IMG/VR virus record: IMGVR_UViG_3300031951_017423
Span: 1-41,469 of that record
Source: a virus
Direction: 5' to 3' (one strand)
Length of the DNA stretch: 41,469 nucleotides
In this document: positions 1 through 41,469 of the stretch, piece after piece
Position numbering within the stretch: the first letter of the stretch is position 1
Layout: each line of letters opens with the position of its first letter
The notes under the pieces: model-generated
What the model saw: only the letters and a program-made list of their open reading frames with translations
Databases searched by the model: none
What the model was told of the DNA's origin: nothing
Made by a program: the position numbers and the translations under genes

Positions 1-129
1 CATCAAGGAACAAATCATATGTTCCGTAATGTTGATGATTTTAGGCGATTTGTAGAAAGGACAATTCGTAATGAATATAAGTATAAACTGAATAGCATTG
101 TTTGGTCAACTTCACCGGAGACAGTATGA
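1..129 (+). CDS. 3' end of an unidentified gene
   Basis: The reading frame is open from the first base to a TGA at 127-129 and gives 42 residues of C-terminus, including the segment MFRNVDDFRRFVERTIRN. The stop overlaps the ATG of the next gene (ATGA at 126-129), the tight coupling seen throughout this window, which argues that the frame is real. The segment is charged and probably helical. I do not recognise the family, and the N-terminus lies outside the window. Confidence 0.6.
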   Translation, partial: HQGTNHMFRNVDDFRRFVERTIRNEYKYKLNSIVWSTSPETV

Positions 130-899
130 AAATTTTAGTTATGGGATTACCTGGTTCAGGCAAGACCACCTTGGCAAAGGTGCTTGCTGAAAAGCTCAAG
201 GCGGCATATTTCAATGCCGATGAAGTGCGTAAGATGTTCAATGATTGGGACTTTTCAGAAGAAGGAAGAATTCGTCAGGCTTCACGCATGCGCGACTTAT
301 CACATGTAGCCAACACGGAATATAGTGTTGCTGATTTTGTATGCCCCACACCAGATACGCGCTGGGCATTTGAACCTGATTTCGTCGTGTTCATGAACAC
401 CATTGAGGCAGGACGATTTGAAGATACCAATAAGGTGTTTATTCGCCCAGATTTTGTTGATGTTGAAATCACAGCTTGGGGCGATGTAAATGTTCAGACA
501 GATGACATTGTTGCCAAGATTGAAAAGACGTTTGCTCCGAGGCCTGTGTTCAATTGGAAGGCACCCACAGGATTGATGATTGGACGTTTTCAACCCTTCC
601 ATGATGGGCATGTGAAGTTGTTTGAAACCATCTTGGAAAAGGAAGGGCAGGTGTTGATTGGTATCCGTGACACTCACGGCACGGATGCAAAGAATCCGTT
701 TACTTCATATGAAGTTGAAAATTTCATTGATGAAAAATTGCGCGACAAGTATGAAGGACGGTATCACATCTATTATCTTCCTAACATCACCGGTGTGTAT
801 TATGGGCGAGATGTTGGGTACAAGGTGGAACAAATTCATCTAGATGCCCAAACAGAATCCATCTCGGCAACTAACGTGCGTAAGGAGATGGGATTGTAA
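126..899 (+). CDS. APS-kinase-like / HxGH nucleotidyltransferase fusion protein
   Basis: Two domains are visible in 257 residues. Residues 1-135 form a P-loop kinase of the adenylylsulfate (APS) kinase type: Walker A GLPGSGKTT near residues 7-15, then NADEVRKMFNDWDFSEEGR, which matches the APS-kinase region after the P-loop. Residues ~150-257 form a cytidylyl/adenylyltransferase fold with GRFQPFHDGH and a C-terminal ISATNVR motif, as in NMN or FMN adenylyltransferases. An APS kinase would make PAPS, the donor for sulfotransferases, and two sulfotransferase genes lie in this window. The nucleotidyltransferase half could act on NMN or another phosphate ester; its substrate is not visible. I chose ATG 126 because GGAG at 117-120 precedes it; an in-frame TTG at 102 is unlikely. 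The kinase domain looks somewhat short in its middle. Confidence 0.8.
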   Translation: MKILVMGLPGSGKTTLAKVLAEKLKAAYFNADEVRKMFNDWDFSEEGRIRQASRMRDLSHVANTEYSVADFVCPTPDTRWAFEPDFVVFMNTIEAGRFEDTNKVFIRPDFVDVEITAWGDVNVQTDDIVAKIEKTFAPRPVFNWKAPTGLMIGRFQPFHDGHVKLFETILEKEGQVLIGIRDTHGTDAKNPFTSYEVENFIDEKLRDKYEGRYHIYYLPNITGVYYGRDVGYKVEQIHLDAQTESISATNVRKEMGL

Positions 900-1117
900 T
901 GGTTCAGCGTAAACGACACATTGCCAAAGCCATTAGTTGGCGAATACTAGGTACTATAGACACCATGATAATTGCCGGATTAATTTCCGGTAGTTGGAAA
1001 ATTGGTGTATCAGTGGGTGGTGTGGAAGTCATCACAAAGATTGCCTTATATTATTTCCATGAACGTCTATGGTATAATTACGTTTCTTTTGGATTAGATA
1101 AAGATTTACAAGATTGA
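899..1117 (+). CDS. DUF2061 small membrane protein
   Basis: This 72-residue protein matches the DUF2061 pattern: a basic start (QRKRHIAKAISWR), then RILGTIDTMIIAGLISG, and GVEVITKIALYYFHERLW. Two hydrophobic stretches (about residues 18-33 and 38-52) suggest a membrane hairpin. Its ATG overlaps the preceding stop by one base (TAATG). From established knowledge, DUF2061 proteins are often encoded beside sulfate-assimilation genes such as cysC. Finding one directly after an APS-kinase-like gene therefore fits a sulfate or PAPS context. Its molecular function is not known. Confidence 0.85.
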   Translation: MVQRKRHIAKAISWRILGTIDTMIIAGLISGSWKIGVSVGGVEVITKIALYYFHERLWYNYVSFGLDKDLQD

Positions 1118-1629
1118 TGAAAGTTGGATTGTTTTTTACGGGAGGGGTTGAGAGTACTTTGTTGTTGAACCGATTGTCTAAAGAAGATAATGTGTTACAA
1201 CTTTATACTGTACTTGACCCTTCCATTAACTTAGACAGAATAGAAAACATAGTAACATATATAAATGAAAATAATAATGTTAGTGTGAATTTTCCTTTTA
1301 CAATCCCTGTGAAGAATACAAAAGAAGATAAGGATAGAACGTTTATTAGATGGGCACTACATTTAGCAAAGGTGGAAGTTGATATGTTATATATTGGCAG
1401 CAATGAACATATGGACCATTTACCTAAACGCGAATATTTAAATAACAATAAAATAGTTCTACCTTTTAAAGGATTACAAAAAGATAGAATCATTGAGATG
1501 TACAAAAATGAAGGATTATTAGAATTATTGAATATGACACATAGTTGTTTCATAGATAAAATATCACATTGCAGTAAATGTATTGGTTGTGTTGAAAGAA
1601 CATGGGCATTTGAGAGGAATAATTTATGA
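1117..1629 (+). CDS. QueC-like PP-loop ATPase (copy 1)
   Basis: This 170-residue protein starts with a PP-loop, FTGGVEST (residues 7-14), a variant of the SGGxDS signature of ATP pyrophosphatases. It ends with a cysteine cluster C144, C152, C155, C158 followed by ER-x-WAF, the zinc site typical of QueC (7-cyano-7-deazaguanine synthase). QueC proteins are usually about 220-230 residues, so this one is short. The usual Ser-Gly-Gly-x-Asp is replaced by Thr-Gly-Gly-Val-Glu, so catalysis may be altered. ATG 1117 (TGATG overlap with the upstream stop) is preferred over a TTG three bases earlier. No QueD, QueE, QueF or FolE lies in the window, so a complete preQ0 pathway cannot be claimed. A second copy is at 21856-22434. 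Confidence 0.75.
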   Translation: MKVGLFFTGGVESTLLLNRLSKEDNVLQLYTVLDPSINLDRIENIVTYINENNNVSVNFPFTIPVKNTKEDKDRTFIRWALHLAKVEVDMLYIGSNEHMDHLPKREYLNNNKIVLPFKGLQKDRIIEMYKNEGLLELLNMTHSCFIDKISHCSKCIGCVERTWAFERNNL

Positions 1630-1844
1630 ATGGTAAAGGAGATGCACCCAGACCGTTAAGTGTAGATAAAAATATCTACAATGACAATTGGGATAGAATC
1701 TTTGGAAAACAAGAAGAAATTTGTGAGTATAGCGGATTACCTAACACGGAGAGTTATAATGCATCCAAACGAAGTGCAACTTACACGGGAGAACATCCCA
1801 GAATTGATGAAGATGGCAACCGAATTGAGCAAGAACCATGTTGA
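1626..1844 (+). CDS. Conserved small phage protein, unknown function
   Basis: This 72-residue protein begins MNGKGDAPRPLSVDKNIYND and continues NWDRIFGKQ. I have the impression of this N-terminal signature from small hypothetical proteins of large T4-like phages, but no function is known to me. It starts at ATGA overlapping the stop of the QueC-like gene. The C-terminal third is polar and looks disordered. Its 3' part overlaps another plausible short gene (1759-1893) in a different frame. Confidence 0.7.
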   Translation: MNGKGDAPRPLSVDKNIYNDNWDRIFGKQEEICEYSGLPNTESYNASKRSATYTGEHPRIDEDGNRIEQEPC

Positions 1845-1893
1845 GGCTCTTAAGGAACAGTGCATCCGACAAAATGTGTCGTATAACGTTTAA
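1759..1893 (+). CDS. Short helical protein overlapping the previous gene
   Basis: A 44-residue frame starts at ATG 1759, preceded by CACGGAGAG, a usable Shine-Dalgarno. The peptide (MHPNEVQLTRENIPELMKMA at its start) is amphipathic and helical in appearance. The frame is open further upstream to 1681, but that part reads as the shadow of the preceding gene. The overlap with 1626-1844 is 86 bases, longer than other overlaps here, so this is less certain. No family is recognised. Confidence 0.45.
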   Translation: MHPNEVQLTRENIPELMKMATELSKNHVEALKEQCIRQNVSYNV

Positions 1894-1905
1894 CATGGGA
1901 TAAAG

Positions 1906-2598
1906 ATGGATCAGACACTTCCTTCTTTTTTCGGAAATTTTTCTATACCTCGAGGTATATTGTGGGTATATGCCAATAAGTGCGGATCCACTTTTTTAGA
2001 AAATTTTTTTAATAAAAAGGGATATAAACAATTGGCTATACGTGATGAGTCATCTAATGAGTTAATAGATGACCTTTCTATAAAAGAAAGATATTTCATT
2101 TATAGAGATCCTGTTGATAGATTTATGGCTTGGTATAATGTATTCGTCTACAGGGATAAAGTAGATGCTAGTAATCTTAAATATAATTTAACAAATGATA
2201 AGTTATATTCAGAAGCATTTCTAAAATTATCTTTCAACAAACATCCTGATTTAATTTCAAGTGCATATAATTTTCTTTCCTCATATAAGGATTATGAATT
2301 ATATGATTTACTACAGTATGATACCCATACGGTGCCACTAATAAATTATTTCAAGTACACAAAAGGTGACCCAAAAAAATACCGTATAGTGAATATCACC
2401 TCATTGTCTCATGTTATACATGATAAATTTTTTGAATGGCATACGGGGAGTTTTAATAAAAATGCTATTCTTTCAAGAGATAATATAGTTCTTCTTCAAA
2501 AGATTGTTGAAATACTACAACCTCTATATTCTGGAGATTTTGAAATTCTATATCCAGAAACTTTAAAAAATAATTCAACTGATAAACAGGAGGAATGA
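1906..2598 (+). CDS. PAPS-dependent sulfotransferase-like protein (copy 1)
   Basis: This 230-residue protein has both PAPS-binding signatures of sulfotransferases. The 5'-phosphosulfate loop is seen as YANKCGSTFLENFF (around residues 22-35). The 3'-phosphate motif is FIYRDPVDRFMAWYN (around 64-78), corresponding to the usual R-x-P-x-x-R-x-x-S/W pattern of the Sulfotransfer_2 group. The substrate is unknown; a surface glycan or other polymer of host or virion is possible. With the APS-kinase-like gene upstream, local PAPS supply is plausible. The gene is visibly more AT-rich than its neighbours. GGGATAAAG precedes ATG 1906. A second, divergent copy is at 24023-24688. Confidence 0.75.
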   Translation: MDQTLPSFFGNFSIPRGILWVYANKCGSTFLENFFNKKGYKQLAIRDESSNELIDDLSIKERYFIYRDPVDRFMAWYNVFVYRDKVDASNLKYNLTNDKLYSEAFLKLSFNKHPDLISSAYNFLSSYKDYELYDLLQYDTHTVPLINYFKYTKGDPKKYRIVNITSLSHVIHDKFFEWHTGSFNKNAILSRDNIVLLQKIVEILQPLYSGDFEILYPETLKNNSTDKQEE

Positions 2599-2690
2599 TG
2601 CCACACCCACACAAGAACCGTCCACGTAAAGGCCGGCGAAAGGTTGGTAGCAAAAAGCGTCGAGCACGCAATATTCGCAGAAAGAGATAA
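2598..2690 (+). CDS. Tiny strongly basic peptide 1
   Basis: This 30-codon gene encodes a peptide starting MPHPHKNRPRKGRRKVG and ending in a run of Arg and Lys. About half its residues are basic. CAGGAGG (ending at 2593) is one of the best Shine-Dalgarno sites in the window and sits just before tandem ATGs at 2595 and 2598. The stop TAA (2688-2690) overlaps the next start. Nucleic-acid binding is an inference from composition only. Confidence 0.6.
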   Translation: MPHPHKNRPRKGRRKVGSKKRRARNIRRKR

Positions 2691-2803
2691 TGGCGAATAA
2701 ATATATCGCTGAAGTTTGGCGTAAAATAAAGAATAAGAAAACAGGAACTGTGAAGAAGGTTCGCGTGAAACCACATCTTCGCAAACCTAAAAAATCTAAG
2801 TAG
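2690..2803 (+). CDS. Tiny basic peptide 2
   Basis: This 37-residue peptide starts MANKYIAEVWRKIKNKKTG and ends KPKKSK. It is rich in lysine and coupled to the preceding tiny gene by a TAATG overlap. Its N-terminal half could form a short strand-helix unit and the tail looks disordered. The two peptides together resemble small nucleic-acid-binding proteins, but no family is recognised. Confidence 0.55.
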   Translation: MANKYIAEVWRKIKNKKTGTVKKVRVKPHLRKPKKSK

Positions 2804-2810
2804 TGATGCC

Positions 2811-2839
2811 TTGACAACACCACCTAAAGGTGTTATATT
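2811..2839 (+). promoter_or_regulatory. Sigma70-like promoter with internal inverted repeat, upstream of UVDE
   Basis: TTGACA (2811-2816), a 17-base spacer and TATATT (2834-2839). The spacer carries the inverted repeat AACACC (2816-2821) / GGTGTT (2829-2834), touching both the -35 and -10 boxes, as an operator would. Transcription should start near 2846, about 20 bases before the UVDE ATG. Confidence 0.75.
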
Positions 2840-2866
2840 ACAATATGACTCTAATCGTGAGGTGTT

Positions 2867-3775
2867 ATGCCACATCAGGTAGGTTACTGTTGCATCAATG
2901 TCACACTAGGTAAGCAAAAAATCACCACTGGGCGGACGATGCGCCAGGCCTCATTCCAACAGGATACAGGTTTGGTTCGCACGTCCGCTTTAGCCTTACA
3001 GAATGCCAAGGACTTGGTGGCTATCTTGAATTGGAATGTTGCAAATAACATCAAGGTGTTTCGTATTGGCAGTAACATCTTCCCATGGAATTCAGAATAT
3101 GTGATTGATGATTTACCTGACATGGTTGACATTGTAGATATCATGAAGGATGCCGGTAAAATTATTCGTGACAGTGGTCAACGTGTCTCATTTCATCCTG
3201 ACCATTTTGTCAAACTCGGCACTGTGAAGGATGAGGTGGCTCGGCGTTCTATTCATGACTTGAATCATCACAATGATTTGATGGCTATGATGCAATTACC
3301 TGCCAATCATTATTATCCACTAAACATTCATGTCGGGATGAATTACAGTAAGGATGTCATTGACCGATTCATTGACCGATTCCATATGCTCAAGGAAGAT
3401 ACACAAAAGCGATTGGTTGTGGAGAATGATGACAAGGCGAATGCCTTCTCGGTTAAGCAATTGTATGATGACATTTATTCACAAATCAATACACCCATCA
3501 CCTTTGACTATTTTCATCATACCTTTCATCCTGATGGTATGACAAGTCATGGTGCCGCGCATTTGGCAGCAACCACGTGGGATTGTACGCCGCTGTTTCA
3601 CTACAGCGAAAGTAAAAATCTCAATGAGAATGTACAGGGCAATCCTCGTGCCCATTCTGATTATGCATTCAACTTCATTGATGATTATGGACTAAATATT
3701 GACATAGACCTTGAGACCAAGGCGAAAGAACTTGCACTGATGAAATATCGGGAGATACAACATGAAATGGTATAG
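2867..3775 (+). CDS. uvsE: UV damage endonuclease, UVDE family
   Basis: This 302-residue protein carries UVDE landmarks in order: GYCCIN near the N-terminus, TTGRTMRQASF, a segment like NAKDLVAILNWNVANNIKVFR, FPW, the metal-site region SFHPDHFVKLG, the HVGMNY segment, VVENDDKANAFSV, FDYFHHTFHP and a late HYSESK. UVDE enzymes are TIM-barrel metal-dependent endonucleases that nick 5' to UV photoproducts and start a light-independent repair route. The length is typical of bacterial UVDE. A good sigma70-like promoter at 2811 reads directly into it, with a weak GAGG at 2859-2862. It overlaps the following PspC gene by 14 bases. Confidence 0.9.
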   Translation: MPHQVGYCCINVTLGKQKITTGRTMRQASFQQDTGLVRTSALALQNAKDLVAILNWNVANNIKVFRIGSNIFPWNSEYVIDDLPDMVDIVDIMKDAGKIIRDSGQRVSFHPDHFVKLGTVKDEVARRSIHDLNHHNDLMAMMQLPANHYYPLNIHVGMNYSKDVIDRFIDRFHMLKEDTQKRLVVENDDKANAFSVKQLYDDIYSQINTPITFDYFHHTFHPDGMTSHGAAHLAATTWDCTPLFHYSESKNLNENVQGNPRAHSDYAFNFIDDYGLNIDIDLETKAKELALMKYREIQHEMV

Positions 3776-4028
3776 AAGTGAAACTAACAAGAAGTTTGGG
3801 GGAGTATGTGGCGGTATTGGTGAGATGTACGATTGGGATGTTACTGTCGTACGCATTGCAGCATTTTGCCTATTGTTCACCCCGGTGCCCATTGTGATTG
3901 CATATTTTGCCGCCTGGTTCATCATCCCCACAAAAGGAGAACTAGATGCTGGCAACACTATCACTAGCAGTGATGCTACAACTCGCAGCGGCAGAACCAA
4001 AGATAAAAAAGAATTTCTTGCCGGGTAA
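3762..4028 (+). CDS. PspC-domain membrane protein
   Basis: This 88-residue protein opens with the PspC signature: basic KWYRSETNKKFGGVCGGIGE, then YDWDVTVVRIAAF and a long hydrophobic region (about residues 30-56) ending WFIIPTK. In bacteria PspC is an inner-membrane sensor of the phage-shock response. Here a single stand-alone domain with a polar tail of about 30 residues is encoded immediately before and overlapping (83 bases) a secreted amidase gene. That position suggests a role in membrane homeostasis during infection or in lysis, possibly holin-like, but this is inference only. Confidence 0.8.
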   Translation: MKWYRSETNKKFGGVCGGIGEMYDWDVTVVRIAAFCLLFTPVPIVIAYFAAWFIIPTKGELDAGNTITSSDATTRSGRTKDKKEFLAG

Positions 4029-4470
4029 GGTTCCCCGTGACACAACAAAAAATTATGTTGTTATTCATAATGATGGAGGGAATTTAAATGCGAGTGCAAC
4101 ACGATTGGTTTTACGGGCAAGAAAATTGGCATACCATTATTTCATCCAAACTGATGGGTCAATTTTTCAATTCATGGATTTACGCCATAGTGCAAAACAT
4201 GCAGGCGATTCACGTTGGGGTGGTATGTTTGGTTGGAATGGCTTTAGCATAGCCATTGCACTACAAGGAACAAATTCCACCAATTATAGCTGTAAGCAGT
4301 ACGAGAGCTTGAAAAATTTATTATCTTATATTAGATTGCGGTATCCTGATAATGTTGAGAAACCCATACTAGGTCATTCAGATATTGCATGGCCTCGGGG
4401 CAGAAAACATGACCCAGGGAAAAACTTTGACTTGAGGAACATAGAACATGACTCTACCTGCATCACCTGA
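3946..4470 (+). CDS. Secreted N-acetylmuramoyl-L-alanine amidase (amidase_2 type endolysin)
   Basis: This 174-residue enzyme matches the AmpD/T7-lysozyme amidase_2 fold. Likely zinc ligands are H41 (VVIHNDGG), H144 (LGHSDIA) and D156 (GRKHDPG), with K154 as the expected catalytic lysine. The SIAIALQG strand after FGWNG is also typical. It cleaves the MurNAc-L-alanine bond of peptidoglycan. The N-terminus, MLATLSLAVMLQLAAAEPK, looks like a signal peptide with an Ala-x-Ala site near residue 16. This suggests Sec export to the periplasm without a classical holin. AAAAGGAGAA gives a strong ribosome site before ATG 3946. The gene overlaps the PspC and DsbA-like genes on either side. Confidence 0.85.
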   Translation: MLATLSLAVMLQLAAAEPKIKKNFLPGKVPRDTTKNYVVIHNDGGNLNASATRLVLRARKLAYHYFIQTDGSIFQFMDLRHSAKHAGDSRWGGMFGWNGFSIAIALQGTNSTNYSCKQYESLKNLLSYIRLRYPDNVEKPILGHSDIAWPRGRKHDPGKNFDLRNIEHDSTCIT

Positions 4471-4708
4471 AGATAAGCTGAAGTTACTTGATGCCTTAAA
4501 GGAAATTTCGGCCAGCATGACCCGCGTTGAGGCGGAGCGTGACCTGATGAAAACATTAAAGAACGATGTCTGCGACGACCTACAATTGAATCGTAAGGTG
4601 CTCAACAAGTTGGCACGCACCTACCACAAGGGCAATTACAGTGAAGAAGTTGAACTGCATAAGGATTTTGAGCAGTTGTATGAAACTGTAACCAAGAAGG
4701 CGTCATAA
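4448..4708 (+). CDS. dsbA: DsbA-like double-stranded DNA-binding protein
   Basis: This 86-residue, highly charged helical protein contains LKEISASMTRVEAERDLMK, then LQLNRKVLNKLARTYHKGNY and a C-terminal DFEQLYETV. The two-helix layout and the K-x-x-R-K-x-A-x-T-Y-H-K-x-N segment resemble T4 DsbA, a small protein that binds double-stranded DNA at late promoters and assists late transcription. T4 DsbA is about 89 residues. With gp33 and several TATAAATA boxes in the window the role is coherent. The start at 4448 overlaps the amidase gene by 23 bases. The assignment rests on pattern memory, not on an alignment. Confidence 0.7.
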   Translation: MTLPASPEDKLKLLDALKEISASMTRVEAERDLMKTLKNDVCDDLQLNRKVLNKLARTYHKGNYSEEVELHKDFEQLYETVTKKAS

Positions 4709-4709
4709 T

Positions 4710-5720
4710 ATGGTCAAGTTGGATTTTGATGATGTCTTAATTGTGCCACAATTTTCTGACATTACATCACGTAGTCAGGTAGATGTGACTACAACAATCC
4801 AAGGCAAGTGGGGTACATCCATCACGGGTGTCCCCATCATTGCTGCCAATATGGATGGTGTCGGTACATTTAGTATGCATCGCGCATTGAAGAAGTTTGA
4901 TATGTTTACTGCCATTACAAAACATCACATGTTAGATGATTGGATGGTGCAAGAAGATATCTCTCATGCCTTCTTAACAATTGGTATGAGTGATGATGAC
5001 CTGTGTAAGGCGTTGGATGTGTCACAATATATGCGTAACAAGGGATTGAAGCCGAAAATTGTCATTGATGTGGCGAATGGTTACATGAACACCTTCTATG
5101 ATTTCGTTTCGCGTGTGCGCGAGAGCATACCTGACGCCTTCATCATGGCAGGAACCGTAGTTACACCTGAGGCAGTTGAGCGTGTGATCCTGTCAGGCGC
5201 AGATTTAGCGCGCGTGGGCATTGGAACCGGTGCTGTATGTACTACACGGCGTGTTGCGGGTGTGGGTTATCCGCAATTTTCTGCTCTCATGGAGTGTGTT
5301 CCTGCTGCTGAAGGCGTAGGAGGCGGCGTTCAGAGCGACGGCGGGTGTGTTTTTCCTGGTGATTTCTCAAAAGCACTGGCCGTAGGAGCACAAATGGTGA
5401 TGGCAGGCAGTATTTTTGCCGGCCATGATGAGTCGGAACAAGAAATTCGTGATGGAAAAGTGACTTTTTACGGCATGAGCAGCCATGCAGCTCAACAAAA
5501 GCACAATCAAGTGAAAAATTACCGCGCTTCCGAGGGGCGTGTCGTACAAATTCCATACAAGGGACTAGTAGAACACACTGTTATTGACATTTTAGGCGGA
5601 ATTCGTTCAACATGTGCCTATATTGACGCGATAAATATCTCGGAAATGTCTGAAAAGGCACAATTCATCCAAGTAAACAATGTCCTTAACCGCTCTTTGG
5701 AGCAATATACGGTGCGATGA
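4710..5720 (+). CDS. guaC: GMP reductase (IMPDH/GMPR family)
   Basis: This 336-residue TIM-barrel protein starts LDFDDVLIVPQFSDITSRS and lacks CBS domains. The catalytic loop reads RVGIGTGAVCTTR with Cys177, followed by GVGYPQFSALMEC, SDGGCVFPGDFSKAL, and MAGSIFAGHDES, all closer to GMP reductase than to IMP dehydrogenase. The reaction is NADPH-dependent reductive deamination of GMP to IMP, so the enzyme would shift purine pools during infection. E. coli GuaC is 347 residues. It starts one base after the DsbA-like gene and overlaps a small downstream ORF at ATGA. Confidence 0.88.
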   Translation: MVKLDFDDVLIVPQFSDITSRSQVDVTTTIQGKWGTSITGVPIIAANMDGVGTFSMHRALKKFDMFTAITKHHMLDDWMVQEDISHAFLTIGMSDDDLCKALDVSQYMRNKGLKPKIVIDVANGYMNTFYDFVSRVRESIPDAFIMAGTVVTPEAVERVILSGADLARVGIGTGAVCTTRRVAGVGYPQFSALMECVPAAEGVGGGVQSDGGCVFPGDFSKALAVGAQMVMAGSIFAGHDESEQEIRDGKVTFYGMSSHAAQQKHNQVKNYRASEGRVVQIPYKGLVEHTVIDILGGIRSTCAYIDAINISEMSEKAQFIQVNNVLNRSLEQYTVR

Positions 5721-5824
5721 TGAAAATTGTAGATAAAATTGTTGATTGGCTTATCACAAAGTTGCTAGATTATAAATTTTACAGACAAAAAAAGAACAAT
5801 AACGATGAATTCATTTATCCATGA
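5720..5824 (+). CDS. 34-residue peptide between guaC and the methyltransferase
   Basis: ATG codons at 5717 and 5720 overlap the guaC stop, and the frame ends with TGA at 5822-5824 inside the ATG of the next gene (ATGA). The peptide begins MKIVDKIVDWLITKLLDYK, an amphipathic helix that could bind membrane, followed by a polar Lys/Asn tail. It fills what would otherwise be a 100-base gap. It may be a real microprotein or serve to couple translation into the methyltransferase. Confidence 0.55.
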   Translation: MKIVDKIVDWLITKLLDYKFYRQKKNNNDEFIYP

Positions 5825-6435
5825 AAACTGTTACAATAGCACCTGAAAGAATCATTCAATGGATGAATGTTATTCGTAGCTATCAACATGATTCTTCTAA
5901 ACAATATCGTATTTTAGAAAATTTTTGGGAGAGCCAAATTAAAAGTAAGGTTTGGTTAGTGGAAAATCTTTGTAATACCAACACTAAAAATTTTTCAAAC
6001 GTATACATATTCGGGGGATGGTACGGAATTCTATCACAAATGATAGTGGATACATATCCCCATGTGAAAGTTTTTTCTATTGACCAGGATCCTGAATGTA
6101 CAGCAATAGGAGCTGCATTATGTAATCATGATTCTAGAATAAACTTTATCACAGAAAAAATGGAAAATTTTTCTGATTATAGCGATGATTCTTTGGTAAT
6201 TAATACTTCAGTTGAACACGTAAACCAAAAAATTCTTGATACCTGGTATAGAAAAATACCCAATAATACTGTTATTGCTTTGCAAAGCAATAACTATTTT
6301 GATTGTGATGAACATGTTAATTGTGTAGACACGTTGGAAGAATTTTATGCGCCGTTCATTCTAATGAATGTTCGTATGACTGGATCTTTAGATTGTAAAC
6401 AATTTACTCGTTTTATGATTATAGGTGTGAAGTGA
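5821..6435 (+). CDS. SAM-dependent methyltransferase-like protein
   Basis: This 204-residue protein shows a class I methyltransferase core. Strand 1 and the glycine loop read NVYIFGGWYGILSQMI (about residues 60-75). An acidic residue at the end of strand 2 follows (KVFSIDQDPECTAIG). A motif-like SLVINTSVEHV then replaces the more common D/N-P-P motif. Such proteins occur in T4-like phages of aquatic bacteria without known substrate. It immediately precedes the radical SAM operon (35-base gap), so it may act in the same pathway, but nothing in the sequence fixes its target. Confidence 0.65.
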   Translation: MKTVTIAPERIIQWMNVIRSYQHDSSKQYRILENFWESQIKSKVWLVENLCNTNTKNFSNVYIFGGWYGILSQMIVDTYPHVKVFSIDQDPECTAIGAALCNHDSRINFITEKMENFSDYSDDSLVINTSVEHVNQKILDTWYRKIPNNTVIALQSNNYFDCDEHVNCVDTLEEFYAPFILMNVRMTGSLDCKQFTRFMIIGVK

Positions 6436-6453
6436 TTTTTTACTGTACAAACT

Positions 6454-6461
6454 TTTAAATA
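6454..6461 (+). promoter_or_regulatory. Possible degenerate late promoter before the radical SAM operon
   Basis: TTTAAATA differs at one position from the T4 late box TATAAATA and lies 9 bases before ATG 6471, in the only intergenic gap between the methyltransferase and the radical SAM genes. In AT-rich DNA this could be chance. Confidence 0.25.
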
Positions 6462-6470
6462 TGTGCACTC

Positions 6471-8021
6471 ATGACTATAGAATATCATAATAGCGCAGAA
6501 ATAATGCGTGAAAAATTGAATGGTGTAAGTTCCTCAATGTGTCTTGCAAAATGGCTTCAGGTTTCTCTACATTTGCCTCAAGGAAGAACACAGAGTTGCT
6601 ATCACCCGCCCACACATTCCATCCCGGTTGAACTTTTGAAAAAGAATCCGGGTGTGTTACATAATACACCTCAAAAAATTGAAGAACGACGGATGATGAT
6701 GGAGGGAAAACGTCCTGCTGGTTGTTCTTATTGTTGGAAAATGGAAGATGCACCCGGCGGAGGTGTAGAGGGGCATATGAGCGACCGTCATTATAGAAGT
6801 AGTGAATGGTGGGCTGCACCTGTATTTGATGAGGTTGTGAAAAATGGGGCTGAATGGGATGTGTCGCCAAGATATGTTGAGGTAAACTTCAATCAAGCCT
6901 GTAATTTCAAGTGTATGTACTGCAGCCCGCATTTAAGTACCACCTGGCATGATGAAGTCAAAACATTTGGTCCCTATGCATTGAAAAATTTTGAACACAA
7001 TGATGTTAAGGCGTTAGAAAATATGAATTTGATGCCTTTGGACGTTGCACAGAAAGATAATCCGTATGTTCAGGCATTTTGGGACTGGTGGCCACAAATT
7101 TATCATAATCTCCGTGTATTTCGAATGACGGGCGGCGAACCTTTAATGGATGCCAATACCTATAAGGTTCTAGACTATGTTAACAATCACCCCCATGGAC
7201 AGATAGAGTTATCCATTACTTCTAACATGTGTCCTCCGCGTCAAGAATTATTTGAAAAATTCATGAGCACAGTTAAAGACATGGAAACCATCCGTGTTTT
7301 TGAAGATACACACAACGTAAATCCTGAAACGAATAACAACTGGTATATTCAATCTGCCTTCAAACACTTCATGTTATTTGTGAGTTGTGATGGTTATGGT
7401 GAGCAAGCTGAGTATATGCGTCATGGTATGGAATTTCCAAGATTACTGAATAATGTGAGAACGTTTTTGAGAGAAACACGACATACAAGTGTAAGTTTCA
7501 TCAATACATTCAATATTCTCAGTATTCCTAGTTTGAAACAGTTTTTACAGATGATCCTAGACCTGCGCGAAGAATTTGGAGGTAAGCACCAACAAGATTA
7601 TGTTGTAGAAGTTGCTCCCACACACGGTGTTGTACATCCTCCTTTTGTAAAAAAGAAATTTCAGAGAATTTGGTTTGATATTCCAGTTCTTCGATATCCC
7701 ACATGGTTCATGATTCAAAATGCAGGACCGGAAGGTGTTGAAAAAATACAGGATATCATTAAATTCATGGAAGACAATGTTCAGGGTGAAGATTACTCCG
7801 AGACATTCACGGGATTCAAGCCATATGAAATTTTAAAGTTGAAGCGTAATCTAGCCTTGATGGAGGAAGGTATAGATAGTCAACAACTTCGTGACAATAA
7901 AGAAAACTTTTATCGTTTCATTCAAGAACACGATAAGAGAAGAAATACAAATTTTGTGAAAACCTTCCCAGAATACGAACAATTCTTTTTAGAATGTAAA
8001 CATGAGGCATACAATAGATGA
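6471..8021 (+). CDS. Twitch-domain radical SAM protein 1
   Basis: This 516-residue protein contains the radical SAM cluster motif C144-x3-C148-x2-C151 (CNFKCMYC) and the SAM-contacting MTGGEPLMD. Before the barrel is a cysteine region: C24 in CLAKW, a SCYHPP motif and CSYCWKMED. This fits an N-terminal twitch domain binding an auxiliary Fe-S cluster. The C-terminus ends with HDKRRNTNFVKTFPE, a D/H-x-x-R-R...F-P-E motif shared with most paralogues here. Twitch and SPASM radical SAM enzymes modify peptides, sugars or cofactors by radical chemistry; the substrate here is unknown. It belongs with proteins 2 and 7 by its CxxKW and SCHHPP-type features. It overlaps the next gene at ATGA. Confidence 0.88.
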   Translation: MTIEYHNSAEIMREKLNGVSSSMCLAKWLQVSLHLPQGRTQSCYHPPTHSIPVELLKKNPGVLHNTPQKIEERRMMMEGKRPAGCSYCWKMEDAPGGGVEGHMSDRHYRSSEWWAAPVFDEVVKNGAEWDVSPRYVEVNFNQACNFKCMYCSPHLSTTWHDEVKTFGPYALKNFEHNDVKALENMNLMPLDVAQKDNPYVQAFWDWWPQIYHNLRVFRMTGGEPLMDANTYKVLDYVNNHPHGQIELSITSNMCPPRQELFEKFMSTVKDMETIRVFEDTHNVNPETNNNWYIQSAFKHFMLFVSCDGYGEQAEYMRHGMEFPRLLNNVRTFLRETRHTSVSFINTFNILSIPSLKQFLQMILDLREEFGGKHQQDYVVEVAPTHGVVHPPFVKKKFQRIWFDIPVLRYPTWFMIQNAGPEGVEKIQDIIKFMEDNVQGEDYSETFTGFKPYEILKLKRNLALMEEGIDSQQLRDNKENFYRFIQEHDKRRNTNFVKTFPEYEQFFLECKHEAYNR

Positions 8022-9568
8022 CTAGACGTTCAGATGAAAACTTCTTAGAATTCAAGAAACGAATGATTGATAGTGTCAGCCCAAGTTTCTGTGCTGCCAA
8101 ATGGTATAATGCAACCATTTGGTTGGGACATGGACAGACTACAAGTTGTCACCATCCTCCTGGTCATAACATTGATGTCGCAGAATTGGAAGCAAATCCT
8201 TCTGCCATTCACAACACAAAACATAAAAAGCTAATGCGTAAGTACATGCAAGAAGGTACACGCCCAGCAGAATGTGAGTATTGTTGGAAGGTGGAAGATA
8301 TCGGAAGAAACAATGTCTCTGACCGAGTATACAAAACAGAAATTTACAAGGATGCGGACATTCTTCGTGCCAGTACAATGAATTGGCAGGATGATGTTAC
8401 GCTTCGTACACTAGAAATTTCTTTTGAACGGACTTGTAATTTTGCATGTTCATATTGTAACCCTGCCTTCTCAACAACCTGGGTGAAAGACATTAAAACT
8501 TTAGGTCCATATAGAAATATTGTAAGTGATGGACGAGGACATTTCATTGATGTTGCACCCTGGGCTCAAGGATATCGTCACGAGGATGAGAATCCGTATG
8601 TCAAGGCATTTTGGCGTTGGTGGGAATCAGATTTGGCAGATAATCTTGAAGAAATCCGTATCACAGGCGGCGAACCTTTGATGGCACCGTCAGTCTGGAA
8701 GTTATTTGATTGGTTCAAGCAAAATCCGGAACGTGGTAGAAATATGCGATTTGCCATGAACTCAAATCTTGTACCGAAAAAACAAGAAACACTGGACAAG
8801 TTGATTGAGGCTAGTCATCATGTACCTCGTTTTCAAATTTACACTTCAAATGAATCAGTGGGTAAACATTCCGAATATATTCGTGATGGTATGAAATATG
8901 AGGAATGGAAGAACAACTTACATCGGTTAATTTCTGAGGGTAATCTTGAAAGTTTACATATGATGATGACCATTAACAGCCTGTGTTTATCATCAATCAC
9001 AGAATTTATGGATGATATGTTTGAGTTCAAGAGAAAATATGGTCGTCAGTACATGAACATGTCATTAAACATTCTTCGTTTCCCATCATTTCAAAGTGCA
9101 GCTGTACTGCCCAAAGACATGAAGGAGAAATTCCGTGATAAACTTCGAATTTGGCTTGATGCTGTTCTTGTGAAAGGAGAGAAGGATATGAACGGTCTCA
9201 CACTATTAAGCCCATGGGAGCAAGCTCATGTGGAGCGACTAATTGATTATCTTGATAGTGTTGACACACCACATAAAAATACTGCCGAGAAGGACATGTT
9301 GTATAATGATTTCAAAAATTTCTACTTACAATATGATGTGCGTCGAGGAAAAAATTTCCGTGAAACATTTCCGAAGGAATTTGTAGACTTCATTGATAGT
9401 ATTGATGTTCCGGTGCCAACAGAAGATGAAATCAAGAATAATCGGTATCGTAAGGAATTAAATGTTATACATGACATGGCAGGAGATCCTGCCACTACGG
9501 CAGGATATGATGAAGATACATCTCATGGATGGAATACCCTCAAGGATGAGTTAGGAGCCAATGAGTAA
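8018..9568 (+). CDS. Twitch-domain radical SAM protein 2
   Basis: It has 516 residues, the same length as protein 1, and is clearly its paralogue: FCAAKW near the start, TTSCHHPPGHNID, PAECEYCWKVED, and the radical SAM motif C140-x3-C144-x2-C147 (CNFACSYC). These are followed by NPYVKAFWRWWES, RITGGEPLMA and the end motif DVRRGKNFRETFPKE. The C-terminal ~50 residues beyond that motif are an acidic extension absent from most other copies. Start ATG 8018 overlaps the previous stop. Two adjacent paralogues of one length suggest tandem duplication followed by divergence, since the sequences differ widely. Confidence 0.88.
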   Translation: MTRRSDENFLEFKKRMIDSVSPSFCAAKWYNATIWLGHGQTTSCHHPPGHNIDVAELEANPSAIHNTKHKKLMRKYMQEGTRPAECEYCWKVEDIGRNNVSDRVYKTEIYKDADILRASTMNWQDDVTLRTLEISFERTCNFACSYCNPAFSTTWVKDIKTLGPYRNIVSDGRGHFIDVAPWAQGYRHEDENPYVKAFWRWWESDLADNLEEIRITGGEPLMAPSVWKLFDWFKQNPERGRNMRFAMNSNLVPKKQETLDKLIEASHHVPRFQIYTSNESVGKHSEYIRDGMKYEEWKNNLHRLISEGNLESLHMMMTINSLCLSSITEFMDDMFEFKRKYGRQYMNMSLNILRFPSFQSAAVLPKDMKEKFRDKLRIWLDAVLVKGEKDMNGLTLLSPWEQAHVERLIDYLDSVDTPHKNTAEKDMLYNDFKNFYLQYDVRRGKNFRETFPKEFVDFIDSIDVPVPTEDEIKNNRYRKELNVIHDMAGDPATTAGYDEDTSHGWNTLKDELGANE

Positions 9569-10949
9569 GATTCTTCCAATCTGGCAACATGGCCAGCTGG
9601 ATCCTGAGAGTCCAAATAAAGTATTTTGTATGGCACCTTGGACACACACCTACATCTCCCCGCAAGGAGAACGTAGGTTGTGTTGTGCCAGCCGTGAGGA
9701 ACATAGTTTTCAAAAACAATACATTGATGCATCAAATGATGAACGATATGGTGAAGTAAAAGCATCAAAAACATCAGCAGATGATTTCAATCCTGTGTCA
9801 CTTAAGGAACACTGGAATAGTGAGTACATGAAGGATATTCGTAAAAAACTCATGGCAGGTGAACGTATCCCTCAGTGTGATGTATGTAACGATGACATTT
9901 TGAGTGTTAGTAGTTATCGTAAATGGTTCACGGGTGCGTTATTTCAACACAAGATTCAAGAGGCATTTACCAAGACGGATGAAACAGGATTCACAACTAT
10001 GGAACCCATTTCATTTGATTATCGGTACTCTAACATTTGTAATTTCAAATGTAGAATGTGTGGTGAACAGCTTAGTTCATCCTGGGAGGCTGAAAAGAAG
10101 AAACATGGGTTCTGGACACCTGAACACCAGCCCTTCATGATTCCTGAAGTCAAAGAGAAGATGCAGAAATTCCAGATTGATGTTGTGGAGCCTGAATTTC
10201 GTGATGCCATTTCTCGCGGCATTGTTGAGGAATGTTACTGGGTCGGAGGGGAACCGCTGATGTATGAGATACATTGGTGGGCATTGGAGGAAATGATTAA
10301 AAACGGTAGTGCAAAAAATTGTTATCTTCGATATAATAGCAATTTAAGTCGTGTGGAATACTATGGCAAGAACTTATATGACTATCTCCCACAATTTAAA
10401 GATTGGTTGATGTGTGCCAGTATTGATGGCACGGGCGACATTGTTGAATATATTCGTAAAGGTATTAAATGGGATATATGGTTAAACAATTTCAAACAAG
10501 GTTTACAAATTCCAGGTGGTCAAGATAGAATGTTGTTTGACTTGACTATTACAGGACCAGGCATGTTTGCATTAAAAGATTTGTTTGATTTATCATTGGA
10601 ATTAAATGTGCGTATTGAAACAAAAATTATGTTTGCATTTCATCCCGATATTGTGTTGAGTCCTTTTGCATGGCCACGACATATTCTAGATAGAAAAATT
10701 GACGAACTATTGGCATATATGACACCTCGGGCAACAGGTAAAAGCTACTCACTAATAAACACGTTAAACGAGATGAAGAAGCGCCCGACCTTCCAGGAAC
10801 AATTTTCAGATGCCGAAGAAAAATTCTTTAATGGAAGAAATTGGCATCGACAATTAGATAAAGTTCGCGGAGAACTATATACTATCGAAGATATTTACAA
10901 ACAGGATACAGAATTATATGACTGGTGGAATAGACAATCCGTACGGTAA
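9561..10949 (+). CDS. Twitch-domain radical SAM protein 3
   Basis: This 462-residue protein has FCMAPW near the start, a CC pair in ERRLCCASREE, CDVCNDD, the cluster motif C160-x3-C164-x2-C167 (CNFKCRMC) and VGGEPLMYE. The CxxPW...CC pattern groups it with proteins 4, 5 and 6 rather than 1, 2 and 7. Its insert between N-terminal cysteines and barrel is long, and its C-terminus lacks a clear RRG...FPE motif. It starts 8 bases inside the upstream gene with AGGAGCC as ribosome site. Substrate unknown. Confidence 0.87.
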   Translation: MSKILPIWQHGQLDPESPNKVFCMAPWTHTYISPQGERRLCCASREEHSFQKQYIDASNDERYGEVKASKTSADDFNPVSLKEHWNSEYMKDIRKKLMAGERIPQCDVCNDDILSVSSYRKWFTGALFQHKIQEAFTKTDETGFTTMEPISFDYRYSNICNFKCRMCGEQLSSSWEAEKKKHGFWTPEHQPFMIPEVKEKMQKFQIDVVEPEFRDAISRGIVEECYWVGGEPLMYEIHWWALEEMIKNGSAKNCYLRYNSNLSRVEYYGKNLYDYLPQFKDWLMCASIDGTGDIVEYIRKGIKWDIWLNNFKQGLQIPGGQDRMLFDLTITGPGMFALKDLFDLSLELNVRIETKIMFAFHPDIVLSPFAWPRHILDRKIDELLAYMTPRATGKSYSLINTLNEMKKRPTFQEQFSDAEEKFFNGRNWHRQLDKVRGELYTIEDIYKQDTELYDWWNRQSVR

Positions 10950-12084
10950 AATTTGCTCATTGCCTTGGAAACATTTGGCCACACATCCTCACGGTGGTTG
11001 TACATTGTGTTGCATTTCAGACCACACAGGTGGAGCAAGTCGAGCAAGAAATTTTCAAGGAGATAAGGTTGAGTGGCTTTCGTTAAACACGAACAGCATC
11101 AATGAAATCATGAATAGTGATTATTATCGTCAGGTTCGTTTAGAAATGTTAAACGGTGTTGAACCCGCTTCATGTAAACGCTGTTATGATGATGAGCGCA
11201 TGGGACTACGAAGTAAACGAATTGAAGAAAATGAGCGATATTTTTCTGATGATATTGTAGAACACACTAACTCTGACGGTACTATTTCCCTTGACTTTGA
11301 ATTCATCGAACTTCGCTTGGGTAATGTGTGTAATCTTCGATGCCGAACATGTAATCCTGCAAGTAGTACCAAATGGATACGCGACCATAAAATGTTAGAA
11401 CATAAACTTTCGTTCGTCACGAAATATGGAGATATTGAACGTGGCACATGGTATGAGAGTGATACCTTCTGGGATGATTTGCTATCTCATTCACACAATG
11501 TTAAAAGAATATACATTAATGGAGGAGAACCCACATTAATTAAAAAACATTTTTCCTATCTTGAAAAACTCATTGAGACCGGATTAAATAATAATATTGA
11601 ACTTTGGTACAATTTAAATCTCACTAATGTTGATGATGAATTATTAGCCTACTGGAAACAATTCAAGAAGTGTACTATAAGTGCAAGCATAGATGATTTG
11701 GGAGAAAGAAATGAATACATCAGAACCAATAGTGTGTGGGAAACAACGTTGGCAAATCTACGGAAATTAAAACAGGAATCCTGGATAGAATTAAGTGTCG
11801 TACAAACTGTTAGCCTATATAATATTGAACATATAGCTGAATTTTATGATTTTATAGTTCATCAAGAAAAAATTCCAATACACATAAACTGGGTTTATGA
11901 TCCAGTATTTCAACAAGCATGGCATCTAGAAGAACATAAAAAGAGTGTTATAATAGAGCAGTGTCGGAACATCATGTACTCATGGGATTTCGATAATGTA
12001 AAAAATCATTTGTCAAAACCTAGCATAGAAAGTATGCGAGAAAAATTCATAACCTTTAACAGTGTATTAGATGAACATGTTTAA
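10918..12084 (+). CDS. Twitch-domain radical SAM protein 4
   Basis: This 388-residue protein, smaller than the first three, has ICSLPWKHLATHP, a TLCCISD pair, CKRCYDDE, and the radical SAM motif C138-x3-C142-x2-C145 (CNLRCRTC), then YINGGEPTLI. ATG 10918 places the first cysteine at residue 13 and overlaps gene 3 by 32 bases. No later in-frame start would keep the N-terminal motif. CNLRCRTC is identical to that of protein 5, so 4 and 5 are probably the closest pair. Substrate unknown. Confidence 0.86.
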   Translation: MTGGIDNPYGKICSLPWKHLATHPHGGCTLCCISDHTGGASRARNFQGDKVEWLSLNTNSINEIMNSDYYRQVRLEMLNGVEPASCKRCYDDERMGLRSKRIEENERYFSDDIVEHTNSDGTISLDFEFIELRLGNVCNLRCRTCNPASSTKWIRDHKMLEHKLSFVTKYGDIERGTWYESDTFWDDLLSHSHNVKRIYINGGEPTLIKKHFSYLEKLIETGLNNNIELWYNLNLTNVDDELLAYWKQFKKCTISASIDDLGERNEYIRTNSVWETTLANLRKLKQESWIELSVVQTVSLYNIEHIAEFYDFIVHQEKIPIHINWVYDPVFQQAWHLEEHKKSVIIEQCRNIMYSWDFDNVKNHLSKPSIESMREKFITFNSVLDEHV

Positions 12085-13309
12085 CAAAGAGCTATTAAAA
12101 GAAAGTAAAAGATTTTGTTTAATACCGTGGATACATATGCATACATGGCCTAACGGCAACACATACATGTGTTGTACATCTGACCCACAAACTCCGTTAG
12201 GGGTTCTTTCTAAAGAAAATTCTTTGAAGCATCTATGGAATTCACCTCAAATGAAAAAGAATCGTTTAGCAATGTTAAACGATGAATATGTTCCTGAATG
12301 CAGCAGATGCTACGAGATAGAAGAATTTGGTGGTAATAGCCTTCGCACTGACATAACTCGTAATTTTTTCCATCACATTGATAAAGTAGATGAGACTTTA
12401 GAAGATGGCACAGTTGAGAAGATGAATCTTCCCTATGTTGATTTTAGATTTAGTAATTTTTGTAATTTACGGTGTAGAACATGTGGCCCTGAGCTTAGTA
12501 GTAAGTGGGCATTAGACCATAATACTCTTTTAGGCAAACCTGCGGGAAGTGTTGTTGTAACTAAACCCGATATTCCCAGGGAAATTTTTTGGGAACAGAT
12601 AGAAGAAATAATACCTACAATAGAAAGTGTGTATTTTGCTGGCGGTGAGCCCTTACTGATGGAAGAGCACTATAAATTTTTAAATCTTTTAATTGAACAC
12701 AACAAAACAAATATCAATCTGATATATAACACCAATTTATCTAATGTTGTATTTAAAAATACACATATCTGTGATTATTGGAAGAAATTTGATAAAGTTG
12801 TTGTACTAGCTTCTTTAGATTCATGGGGTCCCAGAGCGGAGTACATTAGAAAAGGACTGACTTGGTCCAAAGCAGAAAAAAATATTCGTGATATTAAAAC
12901 ATTAACTCCACATGTCGAATTTATTATTGGTGTAACGTTGAGCGTTTTTAATTTTGCAACCTTAGTTGAGTACTATGATTACATGATAGATAATAATTTT
13001 ATTTCATATGATAATATGAATATAAACATTGTAACTGATCCTCTTTGGTATAAAGCAAATGTTGTTCCTTTAGATTTTCGTTTACAGGTAGCAGAAAAAT
13101 ATCAGGAAAAAATTGACTTTCTCACGAAAAATAAACTTTGTGGTAAGACCATGTTAGATAGATGGGAATTGGCTAAAAATTATATTACTGCTCCCTTTGA
13201 CGCAGTAAATCATGAGCAGTTTATAAGCCTCACTAAACATCTAGATAAGATTAGAAAGGAATCTTTTACCTCTACATTTCCTGAATTGAGTTTTATGTTT
13301 CATGAGTAA
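12071..13309 (+). CDS. Twitch-domain radical SAM protein 5
   Basis: This 412-residue protein has FCLIPWIHMHTWP, MCCTSDP, CSRCYEIEEFGG, the motif C131-x3-C135-x2-C138 (CNLRCRTC), FAGGEPLLME and a final LDKIRKESFTSTFPE. The EEFGxxS segment after the N-terminal cysteines is shared with protein 6. The DNA from here to 15430 is more AT-rich by eye than genes 1-3, hinting at a separate origin or weaker selection on codon use. It overlaps protein 4 by 14 bases and protein 6 by 8 bases. Confidence 0.87.
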   Translation: MNMFNKELLKESKRFCLIPWIHMHTWPNGNTYMCCTSDPQTPLGVLSKENSLKHLWNSPQMKKNRLAMLNDEYVPECSRCYEIEEFGGNSLRTDITRNFFHHIDKVDETLEDGTVEKMNLPYVDFRFSNFCNLRCRTCGPELSSKWALDHNTLLGKPAGSVVVTKPDIPREIFWEQIEEIIPTIESVYFAGGEPLLMEEHYKFLNLLIEHNKTNINLIYNTNLSNVVFKNTHICDYWKKFDKVVVLASLDSWGPRAEYIRKGLTWSKAEKNIRDIKTLTPHVEFIIGVTLSVFNFATLVEYYDYMIDNNFISYDNMNINIVTDPLWYKANVVPLDFRLQVAEKYQEKIDFLTKNKLCGKTMLDRWELAKNYITAPFDAVNHEQFISLTKHLDKIRKESFTSTFPELSFMFHE

Positions 13310-14498
13310 AACATTTTGTATTCTTCCATTTGTGCATTTAGAGGCACGGTCGGACAGTTTTGTTGCACCTTGCTGTATGAGTCAAGAATTTTATACAAAG
13401 GATACAGGAGAATTTTTTTCCCTTAGTAAAGACACCTTATCAGATGTATGGAATTCTTCTTCTATCCGAAATTTAAGAACTTCTCTATTAGAAGGTAAAA
13501 AACCCACTGCCTGTGCTGCCTGTTGGAAGGAAGAAGAATTTGGTAAAGAAAGTAAAAGAATACGTGAAAATAAAAGATGGAATATAAATCACGAAACTTT
13601 TACACCAGAAAGAATTAACTCAGAAAATACTGTATGTGAGATAAAATTTCTTGACCTCAAATTAGGTAACACATGTAATTTAAAATGTAGAATTTGTAGC
13701 CCAGGTAGTTCTAGTAATTGGGTAAAGGAACATAAGGATATATATGGTTCTGACATAGTTACTGATATTGGACAAAAAGTAAACGCAGATAGAAAGCAAG
13801 TAATGCAATGGCCTGATTATAATGAAAATTTTTGGACCGATTTGAATACTATATTACCTAATGTTGAGTTATTTGAAATATATGGGGGAGAACCTTTCTT
13901 AATCTCCCGCCATTTTCAAGTATTACAAAAAAGTATTGAGATGGGATATAGTAAAAAACAAAAGATACACTATAATACCAACGGAACTATTTTCCCTGAA
14001 ATAGCTGTAAAGGAAATCTGGCCACATTTTGAGGATGTGGATATTATGCTAAGTATTGATGGAATCGGACCACAATTTGAGTATCAACGATATCCTGCCA
14101 AGTGGGATAGTGTTTTGAATAACATTCAAAGATTTAAAAATGAATTTTCAGGAAGAACGCAAATTTGTCTAACCGTCAGTTCCATTAATGTATTTTATCT
14201 ACCTGAGTATCTTGAATTTTTTCAATCACAAGAAATACCTGTTTGGTTAAACATTTTATATCACCCTGAGGTTCTTTCAATTGTAAATCTTTCTTCATTC
14301 GCTAAGGATAAAATTAGTGAGAAAATCAATAAGTACACGCATTTAAATACTGACCTTACTTCCGTATTAAATTTTATGAATGCTGAAGGTAAGAATCTAG
14401 AACAGGAATTCATTCACAAAATGAAAACTCATGATGAATACCGTAAACAAAATTATGCTTCTGTGTTTGAGGAATTTTCAAACATATTGACACTATGA
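13302..14498 (+). CDS. Twitch-domain radical SAM protein 6
   Basis: This 398-residue protein has FCILPFVHLEA, APCCMSQEF, CAACWKEEEFGKES, the motif C125-x3-C129-x2-C132 (CNLKCRIC) and EIYGGEPFLI. A weakened end motif (HDEYRKQNYASVFEEF) corresponds to the RRG...FPE element of its relatives. All catalytic cysteines are present, so it should bind the SAM-cleaving 4Fe-4S cluster. Its stop overlaps the SGNH-like gene at ATGA. Confidence 0.87.
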   Translation: MSKTFCILPFVHLEARSDSFVAPCCMSQEFYTKDTGEFFSLSKDTLSDVWNSSSIRNLRTSLLEGKKPTACAACWKEEEFGKESKRIRENKRWNINHETFTPERINSENTVCEIKFLDLKLGNTCNLKCRICSPGSSSNWVKEHKDIYGSDIVTDIGQKVNADRKQVMQWPDYNENFWTDLNTILPNVELFEIYGGEPFLISRHFQVLQKSIEMGYSKKQKIHYNTNGTIFPEIAVKEIWPHFEDVDIMLSIDGIGPQFEYQRYPAKWDSVLNNIQRFKNEFSGRTQICLTVSSINVFYLPEYLEFFQSQEIPVWLNILYHPEVLSIVNLSSFAKDKISEKINKYTHLNTDLTSVLNFMNAEGKNLEQEFIHKMKTHDEYRKQNYASVFEEFSNILTL

Positions 14499-15430
14499 AA
14501 AAGAAACTGTTAATAACGCTAGGATGTAGTTTTACCGAAGGAGTTGGTGCATACGATTTGAATAAAATTCCTTCTGTCCATCGTCCAAACAATATTGGAA
14601 ATGATTTTGTTGTAGAGAGATACAAATTGTATAGACCAAGATTTCATATGCATAGTTGGTCTCGTTATTTACAAAAGAGTCTAAATTATGATGTGTTGAT
14701 AAATTTGGGGTTAGGAGGTTCTAGTGATTCAAATGCAATTAAACGATTTATAGAAGTATTTGATGAAAATTCTTTATCTGAAAATTATGATGTATTAGTT
14801 GTATGGGGTCTTACTTTTCCTGAAAGAATATCATTCTATAAAGATGGTAAAAATGTTAGTATATTACCTGGGTATAAACATGGCGACACCAATCACTATT
14901 CACTCGGTGTCTCTTATAATAATTTTACCCAAAATAATATATTGGATCATTTTCTAGAACAAATTTTCCATGTCAAAACCATGAGAAATTTATGTAACCG
15001 TTATAGTTTCAACTTCTTATATTTTTCTATGTTTAATTTTAAAACGAATATTCCAACTAATCTTGCTGAACTACATACTAAATATTTTTCACACGATGAG
15101 TACTTAAATTCCTATCTTCCGGATTCAAATTTTTTGTTAAAAAATAATGAATATAAAAATATATCTGATGCTGATATCACAACTATGGATAAATTTAAAA
15201 GATTTTTCCCTTCTGTTGAAGAAATGTTTCGTGTAGGAATGTTATCACCTGTATGTGGTCATCCCAATGAATATGGATATAGATTCTTATCCCATAGATT
15301 ATTTTCTATAATAGAACAAAAATTTCCACAATATGTAAATCATAACACTCCGGATTTTTTCAGTAGCCTATACTGGGGTGAACCTTCAACTTGGGTGGGT
15401 ATTTTACCCTACCAACAAACTATCAAATAG
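14495..15430 (+). CDS. SGNH/GDSL hydrolase-like protein
   Basis: This 311-residue protein opens with ITLGCSFTEGVG, where Ser12 fits the block I nucleophile (GxSxT/G). LGLGGSSDSN supplies the block II/III glycine region, and GHPNEYGYRFLS near the C-terminus takes the place of the block V catalytic H motif. SGNH enzymes are esterases or O-acetyl hydrolases/transferases. The gene interrupts the run of radical SAM genes without a break in coupling, so it likely works on the same product or substrate, perhaps adding or removing an acyl group. Its DNA is AT-rich like the adjacent radical SAM genes 5 and 6. Confidence 0.7.
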   Translation: MKKKLLITLGCSFTEGVGAYDLNKIPSVHRPNNIGNDFVVERYKLYRPRFHMHSWSRYLQKSLNYDVLINLGLGGSSDSNAIKRFIEVFDENSLSENYDVLVVWGLTFPERISFYKDGKNVSILPGYKHGDTNHYSLGVSYNNFTQNNILDHFLEQIFHVKTMRNLCNRYSFNFLYFSMFNFKTNIPTNLAELHTKYFSHDEYLNSYLPDSNFLLKNNEYKNISDADITTMDKFKRFFPSVEEMFRVGMLSPVCGHPNEYGYRFLSHRLFSIIEQKFPQYVNHNTPDFFSSLYWGEPSTWVGILPYQQTIK

Positions 15431-15439
15431 ATTGTAAAA

Positions 15440-16732
15440 ATGCAAAAAGAGTTTAAAGTTTTTCCTATTAAAACTAATACAGCATGCCAGTTCAAATGGA
15501 CCTGGAGTACATTATTTCTTTCTGAGGGGTCTTCCTCTAGTTGTCATCGCTGTCATGGGTGGGATGTGTCTGATGATATCCAAAACTTCCATAATCATCC
15601 GGATAAAATAAAGGATAGAGAAAAGATGTTGGCCGGTGAATGGCCAGGTAACGGCTGTGAATATTGTAAGACAATTGAAGATGCAGGGGGTGCCAGTGAA
15701 AGAACTTCTTTTATTAATGATTTAGACCTTGTCCCTAAAGAATTGTTTGATGTTCCTGATGCCACTCACGTTACTCCTAGAATTCTGGAAGTATACTTCA
15801 CCAATGTTTGTAATCAAAAGTGTGTTTATTGCTCGCCATTCTTCAGTTCATTAATTCAGAATGAAATTGAACGCTTTGGTCCCATTGAAGCTGAATATGA
15901 CCTGATGGGATTCAAAAGTAGAGAAGGATATGAACATAGAAAAGAAGAATTCTGGAAGTGGATGGATAAACATTCTACCGACTTATATCATTTTCAAATT
16001 TTGGGCGGAGAACCTATGTACCAACCTGAATTTGAAGAATGTCTATCATTTTTTGAGGCTAGACAACATCCAAATACCAATTGGAAAATATTTAGTAACT
16101 TAAAGCATGATCCCGCACAGTTTAAGAAAAAAATTGAACGTGTGGGTACATTAATTGATAGCGGAAAATTACAATCATTTGAAATTGTGTGTAGTATGGA
16201 TTGTTGGGGCCCTGAAGCAGAGTTTGCTCGATATGGTATGAGTTTAGATGAGTGGAAAACTAACTTTGAAACACTAATGACTTCACCTCACGTTAGAGTT
16301 TCTGTCCATTCTACTATCACGCCATTAACCTTGCCTACTATGGCAGAATTTTATAGTTTTTTAAATGACTGGAAAAAAACAAAATATATCAATTACGGTT
16401 GGAATATTGTTGTGACACCATCATTTATGGACCCATGTATTATTGGCCATCATGCAACAAAATATTTTGATGACCTTATAGAACAAATACCTGTTGAGGA
16501 GTTCCCTAGAAAAAATTATCTAGATGGTTTTAAGCAAAAGGTAGTGAAACATGACATTGATCCTGTTCGCCTACGTAAGTTGTGGGATTATTTGGATAAA
16601 ATAGATGTTAGACGAGGAACCGATTGGAAAGCAATTTATCCTTGGTTATATAACATTTGTGTTGAGCATGCAAAAGATATTAAACTCAACCATGTTGATA
16701 ACATAGAACTGATTAGTTTGAAAAAGAAATGA
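15440..16732 (+). CDS. Twitch-domain radical SAM protein 7
   Basis: This 430-residue protein has ACQFKWTWS, a SSCHRCHGW region, CEYCKTIEDAGG, the motif C124-x3-C128-x2-C131 (CNQKCVYC), QILGGEPMYQ and the end motif DVRRGTDWKAIYPW. The CxxKW start and the DVRRG ending tie it to proteins 1 and 2, although it is separated from them by four other-type paralogues and the SGNH gene. It begins 9 bases after the SGNH stop and overlaps the carbamoyltransferase at ATGA. Confidence 0.87.
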   Translation: MQKEFKVFPIKTNTACQFKWTWSTLFLSEGSSSSCHRCHGWDVSDDIQNFHNHPDKIKDREKMLAGEWPGNGCEYCKTIEDAGGASERTSFINDLDLVPKELFDVPDATHVTPRILEVYFTNVCNQKCVYCSPFFSSLIQNEIERFGPIEAEYDLMGFKSREGYEHRKEEFWKWMDKHSTDLYHFQILGGEPMYQPEFEECLSFFEARQHPNTNWKIFSNLKHDPAQFKKKIERVGTLIDSGKLQSFEIVCSMDCWGPEAEFARYGMSLDEWKTNFETLMTSPHVRVSVHSTITPLTLPTMAEFYSFLNDWKKTKYINYGWNIVVTPSFMDPCIIGHHATKYFDDLIEQIPVEEFPRKNYLDGFKQKVVKHDIDPVRLRKLWDYLDKIDVRRGTDWKAIYPWLYNICVEHAKDIKLNHVDNIELISLKKK

Positions 16733-18183
16733 TAATCTGGGGTATATCTGCCAATAGCCATGATGCTGCCATCTCTGTGGTCCAAGATGGCGAAATCTTG
16801 TATGCATCACAATCTGAACGATATTCAGGAATAAAAAATGATGCTCATTTAAATCCGGGCATTGTTACAGACGCCAAACGATATGGTGAGCCTGATGTTG
16901 TTGTGTGGTATGAGAATCCTTGGCTGAAAACGTTACGGCAACTTCGTGCAGGACAAGGATGGATCAATAATAGTATTAGAGGGTATCTAAACAAATACAA
17001 CATCACGGCACCCGTCACTACTGTAGGACATCACCATAGTCATGCAGCGGGAGGATATTATACCTCCCCATTTAAAGAAGCGGCTGTATTAGTAATTGAT
17101 GCCATCGGTGAGTTTGACACCACAACCATTTGGCATGGCACAGATAACAATCTAACAAAGAAATTCTCTGTTAAATATCCACATAGTTTAGGGTTGTGGT
17201 ATTCAGCCATGACCCAACGAATAGGATTAAAACCCAATGAAGAAGAATATATTCTCATGGGCATGGCGGCATATGGGGATCCTTTGAAGTATACCCCAAT
17301 GATTTTGGAAGATTTCTTTGATAGCAGAGACATTTTGAAGTTGAATGATAATCTTCATCGAGGATGCATGAACTGGCGCCCTGAATTGAAATCTCAACAA
17401 GACTTGTATGATATTGCCGCGGCAACACAATTTGTCTACGAACTATATTTTCATGATTTAGTAGATAAGGCACAAAAACTCACAGGAAGTAAAAACTTAG
17501 TGTTGGGTGGCGGGTGTGCCTTGAATTGTGTTGCCAATAATATTGCCTTCCAATATTTTGAGAATGTCTGGATTATGCCAAATCCAGGCGATGCAGGAAA
17601 TAGTCTCGGTGCCATTGCTGCTCATCAACAAGAATTCTTGAACTGGCGTGGTCCCTATCTTGGATTTGATATGGGTGTGAAATATCCCACGGGACAATTG
17701 ATTGAAACACTACAGAAAGATGGCATTACAGGTGTGGCATTTGGTCGTGCAGAATTTGGTCCTCGTGCTTTAGGACATAGAAGTTTATTGGCTGATCCTC
17801 GCGGTGATGACATCAAGGATAAGGTGAATGTCATCAAGAAACGACAGAAGTTCCGTCCCTTTGCACCTGCCATTCTTGCCGAACATGCCCATGAGTATTT
17901 TCACATGCCTACTATGGAAAGTCCCTATATGCAATACACGGCATTGTGCAAACATCCTTTACAATTCCCTGCCATTGTACACGCAGATGGGACATCTCGC
18001 GTACAAACGGTTTCTCAAAAGGATTCACCCTACTTTCATAGTTTCTTACAAGAATGGTACAAAGAAACTGGATGCCCGATGATTTTAAATACCAGTTTAA
18101 ACATTAAAGGTAAACCTATGGTGAACAACCGCATTGATGCTATAGAGTTTTCCAAACGATATTCGGTGCCTGTACATACTTGA
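16729..18183 (+). CDS. Carbamoyltransferase, NodU/TobZ/CmcH family
   Basis: This 484-residue protein has the two-domain carbamoyltransferase layout. The N-terminal Kae1-like domain shows SHDAAI (H11), GHHHSHAAGG (H101-H105), VIDAIGEFD (D124) and a nucleotide loop LGGGCALNCVANN. The C-terminal YrdC-like domain shows FGRAEFGPRALGHRSLLADPR, FRPFAPAILAE and ILNTSLNIKG. These enzymes use carbamoyl phosphate and ATP, via carbamoyladenylate, to carbamoylate hydroxyls of sugars or antibiotics; phage versions have also been linked to base or glycan modification. As last gene of the coupled radical SAM operon it likely decorates the operon's product. Its C-terminus ends soon after the DAIEF segment, slightly shorter than usual. 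Its stop lies inside the next promoter. Confidence 0.88.
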   Translation: MIIWGISANSHDAAISVVQDGEILYASQSERYSGIKNDAHLNPGIVTDAKRYGEPDVVVWYENPWLKTLRQLRAGQGWINNSIRGYLNKYNITAPVTTVGHHHSHAAGGYYTSPFKEAAVLVIDAIGEFDTTTIWHGTDNNLTKKFSVKYPHSLGLWYSAMTQRIGLKPNEEEYILMGMAAYGDPLKYTPMILEDFFDSRDILKLNDNLHRGCMNWRPELKSQQDLYDIAAATQFVYELYFHDLVDKAQKLTGSKNLVLGGGCALNCVANNIAFQYFENVWIMPNPGDAGNSLGAIAAHQQEFLNWRGPYLGFDMGVKYPTGQLIETLQKDGITGVAFGRAEFGPRALGHRSLLADPRGDDIKDKVNVIKKRQKFRPFAPAILAEHAHEYFHMPTMESPYMQYTALCKHPLQFPAIVHADGTSRVQTVSQKDSPYFHSFLQEWYKETGCPMILNTSLNIKGKPMVNNRIDAIEFSKRYSVPVHT

Positions 18184-18208
18184 CAAACCACAATGAATGA
18201 TGTATATT
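18180..18208 (+). promoter_or_regulatory. Sigma70-like promoter for DNA ligase
   Basis: TTGACA (18180-18185), exactly 17 bases, then TATATT (18203-18208) followed by ACA, the same architecture and -10 context as the UVDE promoter at 2811. The TGA stop of the carbamoyltransferase is part of the -35 box. Expected start is near 18215. Confidence 0.75.
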
Positions 18209-18241
18209 ACATATAGACTCTTAAACGAGGATATATCATTC

Positions 18242-19534
18242 ATGGTGAACCAAATCTTTGAGCAACTTGCCGCGACTACCAGCCGCCTAGAAAAAGAAGC
18301 CATTCTTAAGGAACACCTTGCGGACCTAACACTCCGCAAGGTGTTATTTCTTGCTCTTGATCCATATACACAGTTTTACATTCGACGCATCATGCCATAT
18401 AAGACGGGCGTGAGAAACACCCATATCACACTTACACAAGCATTGGATGAATTGGAAAAGTTTTCTTCTCGGACCTTGACGGGAAATGCAGCATTTCATC
18501 ATCTTCACTGGATCCTGGAATCTCTTGATGCCGATGATGCCAAGGTGATTGAACGTGTCATTGAAAAGGATTTGAGGTGTGGGGTGTCTGAGGCTACAGT
18601 AAACAAGATTTGGCCTAACTTGATTCCCACATATCCTGTCATGTTGGCATCTGGATTTGATGAGAAAATCATGAATAAAATGACCTATCCCGCCTATGTG
18701 CAATTGAAGTTGGATGGGATGCGATTCAATGCCATCGTGGAAAATGGTAAAGTGGACTTTCGTTCACGAAACGGTAAGCAAATTGATTTGCTTGGAAATC
18801 TTGAAGCCGAGTTTCTACAATTGGCAGGTGAACTCCCTGTGGTGTTTGATGGTGAATTGGTTGTGAGAGAACGTTCTGGCAATATCATGAACCGTCAGAA
18901 AGGTAATGGCATCTTAAACAAGGCGGTAAAGGGTACCGTCTCTGAGAACGAAGCTGGTATGGTGGAAGCTGTGGTCTGGGATATCATTCCTTTGGATCAT
19001 TTCAAGCAAGGTGAGTCCAAATGTTCCTATGAGTCGCGCTTTCAAATTCTTGAAGCAATGGAGATGCCTGAACGTGTTTCATTGATTGAAAATATTGAAG
19101 TCATTTCAGAGGATGAGGCTCATCATTTGTTCGAGGAATATTTCGCCAAGGGAGAGGAAGGTATCATTCTCAAGGACATCACCAAGGGATGGGAAGATAA
19201 GCGCGTAAAGCATCAAGTGAAGTTCAAGGGTGAGTTGGAATGTGACCTTCGTTGTGTGGATTGGCAAGAAGGTACGGGGAAAAATGTGGGAAGATTGGGG
19301 GCACTGGTACTAGAATCTGCTGACGGCATCATTCAGGTGAATGTTGGGTCAGGATTCACAGATGAACAGCGTGATAAATATACAAAGAGTAATACTGTAG
19401 GCAAGATTGTTGCCGTCAAGTATAACGCACGTATTTGTGACAAAAAGACCAACGTGGAAAGTCTATTTCTACCGGTTTTTCTTGAATTACGTGAGGATAA
19501 GAGTGTTGCTGATTCGTCAACCATTATTAAATGA
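18242..19534 (+). CDS. 30: ATP-dependent DNA ligase (T4 gp30 type)
   Basis: This 430-residue ligase has the adenylation motif KLDGMR with K156 as the AMP-accepting lysine, RSRNGKQIDLL (motif III region), FDGELVV (motif IIIa), EEGIILK (motif IV) and VKHQVKFKGE (motif V). The N-terminal ~140 residues form a helical DNA-binding region, and the size is close to T4 gp30. It seals nicks in replication and repair. I place the start at ATG 18242, after ACGAGG, rather than at the in-frame ATG 18197, because 18197 lies inside the promoter spacer upstream of the predicted transcription start. Confidence 0.92.
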   Translation: MVNQIFEQLAATTSRLEKEAILKEHLADLTLRKVLFLALDPYTQFYIRRIMPYKTGVRNTHITLTQALDELEKFSSRTLTGNAAFHHLHWILESLDADDAKVIERVIEKDLRCGVSEATVNKIWPNLIPTYPVMLASGFDEKIMNKMTYPAYVQLKLDGMRFNAIVENGKVDFRSRNGKQIDLLGNLEAEFLQLAGELPVVFDGELVVRERSGNIMNRQKGNGILNKAVKGTVSENEAGMVEAVVWDIIPLDHFKQGESKCSYESRFQILEAMEMPERVSLIENIEVISEDEAHHLFEEYFAKGEEGIILKDITKGWEDKRVKHQVKFKGELECDLRCVDWQEGTGKNVGRLGALVLESADGIIQVNVGSGFTDEQRDKYTKSNTVGKIVAVKYNARICDKKTNVESLFLPVFLELREDKSVADSSTIIK

Positions 19535-19541
19535 GGTCGTT

Positions 19542-19730
19542 ATGACTAAGCATGAAGAATATACCGAAGCATTAATGGAACAATGTGAACAAAAAATTCA
19601 TTATATTTTTCTTGATATTGAAGATGAGTTAGACAACATTGAACAAGAACTAGAAACCGAAGCATCCAAAATTTTATTGAGTTGGGTACGCGATAGTATC
19701 CGGCGTGTTTCAGACAACTACAAAGTATAA
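19542..19730 (+). CDS. Small acidic helical protein, unknown function
   Basis: This 62-residue protein, rich in Glu, begins MTKHEEYTEALMEQCEQKIH and likely forms one or two long helices or a coiled coil. ATGAGGTCGTT in front of ATG 19542 supplies GAGG and overlaps the ligase stop. A longer in-frame extension back to 19407 would overlap the ligase gene and reads as its shadow. Its stop codon is embedded in the late promoter of the next gene. No family is recognised. Confidence 0.65.
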   Translation: MTKHEEYTEALMEQCEQKIHYIFLDIEDELDNIEQELETEASKILLSWVRDSIRRVSDNYKV

Positions 19731-19733
19731 ATA
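19726..19733 (+). promoter_or_regulatory. T4-type late promoter, leaderless arrangement
   Basis: Exact TATAAATA followed by five bases and ATG at 19739. T4 late transcripts begin about six bases after this box, so the start codon would fall at or next to the mRNA 5' end. Confidence 0.75.
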
Positions 19734-19738
19734 ATTTT

Positions 19739-20005
19739 ATGCCGACATATGAATATCAGTGTGAAAAATGTGAGCATTATTTCACGAAGTATACTAGCAT
19801 CTCTAACATGAACCTAGCCGAGGAAGAGCCATGTCCTAATTGTACAGAACTGGCAGTCAAGAAGGTGATGTTTACCGCTCCTTCTATTGGTGACCCCGTG
19901 CGTCTACGTATTCGACGCCCTGATGGTGGATTCAAAGAGGTACTACAAAAAATTCATGAAAAGACCCCAGGTTCACGTATCAATAACAACAGTAGTTTCA
20001 TTTAA
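19739..20005 (+). CDS. FmdB-family zinc ribbon protein
   Basis: This 88-residue protein starts MPTYEYQCEKCEHYFTKYTS and contains a second pair in PCPNC, giving the C-x2-C...C-x2-C zinc ribbon of FmdB-type regulatory proteins. The remaining half is basic (RLRIRRPDGG) and polar. Function in phages is unknown; nucleic-acid or protein binding is likely. There is no Shine-Dalgarno before ATG 19739, and the late box is only five bases away, so translation of a leaderless late mRNA is predicted. A strong terminator follows. Confidence 0.8.
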   Translation: MPTYEYQCEKCEHYFTKYTSISNMNLAEEEPCPNCTELAVKKVMFTAPSIGDPVRLRIRRPDGGFKEVLQKIHEKTPGSRINNNSSFI

Positions 20006-20026
20006 ACATCTTTCATTTCACGGTTT

Positions 20027-20062
20027 AACTCCGGCGGAGCCTGCGCTCTGTCGGAGTTTTTT
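20027..20062 (+). terminator. Rho-independent terminator after the FmdB-like gene
   Basis: A long hairpin: outer stem AACTCCG (20027-20033) with CGGAGTT (20052-20058), continued inward by pairing of GCGGAGC with GCTCTGT around loop CTGC, followed by TTTTTT (20057-20062). It would end the ligase-to-FmdB transcript before PhoH. Confidence 0.85.
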
Positions 20063-20086
20063 CACCCCCTACCATGCGAGAACGTC

Positions 20087-20833
20087 ATGTCACGTAAAAA
20101 GCGTCTCAAACTTGTTGCTCCTGAAATCCCCACGTTCAACAAGAATATCTTAACTTCCTCTGACCTCAAAAACATTTACCCTTTAACCCACAATCAAGAA
20201 ACATTTTTCAATTTGTATCGTAAAGGACATTGTGCCATGTTACTACATGGTGTTGCAGGAACAGGTAAAACGTATATCGCCATGTATAATGCATTTCAGG
20301 AAATTTTAAGTGAAGATGCTGAAGTTAAGAAACTTGTGATTGTTCGTTCAGCAGTACCATCAAGAGATATTGGTTTTCTCCCAGGCAATGAAAAAGATAA
20401 AGTAGAGGTCTATTCCCAACCTTACCAAGAAATATGTGAGGATTTATTTCCAAGATTTGGACCCAAGGCATACACAAAACTAAAGGAACAAAATCTTGTT
20501 AATTTCATGGTGACGTCCTATGTTCGCGGATTGACGTTAGACAACTGTATTGTCATTGTGGATGAAGTTCAAAATCTCAACGACATGGAATTGAATAGCA
20601 TCATGACTCGCGTTGGACAAAACACCAAGATTATTTTCTGCGGAGATTTTCGTCAAACCGATTTGAATAGAAAACATGATGTGTCTGGATTAAGAAAGTT
20701 CATGCAAATTGCCAATCATATGCAATCATTCCGTCATGTGGAATTCCAAGTGCAAGATATTGTTCGTAGCCAATTGGTGAAAGAATATATCATTGCCAGA
20801 ATGCAATGCGAGGATTTACAACTCGTATCTTGA
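20087..20833 (+). CDS. phoH: PhoH-like ATPase
   Basis: This 248-residue P-loop protein has Walker A GVAGTGKT (about residues 55-62), then IVRSAVPSRDIGFLPG, Walker B IVIVDEVQN and the downstream FCGDFRQTD sensor segment, all diagnostic of PhoH. The family is an RNA/DNA-helicase-like ATPase common in aquatic T4-like phages; its exact role in infection is unsettled. The length is typical for the phage form, lacking extra KH or PIN domains. It begins 25 bases after a terminator, so it needs a promoter very near or read-through; none is obvious in the short gap. Confidence 0.9.
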   Translation: MSRKKRLKLVAPEIPTFNKNILTSSDLKNIYPLTHNQETFFNLYRKGHCAMLLHGVAGTGKTYIAMYNAFQEILSEDAEVKKLVIVRSAVPSRDIGFLPGNEKDKVEVYSQPYQEICEDLFPRFGPKAYTKLKEQNLVNFMVTSYVRGLTLDNCIVIVDEVQNLNDMELNSIMTRVGQNTKIIFCGDFRQTDLNRKHDVSGLRKFMQIANHMQSFRHVEFQVQDIVRSQLVKEYIIARMQCEDLQLVS

Positions 20834-20858
20834 CAAACACAACGTAATAAGATAATTT
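20830..20858 (+). promoter_or_regulatory. Possible sigma70-like promoter for the PD-(D/E)XK nuclease gene
   Basis: TTGACAAACACAACG begins like the ligase promoter (TTGACAAACCACAAT). Seventeen bases later is TAATTT, a poor -10. With this spacing transcription would start at about ATG 20865, another potential leaderless gene, and no Shine-Dalgarno is seen. Confidence 0.45.
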
Positions 20859-20864
20859 TATATC

Positions 20865-21542
20865 ATGAAAACATTTATACACAACCCCGTTGAAATTGAA
20901 GAAATCTCAGCCACTACTGGTACTGATGGGAATAGAGTTTATCAAACGCCTGACGGTAAACTCTATCCCTCAGTAACCACAGTGTTATCTCAGCATACCA
21001 AAAAAGGTATTATGGAGTGGAGAGAACGTGTAGGTGCGGATGAAGCCAATAAGATATCTCGGCAAGCCGCCACACGTGGCACCAAGTTTCATACCCTGGC
21101 GGAACGATATCTGAAAAATGCTCCTCAGGAAAAACTGTTCCCAGATAGTTCATTAAAGTCAGTGCTAGACCAAGAACTGTTTGAGATTGCTAAATCAGAA
21201 CTGAATAAGATTGACAACATTCGGGCTCAAGAAGTTGCATTATGGTCCCATCACTTACGATTGGCGGGGCGGGTGGATTGCATTGCTGAATATGAAGGAA
21301 AACTGAGTGTCATTGACTTCAAGACAGCTCGCAGAGAAAAAGATGTGGAGCATATTCAACATTACTTCATGCAGGCATCCGCATATGCTGTGATGTTTGA
21401 AGAACGTACAGGCATTCCTGTGAATAGATTGGTGATTGCCATTGCAGTTGAAGATGGATTCATGCAAGTATTTCAAAGTAAACGAGATGCTCATATTGAA
21501 GGATTATTATACTATCGTGATATGTACGAAGTAATGAAGTGA
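20865..21542 (+). CDS. PD-(D/E)XK nuclease (RecB/Cas4-like exonuclease)
   Basis: This 225-residue protein shows the PD-(D/E)XK_1 pattern: ATRGTKFHTLAERY (His76 region), a core GRVDCIAEYEGKLSVIDFKTA with D138, D151 and K153 as metal/catalytic residues, and Q170-x3-Y174 (MQASAY) of RecB-type nucleases. Related exonucleases are widespread in T4-like phages of aquatic bacteria and are thought to process DNA ends in recombination or degrade host DNA. No helicase domain or iron-sulfur cysteines are seen. The gene ends just before the late promoter of the tmRNA gene. Confidence 0.87.
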   Translation: MKTFIHNPVEIEEISATTGTDGNRVYQTPDGKLYPSVTTVLSQHTKKGIMEWRERVGADEANKISRQAATRGTKFHTLAERYLKNAPQEKLFPDSSLKSVLDQELFEIAKSELNKIDNIRAQEVALWSHHLRLAGRVDCIAEYEGKLSVIDFKTARREKDVEHIQHYFMQASAYAVMFEERTGIPVNRLVIAIAVEDGFMQVFQSKRDAHIEGLLYYRDMYEVMK

Positions 21543-21544
21543 TG

Positions 21545-21552
21545 TATAAATA
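21545..21552 (+). promoter_or_regulatory. T4-type late promoter for the tmRNA gene
   Basis: Exact TATAAATA three bases after the nuclease stop codon. Predicted transcription start is near 21558, which agrees with the 5' boundary expected for the acceptor part of the tmRNA precursor. Confidence 0.7.
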
Positions 21553-21557
21553 GTATT

Positions 21558-21843
21558 GTAGGATGGTAGTAGATTGCTTAAATAGAAACTTTTCTTGGAC
21601 AGGGGTTCGACTCCCCTCACCTCCACTCAGAAGTGCTCAGAAGTATGTTGGTTCGTAGTTTAGGGGGTGCCTGGTTTCGACAGGGGAAGAAGTACAGGAG
21701 AGAGCTACCCGAGAGGCGACTGCCGCAAGCAGAGCAAAAACAATTAAATGACAACAATTACATGTCATTCGCTACCTCTTACGCCTTAGCTGCGTAAGAC
21801 ACTTTAGCCGGGTTAAGGGGGTTCCTGGGAACAGAATACCCCC
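21558..21843 (+). ncRNA. ssrA: Circularly permuted (two-piece) tmRNA
   Basis: The 3' half of tmRNA precedes the 5' half. T arm: AGGGG (21601-21605), loop TTCGACT, CCCCT (21613-21617). The 3' acceptor strand CACCTCC (21618-21624) is followed by A73 (21625), with no encoded CCA. After a 37-base intervening sequence comes the 5' acceptor strand GGGGGTG (21663-21669) and the D-arm analogue CCTGGTTTCGACAGGGG. The two strands pair over 7 bp with G3-U70, the alanine identity element. AAGAAGT (in the 5' half) can pair with ACTTTTCTT (before the T arm) as helix P2, with a UU bulge. The tag frame ends NDNNYMSFATSYALAA followed by TAA (21795-21797), inside hairpin CTTACGC/GCGTAAG. The resume codon is unclear. 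Outer boundaries are approximate. This region also explains the 313 bases without protein genes between 21542 and 21856. Confidence 0.9.
21626..21644 (+). repeat. Short direct repeat in the tmRNA intervening sequence
   Basis: CTCAGAAGT occurs twice (21626-21634 and 21636-21644), separated by one base, directly after the tmRNA discriminator base. It lies in the segment expected to be removed during maturation. Its role, if any, is unknown. Confidence 0.7.
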
Positions 21844-21855
21844 ATTCCCCTTTCT

Positions 21856-22434
21856 ATGAATATGATACCTGAAAACACAGAAAAAATACACATATTATTT
21901 TCAGGAGGTGCCGATAGCACCATTTTGTTGTATTTGTTATGTAAAGAAAAACATGACAAAAATTTATCAGTACCTATAATATGCCATGTGATGCTTAAAA
22001 AGCCCAAACATATTGATGAAATTATTGAGTACATTTCAAATAAATTCTCGCAGAAAATAGATTGTATATTCTGGAGTAGAAAGTTTTTCATTCGTGTATT
22101 TGTGGAATCTATACAAAAAATATATGGGGGCGTGGTGTTTTCTGGCTGTAATAAAGTTTTAACTGAAGAATTTACTCCGTCTTTTTTCATTCTAGGAGAC
22201 ACACCCCCTGTTCGCGGCCCTGCCTTCAATGAAAATCATATTCGTCCGTTCATTGACATAGATAAGGCAGAAATTATAAAATTCTATATAGATAATAATG
22301 AACATGTACTATTAGATAAAACCATATCGTGTGGGGCATATGATGATGAGACCGGTTCTAAATGTGGGGGACAATGTTACTTTTGTCTTGAAAGAGACTG
22401 GGCACTGAAACAACTTAATATAAATACTAGATAA
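21856..22434 (+). CDS. QueC-like PP-loop ATPase (copy 2)
   Basis: This 192-residue protein carries a more canonical PP-loop, FSGGADST (residues 15-22), and a C-terminal zinc cluster C159, C170, C174, C177 followed by LERDWAL, as in QueC. It is closer to the family norm than the copy at 1117-1629, but still shorter than bacterial QueC. Known chemistry of the family is ATP-dependent conversion of 7-carboxy-7-deazaguanine to preQ0. Whether this protein does so is unproven, since no partner enzymes are in the window. It has no clear Shine-Dalgarno and follows the tmRNA gene by about 12 bases, so it may be co-transcribed with it. The late promoter of the protease lies in its last codons. Confidence 0.72.
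   Translation: MNMIPENTEKIHILFSGGADSTILLYLLCKEKHDKNLSVPIICHVMLKKPKHIDEIIEYISNKFSQKIDCIFWSRKFFIRVFVESIQKIYGGVVFSGCNKVLTEEFTPSFFILGDTPPVRGPAFNENHIRPFIDIDKAEIIKFYIDNNEHVLLDKTISCGAYDDETGSKCGGQCYFCLERDWALKQLNINTR
22419..22426 (+). promoter_or_regulatory. T4-type late promoter for the subtilisin-like gene
   Basis: Exact TATAAATA overlapping the end of the QueC-like gene, 29 bases before ATG 22456. The leader would be about 24 bases and contains TTTTGGAG as ribosome site. Confidence 0.75.
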
Positions 22435-22455
22435 TAACAAAATTTTGGAGATTTT

Positions 22456-24006
22456 ATGCTGAAATATAACGTCATTTACCACTCTGATACAGATGTTTCT
22501 GTATTAAAAACAACACTATCTGAAATGGGTGTTGTTGTTCACGAAGAATTTTCTGAACTGAAAGTATTAAACATTTCAGCAAATGATACGTCCTTTTCAA
22601 GTGTCTCAGGCATTATCGCCTTTGAGGAAGATGTAGAAATCAGTGTCACTGCCTCCTCAACTCCTTGGCACTTATTAAGATTGTCCACTCCAATGTTGCC
22701 CATGAAATCCTCATATGCTCCTAAGAATTTCGGTGAGCAGGGGGTTGTCTATTTGGTGGATTCAGGTGTAGATAGTAGCCATGAACAATTTTCAAATACA
22801 AATATCGTAAATCTCCATAGTTATCTTGAAAATGATTTCACCGATACAACAGGCCATGGTACAGCAATGGCAAGTCTAATTGTAGGTAATACATTAGGTG
22901 CATCAAAAAATGCCACATTGAAGAATGTAAAGATTCCCATGTCAGCTAGTACTACGTTAAGTGTGTTGTTGTCAGCATTCAACAGCATTTTATCAGACCA
23001 TACATTGACATCGGGTGTTAAGGTCGTGAATTGTTCATGGACAATACCTAAGAGTCAAATACTTGACACAAAGATTCAAGAACTTCAAAACGCGGGATTA
23101 GTTGTTGTGGCAGCAGCAGGTAATACCGGTGAAGCTGCCGACAATTTCTCTCCCGTTGGTTTAGATACGGTAATAGGTGTGGCTGCTTCAGATGCATATG
23201 ACCGTGTTATCTCATGGGCAACAGGTGCCTCAAGTAATTGGGGCCCTGAAGTTGATGTAACAGCACCTGGCATTGATATTGAAGTGGCGTCAATACATAC
23301 TGAGTCAGGATATGCTACCTCATCCGGAACATCATTAGCGAGTGCACTTGTTTCGGGTGTAGTGTGTCAATACATCACAGCAGACCCAACATTAACCGCT
23401 GACGAAATTAAATCTCAAATTATATTACCACCATATTCTTCAACGGATATATTGTTCCGTAATGAAACCATTTATGGTACAACACCAAATCGTCTAGTAC
23501 ATTGTCTTTTCCTTGATGCATTAATTGAGAATATTAAAACTCCTGTAATCATCAAGGCTGGGGAAACTTCAACGTTCAATCTACAATTAACACAATATGT
23601 AGATGCTGTTAATGTGCACAATGTTGCGATAGGAGCAAGACATCATGAAATTCCTTCTTGGGCATCGTTTGATACAGAAACCAATACATTCACATTCAAT
23701 CCTCCTGCAGACATCACTACCAAGCGTATTGTTATCATGTTGGAGATATTTTTCGAAGGTGAACGATTAGGGGTTCCTGGTGTAGACCTTCGCATCTATC
23801 ACAACGATACCAATGAAGTTGAAACGGAAGAAAATTATCATTTAGTGTTACGTGGAAATGAGAGCGATGTTGTGTATATCACACCTGCTGCATGCGGAGG
23901 GGGCTGTTCCTATTGGACATATTGTAATCCAGCAAGTAGTGGAAAACAACAATGTGTTTGTAGTACCAATTGGGGCGGATACTGTTATACCGGATTGTCC
24001 GTCTGA
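22456..24006 (+). CDS. Subtilisin-like serine protease (S8) with cysteine-rich C-terminus
   Basis: This 516-residue protein has an intact S8 catalytic triad: D102 (VYLVDSGVD), H134 (TTGHGTAMAS) and S293 (SSGTSLASA), with N223 of AAAGNTG as oxyanion residue. Residues 1-65 resemble an I9-type propeptide. Residues ~340-470 form a beta-rich domain. The last ~39 residues hold six cysteines (480, 484, 490, 500, 502, 510) in the arrangement CGGGC...C...CVC...C. No signal peptide is seen. The late promoter implies expression with virion proteins, so it may be a structural or maturation protease, or released at lysis. S8 proteases are known from other T4-like phages of aquatic bacteria, but I do not recognise this tail. 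Confidence 0.9.
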   Translation: MLKYNVIYHSDTDVSVLKTTLSEMGVVVHEEFSELKVLNISANDTSFSSVSGIIAFEEDVEISVTASSTPWHLLRLSTPMLPMKSSYAPKNFGEQGVVYLVDSGVDSSHEQFSNTNIVNLHSYLENDFTDTTGHGTAMASLIVGNTLGASKNATLKNVKIPMSASTTLSVLLSAFNSILSDHTLTSGVKVVNCSWTIPKSQILDTKIQELQNAGLVVVAAAGNTGEAADNFSPVGLDTVIGVAASDAYDRVISWATGASSNWGPEVDVTAPGIDIEVASIHTESGYATSSGTSLASALVSGVVCQYITADPTLTADEIKSQIILPPYSSTDILFRNETIYGTTPNRLVHCLFLDALIENIKTPVIIKAGETSTFNLQLTQYVDAVNVHNVAIGARHHEIPSWASFDTETNTFTFNPPADITTKRIVIMLEIFFEGERLGVPGVDLRIYHNDTNEVETEENYHLVLRGNESDVVYITPAACGGGCSYWTYCNPASSGKQQCVCSTNWGGYCYTGLSV

Positions 24007-24022
24007 TATTTTCTTTTATATT

Positions 24023-24688
24023 ATGCCTACAAAAATTGTAAGTAGTAAAAATCCTGAGTTGAAATTTTGGTGGATTAAAATACCACGAACAGCAACATAT
24101 GCATATTCTAGGTTGTTTGGGTTGTATAATTCTGAATTATTACAGCAACCCAAACATACCCATGAAGCCTACTGGCAGCTAAAAGATATTGAAATGTTAC
24201 CTGCATTTACTGTTGTGCGTAATCCTGTGGATAGATTTTTCTCAGTCCTATCTCATTATCTACATTTACAAGAAAGATGTAAACAAGGTAATTGTATATA
24301 CGAAAGTCCCCCATGTATTTGGCATAGCATAAATATTCCAACTGATAGTGAACAGTCATTATATGAATTTTTCAGTGAACATTGCACTAGTAATATCGCA
24401 GATGCAAAATCACAAATGATATTAAGCGACACTATTTTCAGAACACAGACCTGGTATGCCTACCATCCCAAAGTGAAAATATTTCGTTATGAGAACATCA
24501 CAGAATTCAATGATTGGTTATCAATAGCATTAGGATATGATGTTTCACCACTACAGCGTGTTAATGAAACTCAACCAAAATTTCTTCACAATATAGATAA
24601 ACGTCATCCAGCATTCATTAAAACAGCAGAATATCTCTATAACATAGATTTTAAAACCTTTAACTACCCCTTGCAGTACTTGACATAA
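24023..24688 (+). CDS. PAPS-dependent sulfotransferase-like protein (copy 2)
   Basis: This 221-residue protein has the 5'-phosphosulfate region WWIKIPRTATYAYSRLF (about residues 16-32) and the 3'-phosphate motif FTVVRNPVDRFFSVLSHYL (about 62-80), the order and spacing of Sulfotransfer_2 family proteins. Sequence similarity to the copy at 1906 is limited to these motifs, so they are not a recent duplication. I start at ATG 24023 because the longer frame from 23852 overlaps the protease gene; no good Shine-Dalgarno is visible. It follows the late-promoted protease by 16 bases and is probably co-transcribed with it. Confidence 0.75.
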   Translation: MPTKIVSSKNPELKFWWIKIPRTATYAYSRLFGLYNSELLQQPKHTHEAYWQLKDIEMLPAFTVVRNPVDRFFSVLSHYLHLQERCKQGNCIYESPPCIWHSINIPTDSEQSLYEFFSEHCTSNIADAKSQMILSDTIFRTQTWYAYHPKVKIFRYENITEFNDWLSIALGYDVSPLQRVNETQPKFLHNIDKRHPAFIKTAEYLYNIDFKTFNYPLQYLT

Positions 24689-24708
24689 GGCTGTAAGGGT
24701 GTTAAGTT
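24680..24708 (+). promoter_or_regulatory. Possible sigma70-like promoter for the SleB-like gene
   Basis: TTGACA (24680-24685), 17 bases, TAAGTT (24703-24708). The -35 is perfect and the -10 weak. Expected start near 24715 leaves room for GGAGG (24723-24727) before ATG 24732. Confidence 0.45.
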
Positions 24709-24731
24709 TAATAGATACGAATGGAGGATTA

Positions 24732-25241
24732 ATGACGAAATTCATTAGCATACTAGTAGCATGTGTTCTATTAGCTGTGGTGCCTACCACTCTCTCGCGT
24801 GCGCACGTGCCTGTACTACCCAAAAAGCCATTCAAGGTTATTTCAGAAAAGGAATTGACTTGTTTGGCAAAGAACATAGCATTTGAAGCTCCTGATGAAT
24901 CATACGAAGGAAAGTTGGCAGTAGCCACGGTTACCATGAATCGTGTGAAATCTCGGTCATTCCCTAAGACGGTGTGTGGTGTTGTCTACCAGAGAAATCC
25001 TCGGGGATGCCAATTCTCTTGGACATGCGGTCCACGTGGACGATTGGAAAAAGACATCTATGCTGAGTCACGAAGAATTGCACGAGCAGTATTGACACAG
25101 AATCTTCGACTCACTAGTTTAAAGAATGCCTTGTATTTTCATAATACAAGTGTGAGCCCCAATTGGAGTTTCGCTGAACCCATTAAACAAATAGGAAATC
25201 ATATATTTTATGCCCCAAGAAGAAACAACCCAACCACCTGA
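24732..25241 (+). CDS. SleB-like cell-wall hydrolase, secreted
   Basis: This 169-residue protein starts with a clear signal peptide (TKFISILVACVLLAVVP, then a likely cleavage near SRAHA-like residues 20-25). It continues with the hydrolase_2 domain of spore-cortex lytic enzyme SleB/CwlJ: CLAKNIAFEAPDESYEGKLA, VATVTMNRVKS, FPKTVCGVVYQ, and CQFSW. The conserved Glu in the IAFEA segment is the likely catalytic acid of this glycosidase group. ATG 24732 is chosen for the GGAGG site and because it begins the signal peptide. It is encoded directly upstream of gp33, overlapping it by 32 bases, and is the second exported wall hydrolase in the window. Confidence 0.85.
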   Translation: MTKFISILVACVLLAVVPTTLSRAHVPVLPKKPFKVISEKELTCLAKNIAFEAPDESYEGKLAVATVTMNRVKSRSFPKTVCGVVYQRNPRGCQFSWTCGPRGRLEKDIYAESRRIARAVLTQNLRLTSLKNALYFHNTSVSPNWSFAEPIKQIGNHIFYAPRRNNPTT

Positions 25242-25500
25242 GTTAGAGAATGTTGCCCTTACGGTAACCTATCTCATTACTAGAGAATTCACAAATCCCA
25301 CAGATTTCTCTATGCACATTGAAAAAGAAGCAGTGCGTAGAAAGATTGGTTACATGGAAGCCATTGTGGATTATTGTGAAGAAAATGATATTGACACCGG
25401 GGCGTTAACTGGGTTGATTTCCAATTCTCTGAAAGAAAAAATTCGTGCCGAAGCGGAAGAAATGAATTTGCTCAAGAAAACAAGTAAACTTCCTCTATGA
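25210..25500 (+). CDS. 33: Late transcription co-activator gp33
   Basis: This 96-residue protein matches gp33-type co-activators: TNPTDFSMHIEKEAVRR, KIGYMEAIVDYCEENDID, LISNSLKEKIRAEAEEMN and the C-terminal LLKKTSKLPL. In T4, gp33 bridges RNA polymerase and the sliding clamp gp45 to activate late promoters recognised by gp55; the hydrophobic C-terminal end is the clamp contact. The gene precedes a gp59-like gene and gp32, reproducing the T4 order 33-59-32. It starts within the SleB-like gene and overlaps gp59 at ATGA. Its presence agrees with the TATAAATA boxes in the window. Confidence 0.88.
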   Translation: MPQEETTQPPELENVALTVTYLITREFTNPTDFSMHIEKEAVRRKIGYMEAIVDYCEENDIDTGALTGLISNSLKEKIRAEAEEMNLLKKTSKLPL

Positions 25501-26081
25501 CCATTAACGAAGCCTACAAAATTTACACGGCGTTACGATTACACTTCACAACAGACAACTTTGATATACGAAATGGTGTTCCTCCCAGAGCACCTAAGAC
25601 AGGTGTAAAGACGGCGTTCAGTAAAAAGCTAGAACAAATGATGAAACAGTATAATTATGATTCAGAAGCATTTGTAGGATTTCTCGTATCAAATTTTTTG
25701 TCTGGGCATGAATGGGGTGCCATTTTTGAACCCACAGGGCATGAAGTATATCTTGAATGGAAAAAAATTCAAGAAAGATTAACATATACATTTACACAAG
25801 ACATTGACTTTCTCACATTACAAGTGAATAAAGTGGATGATTTATGGAAATGTACAGGTGAACATCCGGTGATATTGAAGTCGTATTGTGGTAAAAAAAG
25901 TCGGTTGGAAACACTTGTAATTCTAAATAAATTATATAAGTTTAGAGAACAGTTAGATGAACAACTAAAAAATGACCCCGTATGGGCATCAACATCTAGA
26001 CTGGTATACAAATATTCACCGTTTGTTAACATCAACAAGGAAAAATTTTCAATGATTGTAAAGAAGGCCTTCAATGAGTAA
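25497..26081 (+). CDS. 59: Helicase loader gp59
   Basis: This 194-residue protein starts INEAYKIYTALRLHFTTDNFDI and continues with FSKKLEQMMKQYN, a conserved central FVGFLVSNFLSG and the C-terminal basic helices. Both the pattern and the length (T4 gp59 is 217 residues) fit the gp59 loader. That protein binds fork DNA and gp32 and recruits gp41 helicase. Location between gp33 and gp32 makes the call firm. Overlaps are four bases with gp33 and eight bases with the next small gene. Confidence 0.85.
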   Translation: MTINEAYKIYTALRLHFTTDNFDIRNGVPPRAPKTGVKTAFSKKLEQMMKQYNYDSEAFVGFLVSNFLSGHEWGAIFEPTGHEVYLEWKKIQERLTYTFTQDIDFLTLQVNKVDDLWKCTGEHPVILKSYCGKKSRLETLVILNKLYKFREQLDEQLKNDPVWASTSRLVYKYSPFVNINKEKFSMIVKKAFNE

Positions 26082-26262
26082 ACATCACGATTGGGAAGAT
26101 GATGACTATCGTAGTTTCAAGAAGCCCAAAAGAGTAGAAAAAGACAAGTTCGGTAAGCATCGTAAGGCAATTTACGATATGCTTGACACTGAGTTTGACG
26201 AAGATTATTTTAATGATGCATACTCTGATGAAGATTATGATGAGGTGGATGATAGGTATTAA
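26074..26262 (+). CDS. Small acidic Asp/Glu/Tyr-rich protein
   Basis: This 62-residue protein begins MSKHHDWEDDDYRSFKKPKR, has a basic centre and ends with an extremely acidic tail (repeated DEDY-type units). It sits between gp59 and gp32. The acidic tail resembles the C-terminal tails of single-strand-binding proteins and may mimic DNA, but this is inference. No family is recognised. Confidence 0.7.
   Translation: MSKHHDWEDDDYRSFKKPKRVEKDKFGKHRKAIYDMLDTEFDEDYFNDAYSDEDYDEVDDRY
26183..26211 (+). promoter_or_regulatory. Weak candidate promoter upstream of gp32
   Basis: TTGACA (26183-26188), 17 bases, TATTTT (26206-26211), inside the preceding small gene and about 115 bases before the gp32 start. 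A separate promoter for the abundantly needed gp32 would make sense, but the -10 is poor. Confidence 0.3.
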
Positions 26263-26333
26263 TATCATGGCAGGTCCGTAGTATCATACGTTTTACACAC
26301 TAACATACAACGCTATACGCAAGGAGTAACACA

Positions 26334-27251
26334 ATGTCTTACACAAGTTTATCCGATTTACGCAAGTCACGTGGCAATTTCGACAGTCTCATGAAGGAAG
26401 TTGAAAAGATTGCCAACCCTACAAACGAACGCCGCGAAGATGACCGTTTTTGGTCTCCTTCAGTTGATAAGGCAGGCAATGGATATGCCGTGATTCGTTT
26501 TCTTCCTCCCACAAAGGGTGAGGAGCTTCCTTGGATTCGTGTTTGGAATCATGGGTTTCAAGGACCATCAGGTCGCTGGTACATTGAAAACAGCTTGACC
26601 ACATTGAATCTTCCCGATCCTGTATCTGAATTGAATTCAGAACTTTGGAACTCCGGAATTGAGAGCAATAAGGAAATTGCTCGTAAGCAGAAGCGTCGTT
26701 TAAATTACATCGCTAACATTCTTGTTGTAAAGGACTCTGCCAATCCTCAGAACGAAGGTAAGGTGTTCCTGTACAAGTTTGGCAAGAAGATTTTCGATAA
26801 GATTAAGGACATCATGCAGCCTCAGTTTGAGGATGAGGAGCCCATCAACCCCTTTGATTTCTGGAAGGGTGCAAACTTCAAGCTCAAGATTCGTAATGTC
26901 GAAGGATATCGCAATTACGACAAGTCTGAATTCGAACCTGTCTCAGCCATTGCTGATTCAGATGATGACATCGAAACAGTTTGGAATCAGCAACATGCAC
27001 TTCAACCCTTCGTTGATCCCAAGAACTTCAAGAGCTACGAAGAATTGAAGAAGAAGCTCGACATGGTATTGAAGGGAAGCCCGGTTGCTTCCATGACGGC
27101 TGATAAGATTTCTGAGAGCCGGATGGATGAAGAGCCAGTTGCAGAATCTCCTAAGGTGCGTTCTGCCCCAGCCCCAACCTTCAAGTCATCAGGTGCTGAC
27201 GAAGATGACGATGATACTCTAAGTTACTTCGCCAAGTTGGCTGAAGATTAA
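26334..27251 (+). CDS. 32: Single-stranded DNA-binding protein gp32
   Basis: This 305-residue protein has an N-terminal basic LRKSRG-type segment for cooperativity, the core WSPSVDKAGNGYAVIRFLPP, IRVWNHGFQGPSGRWYIENSL, KIFDKIKDIMQP and FDFWKGANFKLKI. It ends in an acidic tail (GADEDDDDTLSYFAKLAED) used to bind partners. T4 gp32 holds zinc through one His and three Cys after this HGF segment. Here the residues that follow, LTTLNLPDPVSELNSELW, contain no cysteine, so the zinc site is missing, as I recall for cyanophage gp32. The ribosome site CAAGGAGTAAC is strong. A bidirectional terminator follows. Confidence 0.93.
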   Translation: MSYTSLSDLRKSRGNFDSLMKEVEKIANPTNERREDDRFWSPSVDKAGNGYAVIRFLPPTKGEELPWIRVWNHGFQGPSGRWYIENSLTTLNLPDPVSELNSELWNSGIESNKEIARKQKRRLNYIANILVVKDSANPQNEGKVFLYKFGKKIFDKIKDIMQPQFEDEEPINPFDFWKGANFKLKIRNVEGYRNYDKSEFEPVSAIADSDDDIETVWNQQHALQPFVDPKNFKSYEELKKKLDMVLKGSPVASMTADKISESRMDEEPVAESPKVRSAPAPTFKSSGADEDDDDTLSYFAKLAED

Positions 27252-27270
27252 TTCTTAGATATAGCTAAAA

Positions 27271-27300
27271 AGAAAAGGGAGCCCGAAAGCTCCCTTTTCT
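27271..27300. terminator. Bidirectional terminator between gp32 and the tape measure gene
   Basis: A perfect 12-bp stem AGAAAAGGGAGC / GCTCCCTTTTCT with loop CCGAAA, with T-rich flanks on either strand. It lies between convergent genes and should stop transcription from both sides. Confidence 0.88.
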
Positions 27301-27301
27301 G

Positions 27302-29434
27302 CTATACTCGCGCAACTCGCTTATCTTGGAATCGAACAAAACTATTGTCTTGTATTCGTATTTCTGTGGGTCCTATTGCAGGAGCTCCACCGCCGCCTCC
27401 TGACACATTGGTGACGACCGTACTGCCACCGCCACCTGTTGGTGCTACCATGGCAGGTATTGAATTTTCTGTTGCCGTTGATACCATCCCTGCTGTATCT
27501 CCAGGTGCGCCTTCTATGGAAGCATTTGACATATCTCTTGCTGCCAATCCGGCATCTATGGCAGCACTTGCTGCCGTGCCTATGCCAGGCACTGTTGATG
27601 CAGCACCTGAGGCAACTTCCCCTAAGGCACCTTTCCAATCACCTGATAGTAATCGTGATGCTCCAAATCCCAATCCTGCCACTAATCCTATACCTGGTAT
27701 TTTCTTTAGTAGTGATTTACCTAATGCTTTGGCACCTACTTTACCTGCTGCTCGCGCACCTAATCCACCTGCAACTCTGGACGCCAAAGGTGCTGCGCGT
27801 GATAGTAATGATCCTCCCTTGCTCATTAATCTTGAGGATCCGCGCATTAAACTTCCCCCTAATCCCTTGGTCTTTGAGAGCATTCTTCCTCCCAAGCGAT
27901 CCATAATCATTTGTCCCATTCCACCACCACCTGATTGTTGTTCTGCACTGGCCACTTGTTGTGCTTCTGCACTTCCCACTTTTGCGGATTGAACAGCTTC
28001 TACTTGCCCCTTCACTTCTTCGTTGGTGAGTGTAGATTGCCCTGAATCTTCTTCACTATCACGTTCTTTATCAATTTTTGCACTAGTCCCTGTATTATCA
28101 GCAATTTTTTCTAAGGCACTAAGAATATTGCTTTGTACTTTACCTTGTTCTTCTAATGCAGACAACAATTCAGTAGGAGCAGCAATGCTTTCCGCTGTTC
28201 TTTCTATCGGAGAAATTCTTCCTTCTTCTGCTGCCATTTGTTCCAATTCTTTTATACTGGTCTTTTTTAATTCAGAAGATGAAAGACCCAATTGTTGATT
28301 CAATTCATCCTTACTGAACAATCCTCTGCCTGATGTGCGTGCAGTTTCTTTACTGATATACTGTCCAGTATCAGTGTCCCGATATTTACCACCCTTGTCA
28401 CGTTGTAGACTACCTTCCACGATGCCACGAATTACTGATACTTCTTGTAGCAGAGATTGTAGTGTTACTAGTACAGCACTATCTTCAGATGCATTTTCTG
28501 TGGCATCACCTATTGCATCCGCCATATCAGAAGTAGTTTCAGGATTTACAGAACCTTGTTCCATTCTACCCATTAATCCTTGTAACTCCTCTTGCTGACG
28601 CATTGCCTCACGTTCAGATTCTATGAGTTGTGCGTTACTAGGAGCTTTTTTATCAGGTTCCAATAGAACACTACCAAAGGCTTGCATGAATCCTTTACCG
28701 GTCGTCACCTTCTTTAAGTTGCCCGTGAGCATATCTTTATATGATTGTCCTTCTTCGGGATTCCAACTTAATCCAGGTGCAAACTTTCGTAAAGCGGCTG
28801 TGGTGTCACCCTTAATGGCATCCATCATGGTAAGACGCTTTTCTTCAGGTTCTTGCATCTTGTTCTGTATTTCTTCAGACAACTTTTTCTGCGTTTCTAG
28901 AGACTTTGTTAAGCGTTCTTTATCTTTCTTCAATGTTGTTAATTCCACAACACGCGCTTCAAGGTCTCTCTTGATTTCTTCTTTTTCTTTCTCTGTGACA
29001 GTTTTATCTTCTTGTGCCTTTTCTTGCCAGTATTTCAGATAACGAACTTCTTCTTCTTTACTTTCCACTTCTTTCTCATTGACGACAATATCCTTCTCCA
29101 CCTTTTCTGTTTGCTTTTCGGTTTGTACAACCATTTTTGCAAACATGGTTCGTAATTCTTCTCTGTCTTTGGTTGTATCACCTTGACTGGTTGCCATTTT
29201 TTTCAAGGCGTTAAGCATGTCTTGAAAAATCTTCTTCTGTTCATCTGAAAAGTCTACTTCGTTTTGAACAGATAAGTTTTCAATTATTGAACCAATACTG
29301 GTTGACATTTGCCCAGCAAATTCCATGTTTCTTTGCAAGTTGTCAGCAGGCGAGGTTTTTAACATACTTGCCTGTAGATTTTTTGCAATCTCATCCTTTG
29401 TTTTATTTGCCTTGGGCTTACTTTTACGAGCCAT
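27302..29434 (-). CDS. 29: Tape-measure/baseplate hub protein (gp29-like)
   Basis: This 710-residue protein has a long charged coiled-coil region (about residues 60-220, rich in Glu/Lys). A Gln/Glu-rich middle follows, then a Gly/Ala-rich hydrophobic stretch (about 530-640; for example KSLLKKIPGIGLVAGLGFGA) and a glycine-rich C-terminus. Composition, size and place directly after the gp26/gp51-like gene and its frameshift ORF identify it as the tail-length determinant. T4 gp29 is 590 residues. The protein sets tail tube length and is threaded through the tube. No hydrolase domain is seen. It is the last gene of the minus-strand tail operon before the bidirectional terminator. Confidence 0.78.
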   Translation of the reverse strand: MARKSKPKANKTKDEIAKNLQASMLKTSPADNLQRNMEFAGQMSTSIGSIIENLSVQNEVDFSDEQKKIFQDMLNALKKMATSQGDTTKDREELRTMFAKMVVQTEKQTEKVEKDIVVNEKEVESKEEEVRYLKYWQEKAQEDKTVTEKEKEEIKRDLEARVVELTTLKKDKERLTKSLETQKKLSEEIQNKMQEPEEKRLTMMDAIKGDTTAALRKFAPGLSWNPEEGQSYKDMLTGNLKKVTTGKGFMQAFGSVLLEPDKKAPSNAQLIESEREAMRQQEELQGLMGRMEQGSVNPETTSDMADAIGDATENASEDSAVLVTLQSLLQEVSVIRGIVEGSLQRDKGGKYRDTDTGQYISKETARTSGRGLFSKDELNQQLGLSSSELKKTSIKELEQMAAEEGRISPIERTAESIAAPTELLSALEEQGKVQSNILSALEKIADNTGTSAKIDKERDSEEDSGQSTLTNEEVKGQVEAVQSAKVGSAEAQQVASAEQQSGGGGMGQMIMDRLGGRMLSKTKGLGGSLMRGSSRLMSKGGSLLSRAAPLASRVAGGLGARAAGKVGAKALGKSLLKKIPGIGLVAGLGFGASRLLSGDWKGALGEVASGAASTVPGIGTAASAAIDAGLAARDMSNASIEGAPGDTAGMVSTATENSIPAMVAPTGGGGSTVVTNVSGGGGGAPAIGPTEIRIQDNSFVRFQDKRVARV

Positions 29435-29446
29435 GGTGGATTCCTA

Positions 29447-29572
29447 TTAGTATTGTTGATTCTTTTTTTGAGCCTTTTTTTCTAAATGACGTATTAACAT
29501 ACCAACGTACACATCTCTTTCCCATGGCATCATATTCTCTAGCTCAGATAAAGAATATTGATGTTCTTGCAT
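29447..29572 (-). CDS. Short ORF, probably the C-terminal half of a frameshifted tail chaperone
   Basis: The 41-residue frame from ATG 29572 begins MQEHQYSLSELENMMPWERD and continues VYVGMLIRHLEKKA. The frame is protein-like also upstream of this ATG (RLTLSHDSVINYYETNFIL), back to the slippery heptamer at the end of the gp26/gp51-like gene. No ATG covers this upstream part, and there is no Shine-Dalgarno before 29572. It therefore is most likely translated by -1 frameshifting as a C-terminal extension, with internal initiation as the alternative. The W-E-R-D/E-x-Y-V-x-M/L-L pattern is familiar from small downstream ORFs in T4-like tail operons. The tape-measure gene begins 12 bases later. Confidence 0.7.
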   Translation of the reverse strand: MQEHQYSLSELENMMPWERDVYVGMLIRHLEKKAQKKNQQY

Positions 29573-29622
29573 CAATATGAAATTTGTTTCGTAATAATTG
29601 ATGACAGAATCATGAGAAAGAG

Positions 29623-30321
29623 TTAAACGAAAAAATTGACTATCTCATTGATGTTTACAATATTATTTCTTGCACACTTTGGGCATGCAAAACGAATATC
29701 GTGATGAATTGCTGGCATTGTGTCAAAAAACAATTTCATCATTTCAAACTGTGTACTTGTCACATTGTCAACAAATTCACGAAAATCTTCTTGTGTAGCA
29801 TTTTCTCTGTTGTATACTTCTTCGTTCGTCTGAATAGTTTCAATACAGTGTGCCACCATATCGTAGATGTCATCAACCGTAGCATCTGGATTTGATAACA
29901 ATGCCAAATGTTCAATTTTTGGATATCGCATCATCACAATTAAATCTTTCGATAACTCTAACCGATTGGTATGATGTTCATTGTATAACACTTCCACTTG
30001 ATTGATATCAATTGTTGATGATGTTGAATGTTTACAATTACCACAGATGAGATTAAATTCAATGATTTCACCCACAGATTTTCCACGTATTTCTAAAAAT
30101 AATTTCTGTACGTCAACCATAGAATGAGTATCACATGACACTGTTCCGTTTGTACACGCCAATACAGCTTCATTTAATGCACGCAACACGGCATTTCTAT
30201 CACCACTTTCAGATGCCAATAACAATAATTTTTCTTCTCTCATGACAAACGGACGAAACGTCACTTTTTGTTTTGACACGGGTAATGTAGTTTCAAAAGT
30301 TGGTAAATGATTTATTTTCAT
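29623..30321 (-). CDS. 26: Baseplate hub / tail assembly protein, gp26/gp51 family
   Basis: This 232-residue protein fits the T4 baseplate (PF12322-type) family. Its N-terminal strand is THLP-like followed by SKQKVTFRPFVMREEKLLLLASES, a family hallmark. A C-x2-C pair lies in the middle (LICGNCKHS) and a second near the end (FACPKCARNN), which together could bind zinc. In T4, gp26 and gp51 act in hub assembly. Its place between a tube-fold protein and the tape-measure gene is the place of the tail assembly chaperone in other tailed phages, and a slippery sequence lies at its end. A late promoter at 30358-30365 could serve it separately. Confidence 0.75.
   Translation of the reverse strand: MKINHLPTFETTLPVSKQKVTFRPFVMREEKLLLLASESGDRNAVLRALNEAVLACTNGTVSCDTHSMVDVQKLFLEIRGKSVGEIIEFNLICGNCKHSTSSTIDINQVEVLYNEHHTNRLELSKDLIVMMRYPKIEHLALLSNPDATVDDIYDMVAHCIETIQTNEEVYNRENATQEDFREFVDNVTSTQFEMMKLFFDTMPAIHHDIRFACPKCARNNIVNINEIVNFFV
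29629..29635 (-). other. Candidate -1 programmed frameshift site (U UUU UUC)
   Basis: On the minus strand the last codons of the gp26/gp51-like gene read AAT TTT TTC GTT TAA, giving the canonical heptamer T TTT TTC in the correct phase, two codons before the stop. Slipping by -1 continues as TTT TTT CGT TTA ACT into the downstream ORF, giving a product of about 291 residues instead of 232. A strong stimulatory stem-loop is not evident by eye. Confidence 0.65.
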
Positions 30322-30329
30322 AATTTATC

Positions 30330-30893
30330 CTATGTTGTAATGTTTTCAACCGTCCAATATTTATAGGCAAATCCAATATTCAAACGATGAATTCCTACAG
30401 CAGAATATGATGTCTGCATCAAATTCATTGACTTAGGAAATGCCTCATGCAATTTCACTTTATATCGTGTTGTTTCTTTGTATCCCTGAACAGGCGTGGG
30501 ACCAATGGGACCTTCATGTACAGCTTCAATAATGATGTCACCGATGATGTCTCTGTATGGTGCCACTTCACGGGAAGTGCCAATAATGGCATTCATCCAA
30601 TCATCAAAAAACTTTTTCACCTTCCATTCAGAGTCTACAAAAAATGTAAAGTTGGCTGACTCTCCAAAAAAGTCAACCGCAGAAGGACGTTGAATGTTTA
30701 GATTGTGTATTCGTGCTGGTCGTGTAATAATGGTTTTACCCGGAAACGCGGCTTCTTCACAAAACAATGTGAGTAGCTGGTCAGCGGGTGCTGTAACTAT
30801 GTTGGGTTTGGAAACAATAGTTACAGAAAATTTTTCAGATTTTGCCAATCCTTTGGCACGTACTACTGTGAGAAAATTTTCTATACTAGGCAT
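30330..30893 (-). CDS. Tail-tube-fold protein (gp19/gp54 type)
   Basis: This 187-residue protein shows the pattern of contractile tail tube and tube-initiator proteins. TLFCEEAAFPGKTIITRP lies near residues 42-59, DFFGESANFTFFVDSEWKVKKFFDDWMNAI around 74-103, and a C-terminal KVKLHEAFPKSMN followed by a strand-rich end with FAYKYWTVE. It might be the tube initiator gp54 or another tube-fold adaptor; the major tube gp19 is more often near the sheath gene, which is not in this window. It overlaps the preceding gene by 8 bases and precedes the gp26/gp51-like gene. Confidence 0.72.
   Translation of the reverse strand: MPSIENFLTVVRAKGLAKSEKFSVTIVSKPNIVTAPADQLLTLFCEEAAFPGKTIITRPARIHNLNIQRPSAVDFFGESANFTFFVDSEWKVKKFFDDWMNAIIGTSREVAPYRDIIGDIIIEAVHEGPIGPTPVQGYKETTRYKVKLHEAFPKSMNLMQTSYSAVGIHRLNIGFAYKYWTVENITT
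30358..30365 (-). promoter_or_regulatory. T4-type late promoter for the gp26/gp51-like gene
   Basis: The plus strand reads TATTTATA, giving exact TATAAATA on the minus strand, inside the 3' end of the tube-fold gene and 36 bases upstream of the ATG at 30321. The transcript would start near 30352. Confidence 0.65.
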
Positions 30894-31473
30894 CTATGTT
30901 TTGTTTGGAGAGTTGATAGACAGATGATTTAGTTTCTCCTTGGAATGATTCAACAGGAAGAAATATAGCAGCACGCCAATCTTGAGGATTTATCTCAAGG
31001 AAACGAGATTGTATATTGGGATATAGATATCGTTTCACACAAGGTTTTGCTTCTGGGAACCGAGAAAAATTCCCAATAATATTCCAAGACATACGGAGTT
31101 GTGTGGTATTTGAAATGGTGGGTTTATCCGCCAATTTCATTAGTTCATCTAACAACTTCATACGCAAGAGTGGTGGTAGATAATGTAAGTTCAATCCCAA
31201 GAACCCCCCTTTAATCACGTTGAAGGGCATCACCAAGGGAAACTCATCATAATAGGGAAGTTTTGCTGCCATTTTAGGATTATACATGAACAAGTACATT
31301 CGTCCAGGTTCTATGTTACTTGTCAACTTACCTATGCCCGATTCCAATGCCTTGTTCGCAGTCATGGTATTCAATCCCAACTTTCGTATTTGCGCTTGAT
31401 ACCATTGGTAGGATTTCACACCCTTCCCATCAGGTCTCATTTGCTCAAATGGATTCTGTTTCTTAGATTTCAT
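30886..31473 (-). CDS. gp2-like DNA end protector protein (putative)
   Basis: This 195-residue protein has GRMYLFMYNPKMAAKLPYYD, FPLVMPFNVI, GFLGLNLHYLPPLLRMKLLDEL, and VKRYLYPNIQSRFLEINPQDW. I recall proteins with this GFxGxNxHYLPPxxRxKLxDxL pattern in T4-like phages of aquatic bacteria, often annotated as gp2, which protects DNA ends and completes heads. T4 gp2 is 274 residues, so this is shorter. Adjacency to gp4 supports the assignment, since genes 2 and 4/50 are neighbours in T4. The name is from memory of annotations, not from experimental similarity. Confidence 0.6.
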   Translation of the reverse strand: MKSKKQNPFEQMRPDGKGVKSYQWYQAQIRKLGLNTMTANKALESGIGKLTSNIEPGRMYLFMYNPKMAAKLPYYDEFPLVMPFNVIKGGFLGLNLHYLPPLLRMKLLDELMKLADKPTISNTTQLRMSWNIIGNFSRFPEAKPCVKRYLYPNIQSRFLEINPQDWRAAIFLPVESFQGETKSSVYQLSKQNIDA

Positions 31474-31555
31474 AAAGTGGTGAAATTGGGGGCTTGACTA
31501 CTACTTGACAAGGTGATAAATTCACTATGTTAGGGATGAATAGATAATTCTGTTA

Positions 31556-32023
31556 CTATTTATCTCTGTTCTGTAAAAGCCCTAAGTCTTTCTCCGTGAT
31601 GAGCATAAATTCCCATCCGTATTGAGCAGCAGCTTTACGCGCCGCTTCCCATTTGGCATTGTTCACAGCCCATTGTACAACCTCACTAATAAATCGCTTC
31701 GTTTTTTTACTAGGGATTTGAGGTTCTTGCGTGAATCGAAATGGCTTCACTTCAATCAAATACTTTTTTATAGTACCATTCTTAGTTTTTACTTTGATGA
31801 AGAAATCCACAAAATATCGGTGAATTTTATTGTCTACTGGGCTTAAATATGGGACGACAATTTCTTCTGATCCCCATTCTATTACACCTTCGTTGAAATC
31901 ACACCATTTCATAAATCGCACTTCATAACTGCTACGATAAATGATGTTTGTGACATCCCCACGATATTTGCGGGGATTTTTTGGTGTATATTTGCCTTTG
32001 TATGTATCTTTAGTATAAGCCAT
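31556..32023 (-). CDS. 4: Head completion protein gp4
   Basis: This 155-residue protein has NIIYRSSYEVRFMKWCDFNEGVIEW, GSEEIVVPYLSPVDNKIHRYFVDFF, KYLIEVKPF and a C-terminal AAAQYGWEFMLITEKDL. This is the conserved gp4 (gp50) head-completion pattern and has the look of a PD-(D/E)XK fold, with the E/D-x-K elements in FVDF and IEVKP. T4 gp4 is 150 residues. It acts after packaging to finish the head before tail joining. It is the first gene of the minus-strand operon and divergent from gp48. Confidence 0.88.
   Translation of the reverse strand: MAYTKDTYKGKYTPKNPRKYRGDVTNIIYRSSYEVRFMKWCDFNEGVIEWGSEEIVVPYLSPVDNKIHRYFVDFFIKVKTKNGTIKKYLIEVKPFRFTQEPQIPSKKTKRFISEVVQWAVNNAKWEAARKAAAQYGWEFMLITEKDLGLLQNRDK
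31557..31564 (-). promoter_or_regulatory. Possible degenerate late promoter for the gp2-like gene
   Basis: Minus strand GATAAATA, one mismatch to the late box, at the 3' end of the gp4 gene. The 82-base gap between the gp4-type and gp2-like genes holds no ORF; it does contain a plus-strand TTGACA at 31505, which has no good -10 or gene to serve. Confidence 0.3.
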
Positions 32024-32030
32024 ATAAATA
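32023..32030 (+). promoter_or_regulatory. T4-type late promoter for the plus-strand baseplate operon
   Basis: Exact TATAAATA beginning at the first base of the divergent gp4 start codon. Predicted start near 32036, leaving about 26 bases before ATG 32062. Confidence 0.8.
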
Positions 32031-32054
32031 ATAGGTAAACGTTCTTCACGGGAT

Positions 32055-32062
32055 TATTTAGA
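32055..32062 (-). promoter_or_regulatory. Possible degenerate late promoter for the minus-strand operon
   Basis: Minus strand TCTAAATA, one mismatch to TATAAATA, ending at the gp48 start codon. It would start transcription near 32048, about 25 bases before the gp4 ATG. The location is right for a divergent pair, but the match is imperfect. Confidence 0.35.
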
Positions 32063-33183
32063 TGGCGCAAATTCCATTAGCACCAAACAGAAACAGAGAT
32101 GCCACACAGGATTCAAGTGTCCGCCAACAGCGCATCCCAGAAGGATACCGCGAGGCGTTAACACAAGGTGCCATTCGTCAGAATGAGTCACGAAACACAT
32201 TTCGTTCAACCCAACAACTTCGATATCCCAAAGAAACCGGATTGTTAGCAGAACAACCCCATTGGTTGAAAATTCTTATTCGCGTGCGTGAACAAAATAG
32301 CCAAGCCACTGGAGGCAATGTTGTGGGTGGCACATATACAGAAACAAGTGCTCGTAGAGTTAGTGGTGAAAATGCTACAGCAATAGCAGCAACTGTGGGA
32401 GCGGCATCGGGAGCCTCACGCCCTACAGGGGGATTAATCGGAAAAATCCCATTACTAAATTTTGCAACTAAGGCGGTGAAGGGTGTGACGGGCGCAGCAG
32501 CAGGTGCCTTGGCAACCGCCGCATCAGGTAGTAACAAATCAACAACATTATCAACATCAATATGTTTAGGCTTACAAGAACCCCCAAAAGCTGATTATTC
32601 TGTGGAATGGGAAGAACAAGCATTGGGTTCTGTGTTGAGTGGGGGTAGTCAAGGATTGTTTAATACGGCAAAAGGTTTGGCGGGTGAAACATTACGTAGA
32701 CAGATTAATCCGGGTAAGATAGGTGAAATTGCAGGCGTTGACCAAGCGGCAGCAACTGCTGCTGTAGATAAATCGTTAGGAAAAATTCGTAATCCTTATC
32801 GTGAACAAATTTTCAAACAAGTGAATTTTCGAGAATTCACCTTTGAGTATACATTCTTACCTGAAAGTGTGCAAGAAGCAGAACAGGTTTTAGCAATATT
32901 AAAAGTTCTTCGTCAAAACATGTTACCCGAAGTTGCACAAAATAGTTTCTATATGATATATCCTGCAGAATTCTCATTGTATTACATGTACAAAGAAAAC
33001 ATCAATCCCCATGTGCACCAATTCAGTGATTGTGTACTCACTTCAATGTCAGTGAAATATGGTGGTCAAGATTTCGTGACGTTTAAAGGGACGCCAGGAT
33101 TGCCCGCTGAAGTTACCATGACATTGAAGTTTAAGGAAATTGTTCCCATCACAGGTGATAGAGTTTACGGAGAAAATCTATAA
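32062..33183 (+). CDS. 48: Baseplate tail tube cap gp48
   Basis: This 373-residue protein has a low-complexity Ala/Gly-rich first half (about residues 90-165), then NPYREQIFKQVNFREFTFEYTFLP, a helical VQEAEQVLAILKVLRQNMLPE, IYPAEFSLYYMYKENINPH, and CVLTSMSVKYGG. It ends in TLKFKEIVPITGDRV. The second half is the conserved tube-like fold of gp48, the protein on which tube polymerisation starts. T4 gp48 is 364 residues. An exact late promoter sits 31 bases upstream. It overlaps gp53 by one base (TAATG). Confidence 0.82.
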   Translation: MAQIPLAPNRNRDATQDSSVRQQRIPEGYREALTQGAIRQNESRNTFRSTQQLRYPKETGLLAEQPHWLKILIRVREQNSQATGGNVVGGTYTETSARRVSGENATAIAATVGAASGASRPTGGLIGKIPLLNFATKAVKGVTGAAAGALATAASGSNKSTTLSTSICLGLQEPPKADYSVEWEEQALGSVLSGGSQGLFNTAKGLAGETLRRQINPGKIGEIAGVDQAAATAAVDKSLGKIRNPYREQIFKQVNFREFTFEYTFLPESVQEAEQVLAILKVLRQNMLPEVAQNSFYMIYPAEFSLYYMYKENINPHVHQFSDCVLTSMSVKYGGQDFVTFKGTPGLPAEVTMTLKFKEIVPITGDRVYGENL

Positions 33184-33932
33184 TGCTACGAGGACTGCCA
33201 CAAATTGTTGTACCAGTTTCAACATTTACTGGAACTGATACACAACTATCCGGTGTGATTACCATCACGGAAAAGCAGATTACAGGAGTCAATACAAAGT
33301 TCATTGAAGAAATTGTAATTGGTGCTGAGTTATATGTTAATGATGTTATGGTGGGCATCATCTCTCGCATTGAATCAGATGTGTTATGTTTTCTAGAAGA
33401 ACCTGCATCTGATACATATACAGGTGTTGCAACAATTCGAAATTTTCAAGTAAGTGATACAGGACGTCCAATTACAATATCAGACATCTTGTATCGCATT
33501 GCAATCAATAAAGACTTTTCACGCAAAGCATCTTTTTTGATGCCCTATACTGTAGTTGAAGGTGATACACCTGAAATTGTTTCCTTTAAGTTTTATGGGA
33601 CACCATTATATCATTGGGTAATCCTAATCATCAATGACATTGTGAATCCCCGCGAAGAATGGCCCTTGTCAGAAAAACAACTACTAGAAAAAATTGCACT
33701 ACAGTATCCTGATGATTTACCATCCGATGTGTATGAGTGGAGAGAAATAAATTATGGATACGTTGTAGATTATAACGCAGGATTGGCGGCGCAACAACAA
33801 ATATATTCTGTTTCAATCTATGATTATGAAACAGAAAAAAATGAAGCAAAGCGTACCATTAAGGTACTAGACCCCAATTTCATTACTGATTTCATTACAG
33901 CATATTCACGAGCATATACTGATATAACATAA
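33183..33932 (+). CDS. 53: Baseplate wedge protein gp53
   Basis: This 249-residue protein contains the gp53 core: ISDILYRIAINKDF, FLMPYTVVEGDTPEIVSFKFYG, LYHWVILIINDIVNPREEWPLS and a C-terminal segment IKVLDPNFITDF. In T4 gp53 (196 residues) joins adjacent wedges around the hub. The first ~85 residues here are an extra beta-rich domain (TFTGTDTQLSGVITI) preceding the core, in keeping with marine-type gp53 proteins. It is followed by the hub gene after two bases. Confidence 0.85.
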   Translation: MLRGLPQIVVPVSTFTGTDTQLSGVITITEKQITGVNTKFIEEIVIGAELYVNDVMVGIISRIESDVLCFLEEPASDTYTGVATIRNFQVSDTGRPITISDILYRIAINKDFSRKASFLMPYTVVEGDTPEIVSFKFYGTPLYHWVILIINDIVNPREEWPLSEKQLLEKIALQYPDDLPSDVYEWREINYGYVVDYNAGLAAQQQIYSVSIYDYETEKNEAKRTIKVLDPNFITDFITAYSRAYTDIT

Positions 33933-33934
33933 TT

Positions 33935-35347
33935 ATGGCAAATCCTATAGATGCCCCAGCGTTAAATCCTGGGTCTGTTAACATTAAAGAGGTCACATTG
34001 TTCAAGGCGGGACAGGAATATCCATTAAAGGATTTCATTGTTGAACTATCTGTGTTTGAAGATATGTTTTCCAATACCATGTCAGCTACAATGATTTTAT
34101 CTGACGGATTAAATTTGGTGGGATCACTTCCTATTACAGGCGGTGAGATTATTAATATTTCATATACTGTACCAGGATTTGAAGATTCACAAATTTTTGG
34201 TCGTGCCTTTTATGTGTTTGCTGTTCGTGATAGATTTCCCTCAAGCACAGACCGTCAACAAATGTACATGTTATCTCTCATGTCATTGGAAGCAGCTGTA
34301 GATTCTGTTACTGTTGTTTCAAAAAAATATACAGGTAAACCTAGTGAAATTGCAAAACAGATATTTGATGAATATCTTTCAATGCCTCGTTTTTGGAGCA
34401 AAGAGTACGATATGCCTGCTGGATTAAGTGACGAAGAAACATTGACACGTCCTGCATGGAAAAAATCAGTACCGCAGCAAAATAGAACATCATTACAATT
34501 GATGCCAAACTCAGAGTCTAAAAATAAAGTTACCTGGGTTGTACCCATGTGGAGTCCAATGAAGTGTATCAATTGGTTGGCAAATCGTCATCTCGATGAA
34601 GGTAGTAAAGCAGCCAACACCTTGGCATGGGAATCATCACAACAATTTTATTTTGCGACTGTTGATAGCATATTCAAAGCTCAAGAAAATGTGAATGAGC
34701 GCAAGGTGTATTATTACGGATTTGATGATGCCATGATTGAACGTATTACAAAAAATAATTCTACAAAAAATACGTTGATAGAAGGATACAAGAAGGTGGA
34801 AAATGTTGCCATACCCACAAACTATGACATTCTTCGTAGTCAAGAAATGGGACATTATTCATCAACAATGCACGTGTTCGATGTGGTCACTAAAAAGTAT
34901 GATGAATATGTGTTTGATTACATCAACAACTATTCACAGTTTGAACACTTACATGGCAAAACAAATCCCACGTTTCCGTCACAACAACTACGAAATGTTC
35001 ATTCATATGTAACATTCCGTCCTAAGCATAAGAAAATTTTCAATGATTTTGAAGACCCAAAATTTGAAGATTGGGTTCTACAGAGAACAAGTTTACTATA
35101 CGATATTAGTAATTTGAAAATTGAAATCACAGTTCCTGGTTTGGCAGGAACACAGGCAGGTGAAGTTGTACAATTCTATTATCCAAAAATGGCAGCAAAG
35201 GGTAGTGATGAAAATGTTGAGAATTTGATTGATAGATATCTATCAGGAAGTTATCTGGTGACTGCTGTACGTCATATTATTGCGCGAGATAAGTATACAA
35301 TGAAATTGGAAATGGTAAAAGAATCACTTGCTTCAGGATTAGGATAA
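33935..35347 (+). CDS. Baseplate hub protein (gp27-like)
   Basis: This 470-residue protein opens with VTLFKAGQEYPLKDFIVELSVFEDMF and SATMILSDGLNLVGSLPITGGE, then RAFYVFAVRDRF, and VVSKKYTGKPSEIAKQIFDEYL. A tube-like hub domain followed by a helical K-x-x-E-I-x-K-Q-I segment is the layout of gp27/gpD hub proteins that carry the spike. T4 gp27 is 391 residues. The next two genes encode the spike parts, which supports the assignment. Stop and start overlap with the next gene at TAATG. Confidence 0.72.
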   Translation: MANPIDAPALNPGSVNIKEVTLFKAGQEYPLKDFIVELSVFEDMFSNTMSATMILSDGLNLVGSLPITGGEIINISYTVPGFEDSQIFGRAFYVFAVRDRFPSSTDRQQMYMLSLMSLEAAVDSVTVVSKKYTGKPSEIAKQIFDEYLSMPRFWSKEYDMPAGLSDEETLTRPAWKKSVPQQNRTSLQLMPNSESKNKVTWVVPMWSPMKCINWLANRHLDEGSKAANTLAWESSQQFYFATVDSIFKAQENVNERKVYYYGFDDAMIERITKNNSTKNTLIEGYKKVENVAIPTNYDILRSQEMGHYSSTMHVFDVVTKKYDEYVFDYINNYSQFEHLHGKTNPTFPSQQLRNVHSYVTFRPKHKKIFNDFEDPKFEDWVLQRTSLLYDISNLKIEITVPGLAGTQAGEVVQFYYPKMAAKGSDENVENLIDRYLSGSYLVTAVRHIIARDKYTMKLEMVKESLASGLG

Positions 35348-35832
35348 TGCATACAAATGTATATAATAATGGGGGCTTCTATTGGTTCATGGGTGTTGTG
35401 GAAGATAGACAAGACCCTGAGGCACTAGGAAGATGTCGTGTTCGTATTGTGGGATATCATAATCCCGACAAAACTATTTTGCCTACTGAAGATTTACCGT
35501 GGGCAATACCTCTTATGCCCATGACATCAGCTTCTATTTCAGGAACAGGACATGCACCTGTGGGTCCTGTAGAAGGAACATGGGTAATGGGATTTTTCCT
35601 TGACGGTGATGAATGTCAGTTGCCTGTCATGTTAGGCACATTCCCGGGACGTGCTGAGCCGGTCAACTTGGTAACATTACTACAAAAACTTGCCGAAGCA
35701 TTATCAAAAACTCTTACATTACCTACAACTGGGTTGTCCAGTTTGGCAATTCCTACTGTGAATGTATTGGCCACCAATGAGACTCAACGAAATGATGCCT
35801 TAAATAACAGCGTTACGGTACAAGAATCATGA
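35347..35832 (+). CDS. gp5-type OB-fold spike adaptor (N-terminal part of a split gp5)
   Basis: This 161-residue protein has the N-terminal OB-fold of T4 gp5/VgrG: FMGVVEDRQDPEALGRCRVRIVGYH, LPTEDLPWAIPLMPMTSAS, and VEGTWVMGFFLDGDECQLPVMLG. It then ends with a polar linker instead of continuing into a lysozyme and beta-helix as in T4 gp5. It overlaps the next gene by four bases. The OB domain normally connects the hub trimer to the needle, so the protein probably forms the base of the spike. Confidence 0.82.
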   Translation: MHTNVYNNGGFYWFMGVVEDRQDPEALGRCRVRIVGYHNPDKTILPTEDLPWAIPLMPMTSASISGTGHAPVGPVEGTWVMGFFLDGDECQLPVMLGTFPGRAEPVNLVTLLQKLAEALSKTLTLPTTGLSSLAIPTVNVLATNETQRNDALNNSVTVQES

Positions 35833-38789
35833 TAGATAGACGTTTAATTATCAATGAAATACAACGACAGTTTCCGAAAGATAATGATAATAGTATTGAA
35901 TCATTATTGCGTATTTCACCCACCTTACGTGGATTAATTGAATCAGAAGAAGGCGCCGAAACTTTCACAACAACATTTGGGACATTTTCTCTCCCCCAAT
36001 TTCTAACTCCTTCCATTATTAATCAGATTGTTCGTGAAATTGCGGAAGCACGAAATGTTGATGGCACCTCAATTAACAGTGTTAATGCATTGTCAGCGTT
36101 AACTGAAGTTTTGCAGATTGCTCAATCTCAAAATCCATTCACAGTAACACCTGATGACATTTACGCTGCGTCACAATATGAAAATTATGAAGATATCCCA
36201 TTACAAGAAAATACATTATTAACGACATTTGATGGTGATGTATTCATTGACCCAACAACAGGAGCATTGGCATTAGCACCCACTCCTAATTCTCGTATTC
36301 TTGCACCAGAAAAAAGTCCCGAAGGACACATTGGACCATTAACTCCTGAAGATGTTGAAATTTTTGCTTTGTTGCTCGAAGATGAAATTCGTCAAGAACG
36401 TGTGGCACAAGGATCACCTCATGGGTTAGATGTCATTGATGAAAATGAAAAAATGGGTTTATATGGATTGACGGTTCCTGATTTAGTCTCAATTGGTGTC
36501 GTAAGTCAAGGAGCCATTGATGATTGGAACTCCATCCCTGAAAATGCACGTGAAGATTATGCCAAACAAGCTGTATTGGCAGGCGTCATCTCATTGGCAT
36601 TTTACAATAACATCCCATATATTCTACGAACATCATTAAGTTGGTATGTCATGGCGAATGCTCGCTTTTGGCTTGAAAGACTTATTGGTCCTAAAAACTT
36701 CATGACGTTACAAAGAATACAGCGTTTGTTAATGTATCGTCATGTATTGCGTCAGTGGAAAACAACGTTTGCATATTTTGTTAAAAATCTCATCACACGC
36801 AAATCACAGATATTAGGACATTTATTGGCGGCACGATTAGTGGGTGAACGTGCTGCACGTGCATTTGGATTAGGTGGGCAATTCGCCTCGGTGATTGGAA
36901 GAACAGCGGAAGAAATTTATAATCGAGGTGTGAAGGCAGTAGAAAGTGGTATACGAAATCCTACGTCAGCAGCTCAAATTGACCAAGCGGCTCGTACAGT
37001 ACCAACACCACCCACACCTCGTCCAACAACATCTCGCAAATATAGATTCTTCCCTAACATCCTGCAGCAAAACACGAATGAACCTTTACGCCGAGTCCCA
37101 GATAATCAAGGATTCTATGACCCCAATCGTGTATATCCGCGTGTCACACATATAGGTGAACCTGATACAAATCGGTTGGCACGTAATCATAAAATTAAGG
37201 ACACGATTGTACAAACAAAGGATGAAGAACGCATACTTGATGTTCCTGTTGCACGAAAATCATCTCCCACCAAATGGAGTCAACCCAAGTCCCCATATAA
37301 CACAAAATATCCTTACAACCATGTGTATGAGTCTGAATCTGGACACGTAATTGAATATGATGACACACCAAACAATGAACGTATGCATTGGTATCACCGT
37401 GAAGGCACCTTCATGGAAATTGATAGAAATGGTACTATGGTGCGTAAAATTGTGGGTGATGGTTATGAAATATGGGAACGAGATGGGTATGTATACATTG
37501 GGGGCAAGTGCAATGTAACCGTAGAAGGTAATTGTAATCTGTATGTGAAGAACAATGTGAATCTTCAAGTTGACGGAAATCTTACTGCCGATGTTCACAA
37601 GACAGTGACTTTCAATGTTGCCAAAGATTTCAATGTTACAGCAGGCGGCACAATTAATTTGAAGGCCAAGAAAAATGTCAACGTGGAGTCAGGTGCCACT
37701 ATTAATGCCAAGGCGAAAAACAACTTTAATGCGTCAGGCAAAAATGTCAACATCCAAGCTCAGGCAGTAATGAAACTGTCAGGTAAGTTGAAGGCTTCAT
37801 TGGCAGCACCACAGGGACAAGCATTATTACTATCAGGTGCGGGTACGGTTGTTGTGAACGGTACAGGATTGGCATTGCTACCATTGCCAGGTGCCGCTGC
37901 GGCAACTTTGGCTAAATCGAATGAAGCATCTACCGCAGGATCTGCTGATATTGGTGATCCTCCAGGTGAACGTAATCCCCGCGAGCCTCAACTTGTACCT
38001 TTGACATTGGAAGATAGAGTTGATGAGTGGGCGTCATCATTGTCTACATTGGCGGAAAATCCTGAAGATAATCGGGACGCCATTAATGCCTTGAAGAAGA
38101 AAGGCGTTGATGAAGGATTAGTCACAAATGAAGATTTGAATCGCCCATTGGCAGAAGGAACAAGAGATGAAACACCACCTCCGGCAGCGAGACCGGCGGC
38201 AGTTGCCTCATGTCAGCTCATCTATTCACAATCTTCATTCCCAAGTTCATATAGTTTAACTCCGAATGTTACATTAGGATCCCTGCCCGGATATAATGTA
38301 CTTCGCGGACAATATGGATTAACTGTACAGGACATGGTGTGTAATTTACGTCAATTGGCAGTAAATGTCATAGAACCCATGTTTGAATTAGTTGGGAAGG
38401 GTAACATCATCATCACCTCGGTGTTTAGAACTCCTGAATCTGTAACTGGATCCTTGAATCCACCCCGAGGCGTATCATTCCATCAACAAGGTCTGGGTAT
38501 TGATGTATGCTTCCATAGAAAAAACTTCTCAGAATACTATAACATTGCTGTCCAATTGAAAAACTCCATTCAGTACGATAAACTACTTCTTGAATATCGT
38601 TTAGGAAATGTTCGTGGGGTGTCATCATATAAACCTTGGATTCACATACAATGGCAACAACAGGGTATTAATTTAGCGAATGGGAACAAGGGAGGACAGG
38701 CTAGATTACAAGCATTTACTCTCAAAAATGATAGAACATATTCTCAGACACTTGTTAACCTATTACCAGACTCCACATTAAGATATTAA
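35829..38789 (+). CDS. Spike protein with beta-helix and C-terminal M15-type peptidase domain
   Basis: This 986-residue protein shows three parts. Residues 1 to ~450 are of unknown type, with a helical, partly hydrophobic centre. Residues ~500-690 have short repeated strands (GNCNLYV, NNVNLQVDG, NVNVESGATIN, KNVNIQAQ) as in the gp5/VgrG triple beta-helix needle. The C-terminus (~790-986) matches peptidase M15: ITSVFRTPES, SFHQQGLGIDV (near residue 884) and WIHIQW (near 937). These supply the expected His, Asp and His zinc ligands, so a peptidoglycan peptide cross-link is the likely substrate. T4 gp5 carries its lysozyme before the needle; here a peptidase is placed after it. Confidence 0.8.
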   Translation: MIDRRLIINEIQRQFPKDNDNSIESLLRISPTLRGLIESEEGAETFTTTFGTFSLPQFLTPSIINQIVREIAEARNVDGTSINSVNALSALTEVLQIAQSQNPFTVTPDDIYAASQYENYEDIPLQENTLLTTFDGDVFIDPTTGALALAPTPNSRILAPEKSPEGHIGPLTPEDVEIFALLLEDEIRQERVAQGSPHGLDVIDENEKMGLYGLTVPDLVSIGVVSQGAIDDWNSIPENAREDYAKQAVLAGVISLAFYNNIPYILRTSLSWYVMANARFWLERLIGPKNFMTLQRIQRLLMYRHVLRQWKTTFAYFVKNLITRKSQILGHLLAARLVGERAARAFGLGGQFASVIGRTAEEIYNRGVKAVESGIRNPTSAAQIDQAARTVPTPPTPRPTTSRKYRFFPNILQQNTNEPLRRVPDNQGFYDPNRVYPRVTHIGEPDTNRLARNHKIKDTIVQTKDEERILDVPVARKSSPTKWSQPKSPYNTKYPYNHVYESESGHVIEYDDTPNNERMHWYHREGTFMEIDRNGTMVRKIVGDGYEIWERDGYVYIGGKCNVTVEGNCNLYVKNNVNLQVDGNLTADVHKTVTFNVAKDFNVTAGGTINLKAKKNVNVESGATINAKAKNNFNASGKNVNIQAQAVMKLSGKLKASLAAPQGQALLLSGAGTVVVNGTGLALLPLPGAAAATLAKSNEASTAGSADIGDPPGERNPREPQLVPLTLEDRVDEWASSLSTLAENPEDNRDAINALKKKGVDEGLVTNEDLNRPLAEGTRDETPPPAARPAAVASCQLIYSQSSFPSSYSLTPNVTLGSLPGYNVLRGQYGLTVQDMVCNLRQLAVNVIEPMFELVGKGNIIITSVFRTPESVTGSLNPPRGVSFHQQGLGIDVCFHRKNFSEYYNIAVQLKNSIQYDKLLLEYRLGNVRGVSSYKPWIHIQWQQQGINLANGNKGGQARLQAFTLKNDRTYSQTLVNLLPDSTLRY

Positions 38790-38795
38790 ATTTAA

Positions 38796-38803
38796 TATAA
38801 ATA
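38796..38803 (+). promoter_or_regulatory. T4-type late promoter, leaderless arrangement, for gp25
   Basis: Exact TATAAATA, five bases, then ATG 38809. The spacing is identical to that at 19726-19739, again predicting an mRNA beginning at or beside its start codon. No Shine-Dalgarno is present. Confidence 0.78.
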
Positions 38804-38808
38804 ATGTC

Positions 38809-39198
38809 ATGACCATACCTAATAGAATTTACCAAGATTTAGACTTAACATTTAGCGTTACTGCAACAAAAGATGTTGCAAAACGTTTGGATGTTAATGC
38901 TGTCAAACAATCCATAAAAAATCTCTTGTTTATTCGGAAGGGAGAAAAGTTATTTCGTCCTGAAATTGGTTCAGATTTGCAAAGAATTTTGTTTGAACCT
39001 ATGGATTTTTTAACTGTAGACTTACTTCGTGACGTTATTAGTGAAACGATACAGAAATTTGAACCGCGTGTTCGCATAGAAAATATTGAGATTATTCCTG
39101 ACTATGACACCAATTCATATGATTTAACATTGTATTTTTATGTGATTGGCATCTACACACCTGTTACATTTAATCTAACCTTACAGAGACTTCGCTAA
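38809..39198 (+). CDS. 25: Baseplate wedge protein gp25
   Basis: This 129-residue protein has the gp25/lysozyme-like wedge fold. NRIYQDLDLTFSV leads into AVKQSIKNLLFIRKGEKLFRPEIGSDLQRILFEP, then KFEPRVRIENIEI, which holds the E-P-R motif conserved in gp25 and T6SS TssE, and it ends in a strand pair. T4 gp25 is 132 residues. gp25 nucleates the sheath at the baseplate. gp6 starts at the overlapping base of its stop codon. Confidence 0.93.
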   Translation: MTIPNRIYQDLDLTFSVTATKDVAKRLDVNAVKQSIKNLLFIRKGEKLFRPEIGSDLQRILFEPMDFLTVDLLRDVISETIQKFEPRVRIENIEIIPDYDTNSYDLTLYFYVIGIYTPVTFNLTLQRLR

Positions 39199-41069
39199 TG
39201 GCCGAACTAAGAGTCACGGAACTAGAATTTCAACAAATCAAAGAGAATTTAATTCGTTATTTAGGTGCATCTGAACAGTTCTCAGATTACAATTTCGAAG
39301 GTTCAGGTATCAGTAATTTATTGGATGTGTTGGCATATAACACACATTACAATGCCATATTGGCACATCTACAAGCTAATGAAATGTTTATTGATACGGC
39401 TGTCAAGCGTTCATCTGTTGTATCTATTGCAAAAACACTAGGATACACACCCAGAAGTGTTATCTCCCCTAAGGCGAGAGTTAATGTCACAGTGGCAAGT
39501 GCTCAGGCAGGACCTTTATCACTACCTGCAAATACAAAATTTTCAGCATCAGTTGATGGACAAAGTTTTACATTCGTATCATTAGTTGAGCATATTGCAA
39601 CAAAAGTTGCCGGATCATTCACATTTAGTAATGTTGATATTGTTGAAGGTGTTGTCATCTCACAACAACAAACAGTCACATCTGACATTGTGACAGGTCC
39701 CATCACTATTAAAAATAGTAACATTGATTTGTCCACATTGGCCGTCACTGTTCAAAATAGTCAAGCAGATTTAACAACAACAGCATGGAAACGTTCAGAA
39801 ACCGTTATTGATATTACAAGTAGTGATACGGTGTATTGGGTGGAAGAAGGTCAAGATGGATATTATAAGTTGTTTTTTGGTGACAACATCATAGGTAAAA
39901 GTTTGACATCAGGAAACATTGTTAACATTCAATATGTGGCATCGTTGGGTGATAGTGCAAATGGTGCACAAACCTTCTCAATTCAAACAACACTAGGCGG
40001 CGGATCTCCAATCACAACGTTAGTGCATGCTGCTTCAGGTGGTTCTGACAGAGAAAACATTGATAGTATTCGTTTTAACGCACCTCGGTATAATGCCACA
40101 CGCGGCAGAGCTGTTACTGTTGAAGATTACAAGTCATTAATTTTAGCAAACTTTGATAAAGCAAAATCTGTTGCCGTTTGGGGCGGTGAACAAAATGTTC
40201 CTCCCATTTATGGCAAAGTATTCATGTCAATTGATCCTAAAGAAGATTACATCATCACTGAATCTGACAAAGACAACATCATTAACAGTGTAATTCGTCC
40301 TCGTAGTGTATTGTCATTACAGCATGAATTTGTTGATCCTACATATCTTCATGTTGGAATGGATGTGAAAGTTTCGTATAATCCTAAAATTACACCATAC
40401 ACATCCAATCAAATTTCAAGTTTAGTGGCAGGGGAAATTCGTCGCTACTTTTCTAATGAATTGTCAACATTGGATAAGAAATTCTATTATGGTCAATTGA
40501 TTAATAGAATACAAACTTCACAGCGTTCCATCTTAGGAACATTGGTGGATTTACGCTTGCAACGTAGACTTGTTCCCATTTTAAATGTCCCTGAATCATT
40601 GAATGTGTATTTCACAACAGCCATTGAACCCAACTCGTTTAAGAGTACAAATTTCAAGACCACAATTCAAGGTGTTCAATACACCGCCTATATTCAAGAT
40701 TATCCAGATGAAACTCCGCCTTCACGTACAGGAACGGGCACGTTAAAACTTCTGGATGCATCAACCAATAGAATCATTGATAACAACTACGGTAAAATTT
40801 ACTATAGTGATTCAGGGTTATTTGTTATCAACCGTTTATTGGTTACACAATTAATTGCAGGCGCATTTGATGTCCGTTTTTCTGCGTTACCACAAGATTT
40901 AAATAAAGATTTAGCACCCACCATTGTAAGAACTACTCCTATTGTGGAACGTGCTGTTTATCCCTATCCTTCACAAAACATTGTGGTTGTGTTAGATGAT
41001 AGTCAACAAAATAAAGCCCTAGGAACATTGTCTGGTTTAACCGTTACAGCACAACCATTTGAAGGATAA
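39198..41069 (+). CDS. 6: Baseplate wedge protein gp6
   Basis: This 623-residue protein begins with the gp6/gpJ pattern FQQIKENLIRYLGASEQFSDYNFEGSGISNLLDVLAYNTHYNA, followed by DTAVKRSSVVSIAKTLGYTPRS. A middle region reads YWVEEGQDGYYKLFFGDNIIGK and NATRGRAVTVEDYKSLIL. T4 gp6 is 660 residues. Two gp6 subunits and gp7 form the wedge core that makes the inner ring of the baseplate. The gene is coupled to gp25 and to the next gene by TAATG overlaps. Confidence 0.93.
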   Translation: MAELRVTELEFQQIKENLIRYLGASEQFSDYNFEGSGISNLLDVLAYNTHYNAILAHLQANEMFIDTAVKRSSVVSIAKTLGYTPRSVISPKARVNVTVASAQAGPLSLPANTKFSASVDGQSFTFVSLVEHIATKVAGSFTFSNVDIVEGVVISQQQTVTSDIVTGPITIKNSNIDLSTLAVTVQNSQADLTTTAWKRSETVIDITSSDTVYWVEEGQDGYYKLFFGDNIIGKSLTSGNIVNIQYVASLGDSANGAQTFSIQTTLGGGSPITTLVHAASGGSDRENIDSIRFNAPRYNATRGRAVTVEDYKSLILANFDKAKSVAVWGGEQNVPPIYGKVFMSIDPKEDYIITESDKDNIINSVIRPRSVLSLQHEFVDPTYLHVGMDVKVSYNPKITPYTSNQISSLVAGEIRRYFSNELSTLDKKFYYGQLINRIQTSQRSILGTLVDLRLQRRLVPILNVPESLNVYFTTAIEPNSFKSTNFKTTIQGVQYTAYIQDYPDETPPSRTGTGTLKLLDASTNRIIDNNYGKIYYSDSGLFVINRLLVTQLIAGAFDVRFSALPQDLNKDLAPTIVRTTPIVERAVYPYPSQNIVVVLDDSQQNKALGTLSGLTVTAQPFEG

Positions 41070-41469
41070 TGTCAAACTTAAAGAACAAGTTACAGCATTT
41101 AGTTGAAGGACAGATACCTGAATATCTTCGCGTATCATATCCTAGATTTGCTTCGTTCATTAAAGAGTACTATACATTTCTTGACACCAATCGTCAAGCC
41201 AATGCAGTACTTCTTAATTCTAACACTTGGACAGACGTTGATTTAACATTAGATTTATTTGTGGATGAAATGCGTAAGCAACATGCTTATGATATTTCCT
41301 CAGAAGCCTTAACTGAACAGCGTCGTTTAATTAAGTTTATCAATCAATATTACGAAGCAAAGGGAACAGAAAACGCTGCGGAATTGTATTTCCGCATGAT
41401 GTATAATGATACCGCAACTATAAAATATCCCGGTGATTATGTTCTACGTGCTTCTGATGGCGTTTGGCA
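41069..41469 (+). CDS. Baseplate wedge protein, gp7-like N-terminus (partial)
   Basis: The frame starts at the ATG overlapping the gp6 stop and runs off the window. The first 133 residues include QIPEYLRVSYPRFASFIKEYY, DLTLDLFVDEMRKQH and the segment IKFINQYYEAKGTENAAEL, then YPGDYVLRASDG. This start is typical of the wedge protein encoded after gp6 in aquatic T4-like phages. Gene order 25-6-7 in T4 supports gp7, though full-length domains cannot be seen. Confidence 0.75.
   Translation, partial: MSNLKNKLQHLVEGQIPEYLRVSYPRFASFIKEYYTFLDTNRQANAVLLNSNTWTDVDLTLDLFVDEMRKQHAYDISSEALTEQRRLIKFINQYYEAKGTENAAELYFRMMYNDTATIKYPGDYVLRASDGVW

Follow-up and report, generated by a model that had tools for sequence, protein, structure and literature searches.

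What would a phage make with seven radical SAM enzymes encoded side by side? The question is raised by a T4-like environmental phage, IMG/VR virus record IMGVR_UViG_3300031951_017423, of which positions 1 to 41,469 (the window, 41,469 nt) were analysed and in which the ORF list gives seven such genes, all on the + strand, in one overlapping row (6471-16732). The original prediction had read this row as a coupled operon of divergent twitch-domain enzymes, an investment of about 9 kb of phage genome in a multi-step radical modification pathway.

Layout of the array and cluster motifs of its enzymes

The coupled row is real. Genes 1 to 6 (6471-8021, 8018-9568, 9561-10949, 10918-12084, 12071-13309 and 13302-14498) overlap by 4, 8, 32, 14 and 8 nt, and with gene 7 (15440-16732) they amount to 9,387 bp, in agreement with the size predicted. 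The operon is, however, more than seven radical SAM genes, as it includes an eighth gene that the original prediction left out: an SGNH/GDSL-like gene (14495-15430, +) that shares 4 nt with gene 6 and is separated from gene 7 by 9 nt. Gene 7 is in turn overlapped by 4 nt by an O-carbamoyltransferase gene of the NodU/TobZ family (16729-18183, +). The array is flanked by an IMPDH-like/methyltransferase-like stretch on one side, with the methyltransferase-like gene (5821-6435, +) directly 5' of gene 1, and by the carbamoyltransferase and a ligase on the other; a P-loop kinase/cytidylyltransferase fusion (102-899, +; PF01467 and PF01583) lies 5.6 kb before it. Promoter matches, 67 against 56.9 (sd 8.0) in shuffles, carry no information; terminator-like sites number 14 against 8.5 (sd 3.3), the strongest of the latter (18312-18345) falling within the ligase ORF 3' of the array.

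All seven proteins pass the 170-bit cut-off of NF033640 (N_Twi_rSAM), with 301, 308, 323, 333, 395, 355 and 224 bits for genes 1 to 7, and the record holds no NF033640 match beyond them; the family name gives no function, and here seven distinct members stand in one array. These scores, and the presence of gene 5 at 100% identity in four other IMG/VR contigs, one of which (the twin contig) is 124 kb long, argue that the array is not a product of chance. The radical SAM superfamily signs CxxxCxxC and GGEP were predicted for all seven and occur in all seven; in a Pfam scan, PF04055 is above its cut-off in four and below it in genes 1, 6 and 7. Each gene also keeps seven cluster cysteines, four twitch and three SAM. 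The twitch motif defined in the accessible part of PMC6231123 (CX9-15GX4C, a gap, then CX2C) is exact in six genes, among them gene 1 (CX13GX4C at 24 and CxxC at 85, followed by CxxxCxxC at 144 and GGEP at 221), and in gene 6 Ser replaces the Gly with all four Cys present. A SPASM match (PF13186) covers residues 23-110 of gene 3 and another SPASM match residues 13-90 of gene 4.

The twitch cysteines lie at residues 6-109 and the SAM cysteines at 124-167, which places the twitch domain N-terminal to the barrel in all seven. Known twitch auxiliary domains are C-terminal to the radical SAM barrel, according to a section of PMC9012708, and none of the array enzymes has this C-terminal placement, a criterion of twitch auxiliary-cluster enzymes. 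Judged from the motifs, each enzyme has one SAM-binding cluster motif and one predicted four-Cys auxiliary (twitch) site at its N-terminus. In an alignment, the four twitch and three SAM cysteines are kept in 340 of 341 relatives, and ligand column 34 is Cys in all 341. Dead copies are rejected on this conservation of cluster motifs in the seven and in their relatives, as the original prediction had held. Its view that the sequences are far apart is borne out too, the other six genes sharing 22-33% identity with gene 5. Its motif groups fared less evenly. In the first group (genes 1, 2 and 7, group A), gene 2 has the SCHHPP motif, whereas gene 1 has SCYHPP and gene 7 SCHRCH; genes 3 to 5 have CxxPW with CC, and gene 6 CxxPF with CC. 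The end motif DxRRGxxFxxTFPE, attributed to most of the genes, is nearly complete in 1, 2 and 5, partial in 3, 6 and 7 and absent from 4.

Distribution and phylogeny in phages and bacteria

Similar rows recur in dozens of uncultured phages and on one bacterial chromosome. From at least 590 relatives the best 80 viral loci were taken, with gene 5 as the reference for confirmation, so that they are not a random sample and group 5 is favoured by construction; locus counts leave out the near-identical loci L008-L011 and the window pieces L001-L007. Within this selection, relatives of genes 1 to 6 form recurring groups that mostly have a single member in a locus; these groups are present in 12 to 73 of 81 loci, and relatives of gene 7 occur in six of 81. 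The group of gene 2 comprises 39 proteins in 38 loci, that of gene 3 27 proteins in 27 loci (support 1.0), that of gene 4 12 proteins in 12 loci and the clade of gene 7 six proteins in six loci (support 1.0); group borders were chosen from the tree after viewing and are weakly supported in several cases (0.70 for group 4, 0.58 for group 5). Gene order is nearly fixed: gene 1 precedes gene 2 (33 of 33 loci) and gene 5 (43 of 43), and gene 2 precedes gene 5 (31 of 31). Copy number ranges from 1 to 9, and 66 of the 81 loci have at least three N_Twi copies; the phage paralogues are therefore not scattered singly without common partners. The mostly single-copy groups, fixed order and conserved cysteines point to old paralogues kept apart for different jobs, which supports the predicted old duplications retained for different steps.

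Genes 1, 2 and 7 form one clade in every tree (support 1.0 in the viral tree, 0.994 with bacterial proteins and 99 in a 73-protein tree), whereas the predicted second group, genes 3 to 6, is a clade in the viral-only tree (0.998) and is lost once bacterial proteins are added (support 0). The 73-protein tree, a hand-drawn sample analysed by a quick method with long-branch warnings, places gene 3 next to 1, 2 and 7 at 92, itself under such a warning. Constraining the seven to a single phage clade, an idea that the original prediction had put forward for phylogenetic analysis, is rejected (p-AU 2.8e-24), and in two trees genes 5 and 6 each have a bacterial sister, encoded at 10001-11230 and 11223-12437, respectively, of bacterial contig L099. 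The trees indicate that the N_Twi set is no phage-only expansion; recent duplication within the phage is likewise rejected by the group trees and the topology test. The block 2-3-4-5-6 is found in the same order on a Bacteriovoracaceae contig that carries obg and lgt, which argues that the chemistry is not confined to phages.

By contrast with the phage arrays, 43 of 73 bacterial loci with a hit above 120 bits have a single N_Twi copy, in two cases (L162 and L165) with no adjacent glycan gene recognised by eye. Reichenbachiella faecimaris DSM 26133 has one N_Twi gene that exceeds the cut-off. Some of the "cellular" loci are phage contigs in MAGs (L113, L125), so cellular counts are upper bounds. 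Neighbours were scanned in 34 of 75 bacterial loci, hand-picked as longer and not phage-like, after 9 of 134 near and 3 of 67 far proteins had been dropped (L110 and L169, near-copies of L109 and L157, and one of L101). GDSL_2 accounts for 12 of 125 near genes and Glycos_transf_2 for 6 of 125, and GDSL is not among the 25 families listed for the 64 distant genes of the same scan. GDSFTEG-type genes adjoin N_Twi genes in L116, L142, L144, L152, L154 and L170 in a looser listing, whereas a stricter SGNH motif expression, which matches 22 of 81 viral loci, missed bacterial cases. Relatives of the carbamoyltransferase are found in five of six bacterial genomes, all of them N_Twi-bearing.

Genes that accompany the array

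Conserved partners, for which the original prediction had suggested a survey, do recur. Among the 65 loci with at least three copies and at least 10 kb, GT8 glycosyltransferases occur in 40, SGNH-like clusters in 28, the carbamoyltransferase in 21, a nucleotide-sugar dehydrogenase in 11, an epimerase in 11 and an amidinotransferase in 8. At least one of GT8, carbamoyltransferase, dehydrogenase or epimerase is present in 53 of 65 and none in 12, a count that excludes the "FT" cluster, whose assignment as a glycosyltransferase was dropped as it has no convincing Pfam or PDB relative. "FT" (33 of 65) and G1 (41 of 65) are common partners without assignment. The predicted model of G1 is poor (pLDDT 66.9, pTM 0.46) and gives no structural match under E 0.001; many of its weak top matches are sugar-nucleotide or glycosyl transferases.

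The GT8 profile matches glycogenin (E 9e-5). No GT8 gene is recognised near the array in the window; in the twin contig, glycosyltransferase-like genes, identified by eye, lie about 39-50 kb from the array among tail-fibre-like genes (about 35-50 kb, also by eye). The gene at 14495-15430 has no family match as a single sequence, and its assignment comes from profile A4, which matches GDSL lipase 4rsh (E 6e-5), and from the blocks GCSFTEG and GHP..YG. The carbamoyltransferase (phrog_1601) has both family domains, PF16861 (175 bits) and PF02543 (143 bits), and its closest solved chains are the novobiocin enzyme, GdmN and TobZ (E 3e-40 to 5e-51), but it is shorter than TobZ, NodU and GdmN (484 aa against 576-702). 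The novobiocin enzyme and GdmN act on natural products. Relatives of the fusion at 102-899 are found within two ORFs after the carbamoyltransferase in L014, L022, L024, L030, L032 and L060. The product of 5821-6435 has an NCBIfam methyltransferase match (E 8e-4) far under the cut-off, forms a cluster of 12 loci including the window, and resembles part of a 724-aa protein (L067) with G1-like repeats by eye; it probably belongs to the cassette. In the twin contig, an A-type Fe-S carrier gene (PF01521, 70.6 bits) precedes the array by about 7 kb, a position that falls just beyond the window; among 20 long array phages, only 7 have the carrier.

Candidate substrates and known systems

The array enzymes share with BtrN, the butirosin twitch dehydrogenase, the radical SAM motif and a single four-Cys auxiliary site, of which the ligation and proposed role are described in parts of PMC6231123 and PMC9012708. 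By analogy with BtrN and TobZ, we tentatively favour, at somewhat less than an even chance, a pathway that oxidises and caps a sugar step by step, on a glycan of the virion or of the host. Each enzyme would make a 5'-deoxyadenosyl radical and abstract hydrogen from its own particular carbon of a sugar or oligosaccharide. The second electron would be accepted, as proposed for BtrN, by the auxiliary cluster with its full set of ligands. The products would be keto or epimerised sugars, whose hydroxyls the partner enzymes would then carbamoylate, acylate or deacylate, or methylate; the A-type carrier may help to supply clusters. Displayed on virion proteins or on the surface of the host, the decorated glycan would alter adsorption, superinfection or recognition. 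The motifs, the recurring groups in fixed order and the glycan-related partners speak for this reading; the lack of a recognised GT8 near the array in the window, the 12 of 65 loci with none of the four partner clusters, G1 and "FT" as partners without assignment, the single bacterial copies with no glycan gene beside them and the carrier's limited occurrence speak against it. The predicted multi-step radical pathway would fit such a scheme, and a phage that carries about 9.4 kb of SAM-consuming radical enzymes bears a considerable burden, so the product should matter. A wider version is doubtful: that T4-like phages and Bdellovibrionota share an undescribed system in which about seven permuted N-terminal-twitch enzymes work on one sugar position by position and carbamoyl, acyl, amidino and methyl transferases follow, the end product being an aminoglycoside-like glycan that would serve virions or the infected host as a disguise. 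If the sugar reading holds, radical carbohydrate chemistry would gain a new branch in which the auxiliary domain is permuted, and phages would have a means of rewriting surfaces.

The predicted fold of gene 5 (pLDDT 82.5) does not separate sugar from peptide substrates. Its 13 Foldseek matches at E <=0.001 are anSME and SuiB (peptide), GDGT-MAS (lipid) and viperin, with the sugar enzymes DesII and BlsE ranking lower (E 2e-3 to 4e-3), whereas VIA-align ties BlsE (Z 11.3, 3.8 A, 212 residues) with anSME (Z 11.2, 3.9 A, 220 residues), the N-terminal part being barely covered. Such comparisons return radical SAM barrels in general, and BtrN is not among the matches listed; nor did profile A2 or gene 1 match any related solved chain in the PDB, BtrN included. 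The top ranks of anSME and SuiB are consistent with enzymes that modify side chains or backbone in tail fibres, or in some other protein of the virion or host, on which glycosyltransferases then act. Many SPASM enzymes belong to peptide-maturing pathways (PMC9012708, in part), 27 of 65 array loci have tail-fibre-like genes, named by eye, and in an Elusimicrobia MAG TPR-like repeats (by eye) precede N_Twi in a fusion. We nevertheless consider protein modification rather unlikely: the Pfam scan of the seven finds no PqqD-type domain (RRE), a class that Pfam covers poorly; junctions of -32 to +9 nt leave no room for an adjacent RiPP precursor gene inside the array; no recognised tail-fibre gene adjoins the array in the window; and the enzymes encoded by the carbamoyltransferase, amidinotransferase and nucleotide-sugar genes belong to sugar or small-molecule chemistry.

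Radical oxidation of a non-sugar scaffold (a small molecule, lipid or acyl compound) followed by carbamoylation and acyl transfer would suit the novobiocin and GdmN relatives, the SGNH partners and a Paenibacillus N_Twi gene (L167) that lies, by eye, in a fatty-acid-synthase-like cluster behind a carrier-protein-like gene; it is unlikely, as GT8 and nucleotide-sugar genes are among the partners and no ketosynthase or carrier protein was recognised by eye in the 45 largest phage-array partner clusters. Quite unlikely, too, is an exchangeable accessory module of redundant enzymes, serving gene dosage or carried as a passenger of a hypervariable region with no ordered pathway. The variable copy number is consistent with it, as are parts of two reports: the host-recognition clusters of pelagimyophages are described as hypervariable, one of two closely related genomes having additional radical SAM cassettes (PMC7029224), and a five-gene module of Campylobacter phages CP220 and CPt10 is called interchangeable and likely non-essential (PMC2853527). 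Against it stand the mostly single-copy groups, the fixed order and the conserved cluster cysteines. It is highly improbable that the array hypermodifies the bases of phage DNA, with hydroxymethylcytosine as the target of the carbamoyltransferase, although a 5-hydroxymethylcytosine carbamoyltransferase, most likely phage-derived, exists (PMC8670742, in part) and QueC-like genes are also in the record. The twin contig, itself a fragment, has no thymidylate-synthase-type match in its 124 kb, the bacterial twin block lies beside obg and lgt, and carbamoyltransferases of unmodified contigs neighboured, for example, glycosyltransferases (same paper and extent); the carbamoyltransferase is not favoured as a DNA-modifying enzyme.

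Earlier reports describe phages with an abundance of radical SAM genes. Like the array phages, the pelagimyophages with cassettes (PMC7029224) and a marine T4-like genome in which 12 radical SAM genes accompany an A-type carrier (PMC5332604) are described, in the portions available, as T4-like with several radical SAM genes, GT8 and an A-type carrier; those portions name no radical SAM subfamily, orthologous groups or function. The window array differs from the pelagimyophage host-recognition cluster in not being next to tail-fibre genes. CP220 and CPt10, with 11-12 radical SAM proteins and a putative glycine amidinotransferase per module (an excerpt of PMC2853527), resemble the array phages in combining clustered radical SAM genes with an amidinotransferase; identity with the CP220 genes was rejected on searching CP220, the best NF033640 score being 30.9 bits against 170, in the core domain only. 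In the accessible part of the open-licence literature no function for phage N_Twi arrays was found. With the recurring groups, their order and the bacterial twin, a vague "many radical SAM genes" can give way to a defined set whose partners have names. A megablast search of 50,697 phage records with 5800-18200 gave no match, and tblastn with gene 1, G1, GT8 and a tail-fibre-like protein gave none at E 1e-5; with gene 6 as the query, matches were confined to 22 Vibrio phages and a single marine virus fragment (20.8-26.4% identity). Vibrio phage QD01 has three long N_Twi-like matches, which score 111-132 bits and so fall short of the cut-off. The pairing with GT8 is repeated in a cultured phage, Vibrio phage K566, where two GT8 genes lie within or next to the set of N_Twi genes.

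Architecture of the seven-gene array

The IMG/VR virus record of 41,469 bases is in parts T4-like, with a single-strand binding protein, baseplate and tail-lysozyme genes and a T4 baseplate family protein. Its radical SAM genes, all on the + strand, occupy 6471-16732 (genes 1 to 7: 6471-8021, 8018-9568, 9561-10949, 10918-12084, 12071-13309, 13302-14498 and 15440-16732), and the original prediction of seven such enzymes proved sound, as all score 224-395 bits against N_Twi_rSAM (NF033640, hereafter N_Twi), above the curated cut-off of 170 bits. Five junctions of the array overlap by 4-32 nt. An SGNH-like eighth gene (14495-15430) separates genes 6 and 7; single-sequence searches of the family databases gave no match for it, and a profile built with its relatives matched GDSL lipases (E 6e-5). 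Gene 7 overlaps an O-carbamoyltransferase gene (16729-18183, family match), and a methyltransferase-like gene (5821-6435, weak match) is found directly upstream of the array. The GC content is 0.39 in genes 1-3 and clearly lower, 0.30-0.33, in genes 5, 6 and the SGNH-like gene (12071-15430), a drop which suggests that the row of genes may be a mosaic. A strong terminator-like hairpin of 13 pairs (18312-18345) lies within the start of the DNA ligase ORF 3' of the array.

In genes 1-5 and 7 the first 45 residues contain CX12-13GX4C, and CX2C follows 38-65 residues downstream, which matches the twitch portion of the SPASM/twitch motif as given in the cited section (CX9-15GX4C, gap, CX2C; PMC6231123); gene 6 has the same cysteines with the Gly replaced by Ser. 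By contrast with SPASM/twitch domains, described in the relevant part of PMC9012708 as C-terminal extensions, the twitch of the window enzymes lies ahead of the radical SAM barrel. The three SAM cysteines are invariant among 341 relatives, a count that takes in the window proteins, and all four twitch cysteines are present in 340, the remaining row having a gap; one auxiliary cluster per enzyme is therefore predicted. Directly behind the second twitch cysteine, groups 3-6 (each group being the relatives around one window gene) have a further Cys and groups 1, 2 and 7 mostly Tyr or His, and this alignment column accounts for the split between 'CC' and 'SCHH' enzymes noticed originally.

Recurrence and phylogeny of the N_Twi genes

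A search with the seven aligned genes retrieved at least 590 relatives from IMG/VR, and we retained the best 80 loci, or 81 with the window, 66 of which hold at least three N_Twi genes (each >120 bits; maximum nine). On the tree of 341 proteins we drew group 1 (63 proteins in 57 loci), group 2 (39 in 38), group 3 (27 in 27), group 4 (12 in 12), group 5 (88 in 73), group 6 (39 in 36) and group 7 (6 in 6), with 67 proteins outside every group. Gene order outside the window is nearly constant, counted over loci that are mutually related and hence not independent events: 1 is ahead of 2 in 33/33 loci holding one of each and ahead of 5 in 43/43, 2 is ahead of 5 in 31/31 and 5 ahead of 6 in 24/26. 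Gene 3 precedes 5 in merely 3 of 23 loci, so the 3-4-5 order of the window is the rarer one. Gene starts in the viral loci are those of the longest ORF, which inflates overlaps. The proposal that the paralogues serve different steps is well supported.

Genes 1, 2 and 7, one of the two motif groups originally noticed, fall in a single clade (111 proteins, support 1.0); the other group, genes 3-6, is not one stable clade, since in a set of 73 proteins, sampled by hand and analysed by a quick IQ-TREE method, gene 3 branches beside the 1/2/7 clade (support 92, flagged with a long-branch warning). Nor do the seven form one phage clade, their monophyly being rejected (p-AU 2.8e-24). In the same set the virus label must change at least 11 times along starred branches, and all ten bacterial proteins sampled from the 1/2/7 clade belong to Bdellovibrionota, a possible phage host.

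A scan of bacterial genomes gave 75 loci, with a single N_Twi gene in 43 of the 73 having a match >120 bits. One locus of a Bacteriovoracaceae MAG (L099, contig DIVA01000093.1) carries eight N_Twi genes and a few other ORFs between obg and lgt, and its place is therefore chromosomal. It contains 2-3-4-5-6 in the order of the window, followed by a gene resembling 1 and a further one resembling 2, and its copies of 5 and 6 are the sisters of window genes 5 and 6 (support 0.997/0.998; IQ-TREE 99/100). N_Twi exceeds the cut-off in 94/290 genomes of the phylum of this MAG, and in 1/61 of that of a Paenibacillus genome, the one being the centre genome itself, where one N_Twi gene lies by eye within a fatty-acid-synthase-like cluster (L167, 8256-19364). 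The Elusimicrobia MAG MJ-2014_bin-0981 (L133 and other contigs) shows an extreme expansion, with several dozen N_Twi genes over cut-off, many of them placed behind TPR-like repeats in long ORFs (by eye).

Phages rich in radical SAM genes are already known; as far as literature searches can tell, what is new here is the resolution of the genes into groups, the permuted position of the twitch, the matching block in a bacterium and the association with SGNH-like and carbamoyltransferase genes. Campylobacter phage CP220 has, according to the cited section, 11 radical SAM proteins (PMC2853527), but no N_Twi match over cut-off (best 30.9 bits). With gene 6, tblastn found Vibrio phages ~250 kb in size, the identity being 21-24%. 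In phage K566 there are five long N_Twi matches of 133-202 bits, two over cut-off (202, 192), with two glycosyltransferase 8 (GT8) genes among or beside them; in QD01, which was propagated on V. natriegens Vmax, there are three, all under cut-off (132, 130, 111 bits).

Partner genes and candidate substrates

Partners were counted in 65 viral loci (window included, each with at least 3 copies and 10 kb) and named from single representatives or profiles. The commonest are the protein cluster G1 (41 loci), GT8 (40; profile match to glycogenin, E 9e-5) and the cluster 'FT' (33), then SGNH-like clusters (28, naming partly by eye), carbamoyltransferase (21), nucleotide-sugar dehydrogenase and epimerase (11 each; NCBIfam matches under curated cut-offs), amidinotransferase (8; matching L-arginine:glycine and inosamine-phosphate enzymes, E 1e-14 and 8e-13) and the methyltransferase-like protein (6). 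At least one of GT8, carbamoyltransferase, dehydrogenase or epimerase occurs in 53/65.

Among 125 proteins within two genes either side of bacterial N_Twi genes (34 of the 75 loci), GDSL_2 is the top Pfam family (12), followed by Radical_SAM (7) and Glycos_transf_2 (6); the SGNH-like gene of the array thus has a bacterial parallel. For genes at least six away (n=64), GDSL is absent among the 25 of 88 families listed and may occur in the others. Carbamoyltransferase relatives occur in 5 of the 6 N_Twi-bearing Bdellovibrionota-type genomes counted; one in the L099 MAG lies ~12 kb from the array, across an interval that contains a family-2 glycosyltransferase and a nucleotidyltransferase. Nucleotidyltransferase-like ORFs were seen by eye beside bacterial N_Twi genes at L099 15733-16695, which had no NCBIfam match, and L137 11151-12128.

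TobZ transfers a carbamoyl group to a sugar hydroxyl on an aminoglycoside. The window sets seven twitch enzymes alongside TobZ-family, SGNH-like and methyltransferase-like proteins, and in other loci these are joined by amidinotransferase, nucleotide-sugar and glycosyltransferase genes. In the simplest case the common substrate of array enzymes and partners would be a sugar, and we infer every enzymatic step on it. The twitch enzyme BtrN, with four-cysteine ligation, is described in part of PMC9012708 as performing a two-electron oxidation of a carbohydrate-like ring, its auxiliary cluster being the proposed acceptor.

A peptide or protein substrate, for example a distant protein such as a tail fibre, is also possible. 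The AlphaFold model of gene 5 (pLDDT 82.5, pTM 0.80, poor at 128-166) aligns with known radical SAM barrels, for the most part within residues 90-376. Foldseek ranks the peptide enzymes anSME and SuiB, together with GDGT-MAS and viperin, over the sugar enzymes DesII and BlsE, and BlsE and anSME tie in VIA-align, so the structure does not select sugar and, if anything, leans to anSME. Against a peptide, however, the array holds no precursor gene; no RRE domain was recognised in the seven enzymes by a Pfam scan, a method that covers RRE types poorly.

Iron-sulphur supply and neighbouring genes

An A-type carrier gene (PF01521, 70.6 bits) begins the near-identical 124-kb contig, ~0.9 kb ahead of the start point of the window. 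Among 20 long array-bearing records, 7 have the carrier, namely 6/7 of those of at least 200 kb and 1/13 of the shorter ones. For a T4-like marine genome, A-type carriers were linked with many radical SAM genes in 2017, in the section cited (PMC5332604).

The phage record also has a tmRNA gene (21536-21888, tag DNNYMSFATSYALAA) and two related QueC-like/PP-loop ORFs (1114-1629 and 21856-22434, 26% identical), and QueE-, QueD- and FolE-like ORFs were assigned by eye in the 124-kb contig. An IMPDH/GMP-reductase-like gene by eye (4710-5720; phrog_9582 'dehydrogenase') and an adenylosuccinate synthetase-like gene just before or at the start of the window (L092 345-1367; PF00709, 269 bits) point to a possible purine rerouting.
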